Shown: positions 1 through 64,000 of the stretch, piece after piece
Position numbering within the stretch: position 1 is the first letter of the stretch
How the letters are laid out: each line of letters starts with the position of its first letter
Source: Gammaproteobacteria bacterium
GTDB lineage: Bacteria > Pseudomonadota > Gammaproteobacteria > Steroidobacterales > GCA-2729495
Length of the DNA: 64,000 nucleotides
Assembly: GCA_020853135.1 (NCBI GenBank)
Contig: JADYZO010000042.1
Coordinates: 29,780 to 93,779 of the forward strand
Direction: 5' to 3'
Translations under genes and position numbers: made by a program
Notes under the pieces: model-generated
What the model was told of the DNA's origin: nothing
Database searches by the model: none
What the model saw: the letters and a program-made list of their open reading frames with translations, nothing else

Positions 1-2
1 GG

Positions 3-674
3 GTGCCGGGCTACCTGCAGGCCCTGCGCGAGCTGGCCGCCGGCCTGCACGCCGAACTGCTGGTGGGCATCCTCACCCACGATGCCGGGCGCGACGAATA
101 CCGCAACTCGCTGCTGGCGCTGGGCGCGAGCCCGGGCGTGTACCACAAGCGCCACCTGGTGCCCTTCGGCGAGTTCTTCCCCGTGCCCGCCATCGTGCGC
201 AGCTGGATGCGCATGGCCAACATGCCCTTCGACGACATCACCGCCGGCAGCCGCGACCAGCGCCCGCTGGTGGTCGCCGGGGTGCCCCTCGCCCCCACCA
301 TCTGCTATGAGGACGCCTACGGCGCCGAGCAGCTCGGCTTCCTGCCCGAGGCGCGCCTGCTGGTGAACGTCAGCAACGACGCCTGGTTCGGTGACACCAT
401 CGCCCCCCACCAGCACCTGCAGCTCGCGCGCATGCGTGCCCTGGAGACCGGCCGCTACCTCGTGCGCAGCACCAACACCGGCATCACCGCCATCATCGAT
501 CAGCGTGGCAAGGTCAGGGCACGGGCGCCGCAGTTCGTGCCCTGGGTGCTGAGCGGGGAGGCGCAGCCCTACGAAGGTGCCACGCCCTACGTGCGCACCG
601 GCAACTACCCGGTGGTGCTGCTGGCCCTGGCGGGCGTCGCCGCCACGCTGGCCGCCCGGCGCCGGCGCGCCTGA
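3..674 (+). CDS. lnt: Apolipoprotein N-acyltransferase, C-terminal part (5' end outside window)
   Basis: Translation has nitrilase-fold motifs typical of Lnt (YHKRHLVPFGEFFP, CYEDAYG, NVSNDAWFGDTIAPHQHLQLARMRALETGRYLVRSTNTGITAIID) and a C-terminal TM segment; truncated by the window edge. Confidence 0.95.
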   Translation: MPGYLQALRELAAGLHAELLVGILTHDAGRDEYRNSLLALGASPGVYHKRHLVPFGEFFPVPAIVRSWMRMANMPFDDITAGSRDQRPLVVAGVPLAPTICYEDAYGAEQLGFLPEARLLVNVSNDAWFGDTIAPHQHLQLARMRALETGRYLVRSTNTGITAIIDQRGKVRARAPQFVPWVLSGEAQPYEGATPYVRTGNYPVVLLALAGVAATLAARRRRA

Positions 675-680
675 GCCGGT

Positions 681-712
681 CCTCGCGGCCGCCCTCGCGG
701 CCGCCCTCGCGG
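681..712. repeat. Short tandem repeat, 12-bp unit CCTCGCGGCCGC x ~2.7
   Basis: CCTCGCGGCCGC|CCTCGCGGCCGC|CCTCGCGG read directly just downstream of the lnt stop. Confidence 0.85.
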
Positions 713-718
713 TGATAG

Positions 719-845
719 GCGCTGGTGGCCGCCCTTGCGGCGGCTGGCGCACCCCGCTGAACCGCCCGGAGGCGGGGGCCCCCAAACAAAGCGAATAACG
801 AGGAGCGACTTTGGGGGCCCCCGCCGCAAGGGCGGCCACCAGCGC
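719..845. repeat. Compound intergenic inverted repeat (REP/MITE-like candidate)
   Basis: Outer arms GCGCTGGTGGCCGCCCTTGCGGCGG (719-743) and its exact reverse complement (821-845); inner arms GGCGGGGGCCCCCAAA (771-786) and TTTGGGGGCCCCCGCC (810-825). Confidence 0.8.
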
Positions 846-911
846 TTACCCGGCGCCCCGCCGGGCCCCTGGTGTATCCTTTGCCGCCTCCCGCTGCCGA
901 CGGCCAATCCC

Positions 912-3500
912 GTGACCGACGTACCCTACCGGCCCGCCGAGGTCGAAGCCGAAGCCCAGGCCTACTGGGACAGCCACCACTGCTTCCGGGCCACCGAGGA
1001 TCCGGCCCGGGAGAAGTTCTACTGCCTCTCCATGTTCCCCTACCCCAGTGGCCGGCTGCACATGGGGCATGTCCGCAACTACACCATCGGCGATGTCATC
1101 AGCCGCTACCAGCGCATGCGCGGCAGGAACGTGCTCCAGCCGATGGGCTGGGACGCCTTCGGCCTGCCGGCCGAGAACGCCGCCATGGCCAACGGCGTGC
1201 CGCCGGCGCAGTGGACGTACGACAACATCGACTACATGCGCCGGCAGCTCAGGAGCCTCGGGCTCGCCATCGACTGGGACCGCGAGGTCGCCACCTGCCG
1301 CCCCGGGTACTACCGCTGGAACCAGTGGCTGTTCCTGCGCATGCGCGAGAAGGGCATCGCCTGCAAGACCACCGGTGTCGTCAACTGGGATCCGGTGGAC
1401 CAGACGGTGCTCGCCAACGAACAGGTGATCGACGGGCGCGGCTGGCGTACCGGCGCGCTGGTGGAGAAGCGCGAGATCCCGATGTACTACCTGCGCATCA
1501 CCGCCTATGCCGGGGAGCTGCTCGAAGCCCTCGACGGGCTCGGCGGCTGGCCCGAGCGGGTGCGCACCATGCAGGCCAACTGGATCGGCCGTTCCGAGGG
1601 CCTGGAGATCGACTTTCCCGTCGAGGACCGCGACGAGCGCCTCACCATATTCACGACCCGGCCCGACACGCTCCACGGCGTCACCTACATGGCGATCGCC
1701 GCCGAGCACCCGCTGGCGCTGGCCGCGGCGCGCGACAACCTGGAGCTGCGCGTCTTCATCGACGAATGCCGCCACCAGGCCGTGACCGAGGCCGCGCTGG
1801 AGACCGCCGAGAAGCGCGGGCTGCCGACCGGCCTGCACGCCATCCACCCGCTGACCGGGCAGCGCCTGCCCATCTGGGTGGCCAACTTCGTGCTGATGGG
1901 CTATGGCACCGGCGCGGTCATGTCGGTGCCCGCCCACGACCAGCGCGACTGGGAGTTCGCGCGCCGCTACGGGCTGCCCATCCACGAGGTCATCCGCCCC
2001 GCCGACGGCTCGCTCCCCGACCTCGAGGCGGGCGCGTACACCGACCATGGCGTGCTCATCAATTCCGGTGCCTTCGACGGCCTGCACTTCAACGCCGCCT
2101 TCGACGCGATCTCACGCCACATCGAGGGCCGCTCGGCCGGCCGCCGGCGCACCCACTGGCGCCTGCGCGACTGGGGCATCTCGCGCCAGCGCTACTGGGG
2201 CTGCCCGATCCCGCTGGTGCATTGCCCGCGCTGCGGCGAGGTGGCGGTGCCCGACGAGCAGCTGCCGGTGGTGCTGCCCGAGGACCTGGTGCCCGATGGC
2301 AGCGGCAATCCGCTGGCGAAACTCGCCGCCTTCCGCGACTGCGCCTGCCCGCAGTGCGGCGGGCCGGCGCGGCGCGAGACCGACACCATGGACACCTTCG
2401 TGGATTCGTCCTGGTATTTCCTGCGCTACGCCTGCGCCGACCAGCACCGGCAGATGGTCGATGCGCGCACCGCCTACTGGCTGCCGGTGGACCAGTACAT
2501 CGGCGGCATCGAACACGCCATCCTGCACCTGCTGTACTCGCGCTTCTGGACACGGGTGATGCGCGACCTCGGCCTGGTGTCCCTCGACGAGCCGTTCACC
2601 AACCTGCTGACCCAGGGCATGGTGCTCAACGAGATCTTCTTCCGCCGGCCGGCCTCGGGGCGCATCGAATATTTCAACCCGGCGGATGTCCGCATCGAGA
2701 ATGACGAGCGCGGCCGGCGGCTCTCCGCGACGCTGCTGGCCGACGGCCAGCCGGTGGAATCCGGCGGCATCGGCACCATGTCCAAGTCGAAGGCCAACGG
2801 CGTCGACCCGAACCGGCTGGTGGAGCAGTATGGCGCGGATACCGCCCGGCTCTTCATCATGTTCGCCGCGCCGCCGGAGCAGTCGCTGGAGTGGTCCGAG
2901 GAGGGCGTGCAGGGCGCGTTCCGCTTCCTCAAGCGCCTGTGGCGCGCGGTGCATCAGCATGCGCAGGGCGGGTCCACGGGCGAGGTGGATCTCGGCGCCC
3001 TCGACGACGCGCAGAAGGCCCTGCGGCGCAGCCTGCACCAGGCCATCGCCAAGGTGACCGACGACGTCGGCCGGCGCTACACGTTCAATACCGCGATCGC
3101 CGCCGTCATGGAGCTGCTGAACGAGCTGGGGCGGTTCCAGCCGGCGACGCCGGCCGACCGGGTGGTGGTCCAGGAGGTGCTCGAAAGCGTGGTGCTGATG
3201 CTCTCGCCGATGGTGCCCCACATCTGCCACCGCCTGTGGCAGGTGCTCGGCCACGGCCGGGCCGTGGTCGACGAGCACTGGCCGGTGGCCGATGCGGCAG
3301 CGCTCGCCGCCGACACGCTGGAGGTGGTGGTGCAGGTGAACGGCAAGGTGCGCGGCCGCATCGCGGTGCCGGCCACCGCCAGCGAGGCAACGCTGCGCGC
3401 GGCTGCGCTGGCCGACGCCGACGTCCTCAGGCACGTGGGCGGCAAGCCGGTCCGGCGCGTGATCGTGGTGCCAGGGAAGCTGGTCAATGTGGTCGTTTAG
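912..3500 (+). CDS. leuS: Leucyl-tRNA synthetase
   Basis: [42 protein letters not shown] and [11 protein letters not shown] motifs; GTG start at 912 ([12 protein letters not shown]) chosen because the upstream ORF extension covers the inverted repeat. Confidence 0.97.
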
Positions 3501-3999
3501 GACAGGCGGGTTCCGGCGCGTTGCGCTGTTCATCCTGGCCCTTGCCGCCGGCCTGCAGGCGGGCTGCGGCTTTCACCTGCGCGGGGACGTGCACTACCCG
3601 GCCGCCATGGCGGTGACCTGGATCGAGGCCGAGGATCGCTACACGCCGTTCTATCGCCAGCTGAAGACCGCGCTGGAGCGTGGCGGCGTGCGGGTTGCGG
3701 CCAACCCGGCGGAAGCGGGCAGCGTGATCCGCATCCTGCACGACGAGACCGGCCAGCGCGTGTCGTCGGTCTCGGTGCGCAACACGCCGGTGGAGTACAC
3801 CGTCTACTACGTCCTGCGCTATGCCGTCGACATGGGTGGCCGGGAGGTCGTGCCTGCCCAGGGGCTGTCGCTCAGCCGCGCCTACAACTACGACGAGACG
3901 CAGGTGCTGGGCAAGCGCGCCGAGGGTACGGAACTGCGCGATGCGCTGGCCGGCGACATGGTCGGCACCGTGACGCGGCGGCTCAGCCTGCTGAAGTAG
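3487..3999 (+). CDS. lptE: LPS-assembly lipoprotein LptE
   Basis: Lipoprotein signal ([17 protein letters not shown]), size, and position directly after leuS. Confidence 0.93.
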
Positions 4000-4014
4000 G
4001 CGCGGGTCGCCGCC

Positions 4015-4503
<489 letters not shown>

Positions 4504-4554
4504 GCGGTTCTCGCGGTTGGTGGCGGGGGCGGCCGCCAGCCCCCGGAAAGTGGC

Positions 4555-4563
4555 TGGTATTAT
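4555..4563 (+). promoter_or_regulatory. Candidate extended -10 promoter for cysS (TGGTATTAT)
   Basis: TGG-TATTAT in the hisI/cysS divergent intergenic region, ~40 nt upstream of the cysS ATG. Confidence 0.45.
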
Positions 4564-4603
4564 AGCCGGCCCATCCGGCAGCCCCGCAGTCCAAGCCGTT
4601 CCC

Positions 4604-5992
<1,389 letters not shown>

Positions 5993-6007
5993 GCGGCAAC
6001 GATCACC

Positions 6008-6421
6008 ATGAACGAGATCGAGCAGGCCGAGCATGAGCTGGTGGAGGAGTTCCAGGTCTTCGACAACTGGATGGACCGCTACCAGTACCTGATCGACCTC
6101 GGCCGGACGCTGCCGCCCTTCCCCGAGGAGCTGCGCACCGAGGACCACCGCATCCATGGCTGCCAGTCGCAGGTCTGGCTGGTCACCATGCACCGGGGTG
6201 ACCGGCTGGATTTCCAGGCCATCAGCGACTCGGCCATCGTCTCCGGGCTGATCGCGGTGCTGATGCGCGTCTACAGCGGCCGGCGCAGCAGCGAGATTGC
6301 CGGCAGCCGCCCGGACTTCATCAAGGCCATCGGCCTCGATGCCCACCTCTCCCCCACGCGCAGCAACGGCCTGCGGGCCATGCTCCAGGCCATCACGGCT
6401 GCGGCTGCGGAGGCGGCGTGA
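6008..6421 (+). CDS. sufE: SufE family Fe-S cluster assembly protein
   Basis: [38 protein letters not shown] including the conserved Cys. Confidence 0.92.
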
Positions 6422-6723
6422 CCGGTCCGCCGCCGGCCGGCAGGCAGCGGCCCGGGCCGCCCGCCCGCCTCGCGCTGGCCGCCATCGGCTTCTACCAGCG
6501 CTGGATCTCCCCGCTGCTCGGGGCACGCTGCCGCTTCCTGCCGACCTGCTCGGCCTATTGCCGCGAGGCCATCGAGCGCTTCGGGCTGCTGCGCGGCGGC
6601 TGGCTCGGCCTGCGGCGCATCCTGCGCTGCCATCCGCTCTGCGCCGGCGGCCATGACCCGGTGCCGGAGCGCTTCAGCTGGCGCGGTGGCCGCGACCGGG
6701 ATCGCGGCGACCCTGTGCTATAG
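6418..6723 (+). CDS. yidD: YidD family membrane protein insertion efficiency factor
   Basis: [32 protein letters not shown]...[23 protein letters not shown]. Confidence 0.93.
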
Positions 6724-6779
6724 TCCCAAGCATCGCGCGACCGGAGCGAATGGGTTTCGTTCGCGGCCAGCCCGCAGAC

Positions 6780-7037
6780 ATGGACAAGCGACTCCTCGAC
6801 ATCATCTGCTGCCCGGTGACCCGCCAGCCCCTGGAACTGCTCGACGCCGGGCGCCTGTCCCGCCTCAATGCGGCCATGGCCGGCGGCGGGATCCGCAACC
6901 AGGCCGAACAGGTGGTGGAGGGCGACCTCGCCGAGGTGCTCGTGACCCGTGATGGGCGCTTCGCCTACCCGGTGCGCGAAGGCATGCCGATTCTCCTGGG
7001 CGAAGAGTGCATCGACCTCCGGCAACTCCCCGCGTGA
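6780..7037 (+). CDS. Trm112 family protein
   Basis: MDKRLLDIICCPVTRQPLEL...GRFAYPVREGMPILLGEE. Confidence 0.85.
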   Translation: MDKRLLDIICCPVTRQPLELLDAGRLSRLNAAMAGGGIRNQAEQVVEGDLAEVLVTRDGRFAYPVREGMPILLGEECIDLRQLPA

Positions 7038-7098
7038 TGCCGGCCGGGCAGCGGCGGGCGCCCCCCGGGCCGGCTCCCGGCCTGCGTGATCCCCGGCG

Positions 7099-8127
7099 AT
7101 GAAGATCCCCGCCGACCGGCTGGCTGCACAACTGGCCGGCGAGCTGGCACCGTTCTACGTGCTCTGCGGCGAGGAGCCCCTGCTGGTGGACGAGGCGCTG
7201 GCGGCGATCCGGGCGCGCGCCCGTGCCGCTGGCTGCGACGAGCGCGAGGTCCACTTCATCGAGCGCGGCTTCGACTGGGATGCCCTCGGCGCGGGCCTGA
7301 AGAACCTGTCGCTGTTCTCCAGCCGCCGGCTGGTGGAATTGCGCCTGCCCGGCGGCAAGCCGGGGGAGGAGGGCGCGCGCTTCCTCACGGCGCTCGCCGC
7401 CGGGCCGGATGCCGGCAATGTCTGCGTGCTCGTGCTGCCCGGGCTGGATTCCGCCGCGAGCCGGACGAAGTGGGCCACGGCCCTGGTGGCATCCGCCGTG
7501 TGGGTGGACCTGCGCCCGCCCTCGCGCGGGCAGCTGCCGGCCTGGCTGCGCCAGCGGCTGAAAGCCGCGGGCCTCGGTGCGGACACCGAGGCGCTGGAGC
7601 TGCTCGCCTCGCTGGTGGAGGGCAACCTGCTGGCCGCCAGGCAGGAAATCGACAAGCTGGCATTGCTGGCCGACGACGGTCCGGTCACGCCCGCGGCCGT
7701 CCGCGCGGCGGTGGCCGACGGCGCCCGCTTCGACATCTACCAGCTCAGTGATGCGGCCCTCGCCGGGGATGCGGCGCGGGCGGCGCGGGTGCTGGCCGGC
7801 CTGCGGCGCGAGGGTGAGGCCGAGGTGCTGGTGCTCTGGCCGCTGCTGCGCGACATCCTCACCCTCGCCGACGTCCTCGCGCGCAGCGCCGCGGGCCGCA
7901 GTATCGAGCAGGCCATGCAGGATGCCGGCATCTGGCGCAGCCGCCTCGATGCCTTCGGCCGCGCGGCCCGCCGCTGGCGCGGCGCGGATGTCGCCCGCCT
8001 GCTGCGCAGCGCGGCCCGGGCCGACCAGATCCTGAAGGGAGCCCGCCCTGGCCACCCGTGGCTGGCGCTGCAGGAGGTCACCCTGGAGCTCTGCGGGGCC
8101 GGGCTGCCCCTGGCGGAGACGGCGTGA
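7099..8127 (+). CDS. holA: DNA polymerase III delta subunit
   Basis: FYVLCGEEPLLVDEAL N-terminus and overall length; directly upstream of nadD as in many gammaproteobacteria. Confidence 0.93.
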   Translation: MKIPADRLAAQLAGELAPFYVLCGEEPLLVDEALAAIRARARAAGCDEREVHFIERGFDWDALGAGLKNLSLFSSRRLVELRLPGGKPGEEGARFLTALAAGPDAGNVCVLVLPGLDSAASRTKWATALVASAVWVDLRPPSRGQLPAWLRQRLKAAGLGADTEALELLASLVEGNLLAARQEIDKLALLADDGPVTPAAVRAAVADGARFDIYQLSDAALAGDAARAARVLAGLRREGEAEVLVLWPLLRDILTLADVLARSAAGRSIEQAMQDAGIWRSRLDAFGRAARRWRGADVARLLRSAARADQILKGARPGHPWLALQEVTLELCGAGLPLAETA

Positions 8128-8828
8128 GCGCGGGCAGCGGCCCCGTCGGCATCCTCGGCGGCACCTTCGATCCCGTGCATCACGGCCACCTGCGCACCGC
8201 GCTCGAGCTCATCGAGGCCTGTGGCCTCGATGAGCTGCGGCTGGTGCCTGCCGGCCTGCCACCGCACCGCGGCCGGCCGCGTGCGTCGGCGGAACTGCGC
8301 CTGGAGATGCTGCACCGCGCGGTGGCGGGCGAGCCGCGCCTGCGCGTGGATGAACGCGAGCTGCGCCGCCCCGGCCCCTCGTACACGGTGGATACACTCG
8401 GCGCGCTGCGTGCCGAACTGGGCCTGCGGCCGCTGTGCCTGGTGCTCGGCGCGGATGCCTTCCTCGGCCTGCCGGCCTGGCACCGCTGGCGCGAGCTGCC
8501 CGGCCTGGCCCACCTGGTGGTGGTCCAGCGCCCGGGCACCGTGCTCGCGCCCGAGGGCGAGCTGGCTGCGCTCATGGCCGGGCGCCGGAGCGCGGATCGC
8601 AGCGCGCTGGCCCGCGCCAGTGCCGGCGTGCTGCGTGTGCAGGCGGTGACCCAGCTCGACATTTCCGCATCGGCGATCCGTGCCCTTGTGGCTGGCGGCG
8701 GCGACCCCAGATATCTGGTGCCCGAGCCGGTCCGCGAGCTGATCATGGAGAGCCGGTGCTACCAGGCGACAGATGACCCCAGGGAGGTGCAACGGAGTGC
8801 AAAGCAGGAAACTGGCATCACTGGCTGA
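8124..8828 (+). CDS. nadD: Nicotinate-nucleotide adenylyltransferase
   Basis: GILGGTFDPVHHGHLR and ISASAIRALVAGG motifs; GTG start overlapping the holA stop. Confidence 0.95.
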   Translation: MSAGSGPVGILGGTFDPVHHGHLRTALELIEACGLDELRLVPAGLPPHRGRPRASAELRLEMLHRAVAGEPRLRVDERELRRPGPSYTVDTLGALRAELGLRPLCLVLGADAFLGLPAWHRWRELPGLAHLVVVQRPGTVLAPEGELAALMAGRRSADRSALARASAGVLRVQAVTQLDISASAIRALVAGGGDPRYLVPEPVRELIMESRCYQATDDPREVQRSAKQETGITG

Positions 8829-9144
8829 GGCCGCGCTCGAGGATGTCAAGGCGCGCGACGTGCGCGTCATCGACGTGCGCAAGCTCACCACGGTGGCCGA
8901 CTACATGATCATCGCCACCGGGACGTCCGACCGTCATGTGCGCTCGCTGGCCGACCGCGTGGTCGAGCAGGCCACCGGGGCCGGCTGCCGGCCGCTCGGC
9001 GTGGAGGGCGAGGAGGCGGGCGAGTGGGTCCTGGTGGACCTCCAGGACGTCATCGTCCACGTCATGCTCGGCAAGGTGCGTGACCTCTACAAGCTGGAGA
9101 ACCTCTGGGACATGCACGCCCCGTCGGCCGGGGCCGTGGTCTAG
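8773..9144 (+). CDS. rsfS: Ribosome silencing factor (true start may be GTG 8797)
   Basis: KARDVRVIDVRKLTTVADYMIIATGTSDRHVRSLAD...EGEEAGEWVLVDLQDVIVHVM. Confidence 0.95.
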   Translation: MTPGRCNGVQSRKLASLAEAALEDVKARDVRVIDVRKLTTVADYMIIATGTSDRHVRSLADRVVEQATGAGCRPLGVEGEEAGEWVLVDLQDVIVHVMLGKVRDLYKLENLWDMHAPSAGAVV

Positions 9145-9262
9145 CCTCCCGGCCTCCCGGGTCCCGCCCGGGGCAACCCGCCGGGCGGGGCCGTGCCGGC
9201 AGGTGCCGCCGGGGCCGTCGCGCGGGTATGCTGGCGCCCCATGAAGCTTTCGGGTCCTTTCC

Positions 9263-9730
9263 ATGCACATCACCGTCGCAGCCGTCGGCACGCGGCTGGA
9301 GCCCTGGATCTACGACGCCTTTGACGCCTACAGCGCGCGCCTGCCGAAGCACTTCGGCCTGGTCCTCGAGGAGGTGCCGGCGGGGCGCCGCGGGACTGCT
9401 GCCACGGCGGCGGCGGTGGCGGCCGAGGGCGAGCGCCTGCTGCGCCACGTGCGTCCCGGGGCGCTGACGCTGGCGCTCGACGAGCGGGGCTGCCAGTGGA
9501 GTTCGGTGGAGCTGGCCGGGCAGTTGCAGCTGTGGCTCGAGCGCCATCCCCAGGTGGCCATCCTCATCGGTGGGCCCGATGGGCTGTCATCCTCCTGCCG
9601 GGAGCGCGCCGACCGCCTCTGGTCGCTGTCGAAGCTCACCTTCCCCCATGGCCTGGTGCGGGTGCTCCTGGCCGAGCAGCTCTACCGGGCCTGGACCATC
9701 CTCCAGGGCCATCCCTACCACCGGGCCTGA
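9263..9730 (+). CDS. rlmH: 23S rRNA (pseudouridine1915-N3)-methyltransferase
   Basis: [56 protein letters not shown]. Confidence 0.96.
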
Positions 9731-9732
9731 CC

Positions 9733-10347
9733 ATGCGCCGTGCCGCAGAACCCGCCGTCTGTCTCGCCTCGGCTTCGCCGCGGCGGCGCGAGCTGCTGGC
9801 GCAGATCGGCATCGGCTGTGTCGTGGCGCCTGCGGATGTCGACGAGACCGTGCAGGCCGGCGAGGCCGTGGAGGCCTATGTGCTGCGCCTGGCGCGCGCC
9901 AAGGCGCGGCTCGTGTGGGAGCAGCCCGGCCGCCGGCCGCCCGGGCCCGTGCTGGCCGCCGACACCGCGGTGGCCATCGGCGGGGAAGTCCTCGGCAAGC
10001 CGGTGGACCTGGCCGATTGCCGGCGCATGCTCGGGCGCCTGTCCGGTGCGGTGCATGAGGTGCTGACCGCCGTGGCGGTCATTTCCGGGGCGGGTGAAAC
10101 CACGGCCGTCAGCCGCAGCGAGGTGGCCTTCCGGGCACTCAGGCCGGCGGAGATTGACGCCTACTGGCATACCGGCGAACCCGCCGACAAGGCGGGCGGT
10201 TACGCCATCCAGGGCCTGGGGGCCGTCTTCATCCGCGACCTGCGCGGCAGCTACTCCGGCGTCATGGGCCTGCCGCTGTTCGAGACCGCAAGGCTGCTGT
10301 CCGCGCATGGCGTGGCAGCGCTGGCCGGCACGGGGGGCGCACCGTGA
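9733..10347 (+). CDS. maf: Maf family nucleotide pyrophosphatase
   Basis: [16 protein letters not shown]...[16 protein letters not shown]...[13 protein letters not shown]. Confidence 0.94.
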
Positions 10348-11801
10348 AGGCCGAGATCCTCATCAACGTCACGGCCCGCGAGGCCCGTGCGGCGCTGGTG
10401 GCCAACGGCCTGCTGCAGGAGGTCCTGGTCGAGCGCGCCTCGCGCCGTGGCCTGCTCGGCAACATCTACCGCGGGAGGGTCTCGCGGGTGCTGCCGGGCA
10501 TGCAGGCGGCCTTCGTCGAGATCGGGCTGGAGCGCACGGCCTTCCTGCACGCTTCGGACATCGCACCGCCGGCCGGTGCACCGGCCGGGCGCGTGGCCGA
10601 CATCCGTGACCTGCTGCGCGATGGCGACGAGATCCTGGTGCAGGTGCTCAAGGACCCCATCGGAACCAAGGGGGCGCGGCTCACCACCTTCATCGCCGTG
10701 CCCTCGCGCTACCTGGTGCTGCTGCCGCGCAGTACCGGCATCGGCATCTCGGCGCGGATCAGCGACGAGGCCGAGCGCGAGCGCCTCAAGGCGGTCATGG
10801 CCGGCATCGTGGATCCCGCCGGCACCAGCGGCGTCATCGTGCGCACCGTCGCCGAGGGTGCCGGGGAGGAGGCGCTGCGTGCCGACCTGGACTTCCTGGC
10901 CAGGCTCTGGGAGATGATCGGCGCCCGGGCCGCCACCGTGCCGGCCGGGCAGCTGGTGCACGAGGACCTGCCGCTGGCGGTGCGCGTGGTGCGCGACATC
11001 CTCACCAACGGCATCGAACGCGTGCGCGTGGACTGCACGCAGTCCTACGCACGCCTGCGCGGCTTTGCCGAGACCTTCATGCCGGACCTCGCGCCGCTGA
11101 TCGAGCACTATGGGGAAGCCCGCCCGATCCTGGACCTCTATGGCGTGGAGGAGGAGATCCAGAAGGCGCTCGAGCGGCGCGTGGCGCTGAAGTCCGGCGG
11201 TTACGTGGTCATCGACCAGACCGAGGCGATGACCACCGTGGACGTCAACACCGGTGCCTACGTCGGCCATCGCAACCTGGAGGAAACCATCTTCCGCACC
11301 AACCTCGAGGCCGCGGCGGCCATCGCGCGCCAGCTGCGCCTGCGCAACCTCGGTGGCATCATCATCATCGATTTCATCGACATGGCCGAGGGCTGGCACC
11401 GGGAGCAGGTGCTCGCGGCGCTGCAGGCGGCCCTGCAGGAGGACCACGCGCACACGCAGATCACCCAGGCCTCCGCGCTCGGCTTCGTGGAGATGACGCG
11501 CAAGCGCACCCGCGAGAGCCTCGAGCACATCATGTGCCGGCCCTGCGCCACCTGCGACGGCCGCGGTTTCGTCAAGAGCCCGGAAACCGTGTGCTACGAG
11601 GTCTTCCGCGAGATCCTGCGCCAGCACCGGCAGGTCGCCAGCCGCGAGATGGTGGTGCTGGCCCATTCCGACGTGATCGACCTGCTCCTCGACGAGGAGG
11701 CGGCCGGCCTGGCCGAACTCGCCGACCTGACCGGCAAGCCGATCCGGCTGCAGGCCGAGGCGGGCTATGCGCCCGGCCAGTTCGACGTCGTGCTGATCTA
11801 G
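10344..11801 (+). CDS. rng: Ribonuclease G
   Basis: S1-type N-terminus, [59 protein letters not shown]-like zinc link ([11 protein letters not shown]). Confidence 0.96.
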
Positions 11802-11805
11802 CCCC

Positions 11806-14800
11806 ATGCGGCCCGGGCCCGGAGTCCTGTTGCGCGCGCTGCTGTACACGCTGGCCAGCCTCGTCATCGTGCTCGCTCTCCTGGTCGGCCTGGCGCGCCT
11901 GCTGCTGCCGCGCGTGCCGGAGTACCAGGACGACATCCGGGCCTGGGCGAGTACGGCGACGGGCTATGACATCGCCTTCGGCGGCATCAGCGCCAGCTGG
12001 CCGCTGTCGGGCCCCGAACTCACCTTCATGGATGTGCGGCTGACGCGCCCGGGCGAGTCGCAGCCGGTGGTGACGGCACGCCAGTTCTCGGTCGGCCTGA
12101 GCATCTTCCGTTCCCTGCGCGATGGCCGGCCACGGCCGGGGCGCGTCGCGGTGCGCGGCTCGCAGCTGCAGGTGGAGCGCCTTGCCGATGGCCGTGTGCT
12201 GGTGCAGGGCCGCACCCTGGCGGACCTGCTGCCGGCGCAGACGGCCGAGCGCGCGGAGCTGGACCTGGAACTCGATGACATCGCCTTCACCTACATCGAT
12301 CCGCGGCGCCAGCCGCAGCGACTCCAGCTGCGTTTGCGACGGCTGCAGGCCGGGGTGCGCCGCGAGCACCTCTCCGCCACGCTCGGCATCGAGTTGCCGG
12401 CGCAGCTGGGGCACCTGCTCGAGGCGCAGCTCGCCCTGCCGCTCCCGCTGCCCGAGCCGCTCGCGCTGCCCGCGGACTGGGACGCCCATGTCAGCGGCAC
12501 GGCCATCGAGCTGGCGCGCCTGCTGGCCTACGTGACGGGTGATGCGGGCGCGCTGCGCGGGGGTGCCGGGGACGTGGACCTGCGGGTGAATTTCCGCAAC
12601 GGCCGGTGGGAGCAGGTGGCCGCGCAGTTCAGCCTCGGTTCCGTGGCGGTGGCCGGCGCCGCGGCGACGACCGCGTACGAGCGCATCAGCGGCCGCGGCC
12701 AATGGCAGCGGGTCGAGGGCGGCTGGGATGCCTCGGTGACCGACCTGCGCCTGCGGCGCGCGGGCCGCGACGCCCCGGCCACCACCGGCGAATTGCAGCA
12801 GCGCGAGGCGGGCGAGGGCGCACCGGTGCGCTGGACCGCCAGCGCCGGCTTCCTGCGGCTCGATGACCTGTTCCCGCTGGTGCGCGCCGGGCTCGCCGGC
12901 ACCGCGCTCGAGGCGCGCCTGCCGCGGCAGCTCGCCGGTGACCTGCGCGACATCACCGCCGAGTTTGCCGTTCGCAGCGGAGAGCGGACGCGCTATTCGG
13001 TGCGGTTCGGCTTCACGCACATGGCGCTGGCCAACGCGACCGGCGAGGTGGCGGCCACCGGCCTGACCGGCCGGCTTGCGGCCGACAGCGAGGGTGGCCG
13101 GCTGGAGCTGGCCAGCAGCGATGTCACGCTCACGCTCGCGGAGTGGTTCCGCAATCCCCTGCCCGCCCGGTCGCTGCAGGGCATGCTGGTCTGGCGCCGG
13201 GGGCCGGAGGGCGTCCGCTTCCTGAGCGACGACATCCAGCTGAAGACCGCCGCCATCGGCATCAGCTCCCGGCTCGAGCTGGTGTTTCCCCCGGATGGCG
13301 GCTCTCCCGTCCTCGACCTCACTGCCCGGGCCAGCGCCACCGAGGCACCGCAGGTCCTGCACTTCCTGCCGCTGCGGCACTTCCCGCCGCAGGTGGGTGA
13401 CTGGCTGGAACGGGCCGTGGTGGCCGGGCGGGTGCCGGTGGCCGAGGGCGTGTTCCGCGGACCCCTGCACGCGTTTCCCTTCGACCACGGCGAGGGGCAG
13501 TTCCGCATCAGCATGCAGCTGGAGGACGGCACGCTGGACTACGCCGATGACTGGCCGCGGGTCGAGGGCCTCGATGCCGAGGTCGTCTTCGACGGGGCCA
13601 GCATGTCCTCCACCCGCAACCGGGCGCGGGTCGGCAACCTGCCGGTGCAGGATTTCGTCGTGCGCATCCCCGACATGCGCAAGGGCGTGCTGGCGGTTTC
13701 GGGCCAGCAACGCACGGGGCTCGGCGAGGTGCTGGAGTTCCTGCGGGCCACGCCGGTCGCCGGCCATGTCGGCCCGATCCTGCAGCGCACCCGCGCCTCC
13801 GGGCCGGCCGACGTGGCGATGCGCCTCGCCCTGCCGCTCACCGATACCGCTGCCTGGGACCTCAAGCTCCTACTCGATGCCCGCGGCTGCCGGCTCGCCC
13901 TGGCGGGACTGCCGCTCGACCTGAAGGACCTGCGCGGACGGGTCCGGCTGCAGAACACCCGCTTCCACGCCGACGGCATGCAGGCGGTCATGCTCGGCGA
14001 GCCGGTGCGCATCGGGCTGGCCCCCGAGGTGGGCGCCGGGGCGGTCACCACCGCCCAGCTGGCGACGCTCGCCGGGGCCACCCCGGTGTCGCGTCTGACC
14101 TCGACCTTCAGCCTGCCGCTGCGCGAGTACTTCGATGGCCAGCTCGGCTGGCAGGCGACGGTGCGCATCCCGGAGTCCGCTGCGGGTGCGACGGCACAAC
14201 CGCTCACGGTCGCCATCCACTCGGACCTGCGCGGCGTGACGAGCACGCTGCCTGCACCCCTGAGGAAGGAGGCCAGCGCCGCCTGGCCGGGGGATGTGGT
14301 CCTCGCCTTCCCGCGGGCCGACACGATCGAGGTCCGGGCGCGGCTGGAGACGCCCTTCGCCGCCGCCCTGCGCCTGGTGTCGGCCGGTGACCAGTGGCAT
14401 ATCGAGCGCGGTGCCCTGCGTGCGGGTCAGGGCGCGGTGGAACTGCCGGCGCGTCGCGGCGTGGAGGTGAGCGGGCAGGTCGCCAGCCTGGACGTCAGTG
14501 ACTGGCTGGCGGTTGGCGACAGCGGCGCGGGCGGCAGCGGCGGCCATGGCTTTCGCGACACCTTCCGCGACTTCGTCTTCGACGCAGGGCGGGTCAGCGT
14601 CGCAGGCCAGGTGCTGCATAACGTGCAGGCCACCGTGCGCCGTGGCGCGGACAGCTGGCAGGTCAGCGTGAACAGCCCCAATGCCGTGGGCGACATCATG
14701 ATTCCCTTCGACACGGCCGCCCGGCCCATGCGCCTGGACATGAAGAAGCTCTGGCTGGGGGAGGAGGCGCCGGGGCAGGCTGCGGGCGGACGGACGGACC

Positions 14801-15735
14801 CGCGCAACCTCATGGCGATCGATGCGCGGATCGCCGATGCCGCGCTGGGTGACTGGCACCTCGGTCAGCTGGAACTGGTCGTGGCGCACGCGCCCGACGG
14901 GCTGGTGGTGCAGCGGCTTGCCGCGCATGCCCCGAGTTTCACGCTGGACGGCGGGGGGGGCTGGCGCGTGCAGGACGACGATCCCGCGCGCCAGGAGACG
15001 CGCCTCGCCGTCACGCTGGAGTCCAGCGATGTCGCCGCGACGCTGACCCAGCTGGGCTTTGGCGCCGACATCAGCGGGAAGAGCGCGCGGGTGACGGCGG
15101 ACCTGGCCTGGCCCGGAGGGCCGGCCAGCGACTTCCTCAGGCGGGCCACCGGCCACATCGGCGTGGAGGTGAAATCCGGGCAGGTGAGTGAAGTCGAGCC
15201 GGGCAGCGGCCGGCTGGTCGGCCTGCTCAGCGTCTCGGCACTGCCGCGACGCCTCGCGCTGGATTTCCACGATGTCTTCGACAAGGGGCTGAGCTACGAC
15301 ACCATCAAGGGGGATTTCAGGCTGGGTGGCGGCAGTGCCTACACCTGCAACCTGGGTGTGAGCAGCCCGGCGGTGGAGATCGCCATCATCGGCCGCACGG
15401 CGCTGGCCGAGCGCAGCTACGACCAGATGGCGGTGGTGCGCCCGCAGCTGGCCACCACGGTGCTGACCGCGGGTGGTGCCGTCTTGGGTGGCCCGGTGGG
15501 CGGTGTTACGATGCTGCTGATCTCGCAGATGTTCCGCAAATCCCTCGGCAACCTCGGCGAGTCCTACTACCACGTCAGTGGTGGCTGGGACCGGCCCGAG
15601 GTCACCCGTGTTCCGGGTGGTGAGGTGGACGCCGGGGCATTCAAGGATTGCGAGAAGGAAATCGGGGCCGCGCTGGCCAGCCCGCCGCCCGCAGCGGCGC
15701 CGGCTGCGCCGCCGCCTTCACCACCCGGACGCTGA
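11806..15735 (+). CDS. yhdP: YhdP family (AsmA-like / TamB-like) envelope phospholipid transport protein
   Basis: 1309-aa protein with one N-terminal TM segment, AsmA-like C-terminus (LVGLLSVSALPRRLALDFHDVFDKGLSYDTIKGDF), located between rng and a nitrilase gene as in other gammaproteobacteria. Confidence 0.88.
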   Translation: MRPGPGVLLRALLYTLASLVIVLALLVGLARLLLPRVPEYQDDIRAWASTATGYDIAFGGISASWPLSGPELTFMDVRLTRPGESQPVVTARQFSVGLSIFRSLRDGRPRPGRVAVRGSQLQVERLADGRVLVQGRTLADLLPAQTAERAELDLELDDIAFTYIDPRRQPQRLQLRLRRLQAGVRREHLSATLGIELPAQLGHLLEAQLALPLPLPEPLALPADWDAHVSGTAIELARLLAYVTGDAGALRGGAGDVDLRVNFRNGRWEQVAAQFSLGSVAVAGAAATTAYERISGRGQWQRVEGGWDASVTDLRLRRAGRDAPATTGELQQREAGEGAPVRWTASAGFLRLDDLFPLVRAGLAGTALEARLPRQLAGDLRDITAEFAVRSGERTRYSVRFGFTHMALANATGEVAATGLTGRLAADSEGGRLELASSDVTLTLAEWFRNPLPARSLQGMLVWRRGPEGVRFLSDDIQLKTAAIGISSRLELVFPPDGGSPVLDLTARASATEAPQVLHFLPLRHFPPQVGDWLERAVVAGRVPVAEGVFRGPLHAFPFDHGEGQFRISMQLEDGTLDYADDWPRVEGLDAEVVFDGASMSSTRNRARVGNLPVQDFVVRIPDMRKGVLAVSGQQRTGLGEVLEFLRATPVAGHVGPILQRTRASGPADVAMRLALPLTDTAAWDLKLLLDARGCRLALAGLPLDLKDLRGRVRLQNTRFHADGMQAVMLGEPVRIGLAPEVGAGAVTTAQLATLAGATPVSRLTSTFSLPLREYFDGQLGWQATVRIPESAAGATAQPLTVAIHSDLRGVTSTLPAPLRKEASAAWPGDVVLAFPRADTIEVRARLETPFAAALRLVSAGDQWHIERGALRAGQGAVELPARRGVEVSGQVASLDVSDWLAVGDSGAGGSGGHGFRDTFRDFVFDAGRVSVAGQVLHNVQATVRRGADSWQVSVNSPNAVGDIMIPFDTAARPMRLDMKKLWLGEEAPGQAAGGRTDPRNLMAIDARIADAALGDWHLGQLELVVAHAPDGLVVQRLAAHAPSFTLDGGGGWRVQDDDPARQETRLAVTLESSDVAATLTQLGFGADISGKSARVTADLAWPGGPASDFLRRATGHIGVEVKSGQVSEVEPGSGRLVGLLSVSALPRRLALDFHDVFDKGLSYDTIKGDFRLGGGSAYTCNLGVSSPAVEIAIIGRTALAERSYDQMAVVRPQLATTVLTAGGAVLGGPVGGVTMLLISQMFRKSLGNLGESYYHVSGGWDRPEVTRVPGGEVDAGAFKDCEKEIGAALASPPPAAAPAAPPPSPPGR

Positions 15736-15743
15736 GCAGGATC

Positions 15744-16580
15744 ATGAGCAACATCCGCCTTGCCGCCGTGCAGATGACTTCGGGCGACGACGTCGCCGCC
15801 AACCTGGCCGCTGCGCGGCTGCAGTTGCAGGCCGCGGCGCGCCACGGTGCCCGGCTGGCCGTGCTGCCGGAGAATTTCGCCTGCATGCCGGCGAGCGAAA
15901 GCGCACGCGCCGGCATTGCCGAGGCCGACGGCAGCGGGCCCATCCAGGACTTCCTCGCCACGGCCGCGCGCGAATGCGGCCTGTGGATCGTCGGCGGCAC
16001 CATCCCCATCGCCAGCGCGGAGGCGGGCCGGCCCTATGCCGCCTGTGGCGTCTGGGATGACCAGGGCCGGCGTGTCGGCCGCTACGACAAGATGCACCTT
16101 TTCGACGTGCGGGTGCCCGACAGCGCGGAAGCCTACCGCGAGTCGGCCCGCACCATGCCCGGCAACGCGCCGCTGACGCTCGACACGCCCTTTGGCGCGC
16201 TGGGCGTGGCCGTGTGCTATGACCTGCGCTTCCCGGAGCTCTTCCGCGCCATGCTGGAGCGCGAGGTCAGCATCATCGCCCTGCCGGCGGCCTTCACGCA
16301 GCGTACCGGCCAGGCCCACTGGCACACGTTGCTCAAGGCACGGGCCATCGAGAACCTCGCCTATGTGGTGGCCGCCGCACAGGGCGGCGAGCACCCCGGC
16401 GGCCGGCATACCTACGGGCACTCGCTGATCGTGGGACCCTGGGGCGAGGTGCTGGCAGAGGCGGGCGCAGGACCCGGCGTGGTCACGGCGACGCTGGATG
16501 CCGACTACCTGCTGCGCCTGCGCGCGCAGTTCCCGGTGCTGAGCCACCGCCGCCTCGACCAGGCCCGTGTGGCCGGCTGA
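15744..16580 (+). CDS. Carbon-nitrogen hydrolase (nitrilase/Nit family)
   Basis: [37 protein letters not shown] motifs (E-K-C triad). Confidence 0.93.
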
Positions 16581-16597
16581 GGCCGGCGCAGGCCAGG

Positions 16598-18061
16598 GTG
16601 AACAACATGACATCGCAGAATGCCGTTGAACTCGCACGCCGGTCGCTGCTCGGCCCGGCCGGGCTCGGGGACCGCGACCTCGACCGCGCGCTGCACAGCC
16701 TGCTGCGCGGCGGTGTCGATGCGGCGGACCTCTACTTCCAGTCCTCGCGCCACGAGGCCTGGTCCCTGGAGGACGGCATCGTCAAGGAGGGCAGCCACAG
16801 CATCGAGCAGGGCGTGGGCGTGCGCGCGCTCTCGGGCGAGAAGACCGGCTTCGCCTATTCCGACGAAATCGTCGTGCCGGCGCTGATGCAGGCCGCCGAT
16901 GCCGCCAGCGCCATCGCCCGCGTGGGCCAGCACGGCACCCTGCAGGCCTGGTCGGCACGCGCCGGACGCGAGCTCTATGCGCCGCTCGACCCGATCCCCT
17001 CGCTCGCCGACGACGACAAGGTGGCGCTGCTGCAGCGCGTGGACCAGGCCACCCGTGCGCTGGACCCGCGGGTGAAGCAGGTCATGGCGAGCCTGGTGGC
17101 GGTGCACGAGGTCATCCTGGTCTGTGGCAGCGATGGTGTCATGGCTGCCGACGTGCGCCCGCTGGTGCGCATGAACGTCACCGTGCTGGTGGAGGAGAAC
17201 GGCCGGCGCGAGCAGGGGTACACCGGGGGCGGTGGCCGCGTCAGCCTCCAGCACTTCCTCGACGAGGACCGTGCCCTTGCCTACGGCCGCGAGGCGGTGC
17301 GCCAGGCGCTGGTGGCGCTGGAGGCGGTGCCGGCGCCGGCGGGCGAGATGGTGGTGGTGCTGGGGCCCGGCTGGCCCGGCATCCTGCTGCACGAGGCGAT
17401 CGGCCACGGGCTGGAGGGCGACTTCAACCGCAAGGGCACTTCGGCCTTCAGCAGGCGGCTTGGCGAGAAGGTGGCCTCGGAACTGTGCACCATCGTCGAT
17501 GATGGCACCCTGCCCGGCCGCCGCGGTTCGCTCAACGTGGACGACGAGGGCACGCTCAGCCAGTGCACCACGCTGATCGAGAACGGGCGCCTGGTCGGCT
17601 ACATGCAGGACAAGCTCAACGCGCGGTTGATGGGCATGGCGCCCACCGGCAACGGGCGGCGCCAGTCCTTCGCCCACCTGCCCATGCCGCGCATGACCAA
17701 CACCTGCATGCTGCCGGGGCCGCACGCGCCCGAGGAGATCATCGCCTCGGTGGACAGGGGCATCTACGCGCGCAATTTCGGCGGCGGCCAGGTGGACATC
17801 ACCTCGGGGAAGTTCGTGTTCTCCGCCAGCGAGGCCTACCTGATCGAGAAGGGCCGCCTCGGCGCGCCGATCCGCGACGCGACGCTGGTCGGCGACGGTC
17901 CCTCGGTGCTGCGCCAGGTGTCGATGGTCGGCAACGACCTGAAGCTCGACGAGGGCGTGGGCACCTGCGGCAAGGACGGCCAGTCGGTGCCGGTGGGCGT
18001 CGGCCAGCCGACGCTGCGCATCGATGGCCTCACCGTCGGCGGCACCGCCGGCGGCGACTGA
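16598..18061 (+). CDS. tldD: Metalloprotease TldD
   Basis: [23 protein letters not shown] (HExxxH motif) and full-length match to TldD pattern; start GTG 16598 or ATG 16607. Confidence 0.96.
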
Positions 18062-18070
18062 GCGGCCGGC

Positions 18071-18562
18071 TCAGCCCTTGCGGGGATCGGGGTTGGCGAG
18101 CACCGTGGCGGTCTGCTTCGCGCGGTAGGCATCGAGCGCCCCGCGGATGCGTTCGTCGCCGAGCGCGAGGATGGCGGCAGCCAGCAGCGCGGCATTGATG
18201 GCCCCGGCCTTGCCGATGGCCAGGGTGCCCACCGGGATGCCGGGTGGCATCTGCACGATGGAAAGCAGCGCATCCATGCCGCCCAGGGCGGGCGAGGGCA
18301 GTGGCACGCCCAGCACCGGCAGGGGCGTCTTGGCCGCCGCACAACCGGGCAGGGCGGCGGCGAGGCCGGCACCGGCGATCAGCACCTTCAGGCCGCGCTC
18401 GCGGGCGCCCTCGCAGTAGCTCCCGACCGCGTCGGGTGCCCGGTGCGCGGACAGCGCGTTGACTTCGTGCCCGATGCCGAGCGCATCGAGGGTGGCCGAG
18501 GCGTGGGACATGATTTCCCAGTCCGACCGCGAGCCCATGAGGATGCCCACCAGTGGTTTCAT
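18071..18562 (-). CDS. purE: 5-(carboxyamino)imidazole ribonucleotide mutase
   Basis: [14 protein letters not shown]...SAHRAPD...[33 protein letters not shown]. Confidence 0.96.
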
Positions 18563-18682
18563 TGCGACCGACGCCCCTGTCGTTTCCGCCAACCGTTGAG
18601 CGCGGGATCATACCACCGGCGGTTCGCGGGACCAGCGCAGCTGCCTGCTAGAATGCCGCGCGGCTCCCTACGGCAGGCAGGC

Positions 18683-20029
18683 ATGACGAACCAGGCGGGT
18701 GGACACGACGTCGAGGACCTCAAGGCCCGGGTGGCCGAGGTTCTCGCCCTGGCGCGCGACGTTGGCGCCTCGCAGGCCGAGGCGAGCGCGAGCTTTGGCA
18801 CGGGGCTCTCGGTGACGGTGCGCATGCGCTCGGTGGAGACGCTCGAGTACCACCGCGACCAGGGCATCGGCGTGACGCTGTACTTCGGCCAGCGCAAGGG
18901 CAGCGCCAGCACCACGGACCTGCGCCCGGCGGCCATCGGGGAGAGCGTGCGCAAGGCGGCGAGCCTGGCGCGCCATGCCGCCGAGGACGCCTGCGCGGGG
19001 CTGGCCGACCCTGCACGCCTGGCACGCGAAGTCCCCGACCTCGACCTCTGGCACCCCTGGTCGCTCGATGCTGCGGGCGCCATCGACCTCGCCACGCGCT
19101 GCGAGGCGGCTGCACTCGACCACGACCCGCGGATCACGAACTCCGAGGGCGCCAGCGTCAGCAGCCGCGATGGGGCGCGCGCCTACGGCAACAGCCACGG
19201 CTTCCTCGCCGGCTACCGCGACACCAGCCACAGCCTGTCCTGCGCGGTGCTCGCGAGCCAGGGCGGGCAGATGGAGCGCGACTTCGAGTTCACCACGGCG
19301 CGCGACCCGGTGGAACTCATGGCGGCACCGGTCGTCGGCCGCGAGGCAGCCACCCGCGCGCTGGCCCGCCTGGGCGCCACCAAGCTCGAGACCCGCAGCG
19401 CACCGGTGCTCTACCCCGCGCGCCTGGCCCGCGGGCTCATCGGCCACCTGGTCGGCGCGCTGAGCGGCGGTGCGCTCTACCGGCGCGCCTCCTTCCTGCT
19501 CGACAGCCTCGGCACGCAGGTCATGGCCGGGCATGTCAGCATCGACGAGCGTCCGCACCTGCCGAAGGCGCTGGCCAGCGCCCCCTACGACGACGAGGGC
19601 GTGGCCACCGCCGACCGCCGCCTGGTCGACGCCGGGGTGGTCCGGGGCTACGTGCTCGGCAGCTACTCGGCGCGCAAGCTCGGCATGGCCAGCACCGGCA
19701 ACGCGGGCGGCACCCACAACCTGCTGGTGTCGAGCAGCGCGGGTGCGCCGGGATTCGCCGAACTGGTCGCCGAACTCGGCACCGGCTTCCTGGTGACGGA
19801 ACTCATGGGCAGCGGCGTCAACCCGGTGACCGGCGACTACTCGCGCGGCGCGGCCGGCTTCTGGGTGGAGGGCGGCGTGGTGCGTTTCCCCGTGAGCGAG
19901 GTCACCATCGCCGGCAACCTGCGCGACATCTACCGCGACATCATCGCCGTCGGCGGCGACGTGGACCTGCGCGGCGGCATCCGCAGCGGCTCGATCCTGG
20001 TGAGGGAGATGACGATCGCGGGGAGTTAG
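18683..20029 (+). CDS. pmbA: Metalloprotease PmbA/TldE
   Basis: TldD/PmbA family; VRGYVLGSYSARKLGMASTGNAGGTHNLLVS, GVNPVTGDYSRGAAGFWVEGG. Confidence 0.96.
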   Translation: MTNQAGGHDVEDLKARVAEVLALARDVGASQAEASASFGTGLSVTVRMRSVETLEYHRDQGIGVTLYFGQRKGSASTTDLRPAAIGESVRKAASLARHAAEDACAGLADPARLAREVPDLDLWHPWSLDAAGAIDLATRCEAAALDHDPRITNSEGASVSSRDGARAYGNSHGFLAGYRDTSHSLSCAVLASQGGQMERDFEFTTARDPVELMAAPVVGREAATRALARLGATKLETRSAPVLYPARLARGLIGHLVGALSGGALYRRASFLLDSLGTQVMAGHVSIDERPHLPKALASAPYDDEGVATADRRLVDAGVVRGYVLGSYSARKLGMASTGNAGGTHNLLVSSSAGAPGFAELVAELGTGFLVTELMGSGVNPVTGDYSRGAAGFWVEGGVVRFPVSEVTIAGNLRDIYRDIIAVGGDVDLRGGIRSGSILVREMTIAGS

Positions 20030-20036
20030 GCCGCGC

Positions 20037-21338
20037 TCAGCCCGCTTCGTCCACCAGGTCCGCCAGGCTGCGCTTGCCGAGTGCCCCGGCGATGCCGCCT
20101 TCCATCTGCATCGCGAGCGTGGCCACTGGCGCCGGCCAGTGCAGCCGCTCGCCGATGTCGGCACCGGCCGGCTGGCGCACGGCAAGCACGATGTCCTCCA
20201 CGAGGACGTTGCGCGGCTCACGCTGCAGGAGCAGCCCCTCGCCGCTGCTGCGCGCAAGCAGCTGTGCCGACTCGAGCCGGCCGATCACCGGGCCAAGGGT
20301 CAGTCCCGGCAGGCCGGTCTGCGCGGCGATGTCGGCCACCGTGAGCGGCGTGTTCCCGGTGCGGAAGGTGCGCGCCACCAGCAGCATCACGGTGATTGCT
20401 GCGGCCTCCAGTTGCCCGGTGCCGGTGACGGCGGGCCGGTAGCCGATCCGCAGGTGGTCCGGGTGCTGGAGGTAGAAGGCGAACTGCGCGCCGATGAGCA
20501 GGATGAGCCAGGACAGGTACAGCCAGAACAGCGCGCTGATGACGATGGCGAAGGTGGCGTAGATGCTGATGGTGGCCGCGGCGTTGACGACGAAGGTGGT
20601 GAACAGCACCCCGGTGCCCGCCCACAGTACGCCGCCAAGGCCGCCACCGGCCAGGGCGGCACGCAGACGCACCGGCGTATTGGGCACGAACCAGTACACC
20701 AGCGAGAAGCCGAGGCAGACCAGCGCATAGGGCAGGATTTCGCCGGGCATGCCGGTGATGATGCCCAGCGGCGAGTCGCCGAGCGCCTGCACCAGCGTGT
20801 TGCTGCGCAGGCCGGCGATGAGGGTCATGGCCGTGACCATGACCACCGGTCCCACGAGGATCACCGACAGGTACTCGGTCACGCGCCGGCCGAGACTGCG
20901 TGGCCGTTCCACGCGCCAGATGCGGTTGAAGCTGTCCTCCATCTGCCCGGCCATGGTGAGCGCGGTGATAAACAGGAACAGCAGGCCGACCCCGGCAAGA
21001 ACACCGCTTTGCGCCGCATCGACGAAAGCGATCACCCTGGCGGTGAGCTCCGCACCGCGTGCACCCAGCGGCTCGAGGAAGCCGAACAGCAGTGGCTCCA
21101 GCTGGTGGTGGAAGCCGAAGGCCTTGACCACCGAGAAGCTCACCGCCAGCAGCGGCACCACCGACAGCAGCGTGACGTACACCAGCCCCATGGCGTGCAG
21201 CGTCAGCGGGCCGGCGACGATGTCGCGCAGCAGGGCGTAGACGTAGCGGACGAGGACGAGCCCCAGGCGCGGGGCGGCGGGCAGCGCGGCCCAGCGCGGA
21301 TGCCAGAGCCAGCCTTCGATGTACCCGGAAGGGCCCAA
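20037..21338 (-). CDS. YihY family inner membrane protein
   Basis: Multi-TM N-terminus (HAMGLVYVTLLSVVPLLAVSFSVVKAFG...) and length typical of YihY/UPF0761 proteins. Confidence 0.9.
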   Translation of the reverse strand: MGPSGYIEGWLWHPRWAALPAAPRLGLVLVRYVYALLRDIVAGPLTLHAMGLVYVTLLSVVPLLAVSFSVVKAFGFHHQLEPLLFGFLEPLGARGAELTARVIAFVDAAQSGVLAGVGLLFLFITALTMAGQMEDSFNRIWRVERPRSLGRRVTEYLSVILVGPVVMVTAMTLIAGLRSNTLVQALGDSPLGIITGMPGEILPYALVCLGFSLVYWFVPNTPVRLRAALAGGGLGGVLWAGTGVLFTTFVVNAAATISIYATFAIVISALFWLYLSWLILLIGAQFAFYLQHPDHLRIGYRPAVTGTGQLEAAAITVMLLVARTFRTGNTPLTVADIAAQTGLPGLTLGPVIGRLESAQLLARSSGEGLLLQREPRNVLVEDIVLAVRQPAGADIGERLHWPAPVATLAMQMEGGIAGALGKRSLADLVDEAG

Positions 21339-21384
21339 GACTGCGGTGTCCGTGTTGCGCCGGGTCGCGGGCCGGTGCGGGGGC

Positions 21385-22290
21385 TCAGCCGGGCCGTGCC
21401 AGGATCTCCAGCGCCTGGCGGTACTTCTCGCTGGTGCGGCGGATGACCTCGGCGGGCAGCGCCGGGCCCGGGGCCTTCTTGTCCCAGTCGAGCGTCTCGA
21501 GGTAATCGCGCACGTACTGCTTGTCGAAGCTCGGCGGGCTGATGCCGGTGCGGTACCCGGCCGCAGGCCAGAAGCGCGAGGAGTCGGGTGTCAGCACCTC
21601 GTCGATGAGATAGAGCCTGCCCGCCTCGTCCAGCCCGAACTCGAACTTGGTGTCGGCGATGATGATGCCGCGGCTGCGGGCGTACTCGGCACCGCGGGTA
21701 TAGATCCCGATGGAGAGCTCGCGCACCTTGCGGGCCAGTTCACTGCCCACCAGCTTCTCCATCCCGGCGAAGCTGATGTTCTCGTCGTGCTGGCCGATCT
21801 CCGCCTTGGTGGCCGGCGTGAAGATGGGTTCGGGCAGCTGGGCGGCCATCGGCAGCCCTTTGGGCAGCGGGATGCCGCAGACCGCACCGCTGGCCTGGTA
21901 GTCCTTCCAGCCGGAGCCGATCAGGTAGCCGCGCACCACCGCCTCCACCGGCAGCGGCTTCAGGCGCCGGACGACGATGGCGCGCCTGGCCACCATGGCC
22001 TGCTCGGCAGGATCGCTGAGGACGTCCTCGGGGCGGCGGCCGGTGAGGTGGTTCGCCACCACCGGCTGCATGCGCGCGAACCAGAAGTTGGAGAGCTGGG
22101 TCAGCACCTCGCCCTTGCCTGGAATCGGCGTGGGCAGGACCACGTCGAAGGCCGAGAGCCGGTCGGTGGTGACGATCAGCAGGTGATCGGCATCGACCTC
22201 GTAGATGTCGCGCACCTTGCCCTGGCTGATCCTGTTGAGGCCGGTCAGGTGTGATTCGAACAATGCGGGTTCCTCGGCCGTCGGGCTCAT
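21385..22290 (-). CDS. purC: SAICAR synthetase
   Basis: [30 protein letters not shown]...GSGWKDYQ...[11 protein letters not shown]...[13 protein letters not shown]. Confidence 0.96.
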
Positions 22291-22397
22291 GGTGCAATTT
22301 CCGTCCAGTCGTCCAGAAGGCCCGCTATTGTATGCCGGTGCCGCGGGCCGGTTAACCCGGCCCCCGGGCGCCCCAAACCCCTGCAAGCGGAAGGCGG

Positions 22398-23183
22398 ATG
22401 GCCTGGATCGGAAAGCTGGCTGGTGGCCTGCTCGGCTATGCGGTGGCGCGCCTGCCCGGCGCCCTCATCGGTGTCATCCTCGGCCACCAGTTCGACCGGG
22501 GCCTCGGGGCGCGCCCGCGCACGGTCGGCAGTGCGGCGGAGCGCCAGCGGGTATTCTTCGAGTCCACCTTCAGCGTCATGGGCCACCTCGCCAAGGCGGA
22601 CGGCCGGGTCTCGGAGGCGGAGATCGGTGCGGCACGGGGCGTGATGCAGCGCATGCGCCTCGATGAGCGCCAGCGCCAGCTGGCCATCCAGCTGTTCAAC
22701 ACGGGCAAGGATCCCGCATACCCGCTCGATGCCCAGGTGGCCCGGCTGCGCCAGTACTGCGGGAGCGAGCCGCAGCTCCTGCAGCTGTTCCTCGAGATCC
22801 AGGTCGACATCGCGCTGGCCACCGGCGAGATCAGCGCGCCCGAGCGCATCCTGCTCGGGCGCATCGCCGCGGGACTCGGTTTCGGGGCGCTGGCGCTCGC
22901 GCAGATCGAAACCCTGTTGCGGATGCGGCGCGGCCAGCCAGGGGTGGGCCGCGAGGCGCCGCGGGTCGATGCCCTGGCGCAGGCCTATCAGGTGCTCGGC
23001 GTGCCGGCCGGCGCCAGCGACCGCGAAGTGAAGACCGCCTACCGGCGGCTGATGAACCAGCACCATCCCGACAAGCAGGCGGCGCGCGGGCTGCCCGATT
23101 CCATGCGCGAGATCGCCGAGGAGCGCACGCGCGAGATCCGCGCGGCCTATGAGACCGTACGCCAGCACCGGGGCTTCCGCTAG
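22398..23183 (+). CDS. djlA: DjlA-like TerB/DnaJ co-chaperone
   Basis: Glycine-rich N-terminal membrane segment, TerB-like middle domain, C-terminal J domain with HPD ([11 protein letters not shown]). Confidence 0.93.
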
Positions 23184-23225
23184 GCACGTGCTACCATTTT
23201 CGGCAGTCATCCGCAGGAGGCCGCC

Positions 23226-24836
23226 GTGGCACGCAATCCCCCGCTGATCGCTCCCTCCATCCTGTCGGCGGATTTCGCCCGCCTCGGGGACGAGGTCCGT
23301 GCAGTGCTCGATGCCGGCGCCGACCAGATCCACTTCGACGTCATGGACAACCACTACGTGCCGAACCTGACCATCGGCCCGCTGGTGTGCGCGGCGCTGC
23401 GCAAGCACGGGATCACGGCGCCCATCGACGTGCACCTGATGGTGCGCCCGGTGGACCGGCTGGTGGAGGACTTCGCCGCCGCGGGGGCGAGCTGGATCAG
23501 CTTCCACCCCGAGGCCAGCGACCACGTGGACCGCACCATCGGGCTGATCCGCCAGCACGGCTGCAAGGCGGGCCTGGTGCTGAACCCGGCCAGCCCGCTC
23601 GGCTGGCTGGACTACACGCTGGAGAAGCTCGACTTCGTGCTGGTGATGTCGGTCAATCCCGGCTTCGGCGGACAGTCGGTCATCCACTCCGCCCTGCCCA
23701 AGCTGCGCCAGGTGCGCAAGCGCATCGATGCGCTCGGGCGCGACATCCGTCTCGAGGTGGACGGGGGCATCAAGGTGGACAACATCCGCGATGCCGCCGA
23801 GGCGGGCGCGGATACCTTCGTGGCGGGCTCGGCGATCTTCGGCAGCGCGGACTACGCCGCCACCATCCTGCAGCTGCGCAAGGAACTGGCGGCCGCCGCC
23901 TGTGGGCGGCGGCCGCCAGACCTGCCAAAGGCGTTACTGGCCGCCGGCGGCTGCCGCCGGCGCCGGCGCCGGGGCCGGCACGGCGCGGATCTTCGGCTGC
24001 GGGCGGACGTTGTAGACCACGATGGTCTTGCCGCTGGCCGAGACCAGCCCCTCGTCCTCCAGCACCTTGAGCACGCGGCCTGCCATCTCGCGCGAGCAGC
24101 CCACCAGGCGCGAGAGTTCCTGGCGGCTGACCTTGATCTGCATGCCCTGCGGATGGGTCATGGCGTCGGGCTCGTTGCACAGGTCGCGGATCGCGTGGGC
24201 GACACGGCCGGTGACGTCGACGAAGGCGAGGTCGGAAAGCTTGCGGTTGGTGCGCGTCAGGCGTGTGGCCATCTGCGTGGCGAGCTCGAACACCAGGCCC
24301 GGGCTCTCGCTGGCGATCTGCCGGAAGCGCGGATAGTTCATCTCGGCGATCTCGGAGGAGACCCGGGTGCGCACCCAGGCGCTGCGGCTCGGCTGCTCGT
24401 TGAACAGCCCCATCTCGCCGAAGAACTGGCCCTTGTTGAGGTAGGCCAGCACCATTTCGTTGCCGTCCTCGTCCTCGATCATCACTTCGACGGAGCCGTC
24501 GATGATGTAGTAAAGCGTGTCGGGCGTGTCGCCCGCGTGGATCATCACCGTCTTGCCCGGCACCGTGCGCACCCGGCAGTAGGTCAGGAACCGGTTGATG
24601 GCCGGGATGTCGCTCAGCATTTTTCCGTTGGCAGCCATGGACTCACCCTCCCCTCGAGACAAACAACAACACTGGTGGAGACTACACTCGCCACGAGATG
24701 TGCGGCATGGCGATATGTTCAATTGCGAGCCAGTGTAAGGGCTCCCGGGCCGGAGTATGTCAAGCCGGCTGGTGGAAATGTGAGCGGGATCACAAAGATG
24801 CGCGCATTGGGCGTGGCGGTCGACCCCGGAGCGTGA
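23226..24836 (+). CDS. rpe: Ribulose-phosphate 3-epimerase; canonical 225-aa enzyme = 23226-23900, ORF continues without stop to 24836
   Basis: [52 protein letters not shown] motifs. Codon 226 (23901-23903) is TGT and no in-frame stop occurs until 24836; the extension is antisense to crp. Confidence 0.93.
23886..23919. repeat. Perfect 15-bp inverted repeat with TGTG loop at the rpe/crp convergent junction
   Basis: CTGGCGGCCGCCGCC-TGTG-GGCGGCGGCCGCCAG read directly; no long T-tract on either side. Confidence 0.9.
23934..24638 (-). CDS. crp: CRP/FNR family transcriptional regulator (Crp/Clp-like)
   Basis: FFGEMGLF...RSAWVR cyclic-nucleotide motif, [52 protein letters not shown]; recognition helix SRExxGR as in E. 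coli CRP. Ala/Pro-rich C-terminal tail. Confidence 0.94.
24758..24763 (-). promoter_or_regulatory. Candidate -35 (TTGACA) upstream of crp
   Basis: Exact TTGACA on the minus strand between the crp start and the CRP box; the best -10 (TACACT, 24732-24737) is 20 nt away, so spacing is not canonical. Confidence 0.4.
24779..24794. promoter_or_regulatory. CRP-binding-site-like palindrome TGTGA-gcggga-TCACA
   Basis: Exact TGTGA-N6-TCACA within AAATGTGAGCGGGATCACAAAG; divergent intergenic region of crp and the DUF481 gene. Confidence 0.8.
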
Positions 24837-24847
24837 ACGGCGTCACG
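24832..24847. promoter_or_regulatory. Second CRP-like palindrome CGTGA-acggcg-TCACG
   Basis: Symmetric variant of TGTGA-N6-TCACA, 53 bp centre-to-centre from the first box. Confidence 0.5.
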
Positions 24848-24906
24848 GTCGGGAGCCGCCCGGGCCGGGCGGTGATCGTGCTCCGGTCCCGTGTTGCGGC
24901 CCCGTG

Positions 24907-24934
24907 TTGCGGCAGGGCAGGGCCCGGTTTAGAG
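24907..24934 (+). promoter_or_regulatory. Candidate sigma70 promoter for the DUF481 gene (TTGCGG-N16-TTTAGA)
   Basis: Hexamers with plausible spacing ~70 nt upstream of the ATG. Confidence 0.4.
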
Positions 24935-25000
24935 TGCGCCGCCTTGGCCGGCCCGGTTGCCCCGGGCGCGCCACCCGGATCCTGACAGGGGAGAACACCG

Positions 25001-25732
25001 ATGCACAGAATATCCGCCATCCTGGCGTTCCTCGGCTGCCTGCTGTCCGCGGGCCCGGCATTGGCCCATGGCGAAAAGGGCAAGCCGGCTCCGGAGGGCT
25101 GGTCCGGGAGCATCGCTGCCGGCTACGTGGCCGTCAGCGGCAATTCGGAGAGCACCACCGGCAATCTCAGGGGCGAGGTTTTCTACGACCGGGATCGCTG
25201 GCACCACAGTGGCCTGGCCACGGCGATCGGCAGCAGCCAGAACAACAAGACCAGCTCGGAAGCCTACAAGGCCCAGCTGAAGACCAAGTACGACCTGGGC
25301 GAGGTCATCTACACCTTCGGCCTTGCCGAGTGGAACAAGGACCGCTTCAGCGCCTACGACCACCAGATTTTCGAGGTCGGCGGCCTGGGCTGGCGGGTGT
25401 GGCGCAGCGAAACCCAGGAGCTGAACCTCGAGGCGGGTGTCGGTGCCACCCAGTCGGAGTTCAGGGATGGCACGAGCAACAACGAGCTGGTGGGCCGGAT
25501 CGGTGCCGACTACCACTGGCACATCAGCGATACCGCGGTTTTCAGCCAGAAGCTGTCCAGTACCACCGGTGCCGACAACACCTACATCGAGTCCCTGACC
25601 CAGCTGAAGGCGGGGGTGGTCGGCAACCTCGCGCTGGTGCTGGGCTACCTGGTCAAGCACAACACCGATGTGCTGCCGGGCACCGACAAGACCGACACCC
25701 AGACCTCGATTTCGCTGGAATACAAGTTCTGA
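25001..25732 (+). CDS. DUF481 (YdiY-like) outer-membrane protein
   Basis: Signal peptide, then SGSIAAGYVAVSGNSESTTGN, repeated beta-strand pattern, C-terminal aromatic residue (LEYKF). Confidence 0.85.
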   Translation: MHRISAILAFLGCLLSAGPALAHGEKGKPAPEGWSGSIAAGYVAVSGNSESTTGNLRGEVFYDRDRWHHSGLATAIGSSQNNKTSSEAYKAQLKTKYDLGEVIYTFGLAEWNKDRFSAYDHQIFEVGGLGWRVWRSETQELNLEAGVGATQSEFRDGTSNNELVGRIGADYHWHISDTAVFSQKLSSTTGADNTYIESLTQLKAGVVGNLALVLGYLVKHNTDVLPGTDKTDTQTSISLEYKF

Positions 25733-25788
25733 ACGGGGGGCTGGCGGGGCGGTTCCCGGCCGGGAATGCGACCTGCCGGCGTTTTGCG

Positions 25789-25817
25789 TTGAAAAGCCCG
25801 GGACGGCCCATTAGAAT
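25789..25817 (+). promoter_or_regulatory. Candidate sigma70 promoter for rplM-rpsI (TTGAAA-N17-TAGAAT)
   Basis: Near-consensus hexamers with 17-nt spacer upstream of rplM. Confidence 0.7.
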
Positions 25818-25871
25818 GGCCGGCCTTCTGCCCGCGGTCGGCGCGGGTCCTGACATCTTGCAGACAGGCTC

Positions 25872-26300
25872 ATGAGAACGATTTCTGCCAAGCCGGAAGA
25901 AGTAAAGCGTGGCTGGTACCTGGTGGACGCCGACGGGCGCACCCTGGGCCGGCTGGCCACCGAGCTCGCGCGGCGGCTGCGCGGCAAGCACAAGCCCATC
26001 TACACGCCCCATGTGGACACCGGTGACTACATCGTCGTGGTCAATGCCGCCCGCATCCGCGTGACCGGCCAGAAGATGAAAGACAAGACCTACTACCGCT
26101 ACACCGGCTACATCGGCAACATGAAGACCGAGAGCCTGGAGCATCTGATGGACCGGGCTCCCGACCGCGCCTTGCGCATCGCCGTGAAGGGCATGCTGCC
26201 GAAGAACCGGCTCGGGGCCGCGATGCTGCGCAAGCTCAAGGTTTTCCCGGGCGCCGAGCACACGCATGCGGCCCAGCAGCCGCAGCCGCTCGAGATCTGA
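25872..26300 (+). CDS. rplM: 50S ribosomal protein L13
   Basis: [45 protein letters not shown]. Confidence 0.99.
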
Positions 26301-26324
26301 TCCTGACTGCAGGTTGAACAAGAC

Positions 26325-26717
26325 ATGGCTACCCAGGCTTTCTACGGTACCGGCCGGCGCAAGAGCTCCACGGCACGGGTCTTCATCCGGCCCGGCAAGG
26401 GTGCGATCACCGTCAACGACCGGTCGCTGGACGAATTCTTCGGCCGCAAGACCGCGCGGATGATCGTGCGCCAGCCGCTGGAACTCACCCAGCTCGGCAC
26501 CCACTTCGACGTCGACGTGACGGTCAGCGGCGGTGGCATGACCGGCCAGGCCGGCGCGATCCGCCACGGCCTGACCCGTGCCCTGATGGCCTACGACGAC
26601 AGCCTGCGCGGTGCGCTGCGCCGGGCCGGCTTTGCCACCCGCGATGCGCGCGAGGTCGAGCGCAAGAAGGTCGGCCTGCGCAAGGCCCGCCGCGCAACCC
26701 AGTACTCGAAGCGCTGA
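26325..26717 (+). CDS. rpsI: 30S ribosomal protein S9
   Basis: [20 protein letters not shown]...[17 protein letters not shown]. Confidence 0.99.
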
Positions 26718-26764
26718 TCGGGGCTGGCGGGTTTCGCCCCCGCCCACGATCCGTGCCGGGCCAT

Positions 26765-26838
26765 TGGGGGATCGTCTAGTGGTAGGACAGCGGACTCTGA
26801 CTCCGTTAACCTAGGTTCGAATCCTAGTCCCCCAGCCA
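26765..26838 (+). tRNA. tRNA-Gln (anticodon CTG), CCA encoded
   Basis: TGGGGGATCGTCTAGTGGTAGGACAGCGGACTCTGACTCCGTTAACCTAGGTTCGAATCCTAGTCCCCCAGCCA folds as a cloverleaf: acceptor TGGGGGA/TCCCCCA, anticodon loop CTCTGAC, T-arm CTAGGTTCGAATCCTAG. Confidence 0.96.
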
Positions 26839-26852
26839 GTCCACGACCGGAA

Positions 26853-26880
26853 GAGCCCACCACCCGCGGTGGGCTTTTTC
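26853..26880 (+). terminator. Rho-independent terminator after tRNA-Gln
   Basis: AGCCCACC-ACCCGC-GGTGGGCT followed by TTTT. Confidence 0.9.
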
Positions 26881-26956
26881 ATTTCCACCACCATCCGCTC
26901 CTGGGCCGGGCCGGGCCGCCGGGTGGGGGCGCTGCCGCGCCGCGCGGGTTCCCCGC

Positions 26957-27619
26957 TCAGCGCCGGTCGAAGCGCTTGATCCCGGAATCGGTCGCCATGA
27001 GGATCACGTCCGCCGGCCGGTTGGCGAAGAGCCCCACCGTCACCACCCCGGCGATCTGGTTGAACCGGGTCTCGAGATCAGGCGGATTGGTGATCACCAG
27101 GTTGTGCACGTCGAGGATGAGGTTGCCGTTGTCGGTCACGAAGTCCTTGCGCGGGACCGGCTGGCCGCGGGCCCGGACCATCTGCCGCGCGACGTAGGAC
27201 TGGGCCATCGGCACCACTTCCACCGGCAGCGGGAACTTGCCGAGCGTGGCCACCCACTTGCTGTCGTCGATGATGCAGACGAAGCGCCGCGACGCCGCCG
27301 CCAGCACCTTCTCCCGGGTCAGCGCGCCGCCGCCGCCCTTGATCAGGTGGAAGTGCTTGTTGGCCTCGTCGGCCCCATCGACATAGAGGTCGAGGTCCCC
27401 CGCATCGGCAAGGTCCGAGACCGTGAAGCCGGCCGCCTTCAGGCGCCTTTCGGTCTCGTGGGAACTGGCCACCACCGCGGATACGCGGTCGGCGACCCGG
27501 GCCAGTTCCTCGATGAAGAGGTTGACGGTGGAACCCGTGCCCACGCCCAGCCGGATGCCTGGTTCGAGCAGTTCGATGGCCGCCCTGGCGGCCTGCCGCT
27601 TCTTCGAGCCCTGATCCAT
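26957..27619 (-). CDS. rpiA: Ribose-5-phosphate isomerase A
   Basis: LGVGTGSTVNLFIEEL, VDGADEANKHFHLIKGGGGALTREK, VTDNGNLILDV. Confidence 0.96.
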   Translation of the reverse strand: MDQGSKKRQAARAAIELLEPGIRLGVGTGSTVNLFIEELARVADRVSAVVASSHETERRLKAAGFTVSDLADAGDLDLYVDGADEANKHFHLIKGGGGALTREKVLAAASRRFVCIIDDSKWVATLGKFPLPVEVVPMAQSYVARQMVRARGQPVPRKDFVTDNGNLILDVHNLVITNPPDLETRFNQIAGVVTVGLFANRPADVILMATDSGIKRFDRR

Positions 27620-27709
27620 GCGCGTACTCCGGTCGGCTGGGGACACACTGCAGTCCTGCGGGCTGGCCGGGGTGTGTGTCGTGACGACTGAAGGCGGACC
27701 CCGGATGAA

Positions 27710-27736
27710 AATGTGCCCGCCAGAGGCGGGCACATT
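27710..27736 (-). terminator. Rho-independent terminator (12-bp stem, TCT loop) for the micropeptide transcript
   Basis: Minus strand AATGTGCCCGCC-TCT-GGCGGGCACATT followed by a short T tract. Confidence 0.8.
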
Positions 27737-27745
27737 CTGCAAACA

Positions 27746-27787
27746 CTTCCTTTTGGGAAGCCGCGGGAACCGTTGCCGGTTCCCGCG
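27746..27787 (-). repeat. Two tandem hairpins 3' of the micropeptide ORF
   Basis: CGCGGGAACCG-GCAA-CGGTTCCCGCG (27762-27787) and CTTCC-CAAAA-GGAAG (27746-27760) on the minus strand. Confidence 0.85.
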
Positions 27788-27802
27788 TTTCGCCAGCTAT
27801 CG

Positions 27803-27877
27803 CTAGCGCTTCTTCTTGGCCTTCTTTGCGGCCTTCTTCTTGACCTTCTTCTTCGAAGCAGCCTTCTTCTTTGCCAT
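27803..27877 (-). CDS. 24-aa Lys/Ala-rich basic micropeptide (histone H1-tail-like)
   Basis: MAKKKAASKKKVKKKAAKKAKKKR* in frame; AGGAGA ribosome-binding site 8 nt before the ATG; AT-rich promoter-like region upstream. Below the ORF-track size cutoff except as the tail of 27803-28747. Confidence 0.7.
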   Translation of the reverse strand: MAKKKAASKKKVKKKAAKKAKKKR

Positions 27878-27910
27878 GACAATGGTCTCCTGTCGGGGTA
27901 ACCGCAATTT

Positions 27911-27916
27911 AGTATA
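27911..27916 (-). promoter_or_regulatory. Candidate -10 (TATACT) in an AT-rich patch upstream of the micropeptide
   Basis: Minus strand ...TAATTTAATTTTGGTTGTATATACTAAATTG; no convincing -35. Confidence 0.5.
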
Positions 27917-28032
27917 TACAACCAAAATTAAATTACCAGTGATTGCCGTGAACGAGTTCGCAGATCCGGATGACTCACATGCTGGTACGAGTCGATGTCC
28001 TGCATCGGATCCACCAACATGCAATGAGCAAC

Positions 28033-28602
28033 TCAGAACATGTGCACGCCACGCTCGGTCACCACGGCATGCAGTCCGACATCCCAGGGACGCGTCGGCA
28101 GGGAGTCGACGCACTGGAACTCGTGCGCGATGCCGATGAGGTGCGGATGGTGCCAGCCCGCGCGCCGCCGGATGAAGGCGAAACTGCGGTCGTAGAAGCC
28201 GCCGCCCATGCCGAGCCGGCGGCCGCGCGTGTCGAAGGCGACCAGTGGCGCCAGCACGACATCCAGTTGCGCGCCCCGCAGCCAGGTGCCTGGCCCTGAC
28301 AGCGGCTCGGCAATGCCCAGGCGATTGCTGGCGAGGTTCGCGCCAGGATGCCAGGGGGCGAACCGCAGCAGCCGGCCGTGCAACACCGGCAGATACACCT
28401 GCCGCCGGCGTGCCAGGGCCTCCGCCATGACGGGTTCGCAGTCGACTTCGCCCGCCACGGCCATGTAGCAGGCAATGCGGCGGCAGCGCGCCATGAGGGG
28501 GAGGCGCCAGAGGTGGTGCGCGATGGCCTGCGAGTGCGCGGCCAGGATGGCGGGCGGCAGCTGTGCCCGCTGGCGGCGCATGGCCGCACGCAGCGCCTTC
28601 AT
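28033..28602 (-). CDS. fau: 5-formyltetrahydrofolate cyclo-ligase
   Basis: LVAFDTRGRRLGMGGGFYDRSFAF motif; start placed at MKALRAAMRRQR because upstream starts run into the 6S RNA candidate. Confidence 0.92.
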   Translation of the reverse strand: MKALRAAMRRQRAQLPPAILAAHSQAIAHHLWRLPLMARCRRIACYMAVAGEVDCEPVMAEALARRRQVYLPVLHGRLLRFAPWHPGANLASNRLGIAEPLSGPGTWLRGAQLDVVLAPLVAFDTRGRRLGMGGGFYDRSFAFIRRRAGWHHPHLIGIAHEFQCVDSLPTRPWDVGLHAVVTERGVHMF

Positions 28603-28640
28603 CCCGGGGGCACCCGGTGGCGTGGCTGCAGGGGGTGAAG

Positions 28641-28830
28641 GGTGGCGTTCCCGCATGTGCCGTATCGAACCGTCGCTCTCGGACCCGAGCGAAAGGTGGG
28701 ACAGGCCTTGGCAGAGCAGGCTTTCCGCTCGTGGCGGTAATGCACAAAGCTGCCGACTGGCCGGGTCCCTGGAGTGCATTTAAGGGTCGAAGGCAGTCAG
28801 CTCTGCTCGAACACCGCAGGAAACGCCACT
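28641..28830 (-). ncRNA. ssrS: 6S RNA candidate
   Basis: ~190 nt between zapA and fau (same position as E. coli ssrS). Closing stem GTGGCGTTTCC...GGGAACGCCAC (11 bp), internal stems ATGCAC/GTGCAT and TCGCTC/GAGCGA, CCGGCCAGTC segment near the 5' side, and a perfect TATAAT -10 at 28835-28840 correctly placed for the 5' end. Confidence 0.85.
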
Positions 28831-28834
28831 GCCG

Positions 28835-28840
28835 ATTATA
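28835..28840 (-). promoter_or_regulatory. -10 element TATAAT of the 6S RNA candidate
   Basis: Exact consensus on the minus strand ~7 nt before the predicted RNA 5' end. Confidence 0.7.
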
Positions 28841-28894
28841 CGGTGGCCACCGGTGGAAAGTGCGACGTGCGGCGTCCTTTGCCGCGATCGGGAC

Positions 28895-29206
28895 TCAGAG
28901 TTCCAGCTGCCGGCCGGATTGCAGCGCACCCTCGACGCGCTCGCGCATGGCGCGCACCCGCGCCTTGGACTTCGTTTCCAGAACCTCGCCACGCTCGCGC
29001 GAATGCAGCAATTCGTTGGCGATGTTCAGGGCTGCCATGACGGCGATGCGCTCGAGCCCGACGACCCGGCCGCCGTCGCGGATTTCGCGCATCTTGCGGT
29101 CGAGCAGCTCCGCGGAGTCGAGCAGCGCGGCGCGTTCCTCCGGCGGACAGCCGATCTGGTAGTCCTTGTCGAGGATCCTGATGTTGACCCGGACTGCTTC
29201 GCTCAT
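28895..29206 (-). CDS. zapA: Cell division protein ZapA
   Basis: VRVNIRILDKDYQIGCPPEERAALLDSAELLDRKMREIR...ERIAVMAALNIANELL. Confidence 0.95.
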   Translation of the reverse strand: MSEAVRVNIRILDKDYQIGCPPEERAALLDSAELLDRKMREIRDGGRVVGLERIAVMAALNIANELLHSRERGEVLETKSKARVRAMRERVEGALQSGRQLEL

Positions 29207-29433
29207 GTCCCGTGCTCCATGCCCTTGAGGCGGCCGATCATGGCCTCCACCCGGGCACGCACCTGCTCGTTCTTCTGCAGCAGGTTGGCGCGCTCCGCGG
29301 TGAAGGCGTCCTGGCGCTGCCGGAGGGAGCGGTTCTCCTCCTTCAGCTGGTTGCAGGTGAGGACGAGGTCATCCAGCCGCTTGCCGAGCCGCTCGAGCTC
29401 TTCGCCGAAGGACTTGTCGCTGTCTTCCGTCAT
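29203..29433 (-). CDS. Coiled-coil protein of the TIGR02449 / ZapB-like type
   Basis: Short coiled coil (LERLGKRLDDLVLTCNQLKEENRSLRQRQDAFTAERANLLQKNEQVRARVEAMIGRLKGMEH) overlapping the zapA start. Confidence 0.8.
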   Translation of the reverse strand: MTEDSDKSFGEELERLGKRLDDLVLTCNQLKEENRSLRQRQDAFTAERANLLQKNEQVRARVEAMIGRLKGMEHGT

Positions 29434-29563
29434 CGATTCAATATAGTTCCGGCCACGGGCGATGGTCAAATGCACCGCCGCACCGCCGATGCGCTAGGAT
29501 GGGCCCCATCCCGGGCGGTCGCCCGATTATGCAAACAGAGGAGGCCGGCGCGGCCTGCCATCC

Positions 29564-30142
29564 ATGACCAGCGAAGGGATGCCGAGCTTTGTCCTCATCG
29601 AAGGTGCCATGGAGGAGCTGGACGCCGGCGCCGGCGTGACCGAGGCGCACGGCAGCCTCTGCGGCCTGGCCTGCGTGCTCGGCGGGCGCGCCGCGGAGAC
29701 CTGGATGGCCTCCCTGGCGGGCGCCGGGCGTGCCAGCGTGGCGGGGGCCGCGGCGGCTGAACTGCTTGGCAGCCTGGCCACGGCCACCTGCACCGCCCTT
29801 GCCGAGGGGGCCATGGCCTTCTCCCCGCTGCTGCCCCCCGATGAGAGGCCGCTCGCCGAGCGGACCGAGGCGCTGGGCGCCTGGTGCGCCGGCTTCATGG
29901 AAGGGCTGGGTGAAGTGGCCACGAGCCCGGCTGCGCGGGCGGTGCTGGCCGGGGACAGCGCACGGGAGATCATCGGCGACCTTGCCGAGATTGCCCGGGC
30001 CACGGTGGGCCAGGCGGAAGCCAGCGCCGAGGACGAAGCGGCCTACACCGAGCTGGTGGAGTTCGTGCGCGTCAGCACGCAACTCCTGTTCGAGGAACTG
30101 CACGGCGCGCGTGGCGCGGCGGGCAGCAGCCGCCTGCACTGA
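29564..30142 (+). CDS. ygfB: UPF0149 family protein YgfB
   Basis: EAHGSLCGLACVLGG... WCAGFMEGLGE, EDEAAYTELVEFVRVSTQLLFEEL; next to pepP. Confidence 0.92.
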   Translation: MTSEGMPSFVLIEGAMEELDAGAGVTEAHGSLCGLACVLGGRAAETWMASLAGAGRASVAGAAAAELLGSLATATCTALAEGAMAFSPLLPPDERPLAERTEALGAWCAGFMEGLGEVATSPAARAVLAGDSAREIIGDLAEIARATVGQAEASAEDEAAYTELVEFVRVSTQLLFEELHGARGAAGSSRLH

Positions 30143-30147
30143 CCCGG

Positions 30148-31461
30148 GTGGTGAACGCGAGCGAGTTCACCCGGCGCCGGCGCCAGCTGATGCGCATGAT
30201 CGGCCGCGGCGGCGTGGGCATCCTGCCGGCCGCACCCGCCAAGCTGCGCAACCGGGATGTCGAGTATCCCTACCGCCAGGACAGCGACTTCTACTATGTC
30301 ACCGGCTTCCACGAGCCGGAATCCATCGCGGTGCTGGCGCCGGGGCGGCCCCAGGGGGAGTACGTGCTCTTCTGCCGCGACCGTGACCCGCAGCGCGAGG
30401 CCTGGGACGGCACGCGGGCCGGGCCCGAGCGGGCGGTTGCCGAGTTCGGCGCAAGCGATGCCTTTCCCATCAGCGATGTGGACGACATCCTCCCGGGCAT
30501 CCTCGAACAGGCCGAGCGCGTGTACTACACCATGGGCGCGAACCCGGAGTTCGACACGCGCCTGATTGGCTGGGTGACGGCCCTGCGCAACCGGGGCAGC
30601 CCCGGCACCCACGCCCCCGACGCGTTCATCGGGCTGGAGCACATGCTCCACGACCAGCGGCTGTACAAGAGCCGGGCGGAACTGGGCTGCCTGCGCCGTT
30701 CGGTGGCGGTGGCGGTGGGTGCCCATCGCCGTGCCATGGCCCGCTGCCGCCCGGGGCTCTACGAGTACGAGATCGAGGCGGAATTCCTCCACGAGTTCCG
30801 CCGCAATGGCCTGCACCCCTCCTACCTGCCCATCGTCGGCTCCGGGCCCAATGCCTGTGTGCTGCACTACTCGGCGAACAACCGCCGGATGCAGGACGGC
30901 GACCTGCTGCTGGTGGACGCCGGCTGCGAGTCCGACTGCTATGCCTCGGACATTACCCGGACCTGGCCGGTCAGCGGGCGGTTCACCCCGGAGCAGCGCG
31001 CCATCTACGAGGTCGTGCTCGAGGCCCAGGGGGCCGCGCTCAGGGCCATCGCCCCGGGCAACCACTGGAACGAGCCACATGATGCCGCGGTGGGTGCCAT
31101 CATCCGCGGCCTGCGCCGCCTGGGCATCCTCGAGGGCACGCCCGCCGCCATCGCGCGCAACGGCGACTACCGCCGCTTCTTCATGCACCGCACCGGCCAC
31201 TGGCTGGGGATGGATGTCCACGATGTCGGCGACTACAAGGTCGGCGACCAGTGGCGCCTGCTGGAGCCCGGCATGGTGATGACGGTGGAGCCCGGCATCT
31301 ACATCCCGCCGGGCACCCGCGGGGTTGCCAGGCGCTGGCAGGGCATCGGCGTGCGCATCGAGGACGATGTCCTGGTGACCCGCGGGGGCATCGAGGTGCT
31401 GAGCCGCAACCTGCCGAGGGAGCCGGAGGAGATCGAGGCGCTGGTGGGCACCGCCGCGTGA
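30148..31461 (+). CDS. pepP: Xaa-Pro aminopeptidase
   Basis: M24 motifs: LLVDAGCESDCYASDITRTWPVSGRF, HRTGHWLGMDVHDVGDY, MVMTVEPGIYIPP, GIGVRIEDDVLVT. Confidence 0.96.
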   Translation: MVNASEFTRRRRQLMRMIGRGGVGILPAAPAKLRNRDVEYPYRQDSDFYYVTGFHEPESIAVLAPGRPQGEYVLFCRDRDPQREAWDGTRAGPERAVAEFGASDAFPISDVDDILPGILEQAERVYYTMGANPEFDTRLIGWVTALRNRGSPGTHAPDAFIGLEHMLHDQRLYKSRAELGCLRRSVAVAVGAHRRAMARCRPGLYEYEIEAEFLHEFRRNGLHPSYLPIVGSGPNACVLHYSANNRRMQDGDLLLVDAGCESDCYASDITRTWPVSGRFTPEQRAIYEVVLEAQGAALRAIAPGNHWNEPHDAAVGAIIRGLRRLGILEGTPAAIARNGDYRRFFMHRTGHWLGMDVHDVGDYKVGDQWRLLEPGMVMTVEPGIYIPPGTRGVARRWQGIGVRIEDDVLVTRGGIEVLSRNLPREPEEIEALVGTAA

Positions 31462-31532
31462 GTGTCGTTGCTGGCCGGCGCCGATGCCTTGGCGTAAGAT
31501 CACCCGCCTGATCACACCTGATCGCGGGCGAG

Positions 31533-31563
31533 GGCGGCAGACCACGGGCCTGCCGCCTTTTTT
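31533..31563 (+). terminator. Rho-independent terminator-like hairpin 16 nt upstream of gcvT
   Basis: GGCGGCAG-ACCACGGGC-CTGCCGCC followed by TTTTTT. Confidence 0.85.
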
Positions 31564-31579
31564 CATCCGGATATCTGCC

Positions 31580-32671
31580 ATGTCCAAGCGCACGCCGCTG
31601 TATGACCGTCACGTCGGGGCCGGTGGGCAGATGGTGCCCTTCGGCGGCTGGGACATGCCGTTGCACTACGGCTCGCAGCTCGAGGAGCACCACCAGGTGC
31701 GCCGCCATGCCGGCATCTTCGACGTCTCGCACATGACCGTGGTGGATGTGGGCGGTGCCGATGCCACCGCCTGGCTGCGCCGGCTCCTTGCCAACGACGT
31801 GGCGCGCCTCGCCGTGGGCCAGGCGCTCTACAGCTGCATGCTCAACGAGGCGGGCGGTGTCATCGACGACCTCATCGTCTACCGGCGCCCCGATGCCGCG
31901 CCGGCGCCGTACCGCCTGGTCGTGAATGCCGCGACACGCGACCGGGACCTCGCCTGGATGCAGGCAGCCGCCGCTGGGCGGGATGTGGCACTCGAGCTGC
32001 GCAACGACCTGGTGATGCTGGCCGTGCAGGGACCGCGGGCCTGCGAGCTCGCTGCGCCCCTGTTGCCCGAGGCACTGCGCCCCGCTGCCCTGGCGCTCCA
32101 GCCCTTCCATGCCGTCGAATCCGCGGCTGCCTTCATCGGCCGCACCGGCTACACCGGCGAGGATGGCTGGGAGGTGCTGCTCCCCGTCGCCGCGGGACTC
32201 GCCTTCTGGGATGCGGCGCTGGCGGCCGGCATTGCACCCTGCGGCCTCGGCGCCCGCGATACGCTGCGCCTGGAGGCCGGCATGAACCTCCAGGGGCAGG
32301 ACATGGACGAGCAGACCTCGCCGCTGGCCGCGGGCCTGGCCTGGACGGTGGCCTGGGAGCCGGCCGACCGGGCCTTCACCGGCCGGCCCGCGCTGGAGCG
32401 CGAGCGCGCCGCAGGCCCGGCGGTGATGCTGGCTGGCATCATGCTCGGCGGGCGCGGTGTCATGCGCCGGGGCCAGCGCGTCATCACGGCGTCGGGCGAG
32501 GGCCTGGTCACGAGCGGTGGCTTCTCGCCCACCATGAACTGTTCCATCGGCCTGGCGCGCGTCCCGGTTGGCGCCGCCGGGGCCTGCGAGGTCGAGATTC
32601 GTGGCGTGCGACACCCGGCGCGGCTGCTGCGCCCGCCCTTCGTGCGCCGCGGCCGTGTGCTCGTGACCTGA
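31580..32671 (+). CDS. gcvT: Glycine cleavage system T protein
   Basis: [24 protein letters not shown]...[31 protein letters not shown]. Confidence 0.97.
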
Positions 32672-32705
32672 CGACATCGAGGATTGCTGCGGAGGAAACC
32701 AGGCA

Positions 32706-33092
32706 ATGACTGCAGTGCCAGCGGAACTGAAATACACCCGTGACCACGAGTGGTTGCGCGAGGAGGGTGATGGCACCGTGACGGTGGGCATCACCGACCA
32801 TGCCCAGCGCCAGCTCGGCGAACTGGTGTTCGTCGAGCTCCCGGAGGCGGGCAGCACGCTGGCTGCCGGACAGGGCTGCGCGGTGGTGGAATCGGTGAAG
32901 GCCGCCTCCGATGTCTATGCGCCGCTGGCCGGCACCGTCACGGCGGTGAACGCCGCGCTGGAGCAGGCACCGGGCCTGGTCAATACCAGTCCCTATGGCG
33001 AGGGCTGGCTGTTCCGGTTCAGGCCCGCCACGCCAGCGGCCGGCCTGCTCGACGGCGCTGCCTACCAGCAGCTGCTGGACGCCGAAGGCTGA
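32706..33092 (+). CDS. gcvH: Glycine cleavage system H protein
   Basis: [12 protein letters not shown]...[16 protein letters not shown] with the lipoyl-Lys motif. Confidence 0.97.
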
Positions 33093-33108
33093 GCCCCGGA
33101 CCACTGCC

Positions 33109-34467
33109 GTGCCCTTCATTCCCCACACAGAGGAGGATGTCGCCGGGATGCTCGCCGTCATCGGTGCGGGCAGCATCGATGAGCTGTTCGACGAAATCCC
33201 GGCGAGCCTGGCCATCGCGGGACTGCCCGCCATGGGCGCAGGGCTGTCCGAGGCGCAAATCACCCGGCTCATGCTCGACCGCGCGGCGGCGGATGGCCGG
33301 CCGCTGTGCTTCATCGGCGCCGGCGCCTACGACCACTACATCCCGGCGGCGGTCTGGGAACTGGCCACCCGCGGCGAGTTCTACAGCGCCTACACGCCCT
33401 ACCAGGCGGAGGCCAGCCAGGGCACGCTGCAGCTGATCTACGAGTTCCAGTCGATGATGGCCGGGCTCACGGGGCTCGACGTCGCCAACGCCTCGATGTA
33501 CGACGGTGCCACGGCCTTCGCCGAGGCCTGCCTGATGGCGGTGCGGGCCAACCGCAAGTCGCGTTCGCGCCGCGTGCTGACCACCCGGGCGCTCTCGCCC
33601 GTGTTCCGCGCGGTGGCCTGCGGCATGCTGGCCGGGCAGGGCATCGAGCTGGTGGAGCTGCCGCTGGCGGCCGGGCGCACCGATACCGGCGCGCTGGCCG
33701 GCCTTTCCGGCGGGGACTTCGCGGCGCTGGCGATCCAGCAGCCGGGCTTCCTCGGCACGCTCGAGGCGGTGGACGAGCTCACCGACTGGGCCCACGCCCA
33801 GGGCATGCTGGTCATCGGCGTGTGCAACCCGCTGCTGCTCGCCCTGCTCGAGGCGCCGGGCAGCTGGGGCAGCGCCGGCGCGGACATCGCCTGTGGCGAG
33901 GGCCAGCCGCTCGGCATCCCGCTGTCCTCCGGGGGGCCGTACTTCGGCTACCTGACCTGCCGCCAGGCACTGGTGCGCCAGATGCCCGGCCGCATCGTCG
34001 GGCGCACACTCGATGTCGATGGCCGCCCCGGCTTCACGCTCACCCTGCAGGCCCGCGAGCAGCACATCCGCCGCTCCAGGGCGACCTCCAACATCTGCAC
34101 CAACCAGGGCCTGATGGTGACCGCGGCGACGATCTTCATGTCGCTGCTGGGTGCCGAAGGCCTGCGGCGGGTGGCCGCGCAGTGCCATGCCAACACCCGC
34201 AGCCTGGTGCAGGCGCTCACCGCGCTGCCCGGCGTGTCGCTGGCCTTCGGGCCGTACTGCCACGAGGCGGTGCTGCGTTTCGACCGGCCGGTGGCACCGT
34301 TGCTGGCGGGGTTGTCCGCTGCCGGCATCCTCGGCGGCCATGACCTCTCTGCCGACTACCCCGAGCTGGGCCATGCGCTGCTGGTCTGCGCCACCGAGAC
34401 GCGCAGTGCCGATGACATCCAGGCCTATGCACGAACCCTGGCGTCGCTGCTGGCCCATCGCGCATGA
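33109..34467 (+). CDS. gcvPA: Glycine dehydrogenase (decarboxylating) subunit 1
   Basis: [79 protein letters not shown]. Confidence 0.97.
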
Positions 34468-35957
34468 GGAATCGCACGATGCTGCCTGAACCCGTCATCT
34501 TCGAGCACTCGCGCCCGGGCCGGCGTGCGCCCTCGCATGCGCCAGCCGCCATGGCGGATCTGGCCGGCCTGCCCGCGGCGGCGCTGCGCAGGAGCCCGCC
34601 GCCGCTGCCCGAGGTCTCGGAGCTGCAGGTCGTGCGCCACTACACCCGGCTCTCGCAGCTCAACTTCTCCATCGACACGCACTTCTATCCGCTCGGCTCC
34701 TGCACGATGAAGTACAACCCGCGGGCGGCGAACCGGCTGGCCATGCTGCCGGGCTTCCTTGGGCGCCACCCGCTCGGCCCGGAGGAGCATGGCCAGGGTT
34801 TCCTCGCCTGCCTCTACGAGTTGCAGGAGATGCTCAAGGGCGTGACCGGCATGACCGGCGTGTCGCTGACGCCCATGGCTGGTGCGCAGGGCGAGTACGC
34901 GGGTGTGGCCATGATCCGCGCCTGGCACGAGGCCCGTGGCGACACGGCGCGCCGGGTGATCATCGTCCCGGATGCGGCGCACGGCACCAATCCGGCCACC
35001 GCCACCATGTGCGGCTACGAGGTGCGCGAGATTCCCACCGATGCCCGGGGCGACGTGGACCTCGAGGCCCTGCGCGCCGCGGTCGGGCCGGACACCGCCG
35101 GCATCATGCTCACCAACCCCTCGACGCTCGGCGTGTTCGAACGGCGCATCGGGGAACTGGCGGCCATCGTGCACGGGGCCGGCGGGCTGCTCTACTACGA
35201 CGGAGCCAACCTCAACGCCATCCTGGGGCGGGCGTTGCCGGCCACCATGGGCTTCGACGTCGTGCACATCAACCTGCACAAGACCTTCTCCACGCCCCAC
35301 GGCGGCGGCGGGCCGGGGGCCGGCGTGGTGGCGGCCAATGCGCGGCTCGAACCCCACCTGCCCGTGCCCATCGTCGGGCTCCGGGATGGCCGCTACGCCT
35401 GGCTCACGCGGCAGGAGCGGCCGGCCAGCATCGGCCGGCTCTCGGCCTTCATGGGCAACGCGGGCATCCTGCTGCGCGCCTATGTCTACATGCGCATGCT
35501 GGGTGCGGAAGGGATGCGCCGGGTGTCCGGCCATGCCACGCTCAACGCCAACTACCTGATGGTGCGGCTGCGCGGCGCGGGATTCGACCTGGCCTTCCCG
35601 CAACGGCGGGCCAGCCACGAATTCATCGTCACCCTGAAGGGCATCGCGCGCGAGACCGGGGTCACCGCCATGGATTTCGCCAAGGCGCTGCTCGACCGCG
35701 GCTTCCACGCGCCGACCACCTACTTCCCGCTGCTGGTGCCCGAGTGCCTGCTGATCGAGCCCACCGAGACCGAGAGCCGCGAGGAACTCGACCGCTTCAT
35801 CGACGCGCTGGTCGACATCCGCGACCTGGCGCGGCGCAATGCCGCCGAGGTCAAGGAGGCGCCACGCACCATGCCGGTGCGCCGCCTCGACGACGTGCGC
35901 GCCGCCCGCGAGCCTGACCTCACCTGGCAGGGCAGGCCGCATCCCGCCGCCCGCTGA
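34464..35957 (+). CDS. gcvPB: Glycine dehydrogenase (decarboxylating) subunit 2
   Basis: [40 protein letters not shown] (PLP-Lys). Confidence 0.97.
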
Positions 35958-35980
35958 TCCCCGCCCCGAGGAGCACGCCT

Positions 35981-36919
35981 GTGTCCGTACTGATCTGTGG
36001 TTCCATCGCCTACGACAACATCATGGTGTTCCGCGGCCGCTTCCGCGACCACATCCTGCCGGACCAGATCCACATCCTGAACGTCGCCTTCCTGGTGCCC
36101 GACATGCGCCAGGAACTGGGGGGCTGCGCCGGCAACATCGCCTACAGCCTGAAGCTGCTCGGCGGCGATCCGCTGGTCATGGCGACCGTCGGCCGCGACT
36201 TCGGCCGTTACCGCGTGCGCCTCGCCGAGCACGGGCTCGATATGCGCCACATCACCGAGATCCCCGACGCGCTCACCGCGCAGGCCTACATCACCACGGA
36301 CCTGGACGACAACCAGATCACCGCCTTCCACCCCGGCGCCATGGACCATGCGCACGTCAACCGCGTGCCCGCCGATGCCGGCATCCGCATCGGCGTGGTG
36401 TCCCCCGATGGCCGCCAGGGGATGGTCGACCATGCCGCGCAGTGCGCCGCGGCCGGCATTCCCTACATGTTCGATCCCGGCCAGGGGCTGCCCATGTTCG
36501 ACGGCGAGGAGTTGCGCCGCTTCATCGGGCAGGCGGCCTGGGTGACGGTCAACGACTACGAGGGGCGCCTGCTCAGCGAGCGCACCGGCTGGACGGAGGA
36601 GGAGATTGCCGGGCGGGTGCGGGCGCTGATCGTCACCCGTGGCGGGCAGGGTTCCACGATCTTTGCCGGCGGCCGGCGCATCGACATCCCGGTGGTGACG
36701 CCCGAGCGGATCGCCGACCCGACCGGTTGCGGGGACGCCTATCGTGCGGGACTGCTCCACGGCATCGGGCGCGGGCTTTCCTGGGAGGAAACCGGCCGGC
36801 TGGCCGCGCTCATCGGTGCCCTGAAGATCGCCCGCAAGGGCACGCAAAACCACCACTTCACCCCGGCCACACTGGCCAGCGCCTACCAGGCCGCCTTCGG
36901 CCACGGGATCCGGCTGTGA
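35981..36919 (+). CDS. PfkB family carbohydrate/adenosine kinase
   Basis: GGCAGNIAYSLKLLGGDPLVMATVGRDFG and ADPTGCGDAYRAGLLHGI. Confidence 0.92.
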   Translation: MSVLICGSIAYDNIMVFRGRFRDHILPDQIHILNVAFLVPDMRQELGGCAGNIAYSLKLLGGDPLVMATVGRDFGRYRVRLAEHGLDMRHITEIPDALTAQAYITTDLDDNQITAFHPGAMDHAHVNRVPADAGIRIGVVSPDGRQGMVDHAAQCAAAGIPYMFDPGQGLPMFDGEELRRFIGQAAWVTVNDYEGRLLSERTGWTEEEIAGRVRALIVTRGGQGSTIFAGGRRIDIPVVTPERIADPTGCGDAYRAGLLHGIGRGLSWEETGRLAALIGALKIARKGTQNHHFTPATLASAYQAAFGHGIRL

Positions 36920-39825
36920 CCGGCGCCGCCCGGAAGACGGCCATCCGCACGCCCGGCGGCACCCTGGCCGGGACAGTGGCCCGGTGTGCCCTGCTGTGCC
37001 TGGTACTCGTGGCCGGCGCCCATGCCGCCGATGGCGAGAACGCCGGGTCGGCCGCCTGGCGCCGCACGCTGGAGCGCATCGCCCCGGGCGTGGTGGCGAT
37101 CAAGGTGGACGCCACCCGCGCCTTCGACACCGAGTGGAACGAATCGGCACAGGCCACGGGGTTCGTGGTCGATGCGCGCAACGGGCTCATCCTCACCAAC
37201 CGGCACGTCGTCTCGGCAGGCCCGGTGCGCGCCGAAGCGCTGTTCGTCAACCAGGAGGAGGTGGAGCTGACACCCGTGTACCGCGATCCGGTCCACGACT
37301 TCGGCTTCTTCCGCTACGACCCGGCGAAGCTGCGCTACATCAAGCCGGTGGAGATTGCGCTGGCGCCGGAGCGGGCGCGCCTCGGCCGCGAAATCCGCGT
37401 CGTCGGCAACGATGCCGGCGAGCAGCTCTCCATCCTCTCGGGCACCATCGCCCGGCTGCGCCGGCCGGCACCGGACTACGGGCGCGGCAACTACAATGAC
37501 TTCAACACCTTCTACCTGCAGGCCGCCTCCAGCACCTCGGGCGGTTCCTCGGGCTCCCCGGTCATCGACATCGAGGGGCGCGCGGTGGCCCTCAATGCCG
37601 GGGGCAGCAATGCCGCGGCGAGCAGCTTCTTCCTGCCGCTCGACCGGGTGACCCGCGCGCTCGACCTCATCCGCGCCGGCCAGCCGGTCAGCCGCGGGTA
37701 CCTCTCGGCGATCTTCGTCCAGCAGCCCTTCGACGAGTTGCACCGTCTCGGCCTGCGCGAGGCCACCGAGGCGGCCGTACGCAAGCGCTTCCCCGACCAG
37801 ACCGGCCTGCTGGTGGTCAACCAGGTGATCCCCGGCGGCACCGCCGATGGCAAGCTGCAGGTCGGTGACGTGCTGGTCAGGGTGCAGGGCGAATACGTCG
37901 CCGAGTTCGTGCCGCTCGAAGCCATCCTCGACGAGGCGGTGGGGCGGCAGGTGGCGGTGACCGTGGAGCGCAGTGGCAGGCCGCTGGAACTGTCCATCAC
38001 GGTGCAGGACCTGCGCGCCGTCACCCCGGTGGAGTACCTCGAGGCGGGTGATGCGGTACTCAACCCGCTGTCGTTGCAGATGGCACGCCACTACAACCGC
38101 CCCGTCGCGGGGGTCTACCTGGCGAACCCGGGCTACGTGTTCGGCACCGCGGGCATCCCGCGCGCGGCGGTCATCATCAGCGTGGATGACCGTCCGGTCG
38201 GCAGCCTCGATGAACTGGAGGCCGTGCTCGCCACGCTGGCCGACCAGCAGCGGGCTGCAGTGCGCTTCTACACGCTGGAGGACCCCGGCACGAGCAGGCT
38301 GCGGGTGATCCGCATGGACCGGCGCTGGTTCCCTGCGCGCCGCTGCCACCGTGACGACGCCACCGGCATCTGGCCCTGCCGGGCGCTGGCGGCGGGCCCG
38401 CCGCCGAAGGTGCAGGCGCCGCGCTCCACGCGCTTTGCCGAGCAACGCGACGAGCGCATCCGCCGGCTGGCGGCCTCGCTCGTGGTGGTCAGCTTCGACA
38501 TGCCCTACACCATTTCGGGCGTGGCCGAGCGCCACTACTACGGCACGGGCCTGGTGGTGGATGCCGCGCGCGGCTTCGTCGTCGTGGACCGCAACACCGT
38601 GCCCGATGCCATGGGCGACGTGCAGATCACCTTCGGCGGCAACCTCGAGGTGCCGGGGCGCGTGGTCTATATCCATCCCACGCACAACCTGGCGCTGGTG
38701 GCCTATGACCCCGCGCTGATCGGCGATACGCCGGTGCGCGAGGCGAAGCTGGCGGGCCGCGTGCCGGACGCGGGCGACGGCGTCCAGGTGGTGGGCCTGC
38801 GCCGCGACTTCACGCTGGTCTTCCGCAACACGGAGGTCGCCTCGGTGGATGCGGTGCGCTACCCGCTGTCGCGCACCATCCGCTTCCGCGAGACCAACCT
38901 CGAGACGCTGGACCTCGTCAACGGCCCGCGCGACATCGATGGCGTCATCCTCGACCGGCGTGGCGAGGTGGCGGCGCTGTGGTCGACCTTCGCCGTCCAG
39001 GGCAGTGGCGGCGACCCGGTGCAGCAGAACCGCGGCATCCCCGCCGGGCTCGTGCGCGAACTCGTGGACCTCGCGCGCGAGCAGCGCAAGCTGCGCTCGC
39101 TGGAGGTCGAGTGGGGCGAGGTGTCGCTGGCGAGCGCCCGCGAGCTCGGCCTCGCCGAGGACCGGGTGCGCCGGCTGCAGGACCATGATCCCGCCCGTCC
39201 CCAGGCGCTGAGCGTGTCGCGCACGGTGGCGGGCACGCCCGCCGCGCAGCTGCTGCAGCCCGGTGACCTGCTGCTCGCCATCGACGGCCAGCCGGTGACG
39301 CGCTTTCGCGAGGCCGAGCTGGCTGCGCAGAAGGAACGGGTGAGCCTGCTCCTGTTGCGTGACGGGCACGAGCAGGTGATGGACCTGCCCACCGTGGCGC
39401 TGGATGGCAATGGCGTGCGCCGTGCCATGATGTGGAGCGGCGCGCTGCTGCAGGCCCCCTACCGCGACATGGCCGCGCAGCGCGCGGTCGAGCCCTACGG
39501 CGTCTACGTGGCCTTCTTTGCCTATGGCTCGCCCGCCTCGCGCTACGGGCTGCTGGCCGGCCGGCGCATCATCGAGGTGGACGGCATGCCGGTGCCCGAC
39601 CTCGACGCCTTCATCAGCGCGGTGCGTGGCAGGCCCGACCGCGCCTCGGTGCGCCTCACGACGGTCACCTGGAACGGCTTCACCGAGGTGCTCACCCCCA
39701 AGCTCGACGAAATCTATTGGCCCGCCTACGAGATCCGCTGGGAGGCGCCGGCCTGTGCGCCAGGCAGCAGCGCCGCCAGCCCCTGCGCCCGCAGTGCCGA
39801 CTGGCACTCGCGCCCGCTGGAGTAG
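36916..39825 (+). CDS. Large trypsin-like serine protease with PDZ domains and a second, degenerate protease domain (Nma111-like layout)
   Basis: First domain has H (LTNRHVV), D (VHDFGFFRYD), S (SGGSSGSPVID); PDZ-like segments; second trypsin-like domain lacks the triad (VVVDRNTV, HPTHNLALVAYD); further PDZ-like segments. GTG start overlaps the PfkB stop by 4 nt. Confidence 0.88.
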   Translation: MTGAARKTAIRTPGGTLAGTVARCALLCLVLVAGAHAADGENAGSAAWRRTLERIAPGVVAIKVDATRAFDTEWNESAQATGFVVDARNGLILTNRHVVSAGPVRAEALFVNQEEVELTPVYRDPVHDFGFFRYDPAKLRYIKPVEIALAPERARLGREIRVVGNDAGEQLSILSGTIARLRRPAPDYGRGNYNDFNTFYLQAASSTSGGSSGSPVIDIEGRAVALNAGGSNAAASSFFLPLDRVTRALDLIRAGQPVSRGYLSAIFVQQPFDELHRLGLREATEAAVRKRFPDQTGLLVVNQVIPGGTADGKLQVGDVLVRVQGEYVAEFVPLEAILDEAVGRQVAVTVERSGRPLELSITVQDLRAVTPVEYLEAGDAVLNPLSLQMARHYNRPVAGVYLANPGYVFGTAGIPRAAVIISVDDRPVGSLDELEAVLATLADQQRAAVRFYTLEDPGTSRLRVIRMDRRWFPARRCHRDDATGIWPCRALAAGPPPKVQAPRSTRFAEQRDERIRRLAASLVVVSFDMPYTISGVAERHYYGTGLVVDAARGFVVVDRNTVPDAMGDVQITFGGNLEVPGRVVYIHPTHNLALVAYDPALIGDTPVREAKLAGRVPDAGDGVQVVGLRRDFTLVFRNTEVASVDAVRYPLSRTIRFRETNLETLDLVNGPRDIDGVILDRRGEVAALWSTFAVQGSGGDPVQQNRGIPAGLVRELVDLAREQRKLRSLEVEWGEVSLASARELGLAEDRVRRLQDHDPARPQALSVSRTVAGTPAAQLLQPGDLLLAIDGQPVTRFREAELAAQKERVSLLLLRDGHEQVMDLPTVALDGNGVRRAMMWSGALLQAPYRDMAAQRAVEPYGVYVAFFAYGSPASRYGLLAGRRIIEVDGMPVPDLDAFISAVRGRPDRASVRLTTVTWNGFTEVLTPKLDEIYWPAYEIRWEAPACAPGSSAASPCARSADWHSRPLE

Positions 39826-39931
39826 GGAAGATGTCAGGCCGGGCCGTCCGGGAAGTTCCGCAGCGCCACGCGGATCGCCAGCCGTGGTGGCATCCGGCAT
39901 CACGCGAGGTAGGCGTCACCATCAATCCAGG

Positions 39932-40603
39932 ATGAACCGACACATGGACCACGCCTTCTGGATCGAGCGCTGGCAGAAGGGCCAGATCGGCGGCTTCCAC
40001 CGCAACGACGTCAACGGCATGCTGCTGCGCCACCATGCACTGCTCGGTGCCGGTTCGCGGGTGCTGGTGCCCCTGTGTGGCAAGAGCCTCGACATGGGCT
40101 GGCTCGCGGCGCAGGGGCACGAGGTGGTCGGCATCGAGCTGAGCCGGATCGCGGTGGATGCCTTCTTCGCCGAACACGGACTCCAGCCGCAGGTGGAACG
40201 GCGCGGTGGGCATCTGCGCTTCCGTGCCGGCGCGGTCGAGATCCTCTGCGGTGACCTGTTCGGGATCGGTACGGCCGATGTCGGGGCGGTCACCGCCTGG
40301 TACGATCGTGCCGCGCTGATTGCGCTGCCCGAGGCGATGCGCGGGCGGTATGTCGGGCACATGGCCCAGCTGCTGCAGCCGGGTGCCCGCGGCCTGCTGG
40401 TGACGCTCGACTATGCCCCGCCGGTCATCCCGGGACCGCCGTTCCCGGTGGGTGAGTCCGAGGTGCGTGCGCGTTGCGCGGGTCGCTTCAGCGTGACGCT
40501 CCTCGAGCGCAACGAGGTGCTGGCACAGGAGCCGCGCTTCCTCAGCGGCGGTGTCACCTCGATGCACGAGCAGGCGTACGCGCTGACCCGCCTGGCCGGC
40601 TGA
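39932..40603 (+). CDS. tpm: Thiopurine S-methyltransferase
   Basis: FWIERWQKGQIGGFHRNDVNGML, RVLVPLCGKSLDMGWLAAQGHEVVGIELS. Confidence 0.95.
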   Translation: MNRHMDHAFWIERWQKGQIGGFHRNDVNGMLLRHHALLGAGSRVLVPLCGKSLDMGWLAAQGHEVVGIELSRIAVDAFFAEHGLQPQVERRGGHLRFRAGAVEILCGDLFGIGTADVGAVTAWYDRAALIALPEAMRGRYVGHMAQLLQPGARGLLVTLDYAPPVIPGPPFPVGESEVRARCAGRFSVTLLERNEVLAQEPRFLSGGVTSMHEQAYALTRLAG

Positions 40604-40654
40604 CGCAGCCCTGCCCGGGCTGGCGGCCCGGCGCAGCCGCGCCAGTCCCCGGGT

Positions 40655-41437
40655 TCAGGGCCTGGGATCGGGCTTCAGGGCGGCGAACCGTGCCTTCCAG
40701 TCGCTGACCGGCGGGCCATCCACGCGGTGCACCTCGAAGGTGCGGAACTTCGCCTCGGGGTGCTCCAGTGCCTCGACACAGAGGGTCGCGACGTCTTCGC
40801 GCGGGATGAACAGGCCGCGGCCACCCACCGGCTTGTCGCCCTGCTCGAGGACGATCTCGCCCTTGCCGCCGGGCTCGTTGAGCAGACCGCCTGGGCGCAC
40901 GATGGTGTAGGCCAGCCCGCTGGCGCGCAGGTAATTCTCGCCCTCCAGCTTCCAGACCAGCACATTGCCGAACATGCGGTTGAGGACGTGGTTCCTGTCG
41001 GTGACGCCGCGCGAGGAGATCAGCACGAACTGCCGGACCCGCGCCGCCCTGGCCGCGTCCACGAGGTTGCGCACGCCGTGGTAGTCGATCATCTCGGGCC
41101 GGTCCGGGCCGTCCTTGCCGCGCGCACCGAGGCTGGAGACCACCGCCTGGACACCCGAGGCCGCGGCGTTCACCGTGGCCGCATCCTTCACGTCACCCTG
41201 CACGTAGTCCACGTCGGGGCCGAGCTGCCCGCGGGCCTTCTCCGGATCGCGCACCAGCGCCCGCACGTGGTAACCCTGTTGCTGGAGCTGCCGGACGATC
41301 AGCACGCCGGTCTGGCCGGTGGCGCCCGCGACCAGCACGGTCTTCGGCGCCTTGCCCATGCCGGTGCAGGCGGCGAGCACGCCTGCCATGAGGATGAGCG
41401 CCAGGCGGCGGGCCGGCGTGGAGGATCGTGTATTCAT
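40655..41437 (-). CDS. Atypical SDR / NAD(P)-binding protein with a lipoprotein signal
   Basis: Signal LALILMAGVLAAC (lipobox LAAC), then Rossmann VLVAGATGQTGVLIVRQL, YHGVRNLVDAARAARVRQFVLISS. Confidence 0.85.
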   Translation of the reverse strand: MNTRSSTPARRLALILMAGVLAACTGMGKAPKTVLVAGATGQTGVLIVRQLQQQGYHVRALVRDPEKARGQLGPDVDYVQGDVKDAATVNAAASGVQAVVSSLGARGKDGPDRPEMIDYHGVRNLVDAARAARVRQFVLISSRGVTDRNHVLNRMFGNVLVWKLEGENYLRASGLAYTIVRPGGLLNEPGGKGEIVLEQGDKPVGGRGLFIPREDVATLCVEALEHPEAKFRTFEVHRVDGPPVSDWKARFAALKPDPRP

Positions 41438-41505
41438 GTCCCGTCAACTCCCTCGGTGAAGTGCCGCGCAAGGATAGCGCAATGGCGGCATGGCCCGGCA
41501 GCGGC

Positions 41506-41946
41506 TCAGGCCGGCGGCAGCCGCCAGCCGGCAATGCCGGTGCACAGCCATGCCGCCATGAAGGAACTGCCCCCGAGGGGTGCCACCTGGACGAGGACTT
41601 CGGGTGCGCCGAAGGTGGTGGCATAGATGCTGCCCGGGAAGAGGACCAGGCCGGCGAGCATCAGCGCAGCCGCGAGGCGCAGCAGCCGGGAGGCCGGATC
41701 CTTCGCCAGCATGAAGCCGACGATGATGAGCCCGATCGCGTGGAAGAACTGGAACTGCGTGGCCCAGGCCCAGGCGGCGAGCTTGGCTTCGGGAACCTTG
41801 CCGGGCAGGCCGTGGAAGCCGTAGGCACTCAGCATGGCGGCCAGCATGGCGGTGATGCCGGCGATGAGGAACAGGGTGCGGGAAAAACGCGGCACGGTGA
41901 TCTCCCTCTGGGCTTGTCCGGGAATCCGCATCCAGTATACGGACAC
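41506..41946 (-). CDS. DUF423 family inner membrane protein (true start probably GTG 41895 or ATG 41931)
   Basis: Four TM segments; YGFHGL, FHAIGLIIVGFML, GSIYATTFGAPEVLVQVAPLGGSSFMAAW. Confidence 0.88.
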   Translation of the reverse strand: MSVYWMRIPGQAQREITVPRFSRTLFLIAGITAMLAAMLSAYGFHGLPGKVPEAKLAAWAWATQFQFFHAIGLIIVGFMLAKDPASRLLRLAAALMLAGLVLFPGSIYATTFGAPEVLVQVAPLGGSSFMAAWLCTGIAGWRLPPA

Positions 41947-42017
41947 TGCGGGTCCCTGCGGCCACCGCTGGCGCGGGCTGCCGTGCCCGGTGCTATGCTC
42001 ACTGCCCCGGGCAGCGG

Positions 42018-42545
42018 ATGGTCACTGGCATGGCATGGCAGAGGCAGCGCAACAGCGTGTGGGCGGTGCTGGTCGCGCTGGTGGCGCTGGCACCCGCCTG
42101 CAGTCTGGTCGAGCCCGAGCCACTGGACCCGCCCGCGGTGAGCCTGCGCAACCTCGAGCCCGAGGCCCTCGGCATCAACAGCCAGGTGTTCCGCGCGCGC
42201 CTTGGCCTGTTCAACCCCAATACCGTGCCGCTGAAGATCTCCCGTGGTGACCTCGAGCTCGAACTGGCCGGCGTGGGCGCGGCGCAGGGGCGCACCATCG
42301 CAGCCATCGAGGTTCCGCCCGGGGCGGAGGTGGAGGCCGACATCCGCGTGACGACGCACCTGCTGCGCGACGGGCCGGCGCTGCTGCGCGCCCTGTCCGG
42401 CAGTGCCGCCCAGCAGGGCATCGCGTATTCCCTGAGTGGCTACGTGTATGTACAAAGGCGCGGCACGGATCGCATCCCCGTTTCAGCCAGCGGCCGGCTC
42501 GGCCTGCCGGTACCGGGGCAGAAGGGCACGGACCCGGCGCTATAA
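42018..42545 (+). CDS. LEA type 2 / WHy-domain lipoprotein
   Basis: Lipoprotein signal (VALAPACSLVEPEP), then LEA14-like NPNTVPLKISRGDLELELAGVGAAQGR. Confidence 0.8.
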   Translation: MVTGMAWQRQRNSVWAVLVALVALAPACSLVEPEPLDPPAVSLRNLEPEALGINSQVFRARLGLFNPNTVPLKISRGDLELELAGVGAAQGRTIAAIEVPPGAEVEADIRVTTHLLRDGPALLRALSGSAAQQGIAYSLSGYVYVQRRGTDRIPVSASGRLGLPVPGQKGTDPAL

Positions 42546-42603
42546 TCCGCTGGTACCTTGCTGGCATCCGGGAACGGGCTGCAGCGGCAGCCGGGGTGAG
42601 ATC

Positions 42604-43164
42604 ATGAGCGACACGATCCTGCGCGAACAGGTGGCCGGCGAGCGCCGCCGGCTGAAGGCGGTGCGCAACGCACTCTCGGTGGCACTGGAGAAGGGCGCGC
42701 AGGGCAGCCCGGGCTTCGTGCCCTTTTACCTGGCCGAGGGTGATTACATCGAGGCGGCGATGAACCGCCTGCACGCCCAGGACGTGCGCATGGGCGAGAT
42801 GATCCGCGCGAAGCTCGGCACCCCCGATGCCGGCCAGGAGGAGGCGCTGCGCGAGATCGACGGGCGCCTGGCTGCCAACCAGCGGCACCTGCGCGAGCTG
42901 GTCGCGGCACGTGATGCGCTCCGGAAGGAAGGCGCGGCGGCGCTCGGCCGCTTCGAGAGGGCGGCGCGCGACTATACGGCGTTCATCACCGCCAACATGG
43001 GCCACCACGGTCCGGTCACCGAACTGGCGCAGCGGCTGTTCTCCAGCGACGACTGGGCGCGCATGGCCGGGGTGACGGAGGCCGAGATGCAGCGCGAGCG
43101 CGAACTCCACGAGCGGGTGTTTGCCGCGCTGCCAGCCGGCGTGCAGGCCGCGGCAGGAGGCTGA
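42604..43164 (+). CDS. Hypothetical helical protein (no family recognised)
   Basis: ORF with ATG start MSDTILREQVAGERRRLKAVRNALSVALEKGAQ; codon bias consistent with coding. Confidence 0.7.
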   Translation: MSDTILREQVAGERRRLKAVRNALSVALEKGAQGSPGFVPFYLAEGDYIEAAMNRLHAQDVRMGEMIRAKLGTPDAGQEEALREIDGRLAANQRHLRELVAARDALRKEGAAALGRFERAARDYTAFITANMGHHGPVTELAQRLFSSDDWARMAGVTEAEMQRERELHERVFAALPAGVQAAAGG

Positions 43165-43179
43165 GCGGCCGGCCGGCCG

Positions 43180-43977
43180 CTAGCGTGGCGTCTCGCGCTG
43201 CCCCAGCAACCGCTCGAGCAGCTCGATCTGGCGTTCCTGCTGGGTGATGAGCTCGCGCCAGGCACGTTCGCGCAGCTCATCCACCTTCTCGTGCAGGGCG
43301 AGGATCTCCAGTTCCGCCTTGAGGTTGATCTCGTAGTCGGCGTGGGCGTGCTCACGGTCCTTCTGGGCCGCGCGGTTCTGGCTCATGAGGATGATCGGCG
43401 CCTGGATGGCCGCCAGGCAGGACAGCACGAGGTTCAGGAGGATGAACGGGTAGGGGTCGAAGGGCTGGACGGTCTCGTGGTTGTACAGCATCCACGCGCT
43501 CAGCACCGCGCCAAACAGGCCGATGAAGGCCCAGCTGCCGCCGAACCGGGCAACGCCATCGGCCAGGCGCTCGCCGAGCGGGGTGATGTGCTCCTGCTCG
43601 AGGTCATGCGCGACCGGCTCGCGCGCCAGGAACTTGTCCAGCACGGCGCGGTCTGTCGGGGACAGCTGCGCGATCCGGGCCTGGAGGTTGCGTGGCTGCA
43701 CCACGTTGCCGACCACGCGGGTCGCCCGCAACGCCGCGCGTGCCGCGAGGTGCATGAGCGCAAGCATGCCGATGGCACCGGTCAGCGCCACCGCCATCTG
43801 CATGGTGCCCGGACGTGGCTCGATGATGCCGGTCATGCGCAGCAGCGTGCCGGTGGCGACCCCGCCGATGCTGCCCAGGGCGAGGTCCCCGGCAAAGCCG
43901 ATGCGTGATTCCGGCAGCACCCACCGGCCGAGCAACCCGGCAATGAGACCCGTCAACAACCACTGCCAGACGTGCAT
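43180..43977 (-). CDS. Membrane protein: YeaQ/YmgE-like N-terminus plus DUF1003
   Basis: N-terminal glycine-rich TM region (LLTGLIAGLLGRWVLPE...GDLALGSIGGVATG) and DUF1003 core (RFGGSWAFIGLFGAVLSAWMLYN...FDPYPFILLNLVLSCLAAIQAPIILMSQNRAAQKDR). Confidence 0.85.
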   Translation of the reverse strand: MHVWQWLLTGLIAGLLGRWVLPESRIGFAGDLALGSIGGVATGTLLRMTGIIEPRPGTMQMAVALTGAIGMLALMHLAARAALRATRVVGNVVQPRNLQARIAQLSPTDRAVLDKFLAREPVAHDLEQEHITPLGERLADGVARFGGSWAFIGLFGAVLSAWMLYNHETVQPFDPYPFILLNLVLSCLAAIQAPIILMSQNRAAQKDREHAHADYEINLKAELEILALHEKVDELRERAWRELITQQERQIELLERLLGQRETPR

Positions 43978-44191
43978 GCAGGCATCTCCGCGCCGATCCG
44001 GCCGCCATGGTGTCGCAACGCATGCGCATGGAGCAACCCATCGCACGTACCCGGTCCGCGCCGCTGCCTTCCCCATGGCCCGATGTTCATGGCCGCGCAG
44101 CAGCGCAGCCGCCGGGCTGGCATTGGCGTTGCTGTATTCGACGGGGCCGGGTCGCTAGAATCCGGATCGGTCCCCACGGTACCCGCGGCGC

Positions 44192-45484
44192 ATGCCGGAC
44201 CCGGCCTCTTCCTCCGTTGCACCCCCCGAAGGTCCTGCGCTGCCAGGGCGATCGGCACATGCGCGCCGCAATGCCGTCCTGGTCGCCCTGGGAGTCGTCC
44301 TCGCCGGGGCGGGCGCATGGTGGTGGTTCGGTCGCGTGTCGCTGGAGCGTGCCGGGCAGCCGGGCCCCCACCGGGCGGCCATGGGCCGCAGCATGTCCGG
44401 GCAGGGACGCCCATCCGCGACCGTGGGTACTGCGCCAGTCGCAAGGCTCGATGTGCCGGTCACCATCACCGCCATCGGCACGGTGCAGCCCACGGTGAGT
44501 GCAACAGTGCGCAGCCAGGTATCCGGGGTGCTGACGTCGATCCGCTTCGTTGAGGGCGGGCGGGTGGACAAGGGGCAGGTGCTGGCCGAGGTGGACGCCG
44601 GCCCCTTTCGCCAGGCTGTCAGCCAGGCGCAGGGAGTCCTCGAGCGTGATCGCGCGCAACTCGCGGTGGCGGGCGCCGACCTCGAACGCTACCAGGCCCT
44701 CTGGGCGCAGGACTCGATTGCCAGGCAGCAGGTCGACACGCAGCTCGCGCTGGTCAGGCAGCTGCAGGGTACGGTGCAGGCGGACCAGGCAGCGGTCAAC
44801 GCGGCGCAGATCAACCTCGGCTACGCCACTGTGCGCGCACCGGTGGCCGGGCGCATCGGCCTGCGGCGGGCCGATGTCGGCAACTATGTGACGGCCAGCG
44901 ATGCCAACGGCATCGCCGTCATCACCGTGGAGTCGCCGATGGATGTCGGGTTTGCACTGCCACAGGCGGAGATCGCCCGGGTGCGCGAGGCGGTGCGCCA
45001 CGGGGTCTTGCCGGTGACGGTGGTCGACCAGTCGGGCCAGACCGAGCTGGCGCGGGGCAGGTTCTCGACCCTGGACAATGCCATCGACGTGACGACCGGC
45101 ACCGTGAAGGCCAAGGCGCGGTTCGACAATCGCGATGGCCGGCTGTTTCCCAACCAGTTCGTGAACATCCGGCTGCAGGTCGGCACCATCCCCCAGGCAC
45201 TGGTGGTGCCGGTGAGTGCGGTGCGCTACGGGCCGGACGGCAGCTTCGTGTTTGTCCTGCAGGCAGACCAGACGGTCAGGATCGTGGGCGTCGTCACCGG
45301 GGTGGCTGCTGCTGACGGGATTGTGGTCTCCGGCGCGCTCGCGGCGGGGGACACGGTGGTGGCCGAAGGCGCGGACAGGCTGGACGACGGTTCGCGGGTC
45401 GTGCTGGCCGGGCCGCCGCGTGAGGGGGCCGCCCCTGCCCGGGGACGGGGCAGCAGTCCGGGTGCGCCCGCCGCACCGCCGTGA
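44192..45484 (+). CDS. RND efflux periplasmic adaptor (MdtA-like)
   Basis: VTITAIGTVQPTVSATVRSQVSGVLTSIRFVEGGRVDKGQVLAEVD and VRAPVAGRIGLRRADVGNYV. Confidence 0.93.
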   Translation: MPDPASSSVAPPEGPALPGRSAHARRNAVLVALGVVLAGAGAWWWFGRVSLERAGQPGPHRAAMGRSMSGQGRPSATVGTAPVARLDVPVTITAIGTVQPTVSATVRSQVSGVLTSIRFVEGGRVDKGQVLAEVDAGPFRQAVSQAQGVLERDRAQLAVAGADLERYQALWAQDSIARQQVDTQLALVRQLQGTVQADQAAVNAAQINLGYATVRAPVAGRIGLRRADVGNYVTASDANGIAVITVESPMDVGFALPQAEIARVREAVRHGVLPVTVVDQSGQTELARGRFSTLDNAIDVTTGTVKAKARFDNRDGRLFPNQFVNIRLQVGTIPQALVVPVSAVRYGPDGSFVFVLQADQTVRIVGVVTGVAAADGIVVSGALAAGDTVVAEGADRLDDGSRVVLAGPPREGAAPARGRGSSPGAPAAPP

Positions 45485-48400
45485 CTGCCCGGGGCGAATC
45501 GCCGCCTCCCGCCGGCGCCCCGGCGGATCCCGCTGCGAGCCCGTCGCGGCTGTTCATCGAACGGCCGGTCGCCACCTCGCTGTTCATGCTGGCCATCCTG
45601 CTGTCGGGGCTGATCGCGTTGCGGCTCCTGCCATTGTCCGCGCTGCCCGAGGTCGACTACCCGACCATCCAGGTCAGCACGCTCTATCCTGGCGCCAGCC
45701 CGGACGTGATGGCGATGACGGTGACCGCACCGCTGGAGCGCCAGTTCGGGCAGATGGCCGGCCTGCAGCGGATGTCCTCGGTCTCCTCGGGCGGGGCCAG
45801 CATCATCACGCTGCAATTCGGCCTGGCGCTGTCGCTCGACGTGGCCGAGCAGGAGGTGCAGGCGGCGATCAACGCGGCAGCCACGCTGCTGCCGGGCGAC
45901 CTGCCGGCCCCGCCCGTGTATGCCAAGGTGAACCCTGCGGATGCCCCGATCATGACCGTGGCGGTGACGTCCGCCACACGCACGTTGTCCGATGTGCAGA
46001 ACCTGGTCGCCCAGCGCCTCGCCGCCAAGCTGGCGCAGGTGTCCGGGGTCGGCCTGGTCTCGATGTCCGCCGGCCAGCGCCCGGCCGTGCGCATCCAGGC
46101 GGACATGCCCGCGCTGGCGGCCCAGGGCCTGACGCTGGAGAACCTGCGCACGGCCATTGCCGGAGCCAACGCCAACGGGGCCAAGGGCAGCTTCGACGGG
46201 CCGACACGCAGCTGGTCCATCGACGCCAATGACCAGCTCGGGTCGGTCGAGCAGTACCGGGCGCTGGTCGTCGGCTTCCGGGACGGGGCGGCCGTGCACC
46301 TGTCCGACGTGGCGCGCGTCGTCGATGCGTCGGAGAACAGCCGCATCGGGGCCTGGATGAACCGGCAGCCCGGGATCATCGTCGACATCCAGCGCCAGCC
46401 CGGGGCCAACGTCATCTCCACCGTTGATGCCGTCCAGCGGGCCCTGCCGGGACTGGAACAGGCGCTGCCCGGGGACGTGCACGTCACGGTGCTGGCTGAT
46501 CGCACCACGGGCATCCGGGCCTCCGTGCGCGATGTCGGGTTCGAGCTGGTGCTGGCCGTGGCGCTGGTGGTCGTGGCGATCTTCCTGTTTCTCGGCTCGC
46601 CGCACGCCACCCTCATCGCCGCGATTTCGGTGCCGCTGTCCCTCGTCGGCAGTTTTGGCGCGATGTACCTGATGGGTTTCAGCCTGAACAACCTGACCCT
46701 GATGGCGCTGACCATCGCCAGCGGCTTCGTCGTCGATGACGCCATCGTCGTGATCGAGGACATCTCACGGCACGTGGAGGAGGGCCACAGCGCCATGCAG
46801 GCCGCCTTGCGGGGTGCCCGCGAGGTCGGCTTCACCATCATCTCCCTCACCGTCAGCCTGGTCGCCGTGCTGATCCCGCTGCTGTTCATGGGCGATGTGG
46901 TGGGCCGCCTGTTCCGCGAATTCGCCGTCTCGCTGGCGGTGACCATCCTGATCTCGGCGGTGGTGTCGCTGACACTGGTGCCCATGCTGGCGGCGCGCTG
47001 GCTGCGGCCGGCACCGGCGGCGCGTGAGCGGTCCCTGGCCCGTATCCCGCGCGATCTCCTGGCCAGCATGGCCAGGCGCTACGCGACGGCACTGGACCGG
47101 GTCCTGCTCCATCGTCCGTTGATGATGGCCGTCTTCGCCCTGACCCTGCTGGCGACGGGACTCCTGGTGTGGCTGATTCCCAAGGGCCTGTTTCCCGAGC
47201 AGGACACCGGCCAGTTGCAGGCGACGGTGATCGCGGGGCAGGACGTGTCGTTCGCGCGCATGGCCAGCCTGCAGCGCCAGGTGGCGGACATCGTCCTCGG
47301 GGATCCTGATGTCGAATCCCTGAGCTCGAGCATTGGCGTGGATGGGCGCAATGCCACCCTCAACCAGGGGCGGATGCTGGTCAACCTCAGGCCGAAGGCC
47401 GTGCGCCGTGATCCCCAGGACCAGACCATCGCGCGGCTGCTGCAGGCCGTCCGCGCGCAGGCCGGCGGGATCGGCTTTTACCTGCGGCCGGTGCAGGACC
47501 TGACCATCGATGCCGAAGCTGGCCCCACCCAGTATCGCTTCGCCGTGCAGGGTGCCGGCCGGGGGGAGGTCGACCGGTTCAGCCAGGCACTGGCGCGGAC
47601 CTTGCGCGATGCGCCCGAAGTCCGCAATGCCGTCAGCGATGTGCAGACGCAGGGCAAGGCCATCTACATCAGCGTGGACAGGGATGCCGCGGCGCGCGTG
47701 GGGGTGACGGCGGCGGCGGTGGATGCCGCGCTCTACGACGCCTTCGGCCAGCGGATCGTCTCCACCATCTTCACGCCGTCCACGCAGGAGCGGGTGATCC
47801 TGGAGGCATTTCCCGATGCACGGGCCGGCCCGGAGATGCTGCAGGAGGTGCATCTGGCCGGGAGCGGCGGCGCCGTCGTGCCGCTGACGGCGATCGCCAC
47901 CATCAGCACCGGTTCTGCGGCACTGGCCGTGGTGCGCGCCGGGCAGTTCCCCGCCTCGACCATCGGCTTCGACCTGGCGCCAGGTGTCTCCCTCGGCAGG
48001 GCCGTGGGGGCCATCGCCGGGGTGGCCGCGAAGATGGGTCTCCCGGCGGGCCTCACCCTGCAGTTCCTCGGCGCATCGAGCGCGTTCCAGGCTTCGCTCG
48101 CGAACGAGGGCTGGCTGATCCTGGCGGCCATCGTCTGTGTCTACATCACGCTCGGCGTCCTGTACGAAAGCTATGTCCATCCCCTGACCATCCTCTCCAC
48201 GCTGCCGTCGGCCGGGCTGGGCGCCCTGCTGGCCCTGCTCATCGCGGGCAATGACCTGGGCGTGATCGGCATCATCGGCATCGTGCTGCTGATCGGCATC
48301 GTCAAGAAGAACGCGATCATGATGATCGACTTCGCCATCGCCGCGCAGCGCGGGTCGGGGCTGGCCGCGGAAGCCGCGATCCGGGATGCCGCGGCGCTGC

Positions 48401-48633
48401 GTTTCCGCCCGATCATGATGACGACGTTCGCGGCGCTGTTCGCGGCCATACCGCTGATCCTCGGCGGCGGCATGGGCTCCGAGCTGCGCCAGCCGCTGGG
48501 CATCGCGGTGGCCGGCGGGCTGGTCATGAGCCAGGCGCTGACGCTGTTCACCACGCCGGTCATCTACCTGGTGTTCGAGGACTGGACGGCGCGCCTGCGC
48601 GGGGCGGGCGGGCGGCACCGGCCCGCGGCATGA
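45481..48633 (+). CDS. RND efflux permease (MdtB-like)
   Basis: Twelve-TM RND pattern: ALPEVDYPTIQVSTLYPGASPDVMAMTVTAPLERQFGQM; GIVLLIGIVKKNAIMMIDFA. Confidence 0.95.
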   Translation: MTARGESPPPAGAPADPAASPSRLFIERPVATSLFMLAILLSGLIALRLLPLSALPEVDYPTIQVSTLYPGASPDVMAMTVTAPLERQFGQMAGLQRMSSVSSGGASIITLQFGLALSLDVAEQEVQAAINAAATLLPGDLPAPPVYAKVNPADAPIMTVAVTSATRTLSDVQNLVAQRLAAKLAQVSGVGLVSMSAGQRPAVRIQADMPALAAQGLTLENLRTAIAGANANGAKGSFDGPTRSWSIDANDQLGSVEQYRALVVGFRDGAAVHLSDVARVVDASENSRIGAWMNRQPGIIVDIQRQPGANVISTVDAVQRALPGLEQALPGDVHVTVLADRTTGIRASVRDVGFELVLAVALVVVAIFLFLGSPHATLIAAISVPLSLVGSFGAMYLMGFSLNNLTLMALTIASGFVVDDAIVVIEDISRHVEEGHSAMQAALRGAREVGFTIISLTVSLVAVLIPLLFMGDVVGRLFREFAVSLAVTILISAVVSLTLVPMLAARWLRPAPAARERSLARIPRDLLASMARRYATALDRVLLHRPLMMAVFALTLLATGLLVWLIPKGLFPEQDTGQLQATVIAGQDVSFARMASLQRQVADIVLGDPDVESLSSSIGVDGRNATLNQGRMLVNLRPKAVRRDPQDQTIARLLQAVRAQAGGIGFYLRPVQDLTIDAEAGPTQYRFAVQGAGRGEVDRFSQALARTLRDAPEVRNAVSDVQTQGKAIYISVDRDAAARVGVTAAAVDAALYDAFGQRIVSTIFTPSTQERVILEAFPDARAGPEMLQEVHLAGSGGAVVPLTAIATISTGSAALAVVRAGQFPASTIGFDLAPGVSLGRAVGAIAGVAAKMGLPAGLTLQFLGASSAFQASLANEGWLILAAIVCVYITLGVLYESYVHPLTILSTLPSAGLGALLALLIAGNDLGVIGIIGIVLLIGIVKKNAIMMIDFAIAAQRGSGLAAEAAIRDAAALRFRPIMMTTFAALFAAIPLILGGGMGSELRQPLGIAVAGGLVMSQALTLFTTPVIYLVFEDWTARLRGAGGRHRPAA

Positions 48634-51600
48634 ACCTCTCGGCGCCATTCATCCGGCGGCCGGTCGGCACCACGCTGCTGACGCTCGGCATCGCCCTGTC
48701 CGGCGTAGCGGCATTCACGGTGCTGCCGGTGGCACCGCTGCCGCAGGTCGATTTCCCGACCATTTCCGTGTCAGCCAGCCTGCCCGGCGCCAGCCCGGCC
48801 ACCATGGCCGGCAGCGTGGCGGCGCCCCTGGAGAGGCGCCTGGCGACGATCGCCGGGGTCACCCAGCTGACGTCCGCGTCCGGGATCGGTGCGACGCAGA
48901 TCATCCTGCAGTTCGACCTGGGGCGCGCGATCGACGGGGCCGCCCGTGACGTGCAGGCGGCAGTCAACGCCGCGCGCGCCGACCTGCCAGCGGCGCTGAA
49001 GACGAACCCGACCTACAACAAGGTGAACCCGGCCGATGCGCCGATCATGATCCTCGCGCTGACCTCGCCAACAAGGACGGCCGATGCCATCTACGATGCG
49101 GTGTCGACCGTGATCCAGCAGGCCCTGTCCCAGGTACCCGGCGTCGGCCAGGTGGAACTGGGGGGCGGCGCACTGCCGGCCGTGCGCATCGACATCGACC
49201 CGGAGAAACTGGCGAGCGCCGGCATCGGCCTCGAGGAGGTGCGCACGGCGGTGGCCGCGACCAGTGCCAGCCGGCCCCGCGGCCTGGTGGAGGGCGGCGG
49301 CAATGCCTACCAGCTCTACACCAGTGCACCCAGCCGGTCGGCGCGTGATTTCGCGCAGGTCGTCGTCGCGACCCGCAATGGCGTGAACGTGCACCTGGGC
49401 GAGGTGGCCCGGGTCAATGAGGGTCCGGAGAACATCCAGACGCTGGGCCTCTTCAATGGCCGGCGCGCGGTCACGGTGATCCTCAGCCGCCAGCCGGGGG
49501 CGAACATCATTGCCACCGTCGATGCGATCAGGCAGGCACTGCCCGGCCTGCGCGCGCGCATACCGGCGGACATCAGGCTGGAGATCGCCTCGGACCGGAC
49601 CACCACCATCCGCGCCTCCCTGCACGAGATCGAGATCACGCTCCTGATCGCCACCGTGCTGGTGGTGCTGGTCGTCAGCGTGTTCCTGCAGTCGTGGCGG
49701 GCGACCCTGGTGCCGGCCGTGTCGGTGGTGGTTTCCCTGCTGGGTACGCTGGGCCTGATGTACCTGCTGGGCTTCTCGCTCGACAACCTGTCGCTGATGG
49801 CGCTGACCATCGCCACCGGTTTCGTGGTGGACGATGCCATCGTCGTCCTGGAGAACATCAACCGGCACGTCGAGGCCGGGATGGACCGGATCAGTGCGGC
49901 ACTGCAGGGCGCGCGGGAGGTGGGCTTCACGGTGGTGGCGATCAGCACCAGCCTGGTCGCGGTCTTCATCCCGCTGCTGTTCATGGGCGGGCTGGTCGGT
50001 CGGCTGTTCCGCGAGTTCGCGGTCACCATGACGGTGGCCGTGATGATCTCCATGGTGCTGTCCCTGACCACGACACCCATGATTGCCGCCGTGGTCCTGC
50101 GCAACGGCGGTGCCGCTGCCCCCGGCGCGGCGCGCCTTGCCGCGCTGGCAGGGCGTGGCATGAGCAGGTTGCGCCAGTTCTACGCGCGTTGCCTGGACTG
50201 GGCGCTGGGCAATCGCGGGGCGGTCCTGCTGCTGTTGCTGGGTGCCATCGCCCTCAACGGCTATCTGCTGGCGGTCGTGCCGAAGGGATTCTTCCCGCAG
50301 CAGGATACCGGGGCACTGAATGGCGGGCTGCGCCTCGACCAGTCGGCCTCTTTCGCCGCCAGCGGCGCCAAGCTCAGGCAGCTGGTGGACATCCTGCGTG
50401 CGGACCCGGCCATCGAGAACGTCACGGCCTTCACGGGCGGCTCCCGGGCGGGCGGCGGCTTCGTGTACGCCACCGAGAAACCGCGCGGGCAGCGTCCGTC
50501 CACACAGGAGGTGATCCAGCGGCTGCGCCCGCGGCTGGCGCAGGTCACCGGGGCAAGCCTGTTTCTCAACCCGGTCCAGGACATGCAGATCGGCGGGCGT
50601 GGCGCGAACTCGACCTACCAGTACACGCTCAAGGCCGATGACTCGGCGGACCTGGCGACGGGCGCGCAGATGCTGACACAGGCGCTGAAACAGGACCCGC
50701 TGCTGGTCGATGTCGATGTCGACCGGTTGAGCAGCGCGGTATCGGCATACCTGGACATCGATCACGCAGCGGCGGCGCGGCTGGGGCTGGCGAGCACCGG
50801 CATCGATGCCACCCTCTACGATGCCTTCGGGCAGCGGCAGGTGGCGACGCTCTACAGCGATGTCAACCAGTATCACGTGGTCATGGGCGTGGCCAGCCAG
50901 GCGCGCACCTCACCGCAGGCCTTCGACCTCATCTACCTGCCGGCGGCGGGTAGTGCCTCACCCGCCGGTGCCACCGGCATTGGCCTTGCCCCGACCGGCA
51001 TGGCGCCGCTGTCGGCGCTTGCCACCTGGCACGTACAGTCCGCGCCAGGACGGGTGAACCACCAGGATGGCATGCCGGCGGCCACCATCAGCTTCAACCT
51101 TCCGCCCGGGGTGACGCTCGGCCAGGCGACCGGGGAGATCGGCCGGGTGCAGGCCAGTCTCCCCCTGCCCCCGGGCGTGCACGGGCAGTTTGCCGGCACG
51201 GCGCAGGTGTTCCAGCAGACCACCAGTTCCATCCCGTTGCTGATCCTGGCCGCCTTGCTGACGATCTACCTGGTGCTGGGCATCCTCTACGAGGACCTGC
51301 TCCATCCGCTCACGGTGCTGTCCACGCTGCCTGCGGCTGGCGTGGGTGCGGTGATCGCCCTGCTGCTGACCGCGACCCAGTTCGACCTGATCGGCCTGGT
51401 GGGCCTGATCCTGCTGATCGGCATCGTCAAGAAGAACGCGATCATGATGATCGACTTCGCCATCGAGGCCGAGCGGCGGGGTGAGCCGGCGGTGGCGGCG
51501 ATCCGCGCAGCAGCGTTGCTGCGGTTGCGCCCGATCCTGATGACGACGCTGGCCGCCGGGCTCGGTGCCCTGCCCCTGGCGATCGGCTTTGGCGACGGCT

Positions 51601-51776
51601 CGGAGCTGCGTCGCCCGCTCGGCATCACCATCATCGGGGGGCTCGTGGCCAGCCAGTTCCTCACGCTGCTGACGACGCCGGTGGTGTACCTGGCCCTGGG
51701 GCAGCTGCGCCGCCCGCGACAGCCGGGACGCGATGGCGCCGGATCACCCATCCCCTCCAGGCCGGTGCCGGCATGA
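48630..51776 (+). CDS. RND efflux permease (MdtC-like)
   Basis: Second RND permease, LPQVDFPTISVSASLPGASPATMAGSVAAPLERRLATIAGV; LILLIGIVKKNAIMMIDFAIEAER. Confidence 0.95.
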   Translation: MNLSAPFIRRPVGTTLLTLGIALSGVAAFTVLPVAPLPQVDFPTISVSASLPGASPATMAGSVAAPLERRLATIAGVTQLTSASGIGATQIILQFDLGRAIDGAARDVQAAVNAARADLPAALKTNPTYNKVNPADAPIMILALTSPTRTADAIYDAVSTVIQQALSQVPGVGQVELGGGALPAVRIDIDPEKLASAGIGLEEVRTAVAATSASRPRGLVEGGGNAYQLYTSAPSRSARDFAQVVVATRNGVNVHLGEVARVNEGPENIQTLGLFNGRRAVTVILSRQPGANIIATVDAIRQALPGLRARIPADIRLEIASDRTTTIRASLHEIEITLLIATVLVVLVVSVFLQSWRATLVPAVSVVVSLLGTLGLMYLLGFSLDNLSLMALTIATGFVVDDAIVVLENINRHVEAGMDRISAALQGAREVGFTVVAISTSLVAVFIPLLFMGGLVGRLFREFAVTMTVAVMISMVLSLTTTPMIAAVVLRNGGAAAPGAARLAALAGRGMSRLRQFYARCLDWALGNRGAVLLLLLGAIALNGYLLAVVPKGFFPQQDTGALNGGLRLDQSASFAASGAKLRQLVDILRADPAIENVTAFTGGSRAGGGFVYATEKPRGQRPSTQEVIQRLRPRLAQVTGASLFLNPVQDMQIGGRGANSTYQYTLKADDSADLATGAQMLTQALKQDPLLVDVDVDRLSSAVSAYLDIDHAAAARLGLASTGIDATLYDAFGQRQVATLYSDVNQYHVVMGVASQARTSPQAFDLIYLPAAGSASPAGATGIGLAPTGMAPLSALATWHVQSAPGRVNHQDGMPAATISFNLPPGVTLGQATGEIGRVQASLPLPPGVHGQFAGTAQVFQQTTSSIPLLILAALLTIYLVLGILYEDLLHPLTVLSTLPAAGVGAVIALLLTATQFDLIGLVGLILLIGIVKKNAIMMIDFAIEAERRGEPAVAAIRAAALLRLRPILMTTLAAGLGALPLAIGFGDGSELRRPLGITIIGGLVASQFLTLLTTPVVYLALGQLRRPRQPGRDGAGSPIPSRPVPA

Positions 51777-53188
51777 AGCCAGTCCGGCATCTGTTCCGTG
51801 GTGCGCTGGCGCTTCTGGCCGCCAGTGCCGTCGCCTGCAGCCTCGTGCCCGCCTACCAGCGGCCCGAGGTGAAGATTCCCGCCAGTTTCAGGGAAGCGCC
51901 GGCGTACTGGGGCACTGCCACGCCGGCAGATGACCAGCCGCGGACTGCCTGGTGGCAGGCCTTCGACGATCCGGTGCTGGATGCCCTGGAGGTGGAGGCC
52001 ACCGCCAGCAACCAGGGCATCGCCGCGGCACTGGCCGCCTACGATGGGGCGCAGGCCGTCGTGCGTGGCTCGCGCGCCGACCTCTGGCCCGGCGTGACGG
52101 CCGGCATCGGGACGACGCGTGCGGGCGGCAGCGGCCTGAGCGGGCCGGCGCGCCGGGCCACGGCATCGGTCAATGCCAGCTGGACGCCCGACCTGTTCGG
52201 CGGTCTCCGCGCGGCGGTTGCGCAGGACCAGGCAGCGGCCCTGGCTTCGCGCGCCAGCCTGGGAAACGTGCTGCTGGCCATCCACGCGGAGGTCGCCAGC
52301 GACTATCTGCTGCTGCGCGGGCTTGATGCCCAGCTCGATGCCTACCAGGCCACCATCACCGGATATCGGCGGGCCGTGGCGATCACCGCCAACCGCTATC
52401 GTGCCGGCGTGGCGCCACACGCGGACCTGCTGCAGGCCGAGACCACCCTGCACGACGCCAGTGCGCAGCTGCTGGAGATGCAGCGCCAGCGTGCGGTGCT
52501 GGAGCATGCGCTGGCGATGCTCCTCGGGCATCCGCCCGCGGACTTCAGCCTGGTCGGGCAGGCATGGGCCGCACGGATTCCGCCGGTGCCGGCCATCCTG
52601 CCCTCGGAGCTGCTGCAGCGGCGTCCGGATGTTGCGGCGGCCGAACGCGACGTGATGGCGACCAATGCGGCAATTGGCGTACAGCGGGCGGCCTGGTTTC
52701 CGTCGCTCGGCGTGACGGGCAGCAAGGGGCGCAGCGCGCAGACGCTCGGTGATCTCGGGAGCGAGGGCAGCGCGGTGTGGTCGCTGGGCGTGACCGGCCT
52801 CATCACACTGCTGGACTGGGGCGGGCGTTCAGCCCGGGTCGACCAGGCCAGGGCAGCCTACCGGCAGGCGGTCGCCAATTATCGCCAGGTGGTGCTCGGC
52901 GCCCTGCAGCAGACGGAGGATGGTCTGGCGGACCTGTCGAGCTATGCCGGGCAGGCGGGGGAACTCGAAGCCGCCTCGGCCGCAGCGGACAAGGTCGAGC
53001 AGATGATGCTGAACCAGTATCTGGCCGGTGTTGCCGATTACACCGCCGTGGTCACCGCCCAGAACACGGCGCTGGCGGCGCGGCGCGCGGCGATTGCCGC
53101 GACGGTCCAGCAGCAACAGGCGGTGGTCGCCTTGACCCAGGCCATCGGCGGTGGCTGGGATGATCGCCTGCCGCCGGCGGGACGCTGA
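51773..53188 (+). CDS. NodT-family outer membrane efflux lipoprotein
   Basis: Lipoprotein signal; TolC-like repeats; ELLQRRPDVAAAERDVMATNAAIGVQRAAWFPSLGVTGS. Confidence 0.94.
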   Translation: MKPVRHLFRGALALLAASAVACSLVPAYQRPEVKIPASFREAPAYWGTATPADDQPRTAWWQAFDDPVLDALEVEATASNQGIAAALAAYDGAQAVVRGSRADLWPGVTAGIGTTRAGGSGLSGPARRATASVNASWTPDLFGGLRAAVAQDQAAALASRASLGNVLLAIHAEVASDYLLLRGLDAQLDAYQATITGYRRAVAITANRYRAGVAPHADLLQAETTLHDASAQLLEMQRQRAVLEHALAMLLGHPPADFSLVGQAWAARIPPVPAILPSELLQRRPDVAAAERDVMATNAAIGVQRAAWFPSLGVTGSKGRSAQTLGDLGSEGSAVWSLGVTGLITLLDWGGRSARVDQARAAYRQAVANYRQVVLGALQQTEDGLADLSSYAGQAGELEAASAAADKVEQMMLNQYLAGVADYTAVVTAQNTALAARRAAIAATVQQQQAVVALTQAIGGGWDDRLPPAGR

Positions 53189-53211
53189 GCAGCAGGAGCC
53201 GCCGGGCGCTG

Positions 53212-55632
53212 TCAGACCGCCTGCACCAGCACCATGCGACGCACCATGGCGAGGTCGGCTGCGGCGGTGTAACGGCCGGCCCATTCGCTGAAGGCCTCGG
53301 CTGGCATCGGCCGGCTGATATGGAAGCCCTGGGCCTGCTCGCAGCCGTGGGCGGCCAGCCACTGCAGCGCAGGCGCCGATTCGACCCCTTCGGCCACCAC
53401 CTCCAGCCCGAGGCTGTGTGCGAGGTCGAGCACGGTGCGGATGATGGCCGCATCGCCCTGGTCCCGGGGCAGTTCCATGACGAAGGAGCGGTCGATCTTC
53501 AGTTCGTCGACGGGCAGATGCTTGATCCGTGCCAGCGACGAGTAGCCGGTGCCGAAGTCGTCGATGGAGACTCGCACGCCGAGGTCCTTCAGGCCCTGCA
53601 GCACCGCGGTCGCCCGCGAGAAATCCCGGACCAGCGCCTCTTCGGTGAGCTCCACCGTGAGGTGGCGTGCCGGCAGGTCATGGTCGCGCAGCAATTGCAG
53701 GATGAACAGCGGGAGGGTCTCGTCACGCAGGTCGCGGCTCGCGAGGTTGACGGCGATGGAGAGGTCGAGGCCTTCCTCGACCCACAGGCGGCACTCGCGC
53801 ACGGCGGCCGTCAGGGCCCAGCGGGTGACCAGGGAGATGTTGCCGAACTGCTCGGCCACGCCGATGAAATCGCCGGGCAGCAGCCAGCCGAAGGCCGGGT
53901 GGTCCCAGCGCACCAGGGCCTCGGCACCGCACACACGGCCATCGGCCAGCGAGATCTTCGGCTGCAGGTAGAGCTTCAGCTCGTCGTGGCGCACCGCGCG
54001 GCGCAGGTCGCCGAGGATGGCCAGCTGGCGCACGCGGCGTTCCTCCTGGCCATCCTGGTACAGGTGCAGGGGTTCCTGCAGCTTGTGGGCGTCATTCTTC
54101 GCGACGGTGGCGCGCAGCAGCAGCTGGTCGGCGTCCTGGCCATGCTCCGGGTAGAGGGCCATGCCCACCACGGCGTCGAGGCTGATGTTGATGTTGCGCA
54201 CCGAGAGCCCGAGCCCCAGCAGGCGCAGCAGGTCCTCGGCCAGTTCGCGGGCGGCGTCGAGGCCCAGTCCCTCGAGGATGACCAGGAACTCGTCGCTTTC
54301 CAGCCTGGCCACCGTGTGGTGCGCATCGGCGCTGGCCCGCAACCGCTCGCCGACCTGCGACAGCAGCGCATCGCCGATGTCGTGGCCAAGGGTGGCGGCG
54401 ATGTCATCGAAGTTGCCGAGGTCCATGACGAGCAGGCTCACCGGTCGTCCGGCGGTACCGGCGCGCTGCACGGCCTCCCTGAGCTGCTCCAGGGCCAGCA
54501 GCCGGTTGGGCAGTCCGGTGAGGGCATCGAACCGGGCCTGGTAGGTGATGCGCTCCTCGCGCTCCGCGATGCCGCCCTGCATGGTGTTGAAGGCGGCGGC
54601 CAGCACGCCGAACTCGTCGTCCGCGCTGACGCGCACCGTGTGGCTGTAGTCGCCGTTGCGGACGCGGGCGGCGGCATCGGCCAGTTCGCGCAACGGGTGG
54701 ACCATGGTGCGGGCGAGCACGGCGGCGCCTGCCAGGGCTGCCAGCAGGGCGAACATCCCGACGCCGAGTGCCGACCAGCGCAGCACCCGGTAGGGCGCCA
54801 GCGTCTGGTCCATGGACTGGAACAGGAGCGCCTGGACCCCGGTGGGTCCCGGCAGCAGCGTCTTCATCACCGCCAGATAGTCGGTTCCGGCGATGCGCAG
54901 CCTGAGTGCGGCATCGGGCCCCGCGGCGGCAAGTTGCTGCTGCAGCAGGGCCGGGTCGATGCCCGGCAGTGAGGTGCCAGCCAGCTCGCTGTGCCCGGCC
55001 GGGCCGGTGAGGAAGGCGATGTCCTGCCCGCCGAGCTGCGCGGTGCGCTGTGCCCGTGCATCACCGAGCCGCAGACCCATGGACAGCCAGCCGGTCGCGT
55101 GGCCAGCCGGTCCGCCGACGGGGATGCTCGTCATCGTGTAGCTGATGCCCCCGCTGCTGAGCACACGGCGCATGGCATCGTGCCCGGTGGCCGACTCCGC
55201 CAGCTGGGGCAGTTCCGCGGGCAGCGGTCCGTCCCGGTTCAGCCCGGCGAGCACATGCCCGTTTCCGTCGGCCAGCACGGCAAGGTCGGCGTCGATGCGC
55301 GAAGCGACGCGGGCGAGCATTCGCGACAGGGTGTCATGCTCACCGCGGGCCAGGGCAGCCTCGAAGTCGTCGTCGCCGGCGAGCATGTACAGGACGTCGG
55401 CTGCCTGCTCCGAGCGCAGCCTCATGATGCGTTCGAGCACGGCTCCGGCCCTGGCCAGGTCGGTGCGCGTGCGCTCCTGCGCGTCGTGGCTGGCTGCCAG
55501 GAGCACGGTGCCGATCGTGCCGGCCAAGGTCAGCACCACCAGCAGCACGGCAAGCGCGAAGATCTTGTAGCGAAGGCTCCGCATCGAGGCGGCCTGCGGC
55601 CGCTCTCCCGGATCAAGTGGGCCCGATGACAT
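53212..55632 (-). CDS. Membrane sensor GGDEF/EAL protein (start may be ATG 55584)
   Basis: Periplasmic sensor and HAMP segment, degenerate GGDEF (LESDEF), intact EAL (EALVRW, ELTEEAL, DDFGTGYSS, DELKIDRSF, AEGVES). Confidence 0.93.
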   Translation of the reverse strand: MSSGPLDPGERPQAASMRSLRYKIFALAVLLVVLTLAGTIGTVLLAASHDAQERTRTDLARAGAVLERIMRLRSEQAADVLYMLAGDDDFEAALARGEHDTLSRMLARVASRIDADLAVLADGNGHVLAGLNRDGPLPAELPQLAESATGHDAMRRVLSSGGISYTMTSIPVGGPAGHATGWLSMGLRLGDARAQRTAQLGGQDIAFLTGPAGHSELAGTSLPGIDPALLQQQLAAAGPDAALRLRIAGTDYLAVMKTLLPGPTGVQALLFQSMDQTLAPYRVLRWSALGVGMFALLAALAGAAVLARTMVHPLRELADAAARVRNGDYSHTVRVSADDEFGVLAAAFNTMQGGIAEREERITYQARFDALTGLPNRLLALEQLREAVQRAGTAGRPVSLLVMDLGNFDDIAATLGHDIGDALLSQVGERLRASADAHHTVARLESDEFLVILEGLGLDAARELAEDLLRLLGLGLSVRNINISLDAVVGMALYPEHGQDADQLLLRATVAKNDAHKLQEPLHLYQDGQEERRVRQLAILGDLRRAVRHDELKLYLQPKISLADGRVCGAEALVRWDHPAFGWLLPGDFIGVAEQFGNISLVTRWALTAAVRECRLWVEEGLDLSIAVNLASRDLRDETLPLFILQLLRDHDLPARHLTVELTEEALVRDFSRATAVLQGLKDLGVRVSIDDFGTGYSSLARIKHLPVDELKIDRSFVMELPRDQGDAAIIRTVLDLAHSLGLEVVAEGVESAPALQWLAAHGCEQAQGFHISRPMPAEAFSEWAGRYTAAADLAMVRRMVLVQAV

Positions 55633-55657
55633 ACTATGGGGATGGCTGGACGGATTA

Positions 55658-55673
55658 TGTGTAATTGGTCACA
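55658..55673. promoter_or_regulatory. CRP-like palindrome TGTGT-aattgg-TCACA
   Basis: One mismatch to TGTGA-N6-TCACA in the divergent intergenic region of the GGDEF/EAL gene and the amidoligase cassette. Confidence 0.6.
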
Positions 55674-55769
55674 GTCCGGGGCCCGGGTGGCCGGGGCCGG
55701 CGGCGGTCTGCGGTTGCCCGGGCTCTTCCGGGCTGGCCGCGGCGCAGGCGCAGTCCCGGGGGAGGTGTG

Positions 55770-56498
55770 ATGCGCCAGCGGTTGCGATTCCAGATTGCCG
55801 CACAACCTGACGAGGTCAGCTGCGGACCTGCCTGCCTGCACGGCATCTACCAGTTCCTGGGCGACGACATCAGTCTCGCGGAGGTCATCGGTGGCGTCGA
55901 CATGCTCAGCAGCGGCGGCGGTGGCACGCTGGACGTCTTCCTCGCCAACCATGCGCTGGCGCGCGGCTATCGCGCCACGCTCTACACCTACAACCTGCAC
56001 CTGTTCGACCCGACCTGGGCCCTGCTGCCGGTGCCCGACCTGATCGGCCGGCTGCGCGCGCAGGCCGAGGCCAAGGAGGATGCCAAGCTGCGCCTGGCCA
56101 GTGCGGGCTACATCCGCTTCCTCGAACTGGGCGGCCAGTTGCGGTTCGAGGACCTGCGCCCGGCGCTCGTGCGGCGCATCCTCGGCCGCGGCGTGCCGGT
56201 CATGACCGGACTCTCGGCCACCTACCTTTACCAGGCACGCCGCGAGATCCCGGAGACCTGCGCCGCCGATGACGTGCGCGGCCAGCCCGCGGGACATTTC
56301 GTCGTCCTGTCGGGTTATGATCGTGCCACCAGACTGGTCGACATCGCCGACCCCTACGAATGGAATCCCATCAGCGGGCAGCGCTATTACTCGGTGGACC
56401 TGCACCGGCTGATCGGCGCCGTGTTCCTCGGCAGCCTGACCTATGACGCCAACCTGCTCGTGATCGAGGTGCCAAGGCGCCGCCGATGGCTACGCTGA
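55770..56498 (+). CDS. C39-like cysteine peptidase
   Basis: QPDEVSCGPACLHGIYQFLGDDISLAEVIGGV (Cys and upstream Gln), GHFVVLSGYDRATRLVDIADPYEW (His, Asp); GGAGG-like RBS before ATG. Confidence 0.85.
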   Translation: MRQRLRFQIAAQPDEVSCGPACLHGIYQFLGDDISLAEVIGGVDMLSSGGGGTLDVFLANHALARGYRATLYTYNLHLFDPTWALLPVPDLIGRLRAQAEAKEDAKLRLASAGYIRFLELGGQLRFEDLRPALVRRILGRGVPVMTGLSATYLYQARREIPETCAADDVRGQPAGHFVVLSGYDRATRLVDIADPYEWNPISGQRYYSVDLHRLIGAVFLGSLTYDANLLVIEVPRRRRWLR

Positions 56499-57946
56499 TC
56501 GTGGTGGACGAGCCGCGGGACTGGCCCCTGCAGATCCCGTCGGCCGAGGTGGTGTCCGCGCGTGCCTACCTGACCGAGGCGCGCTTCAGCGCCCTGCGCC
56601 GGCCGCGGGTGTACAACCTCTGCGAGTCCTACGCCTATCAGGCGACGGGCTATTACGTCTCGCTGCTGGCCGAAGCCCGCGGCCACCGGCCGCTGCCCGA
56701 CGTGCTGACGATGCAGGACATCAAGTCCCCGGCGCTGATCCGTCCCACCGAGGAGCTCGAGGAACTGATGCAGCGTGCGCTGCAGGACATGGCCGAGGAA
56801 CGCTTCGAGCTCGGGGTCTACTTCGGCCACCATCCCGAGCCCCGCTTCCAGCGCCTGGCCCAGGCGCTGTTCAACCTGTTTCCGGTGCCCCTGCTCAAGG
56901 CGAGCTTCCTCAGGCGGCCGAAGTGGCGCCTGCAGGGCCTGCGGCCGATTCCGGTGGGCGACATCCCGGACGCGCAGCGCGAGTTCTTCCGCGGCGCCAT
57001 CGAGCAGCACTTCGCGCGGCGCATGCCGACGCCGAAGTCGCCCGCGCTGCGCCACGAACTGGCGATCCTCGCCAATCCGGCCGATCGCTCGCCACCCTCG
57101 GATCCCCCGGCGCTGCGCCGCTTCGAGCGGGCCGCCGAGGCCCATGGCTTCGAGGTGGAGATCATCGGCCCTGACGACTTCGGCCGGCTCGCCGAGTTCG
57201 ACGCGCTCTTCATCCGCGAGACGACCCAGGTCAACCACCATACCTATCGTTTCGCGAGCCGCGCCCGGGCCGAGGGGCTCATCGTCATCGACGACCCGGA
57301 CTCCATCGTCCGCTGCGCCAACAAGGTGTACCTGGCCGAGCTCATGACGCGCCTCGGCATTCCGACGCCGCGTACCGTCATCGCGCACCGCAACAACATC
57401 GAGCGCGTGGCCGGCGAACTCGGCCTGCCCTGCGTGCTCAAGCAGCCCGACAGCAGCTTCTCCCAGGGCGTGGTCAAGGTGCAGGATGCCCTGCAGCTGC
57501 GTACCGCGTTGCGCCAGCTCCTGGAGCGCAGCGACCTGGTGGTGGCCCAGGAGTTCGTGCCCACCTCCTTCGACTGGCGCGTGGGCGTGATCGATCGACG
57601 GGCGCTCTACGTCTGCCGTTACTTCATGGCACGCAACCACTGGCAGATCTACAAGCAGCAATCCGGCGGCAAGATGACTGGCGGGCGCTGGGAGACGCTG
57701 CGCGTGGAGGATGCACCGCCCGGCGTCGTCGAGCTCGGGCTGCGGGCCGCCAATGCCATCGGCGACGGCTTCTACGGGGTCGACATCAAGGAACTCGACG
57801 GCCGCTACGTGGTGATGGAGGTCAACGACAACCCGAGCGTGGAGCGCGGTGTCGAGGACCAGGTGCTCGGCGATGCGCTCTACGAGGCGGTGATGCAGGT
57901 TCTGCGCACCCGGCTCGAAGCCGCCCGTGCGGGCAACGGCCGCTGA
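56486..57946 (+). CDS. RimK-like ATP-grasp ligase with N-terminal RLAN-type domain
   Basis: LPCVLKQPDSSFSQGVVKVQ, VAQEFVPTSFDWRVGVIDRRALYVCRYFMARNHWQI, GVDIKELDGRYVVMEVNDNPSVERGVED. Confidence 0.92.
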   Translation: MATLIVVDEPRDWPLQIPSAEVVSARAYLTEARFSALRRPRVYNLCESYAYQATGYYVSLLAEARGHRPLPDVLTMQDIKSPALIRPTEELEELMQRALQDMAEERFELGVYFGHHPEPRFQRLAQALFNLFPVPLLKASFLRRPKWRLQGLRPIPVGDIPDAQREFFRGAIEQHFARRMPTPKSPALRHELAILANPADRSPPSDPPALRRFERAAEAHGFEVEIIGPDDFGRLAEFDALFIRETTQVNHHTYRFASRARAEGLIVIDDPDSIVRCANKVYLAELMTRLGIPTPRTVIAHRNNIERVAGELGLPCVLKQPDSSFSQGVVKVQDALQLRTALRQLLERSDLVVAQEFVPTSFDWRVGVIDRRALYVCRYFMARNHWQIYKQQSGGKMTGGRWETLRVEDAPPGVVELGLRAANAIGDGFYGVDIKELDGRYVVMEVNDNPSVERGVEDQVLGDALYEAVMQVLRTRLEAARAGNGR

Positions 57947-57954
57947 GCGGGCCC

Positions 57955-59193
57955 ATGCTGCAGCTGTTCCAGGGTTTCGGCATCGAACTGGAGTACATGC
58001 TGGTCGATGCCGGCACCCTTGATGTGGCCCCGCAGGCCGACTGGTTGCTGGCTGCGGCGGCGGGCAGCCCCACCGACCAGTACCTGGACGGGGAACTGGC
58101 CTGGGACAACGAACTCGCGCTGCATGTCGTCGAATTCAAGCTCGTGGAACCGGCACCGGCGCTCGCGGGGCTTGCCGGCCGCTTCCATGCCGGGATCGGG
58201 CGGGCCAATGCGCTGCTGGCCGGCCGCGGCCTGGCGCTGATGCCCTCGGCCATGCACCCCTGGATGGACCCGCTGCGGGAGTTGCGGCTCTGGCCCCACG
58301 GCAACCGCGAGGTCTACGCCGCCTTCGACCGCATCTTCTCCTGCCAGGGCCACGGTTGGGCCAACCTGCAGAGCATGCACATCAACCTGCCCTTCGCCGA
58401 TGACACCGAATTCGCCGCCCTGCATGCCGCAGTGCGCTTCCTGCTGCCGGTGATGCCGGGGCTCGCGGCCAGTTCGCCGGTCATGGACGGGCGGCTGAAC
58501 GGCACCGCGGACAACCGCCTCGCCGTCTATCGCGGCAACTGCCGACGCATCCCCTCGGTGACCGGCGCGGTGGTGCCCGAGCCGGTCTACGGCATCGGCG
58601 AATACCAGGACCGCATCCTCGGGCGCATCTATGCCGACCTTGCACCGCACGATCCGCAGGGCGTGCTGGCACAGGAATGGGTCAACGCCCGGGGTGCGAT
58701 CGCCCGCTTCGAGCGCATGGCCCTGGAGATCCGCGTGCTCGATGTCCAGGAGTGCCCGCGCATGGACCTGGCCTTCGCGCAGGTCATCGTCGCGACGCTC
58801 AGGTCGCTGTGTGCCGGGGCCCACTGCGACCTGTCGTCGCTGCAGGGCTGGCGCACCGAAGGGCTCGCCCGTTATCTCGACGCGGCCATCGCCGGTGCCG
58901 AGCGCACCGAGGTCCACGACAGCCGTTACCTCGCCGCGCTGGGCTACCGTGGCAGGAGCGCCCGGATCGGGCAGCTGTGGGGTTTCCTGGCCGAGCAGGC
59001 GGCCGTGGCAGGCGCGCTCGACCCCGATGCCGGGCGTGCCCTGGAGCACTACCTGCGGCATGGCACGCTCGCCACGCGCATCACGGCTGCGCTGCCGGAG
59101 GAGCCCGCCCGCGCGGAACTGGAGCGCGTGTATCGTGATCTCTGCCAGTGCCTGGCCATGAACGAGCCCTATGCCGCGCCCGCGCGCCGTTGA
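57955..59193 (+). CDS. GCS2-type carboxylate-amine ligase (glutamate-cysteine ligase-like)
   Basis: FGIELEYMLVD, VVEFKLVEP, LQSMHINLPFADDTEF, NGTADNRLAVYRGNCRRIPSVTG, ALEIRVLDVQECPRMDLA. Confidence 0.87.
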   Translation: MLQLFQGFGIELEYMLVDAGTLDVAPQADWLLAAAAGSPTDQYLDGELAWDNELALHVVEFKLVEPAPALAGLAGRFHAGIGRANALLAGRGLALMPSAMHPWMDPLRELRLWPHGNREVYAAFDRIFSCQGHGWANLQSMHINLPFADDTEFAALHAAVRFLLPVMPGLAASSPVMDGRLNGTADNRLAVYRGNCRRIPSVTGAVVPEPVYGIGEYQDRILGRIYADLAPHDPQGVLAQEWVNARGAIARFERMALEIRVLDVQECPRMDLAFAQVIVATLRSLCAGAHCDLSSLQGWRTEGLARYLDAAIAGAERTEVHDSRYLAALGYRGRSARIGQLWGFLAEQAAVAGALDPDAGRALEHYLRHGTLATRITAALPEEPARAELERVYRDLCQCLAMNEPYAAPARR

Positions 59194-59962
59194 ACGGCGG
59201 CGGCAGGCGCCGCTGCGGCTGCTGCTGACCTGCGAGCATGGTGGCAACCGCGTGCCGGAGCGGTACCGGCGGCTGTTTGCCGGCCGGGCGCGCCTGCTCG
59301 CCTCGCACCGGGGACTGGACATCGGGGCGCTGGACCTGGCGCGCGGCCTGGGCCGGCGGCTCGACGTGCCGCTGGTGGCCGCGACCGTCACCCGGCTGCT
59401 GGTCGATCTCAACCGTTCCATCGGCCATCCGGGGCTGTTCTCTGCGCCGTCCAGGTCGCTGCCGGCCGCCGGGCGCGAACGGGTGCTCTCGTGTCACTAC
59501 CACCCCTATCGCCGCCTGGTGCATGGCTGGATCGCGAGCCGGGTCTCGCGTGGTGAGCGCGTGCTGCACATCTCGGTGCACTCGTTCACGCCGGTGCTCG
59601 ACGGGGAACGGCGCAACGCCGACATCGGCCTGCTCTACGACCCCGCGCGCGTGGCGGAGGCCACGCTGTGCCGCGCATGGCAGCAGGAGTTGTCAGCCTG
59701 TGCGGCGGGCTGGCGGGTGCGGCGCAATTACCCCTATCGCGGCACCGGTGACGGGCAGGTGGTGGAATTGCGGCGGCGGTTTGCCGGCGGGTGCTATCTA
59801 GGCATCGAACTGGAGGTCAACCAGGCGTGCCTGCAGGAGCCGGCCCGCGCGGCGACCCTGCTGGCCGACCTCGCCCGTACGCTGCCGGCTGGCGATGGCG
59901 CGCCATCACGGGCGGCCGCTGGCGGACGGGCTAGTGCGGTGGAGCGCGCCGCCGCCGGATGA
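59171..59962 (+). CDS. N-formylglutamate amidohydrolase-like protein
   Basis: LLTCEHGGNRVPERYRRLF, VDLNRSIGHPGLFS, VLHISVHSFTPVLDGERRNADIGLLYDP. Confidence 0.9.
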   Translation: MPRPRAVERRRQAPLRLLLTCEHGGNRVPERYRRLFAGRARLLASHRGLDIGALDLARGLGRRLDVPLVAATVTRLLVDLNRSIGHPGLFSAPSRSLPAAGRERVLSCHYHPYRRLVHGWIASRVSRGERVLHISVHSFTPVLDGERRNADIGLLYDPARVAEATLCRAWQQELSACAAGWRVRRNYPYRGTGDGQVVELRRRFAGGCYLGIELEVNQACLQEPARAATLLADLARTLPAGDGAPSRAAAGGRASAVERAAAG

Positions 59963-60083
59963 GTTCGCCGAGCACCGGCCAGACCGGCAGCAGCGCACCG
60001 AGCACGATCAGGCTCCAGTGGGTGACGAGGCCGAGCAGCACCAGGAAGATGCTGGCGGCGATGGCGAGGGACCAGCTGCCCAT
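59931..60083 (-). CDS. 50-aa predicted small membrane protein
   Basis: MGSWSLAIAASIFLVLLGLVTHWSLIVLGALLPVWPVLGELIRRRRAPPH*, two hydrophobic segments and a basic tail; not in the ORF track because of size; weak RBS. Confidence 0.45.
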   Translation of the reverse strand: MGSWSLAIAASIFLVLLGLVTHWSLIVLGALLPVWPVLGELIRRRRAPPH

Positions 60084-60138
60084 GGCTGGAGTCTAGGCTG
60101 CATCGGGCGGGTGCACCAGTGCCACCCGCCGGGCGGGA

Positions 60139-61950
60139 TCAGGTGCCGGTGGCCGGGACGGGCTGTGCCTCGACGGCGCCAAACTGCAACTCGGCCAGGT
60201 GCGCGTAGAGCGGCTCGCGCGCCACCAGCTCGTCGTGGGTGCCCACCCCGACGATGCGCCCGCGGTCCATCACCACGATCCGGTCGGCCTTGAGCACGGT
60301 GGCGAGCCGGTGGGCGATGATGATCGTGGTGCGGTTTTCCATCAGGTGATCGAGCGCCTCCTGGACCAGCCGCTCGTTCTCCGAGTCGAGCGCGCTGGTG
60401 GCCTCGTCGAGCAGCAGGATCGGCGGGTTGCGCAGGATGGCGCGGGCAATCGCGATGCGCTGGCGCTGCCCGCCCGACAGGCGTGTGCCGCGCTCGCCGA
60501 GGAAGGTGTCGTAGCCCTGCGGCAGTTCGCTGATGAATCCGTCGGCGACAGCGGACCGGGCCGCTGCCTCGACCTCGGCGTCGGTGGCCGACGGCCGCCC
60601 GAAGCGGATGTTGCCGCGCGCGGAGTCGCCGAAGATCACCGTTTCCTGCGGCACGAGACCAATGCGCGAGCGCAGTTCCGCCGGGTCGGCCCGGGCGATG
60701 TCCACGCCGTCGACGAGGATGCGTCCGGCCTGTGGGTCGTAGAAGCGCAGCAGCAGCTGGAAGGTGGTGCTCTTGCCCGCGCCCGAGGGGCCGACGAAGG
60801 CCACGCGTTCCCCCGGGCGGATCTCCAGCATGAAGCCCTCGAGCGAGCGCCGGTCGGGGCGCGAGGGGTAGCTGAAGCCGACGTCCTCGAAGCGGATATG
60901 GCCCCTGCCCGGCGCGGGCAGGGGCCGGGCATCCGCCGGCTTGCGCACGGCAGGCCGCGCATCGAGCAGTTCCACCATGCGCTCGGTCGCGCCCGCCGCG
61001 CGCTGCACCTCGCCCCACATTTCGGTGAGCGTGCCCGCCGAGGTTGCAGTGAACATGGCGTACAGCAGGAACTGGGCCAGCTCGCCGTAACTCATGTCGC
61101 CGGCCAGCACCGCCCGCGCGCCCACCCAGATGACGAAGGTGATGCCGCCGAACACCGCGACGAAGGTGACGAAGGTCATGACCGCCCGCACCCGGGTGCG
61201 GGTGATGGCGGTGGCGAAGCTGGCCTCCACCGCGGCACGGAACCGCTGCGACAGCACGGGTTCCGCCGTGAAGGCCTGGACGATCTGCACGGCGTTGAGC
61301 GACTCGCTGGCGAGTGCGCTGGTGTCGGCGATGCGGTCCTGCGAGGCGCGCGAGAGGCTGCGCACCTTGCGGCCGATGAGGATCACCGGCGCCATGACCG
61401 CCGGGATGAACAGCACGATCACGCCCATCAGCCGGATGTTGGTCAGTGCCAGCAGCACCAGCGCGCCTGGCAGCTGCACCAGCGAGCGCAGCACCATCGA
61501 GAAATTGACTCCGGCGATGGACTGGATCAGCGTCGTGTCCGCGGTGAGCCGCGAGAGCACCTCGCCGGTGCGCGTCACCTCGAAGAAGGCGGGGTCGAGC
61601 CGGATGACGTGCGAGTAGACCCGGTCGCGGATGTCGGCCACCACGCGCTCGCCCACCCACGACAGCAGGTAGTAGCGCAGCGCGGAGCAGGCGCAGAAGG
61701 CCACCACCACCACCGCGAAACCCGCGAAGTAGAGGTTGATCCGTGCACTGCCGCCGGCGGCGAAGCCGTGGTCGATGACATACTTCCCGGCCACCGGCAG
61801 CGACAGCATCAGGCCTGAGGCTGCGAGCAGGGCAAGTATCGCCAGGGTGAGCGTCCCGCGGTAGGGACGCAGGTAGGGCAGCAACTCCAGCAGCGGGCGC
61901 AGCGACCGCCCCCGGGGGCGGTTGCGTGCTTCCTCTTCCGGGGTCGCCAC
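60139..61950 (-). CDS. ABC exporter, fused TM and ATPase domains (MsbA-like)
   Basis: Walker A GPSGAGKST, signature LSGGQRQRIAIARA, Walker B ILLLDEATSALD; six-TM ABC exporter N-terminus. Confidence 0.94.
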   Translation of the reverse strand: MATPEEEARNRPRGRSLRPLLELLPYLRPYRGTLTLAILALLAASGLMLSLPVAGKYVIDHGFAAGGSARINLYFAGFAVVVVAFCACSALRYYLLSWVGERVVADIRDRVYSHVIRLDPAFFEVTRTGEVLSRLTADTTLIQSIAGVNFSMVLRSLVQLPGALVLLALTNIRLMGVIVLFIPAVMAPVILIGRKVRSLSRASQDRIADTSALASESLNAVQIVQAFTAEPVLSQRFRAAVEASFATAITRTRVRAVMTFVTFVAVFGGITFVIWVGARAVLAGDMSYGELAQFLLYAMFTATSAGTLTEMWGEVQRAAGATERMVELLDARPAVRKPADARPLPAPGRGHIRFEDVGFSYPSRPDRRSLEGFMLEIRPGERVAFVGPSGAGKSTTFQLLLRFYDPQAGRILVDGVDIARADPAELRSRIGLVPQETVIFGDSARGNIRFGRPSATDAEVEAAARSAVADGFISELPQGYDTFLGERGTRLSGGQRQRIAIARAILRNPPILLLDEATSALDSENERLVQEALDHLMENRTTIIIAHRLATVLKADRIVVMDRGRIVGVGTHDELVAREPLYAHLAELQFGAVEAQPVPATGT

Positions 61951-61985
61951 GGCTCAGGCCGGTCCGGGAGCGGGTGGCAGCGGGT

Positions 61986-62333
61986 TCAGGCAGCCTGGCC
62001 GATGCCGAAGGTGGCCGACAGGTAGCGGCGGATGTCGGCTTCCCGGTCGATGAAGCGGCGGCCTTGGGCCTCGTGCACCTCGATGCCGGCATCGATCACG
62101 CGGCGGCCATCGGCCAGCACCAGCACCGGGCAGCCCTGGTGCGCCTCGCCCAGCAGCGCGATGATGTCGGCGCGCGGCCTGGCGAAGTCCACGTAGCGCA
62201 CATCGAGCTTGTGGCGCAGCTTCGGGTAGTAGGAGAGCAGCCCCTCCACCAGTGCGCAATCGGGGCAGTAGAACGGCCCCTTGCCAGCGTTGTGGAAGTC
62301 GGGCTTCAGCAGGAACAGCGTGTCCTTGGTCAT
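61986..62333 (-). CDS. DUF3088 family protein
   Basis: DTLFLLKPDFHNAGKGPFYCPDCALVEGLLSYYPKL...RYVDFARPRADIIALLGEAHQGCPVLVLADG. Confidence 0.82.
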   Translation of the reverse strand: MTKDTLFLLKPDFHNAGKGPFYCPDCALVEGLLSYYPKLRHKLDVRYVDFARPRADIIALLGEAHQGCPVLVLADGRRVIDAGIEVHEAQGRRFIDREADIRRYLSATFGIGQAA

Positions 62334-62351
62334 GCGGGGTTCCTCCATGTC

Positions 62352-64000
62352 TCAGGCCGGCTGGCGCGAGGCGCGCTTGCGGTCGCTCTCGGTGAGCAGC
62401 TTCTTGCGCAGGCGGATGCTGCCGGGGGTGACTTCCACCAGCTCGTCGTCGTCGATGAACTCCAGCGCCTGCTCCAGCGAGAAGCGGACCGGTGGCGTCA
62501 GCAGGATGTTCTCGTCGGAACCGGCGGCGCGGATGTTGGTCAGTTGCTTGCCCTTGGTGGGGTTCACCACCAGGTCGTTGCCACGGCTGTGGATGCCGAG
62601 GACCATGCCTTCATAGACCGCCTCGCCGTGGCCGATGAACAGCCGGCCCCGCTCCTGCAGGTTGAAGAGTGCATAGGCCAGGGCCTTGCCGGCCATGTTG
62701 GACACCAGCACGCCGTTGATGCGCTGGCCGATGGCCACCGGCACGCGGGGCGCATAGCGCTCGAAGACGTGGTAGATCAGGCCCGTGCCCGAGGTCGCGG
62801 TCAGGTATTCGGTGCGAAAGCCGATGAGGCCGCGGGCCGGGATGCGGTAGTCCAGGCGCAGCCGCCCGCGGCCGTCGGGCTGCATGGCGAGCAGCTCGCC
62901 CCGCCGCTCGGCGATGCGGCTCATCACCGCGCCCTGGTATTCCTCGGCGAAGTCGACGGTCAGCTGCTCCCAGGGCTCGCAGCGCACGCCGTCCACCTCG
63001 TGCTCGATGACCTCCGGGCGCGAGACGGCCAGCTCATAGCCCTCGCGGCGCATGTTCTCGATCAGGACGGAGAGGTGCAGCTCGCCGCGGCCGGAGACCT
63101 TGAACTTGTCGGCGTCCTCCGTCTCCTCCACCCGCAGCGCCACGTTGTGCAGCAGCTCCTGGTCGAGGCGCGCGCGGATCTGGCGGCTGGTGAGGTACTT
63201 GCCCTCGCGGCCCGCAAACGGCGACTTGTTCACCTGGAAGGTCATGCTGATGGTGGGTTCGTCCACCTGCAGCGGCGGCAGGCCCTCCGGCACGTTGCGG
63301 TCGCAGATGGTGTCGGAGATGCGCAGCTCCTCCACGCCGCTGAAGGCGACGATGTCACCTGCGGTGGCGGCCTGCACCGGCGTGCGCTTCAGCCCCATGA
63401 AGCCATAGAGCTCGCCGAGCCGTGCCTGGCGGGTACCACCGTCGGCAGCCACCACGCTGATGGCGGTATTGGGCGTGATGGTGCCGCGGGTCACGCGGCC
63501 GACGCCCAGCACGCCGACGTAGGAGTCGTAGCCGAGGCTCGAGACCTGCAGCTGCAGCGGCCCGTCCACATCCACCGCCGGCGGCGGCACGTGCTCGACG
63601 ATGGCCTCGAACAGCGCGGTCATGTCCCCGGCCCGCACGTCGGCCCTGCGGCCGGCGTAGCCGTTGAGCGCCGAGGCGTAGATCACCGGGAAATCCAGCT
63701 GCTGGTCCGTGGCGCCGAGGCGGTCGAACAGGTCGAAGGTCTGGTCCAGCACCCAGTCGGGCCGGGCGCCGTCGCGGTCCACCTTGTTGATGACCACGAT
63801 GGGCGTGAAGCCACGGGCGAAGGCCTTCTGGGTGACGAAGCGGGTCTGCGGCATGGGCCCGTCGACCGCATCGACCAGCAGCAGCACGCTGTCCACCATG
63901 GACAGCACGCGCTCGACCTCGCCGCCGAAATCGGCGTGGCCCGGGGTGTCGACGATGTTGATGCGCCAGTCGCGCCAGCGGATGGCGGTGTTCTTGGCGA
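62352..64000 (-). CDS. typA: Translational GTPase TypA/BipA (N-terminus outside window)
   Basis: [47 protein letters not shown]-type C-terminus; reading frame stays open to the window edge. Confidence 0.96.

Follow-up and report, generated by a model that had tools for sequence, protein, structure and literature searches.

Which reaction sequence is encoded by the four adjacent genes that span positions 55770 to 59962 of the window, the 64,000-nucleotide stretch of gammaproteobacterial DNA analysed here? All four are read from the + strand. The first gene (55770..56498, 242 aa) encodes a stand-alone C39/papain-like thiol enzyme, the second (56486..57946, 486 aa) a ligase with an RLAN domain, a pre-ATP-grasp part and a RimK-type ATP-grasp part, the third (57955..59193, 412 aa) a divergent carboxylate-amine ligase of the GCS2 family, and the fourth (59171..59962, 263 aa) a predicted zinc amidohydrolase of the FGase family (PF05013). 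The gene calls reproduce exactly the junctions given in the first-pass annotation, i.e., a 13-nt overlap between the C39-like and RLAN genes, an 8-nt gap between RLAN and GCS2 and a 23-nt overlap between GCS2 and FGase. A GGAGG motif lies directly 5′ of the ATG of the C39-like gene, the first of the cassette, and no promoter- or terminator-like sites were found within the cassette stretch, which is at most compatible with a single transcript. The Pfam assignments (C39_2, RLAN/RimK, GCS2 and FGase) support the earlier proposal of two classes of enzyme that form amide bonds and two that cleave them, and alignments with homologues indicate that the active-site residues of all four enzymes are intact.

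The arrangement is conserved far outside this genome. In 47 of 94 RLAN loci, covering at least 12 phyla, the order C39-like, RLAN-RimK, divergent GCS2 and FGase is fixed and the spacing is tight, with median junction spacings across loci of many phyla of 1.5, 14 and 10 nt in gene order. The recurrence of identical genes, order and close spacing in many phyla therefore puts the arrangement far beyond chance. A search begun independently from GCS2 in 16 gammaproteobacterial genomes, which provides an ascertainment-free check on the RLAN-based count, found RLAN adjoining in 15 of the 16, FGase alongside in 15 and C39 in 13 of the 15 that were testable. Hence the co-conservation that the first-pass annotation had proposed to score is seen from both sides. 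FGase and C39 are absent from some cassettes, implying that not every step is obligatory, and both ligases are kept more consistently than FGase. The distribution is also patchy, the cassette being present in 17 of 369 gammaproteobacterial genomes. Plasmid mobility was considered and rejected, as the one plasmid match, “plasmid 27” of Legionella adelaidensis, resembles a chromosomal contig (fur, bamE, dapF).

The C39-like protein matches Peptidase_C39_2 at 3e-7. Its suspected Cys-His-Asp triad corresponds to C18, H176 and D194, with His and Asp present in 40 of 40 homologues and Cys in 39 (the remaining row is a gap), and Q12 is the oxyanion residue. As had been noted previously, the N-terminus carries no hydrophobic signal by eye and an ABC domain is absent. 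A role as a bacteriocin C39 exporter protease or in bacteriocin maturation was ruled out for this 242-aa stand-alone protein, which has no ABC transporter fusion and, in the small-ORF search, no conserved small peptide nearby that could be a double-Gly precursor. An hhalign comparison (prob 97, E 2.6e-11) shows the family to be homologous to DUF3335 (PF11814), and the 158 aligned columns take in the catalytic Cys, His and Asp.

The second protein matches RLAN (PF14401, 4e-45) and RimK (PF08443, 6e-8), the RLAN domain forming the N-terminal part that was overlooked in the first-pass annotation. K280, K319, D433, E445 and N447 are invariant among 44 homologues. In Foldseek searches with the AF2 model (pLDDT 88.6), the closest PDB folds to the ATP-grasp part were ArgX-LysW, RimK-RpsF and LysX; whole-chain matches aligned about 310 columns, corresponding to the ATP-grasp part only, and the extra N-terminal domain of RLAN proteins lies outside the coverage of every RimK-type structure. 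Assignment as a RimK ribosomal S6 ligase was rejected, since the protein scores below the NCBIfam cut-offs (TIGR00768, 78.7 of 143 bits; NF007764, 23.6 of 331). The fourth protein matches FGase (PF05013) at 3e-24 and the sequences of 2odf (1.8e-37) and 2q7s, with E22-H23, H46, D50, N81-R82 and H137 invariant among 31 homologues. Its description as N-formylglutamate amidohydrolase-like holds for the fold family PF05013 only, as no NCBIfam model, HutG included, was matched. A HutG-type N-formylglutamate deformylase was accordingly discarded, the neighbours being cassette genes and not a hut operon.

The GCS2 protein raises the question of whether the cassette could be a second locus for ordinary glutathione synthesis, in which GCS2 and the ATP-grasp ligase would formally parallel GshA and GshB. 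The protein matches GCS2 at 2e-25, E11, E13, E60, N144, R188 and R246 are invariant among 44 homologues, and its AF2 model (pLDDT 96.2, pTM 0.95) matches, in order, the plant GCL 2gwc, YbdK (1r8g/1tt4) and then Dop/PafA in Foldseek. However, it reaches 49 bits against a curated cut-off of 176 for the YbdK/GshA-type model TIGR02050, which excludes that assignment, and it belongs to a distinct subfamily, distant from other Pseudomonadota GCS2 proteins. Moreover, the host genome encodes canonical GshA (6.9e-150) and GshB (1.8e-66) outside the cassette, which is thus not the sole source of such ligases. Because these separate enzymes are present, the cassette GCS2 is not the glutathione enzyme of the host. 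An ordinary glutathione-synthesis role, which the first-pass annotation had named as fatal to its proposal, is thus not borne out, and a glutathione locus is very improbable.

Searches for small ORFs near cassettes returned lineage-specific ORFs only and no conserved precursor peptide or carrier protein. Clustering of the neighbours, and scans of 30 adjacent ORFs against Pfam, found no constant extra partner or target gene, with the limit that many of the scanned high-GC open frames have no family assignment and some partners could escape such scans. In two separate planctomycete pairs, MFS transporters adjoin the cassette, and such transporters also lie near two GNAT-type RLAN genes; this linkage is lineage-restricted and hints faintly that a small product may be exported. 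In the window, a divergent GGDEF-EAL gene (53212-55632) lies near the cassette and is reminiscent of RimA-RimK. A c-di-GMP link through this gene was rejected, as no such gene recurs next to cassettes outside the genus. Known anti-phage defence was likewise dismissed, PADLOC giving zero model matches for the four cassette proteins. Full-text literature searches found no paper on this four-gene set. Related operons have reportedly, and probably, already been noted by Iyer et al. in 2009.

Two kinds of locus that exclude one another harbour RLAN ligases: the four-gene cassette, and loci that combine RLAN with a GNAT acetyltransferase. This GNAT is often fused to the papain-like domain DUF3335, the homologue of the C39-like enzyme. 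It is absent from all 79 GCS2-bearing loci examined, and no GCS2 or FGase was found in the RLAN loci carrying GNAT; the two forms also separate in the RLAN tree with a branch support of 99. The Pfam RLAN entry names GNAT-papain fusions and GCS2 as neighbours. The two-setting pattern, new here, looks like a shared core of ligase and papain-like thiol enzyme in which the N-acylating enzyme has been swapped. No report on the product of the GNAT-type systems was found in the literature.

Given the same set and order in at least 12 phyla, the cassette is probably a complete small pathway. There is an about even chance that it is a self-contained, horizontally spread, cytoplasmic pathway whose four enzymes build and also turn over a small γ-glutamyl-type peptide other than glutathione. 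GCS2 would work like GshA, using ATP to activate the side-chain carboxylate of glutamate and coupling it to an amine, and the RLAN ATP-grasp ligase would activate a carboxylate of this intermediate and attach a further amino acid, like GshB, RimK and LysX. The FGase-like amidohydrolase, whose Asn-Arg pair resembles the free-carboxylate-binding pair of M14-type carboxypeptidases, may take off the C-terminal residue and so oppose the ATP-grasp step. The C39-like enzyme may cleave or transfer an acyl group, comparable to the papain-like phytochelatin synthase acting on glutathione. Carrier proteins, precursor peptides and constant target genes were not found nearby, which speaks for free amino acids as substrates. 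The best fold matches, γ-glutamylcysteine ligases and YbdK for GCS2 and RimK/LysX/ArgX for the ATP-grasp part, argue for this peptide pathway, as do the fixed order and spacing, the separate GshA and GshB of the host and the exchangeable enzymes, both of which acylate amines. Against it, the closest ATP-grasp relatives that have been characterised do not use free dipeptides; RimK acts on a protein, RpsF, and LysX/ArgX on a carrier, LysW. A bolder version, which must be viewed as rather doubtful, is that the peptide is a cofactor or protectant, new to science and chemically parallel to but independent of glutathione, in at least 12 phyla, some of them comprising groups regarded as devoid of glutathione, with GNAT-type RLAN operons making an N-acetylated counterpart.

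The kinship with RimK also suggests a cycle of protein tagging, in which the RLAN ligase would extend a target protein with amino acids, either at its C-terminus or on a side chain, GCS2 would add or branch the tag, and the C39-like and FGase enzymes would trim it. RimK acting on RpsF, PafA with Pup and RimB opposing RimK offer parallels, the ATP-grasp fold is closest to RimK-RpsF and ArgX-LysW, the GCS2 fold is also akin to PafA/Dop, and in Pseudomonas the glutamates added by RimK are removed by RimB (PMC12239564). However, no co-conserved target gene and no Pup-like protein were seen near cassettes, and GCS2 is closer to γ-glutamylcysteine ligases and YbdK than to PafA/Dop; pupylation proper was rejected on this last ground, together with the lack of any conserved small protein nearby. 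Tagging is conceivable but fairly unlikely.

Biosynthesis on a LysW- or ACP-like carrier encoded elsewhere would account for the resemblance of the ATP-grasp part to LysX/ArgX complexed with LysW. The C39-like protein would then be an acyltransferase similar to BtrH of butirosin, a papain-like enzyme related to C39 (PMC10318531), and one hydrolase would deprotect the product. A single cassette-clade RLAN gene, L090, indeed sits in an argG-GNAT-RLAN-decarboxylase-dapA cluster, but this is one case and no carrier gene lies beside any cassette, making the carrier route improbable. Salvage or repair is also poorly favoured. Here the hydrolases would degrade unusual γ-glutamyl or isopeptide compounds and the ligases would re-form a useful product, with no dedicated metabolite, in keeping with two amide hydrolases adjoining two ligases and with the patchy distribution; the more consistent retention of the ligases than of FGase would be odd in a degradative route.

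A fixed set of four enzymes with intact active sites in at least 12 phyla points to one unrecognised reaction sequence. If a small peptide is made, it would be a widespread metabolite masked by generic annotation, the cassette genes being labelled “RimK family protein”, “glutamate-cysteine ligase family protein” and “N-formylglutamate amidohydrolase”. The contrast with GNAT-type RLAN operons makes it possible to test separately what both forms have in common and what has been exchanged.

Among known systems, LysX/ArgX with LysW provide the closest PDB ATP-grasp folds but differ by their LysW-like carrier, absent near the cassette. In the butirosin pathway, BtrJ is an ATP-grasp enzyme. The butirosin side-chain genes likewise pair an ATP-grasp with a papain-like enzyme (BtrH, PMC10318531), whereas genes for an acyl carrier protein, a decarboxylase or an aminoglycoside are absent from the cassette. 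The RimK-RimB glutamylation system and rlo operon of Pseudomonas (PMC12239564) also set a RimK-type ligase against an amide hydrolase, but the hydrolases are retropepsin-like, and GCS2 and RLAN are not reported there; the cassettes in turn showed no linkage to rpsF. Glutathione synthesis (GshA/GCL and GshB) with phytochelatin synthase resembles the cassette at the fold level, combining GCS-fold and ATP-grasp ligases with a papain-like peptide-acting enzyme, while the subfamilies are distinct and RLAN and FGase have no counterpart. Finally, the GNAT-type RLAN systems, the common form in Pseudomonadota, also place their RLAN-ATP-grasp ligase next to a papain-like domain homologous to that of the cassette and differ in that GNAT, often on the opposite strand, replaces GCS2 and FGase.

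Four genes on the plus strand encode, in order, a C39-like peptidase (55770-56498; Peptidase_C39_2, 3e-7), a RimK-like ligase (56486-57946; RLAN, 4e-45, and RimK ATP-grasp, 6e-8), a GCS2 carboxylate-amine ligase (57955-59193; GCS2, 2e-25) and an FGase amidohydrolase (59171-59962; FGase, 3e-24), all by Pfam. A direct check of the window gave the order, positions and junctions of the first-pass annotation (13-nt overlap, 8-nt gap, 23-nt overlap). Its four enzyme classes were also matched by Pfam, but it had overlooked the N-terminal RLAN domain (PF14401) of the ligase, which is the most telling label in the cassette. None of the four proteins scored above any curated NCBIfam cut-off. In homologue alignments, active-site positions are invariant or almost so in all four families: ligase E356 varies in 6 of 44 rows, while FGase N81-R82 is kept in 31/31 and may correspond to the Asn-Arg pair that binds a carboxylate in M14-type enzymes.

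The RLAN relatives comprise a set of 59 and a further 80 kept from the at least 577 that a single scan detected across 85,462 species genomes. Among 94 loci classed by profile HMMs for partner genes, 47 carry the full cassette, 27 C39, RLAN and GCS2, 11 RLAN alone, 4 C39 and RLAN, 4 GCS2 and RLAN, and one GCS2, RLAN and FGase; some partner counts are too low because of contig ends, at least one FGase (locus L097) escaped the HMM yet was matched by Pfam, and the loci are partly non-independent (L029 is the window itself; L030 and L024 share a contig). The order is invariably C39, RLAN, GCS2, FGase, with median spacings of 1.5, 14 and 10 nt. Judged from sequence-record titles, at least 12 phyla have full cassettes (Pseudomonadota, Planctomycetota, Bacteroidota, Balneolota, Verrucomicrobiota, Nitrospirota, Thermodesulfobacteriota, Myxococcota, Ignavibacteriota, Fibrobacterota, Omnitrophota and Gemmatimonadota). 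The scattering of both Planctomycetota and Pseudomonadota over several places in the RLAN tree suggests horizontal spread.

To avoid the circularity of an RLAN-based start, a sample of 369 gammaproteobacterial genomes was searched with GCS2. Since the 17 strong matches (own included) all fall below 1e-89 and the next reaches only 4e-5, the family of this GCS2 has sharp limits. Of the 16 other genomes, 15 have RLAN adjacent and 15 have FGase, and C39 is adjacent in 13 of the 15 whose contig permits the check. Co-conservation, proposed earlier as a test of the cassette, is thus upheld from both sides. One further case, in Legionella adelaidensis, is annotated as RimK family protein, glutamate-cysteine ligase family protein and N-formylglutamate amidohydrolase. 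A record labelled plasmid 27 of this species (L170; NZ_LR134436.1) resembles a chromosomal contig, with fur, bamE, ratA and dapF on it.

The first-pass annotation had also allowed that GCS2 might be an ordinary glutathione-synthesis enzyme. This reading is rejected for the host, whose other contigs encode a single canonical GshA (6.9e-150) and a single GshB (1.8e-66). The cassette gene is the only PF04107 gene of the genome and scores 91 bits, versus about 168 to 360 for other full-length Pseudomonadota GCS2 proteins. Its very confident AlphaFold model (pLDDT 96.2, pTM 0.95) resembles plant glutamate-cysteine ligase and YbdK and, more remotely, Dop and PafA.

RLAN also occurs in a second setting. 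At 30 loci, spread over 29 Pseudomonadota genomes that mostly represent separate genera, a GNAT acetyltransferase gene lies beside RLAN in 29 and a GNAT-DUF3335 fusion was detectable with the query used in 19; GCS2 and FGase were found at none of the 30, and the GNAT of this setting at none of 79 GCS2-bearing loci. The papain-like DUF3335 (PF11814) is homologous to the cassette C39, and their catalytic residues align. Because the settings are mutually exclusive and these domains homologous, ligase and papain-like thiol enzyme look like a common core, in which the amine-acylating enzyme (GNAT or GCS2) would be exchanged. The settings split in a tree of 122 RLAN proteins (main-branch support 99), and a few GNAT-associated genes inside the cassette clade (L036, L063, L067, L070, L100, L090, L037) point to later exchanges.

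Several loci show further arrangements. At L134 (6056-8056), RLAN ligase and GNAT match a single open frame, a possible fusion, adjoining a separate GNAT-DUF3335 gene. A DUF2817 gene, presumably M14-like and possibly the FGase counterpart, lies near some GNAT-type operons (L028, 9562-10797; L129, 10085-11218; L133, 3249-4397). In a planctomycete (L065, 12751-14337), a GNAT-carbon-nitrogen hydrolase fusion is inserted between GCS2 and FGase. A Verrucomicrobia bin (L090, 738-6270) has an uninterrupted series of genes for argG, GNAT, RLAN ligase, PLP decarboxylase (Orn/DAP/Arg family) and dapA, which may tie the ligase to lysine or arginine metabolism.

Cassette neighbours vary between lineages, and no small conserved gene was found near cassettes. 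MFS transporter genes stand next to the cassette in two planctomycete pairs and close to two GNAT-type RLAN genes, which hints weakly at export of a small molecule. We therefore prefer a pathway whose product would be a small gamma-glutamyl-type peptide distinct from glutathione, a reading to which we give an even chance; protein tagging seems unlikely, and carrier-bound synthesis and salvage somewhat less likely still. In the window, 45481-53188 (plus strand) holds tandem RND efflux genes (the first confirmed as ACR_tran) and, after them, an outer membrane efflux protein gene. A minus-strand ORF for 50 hydrophobic residues (59931-60083) overlaps the end of the FGase gene, and its homologues lie downstream on the opposite strand in other genus members. 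Downstream and convergent (minus strand) are an ABC exporter half-transporter (60139-61950) and a TypA/BipA GTPase (62352-63908).

The Pfam RLAN entry reportedly mentions GNAT-papain fusions and nearby GCS2. DUF3335 is frequently fused to GNAT, for which Iyer et al. 2009 is cited (PMC10318531); that study is very likely the source of the amidoligase comparative genomics mentioned in the first-pass annotation. The 490-aa 'rimK' of Francisella (FTT0178), whose deletion left virulence in mice intact (PMC2675058), is long enough to be a candidate RLAN protein. The predicted ligase structure (pLDDT 88.6) best matches ArgX-LysW, RimK-RpsF and LysX over about 310 of 486 columns, the N-terminal RLAN part lying outside. 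Divergent from the cassette is a HAMP-GGDEF-EAL gene (53212-55632, minus strand; Pfam), which did not recur beside cassettes outside the genus among the loci compared and which recalls the EAL protein RimA next to RimK in Pseudomonas.
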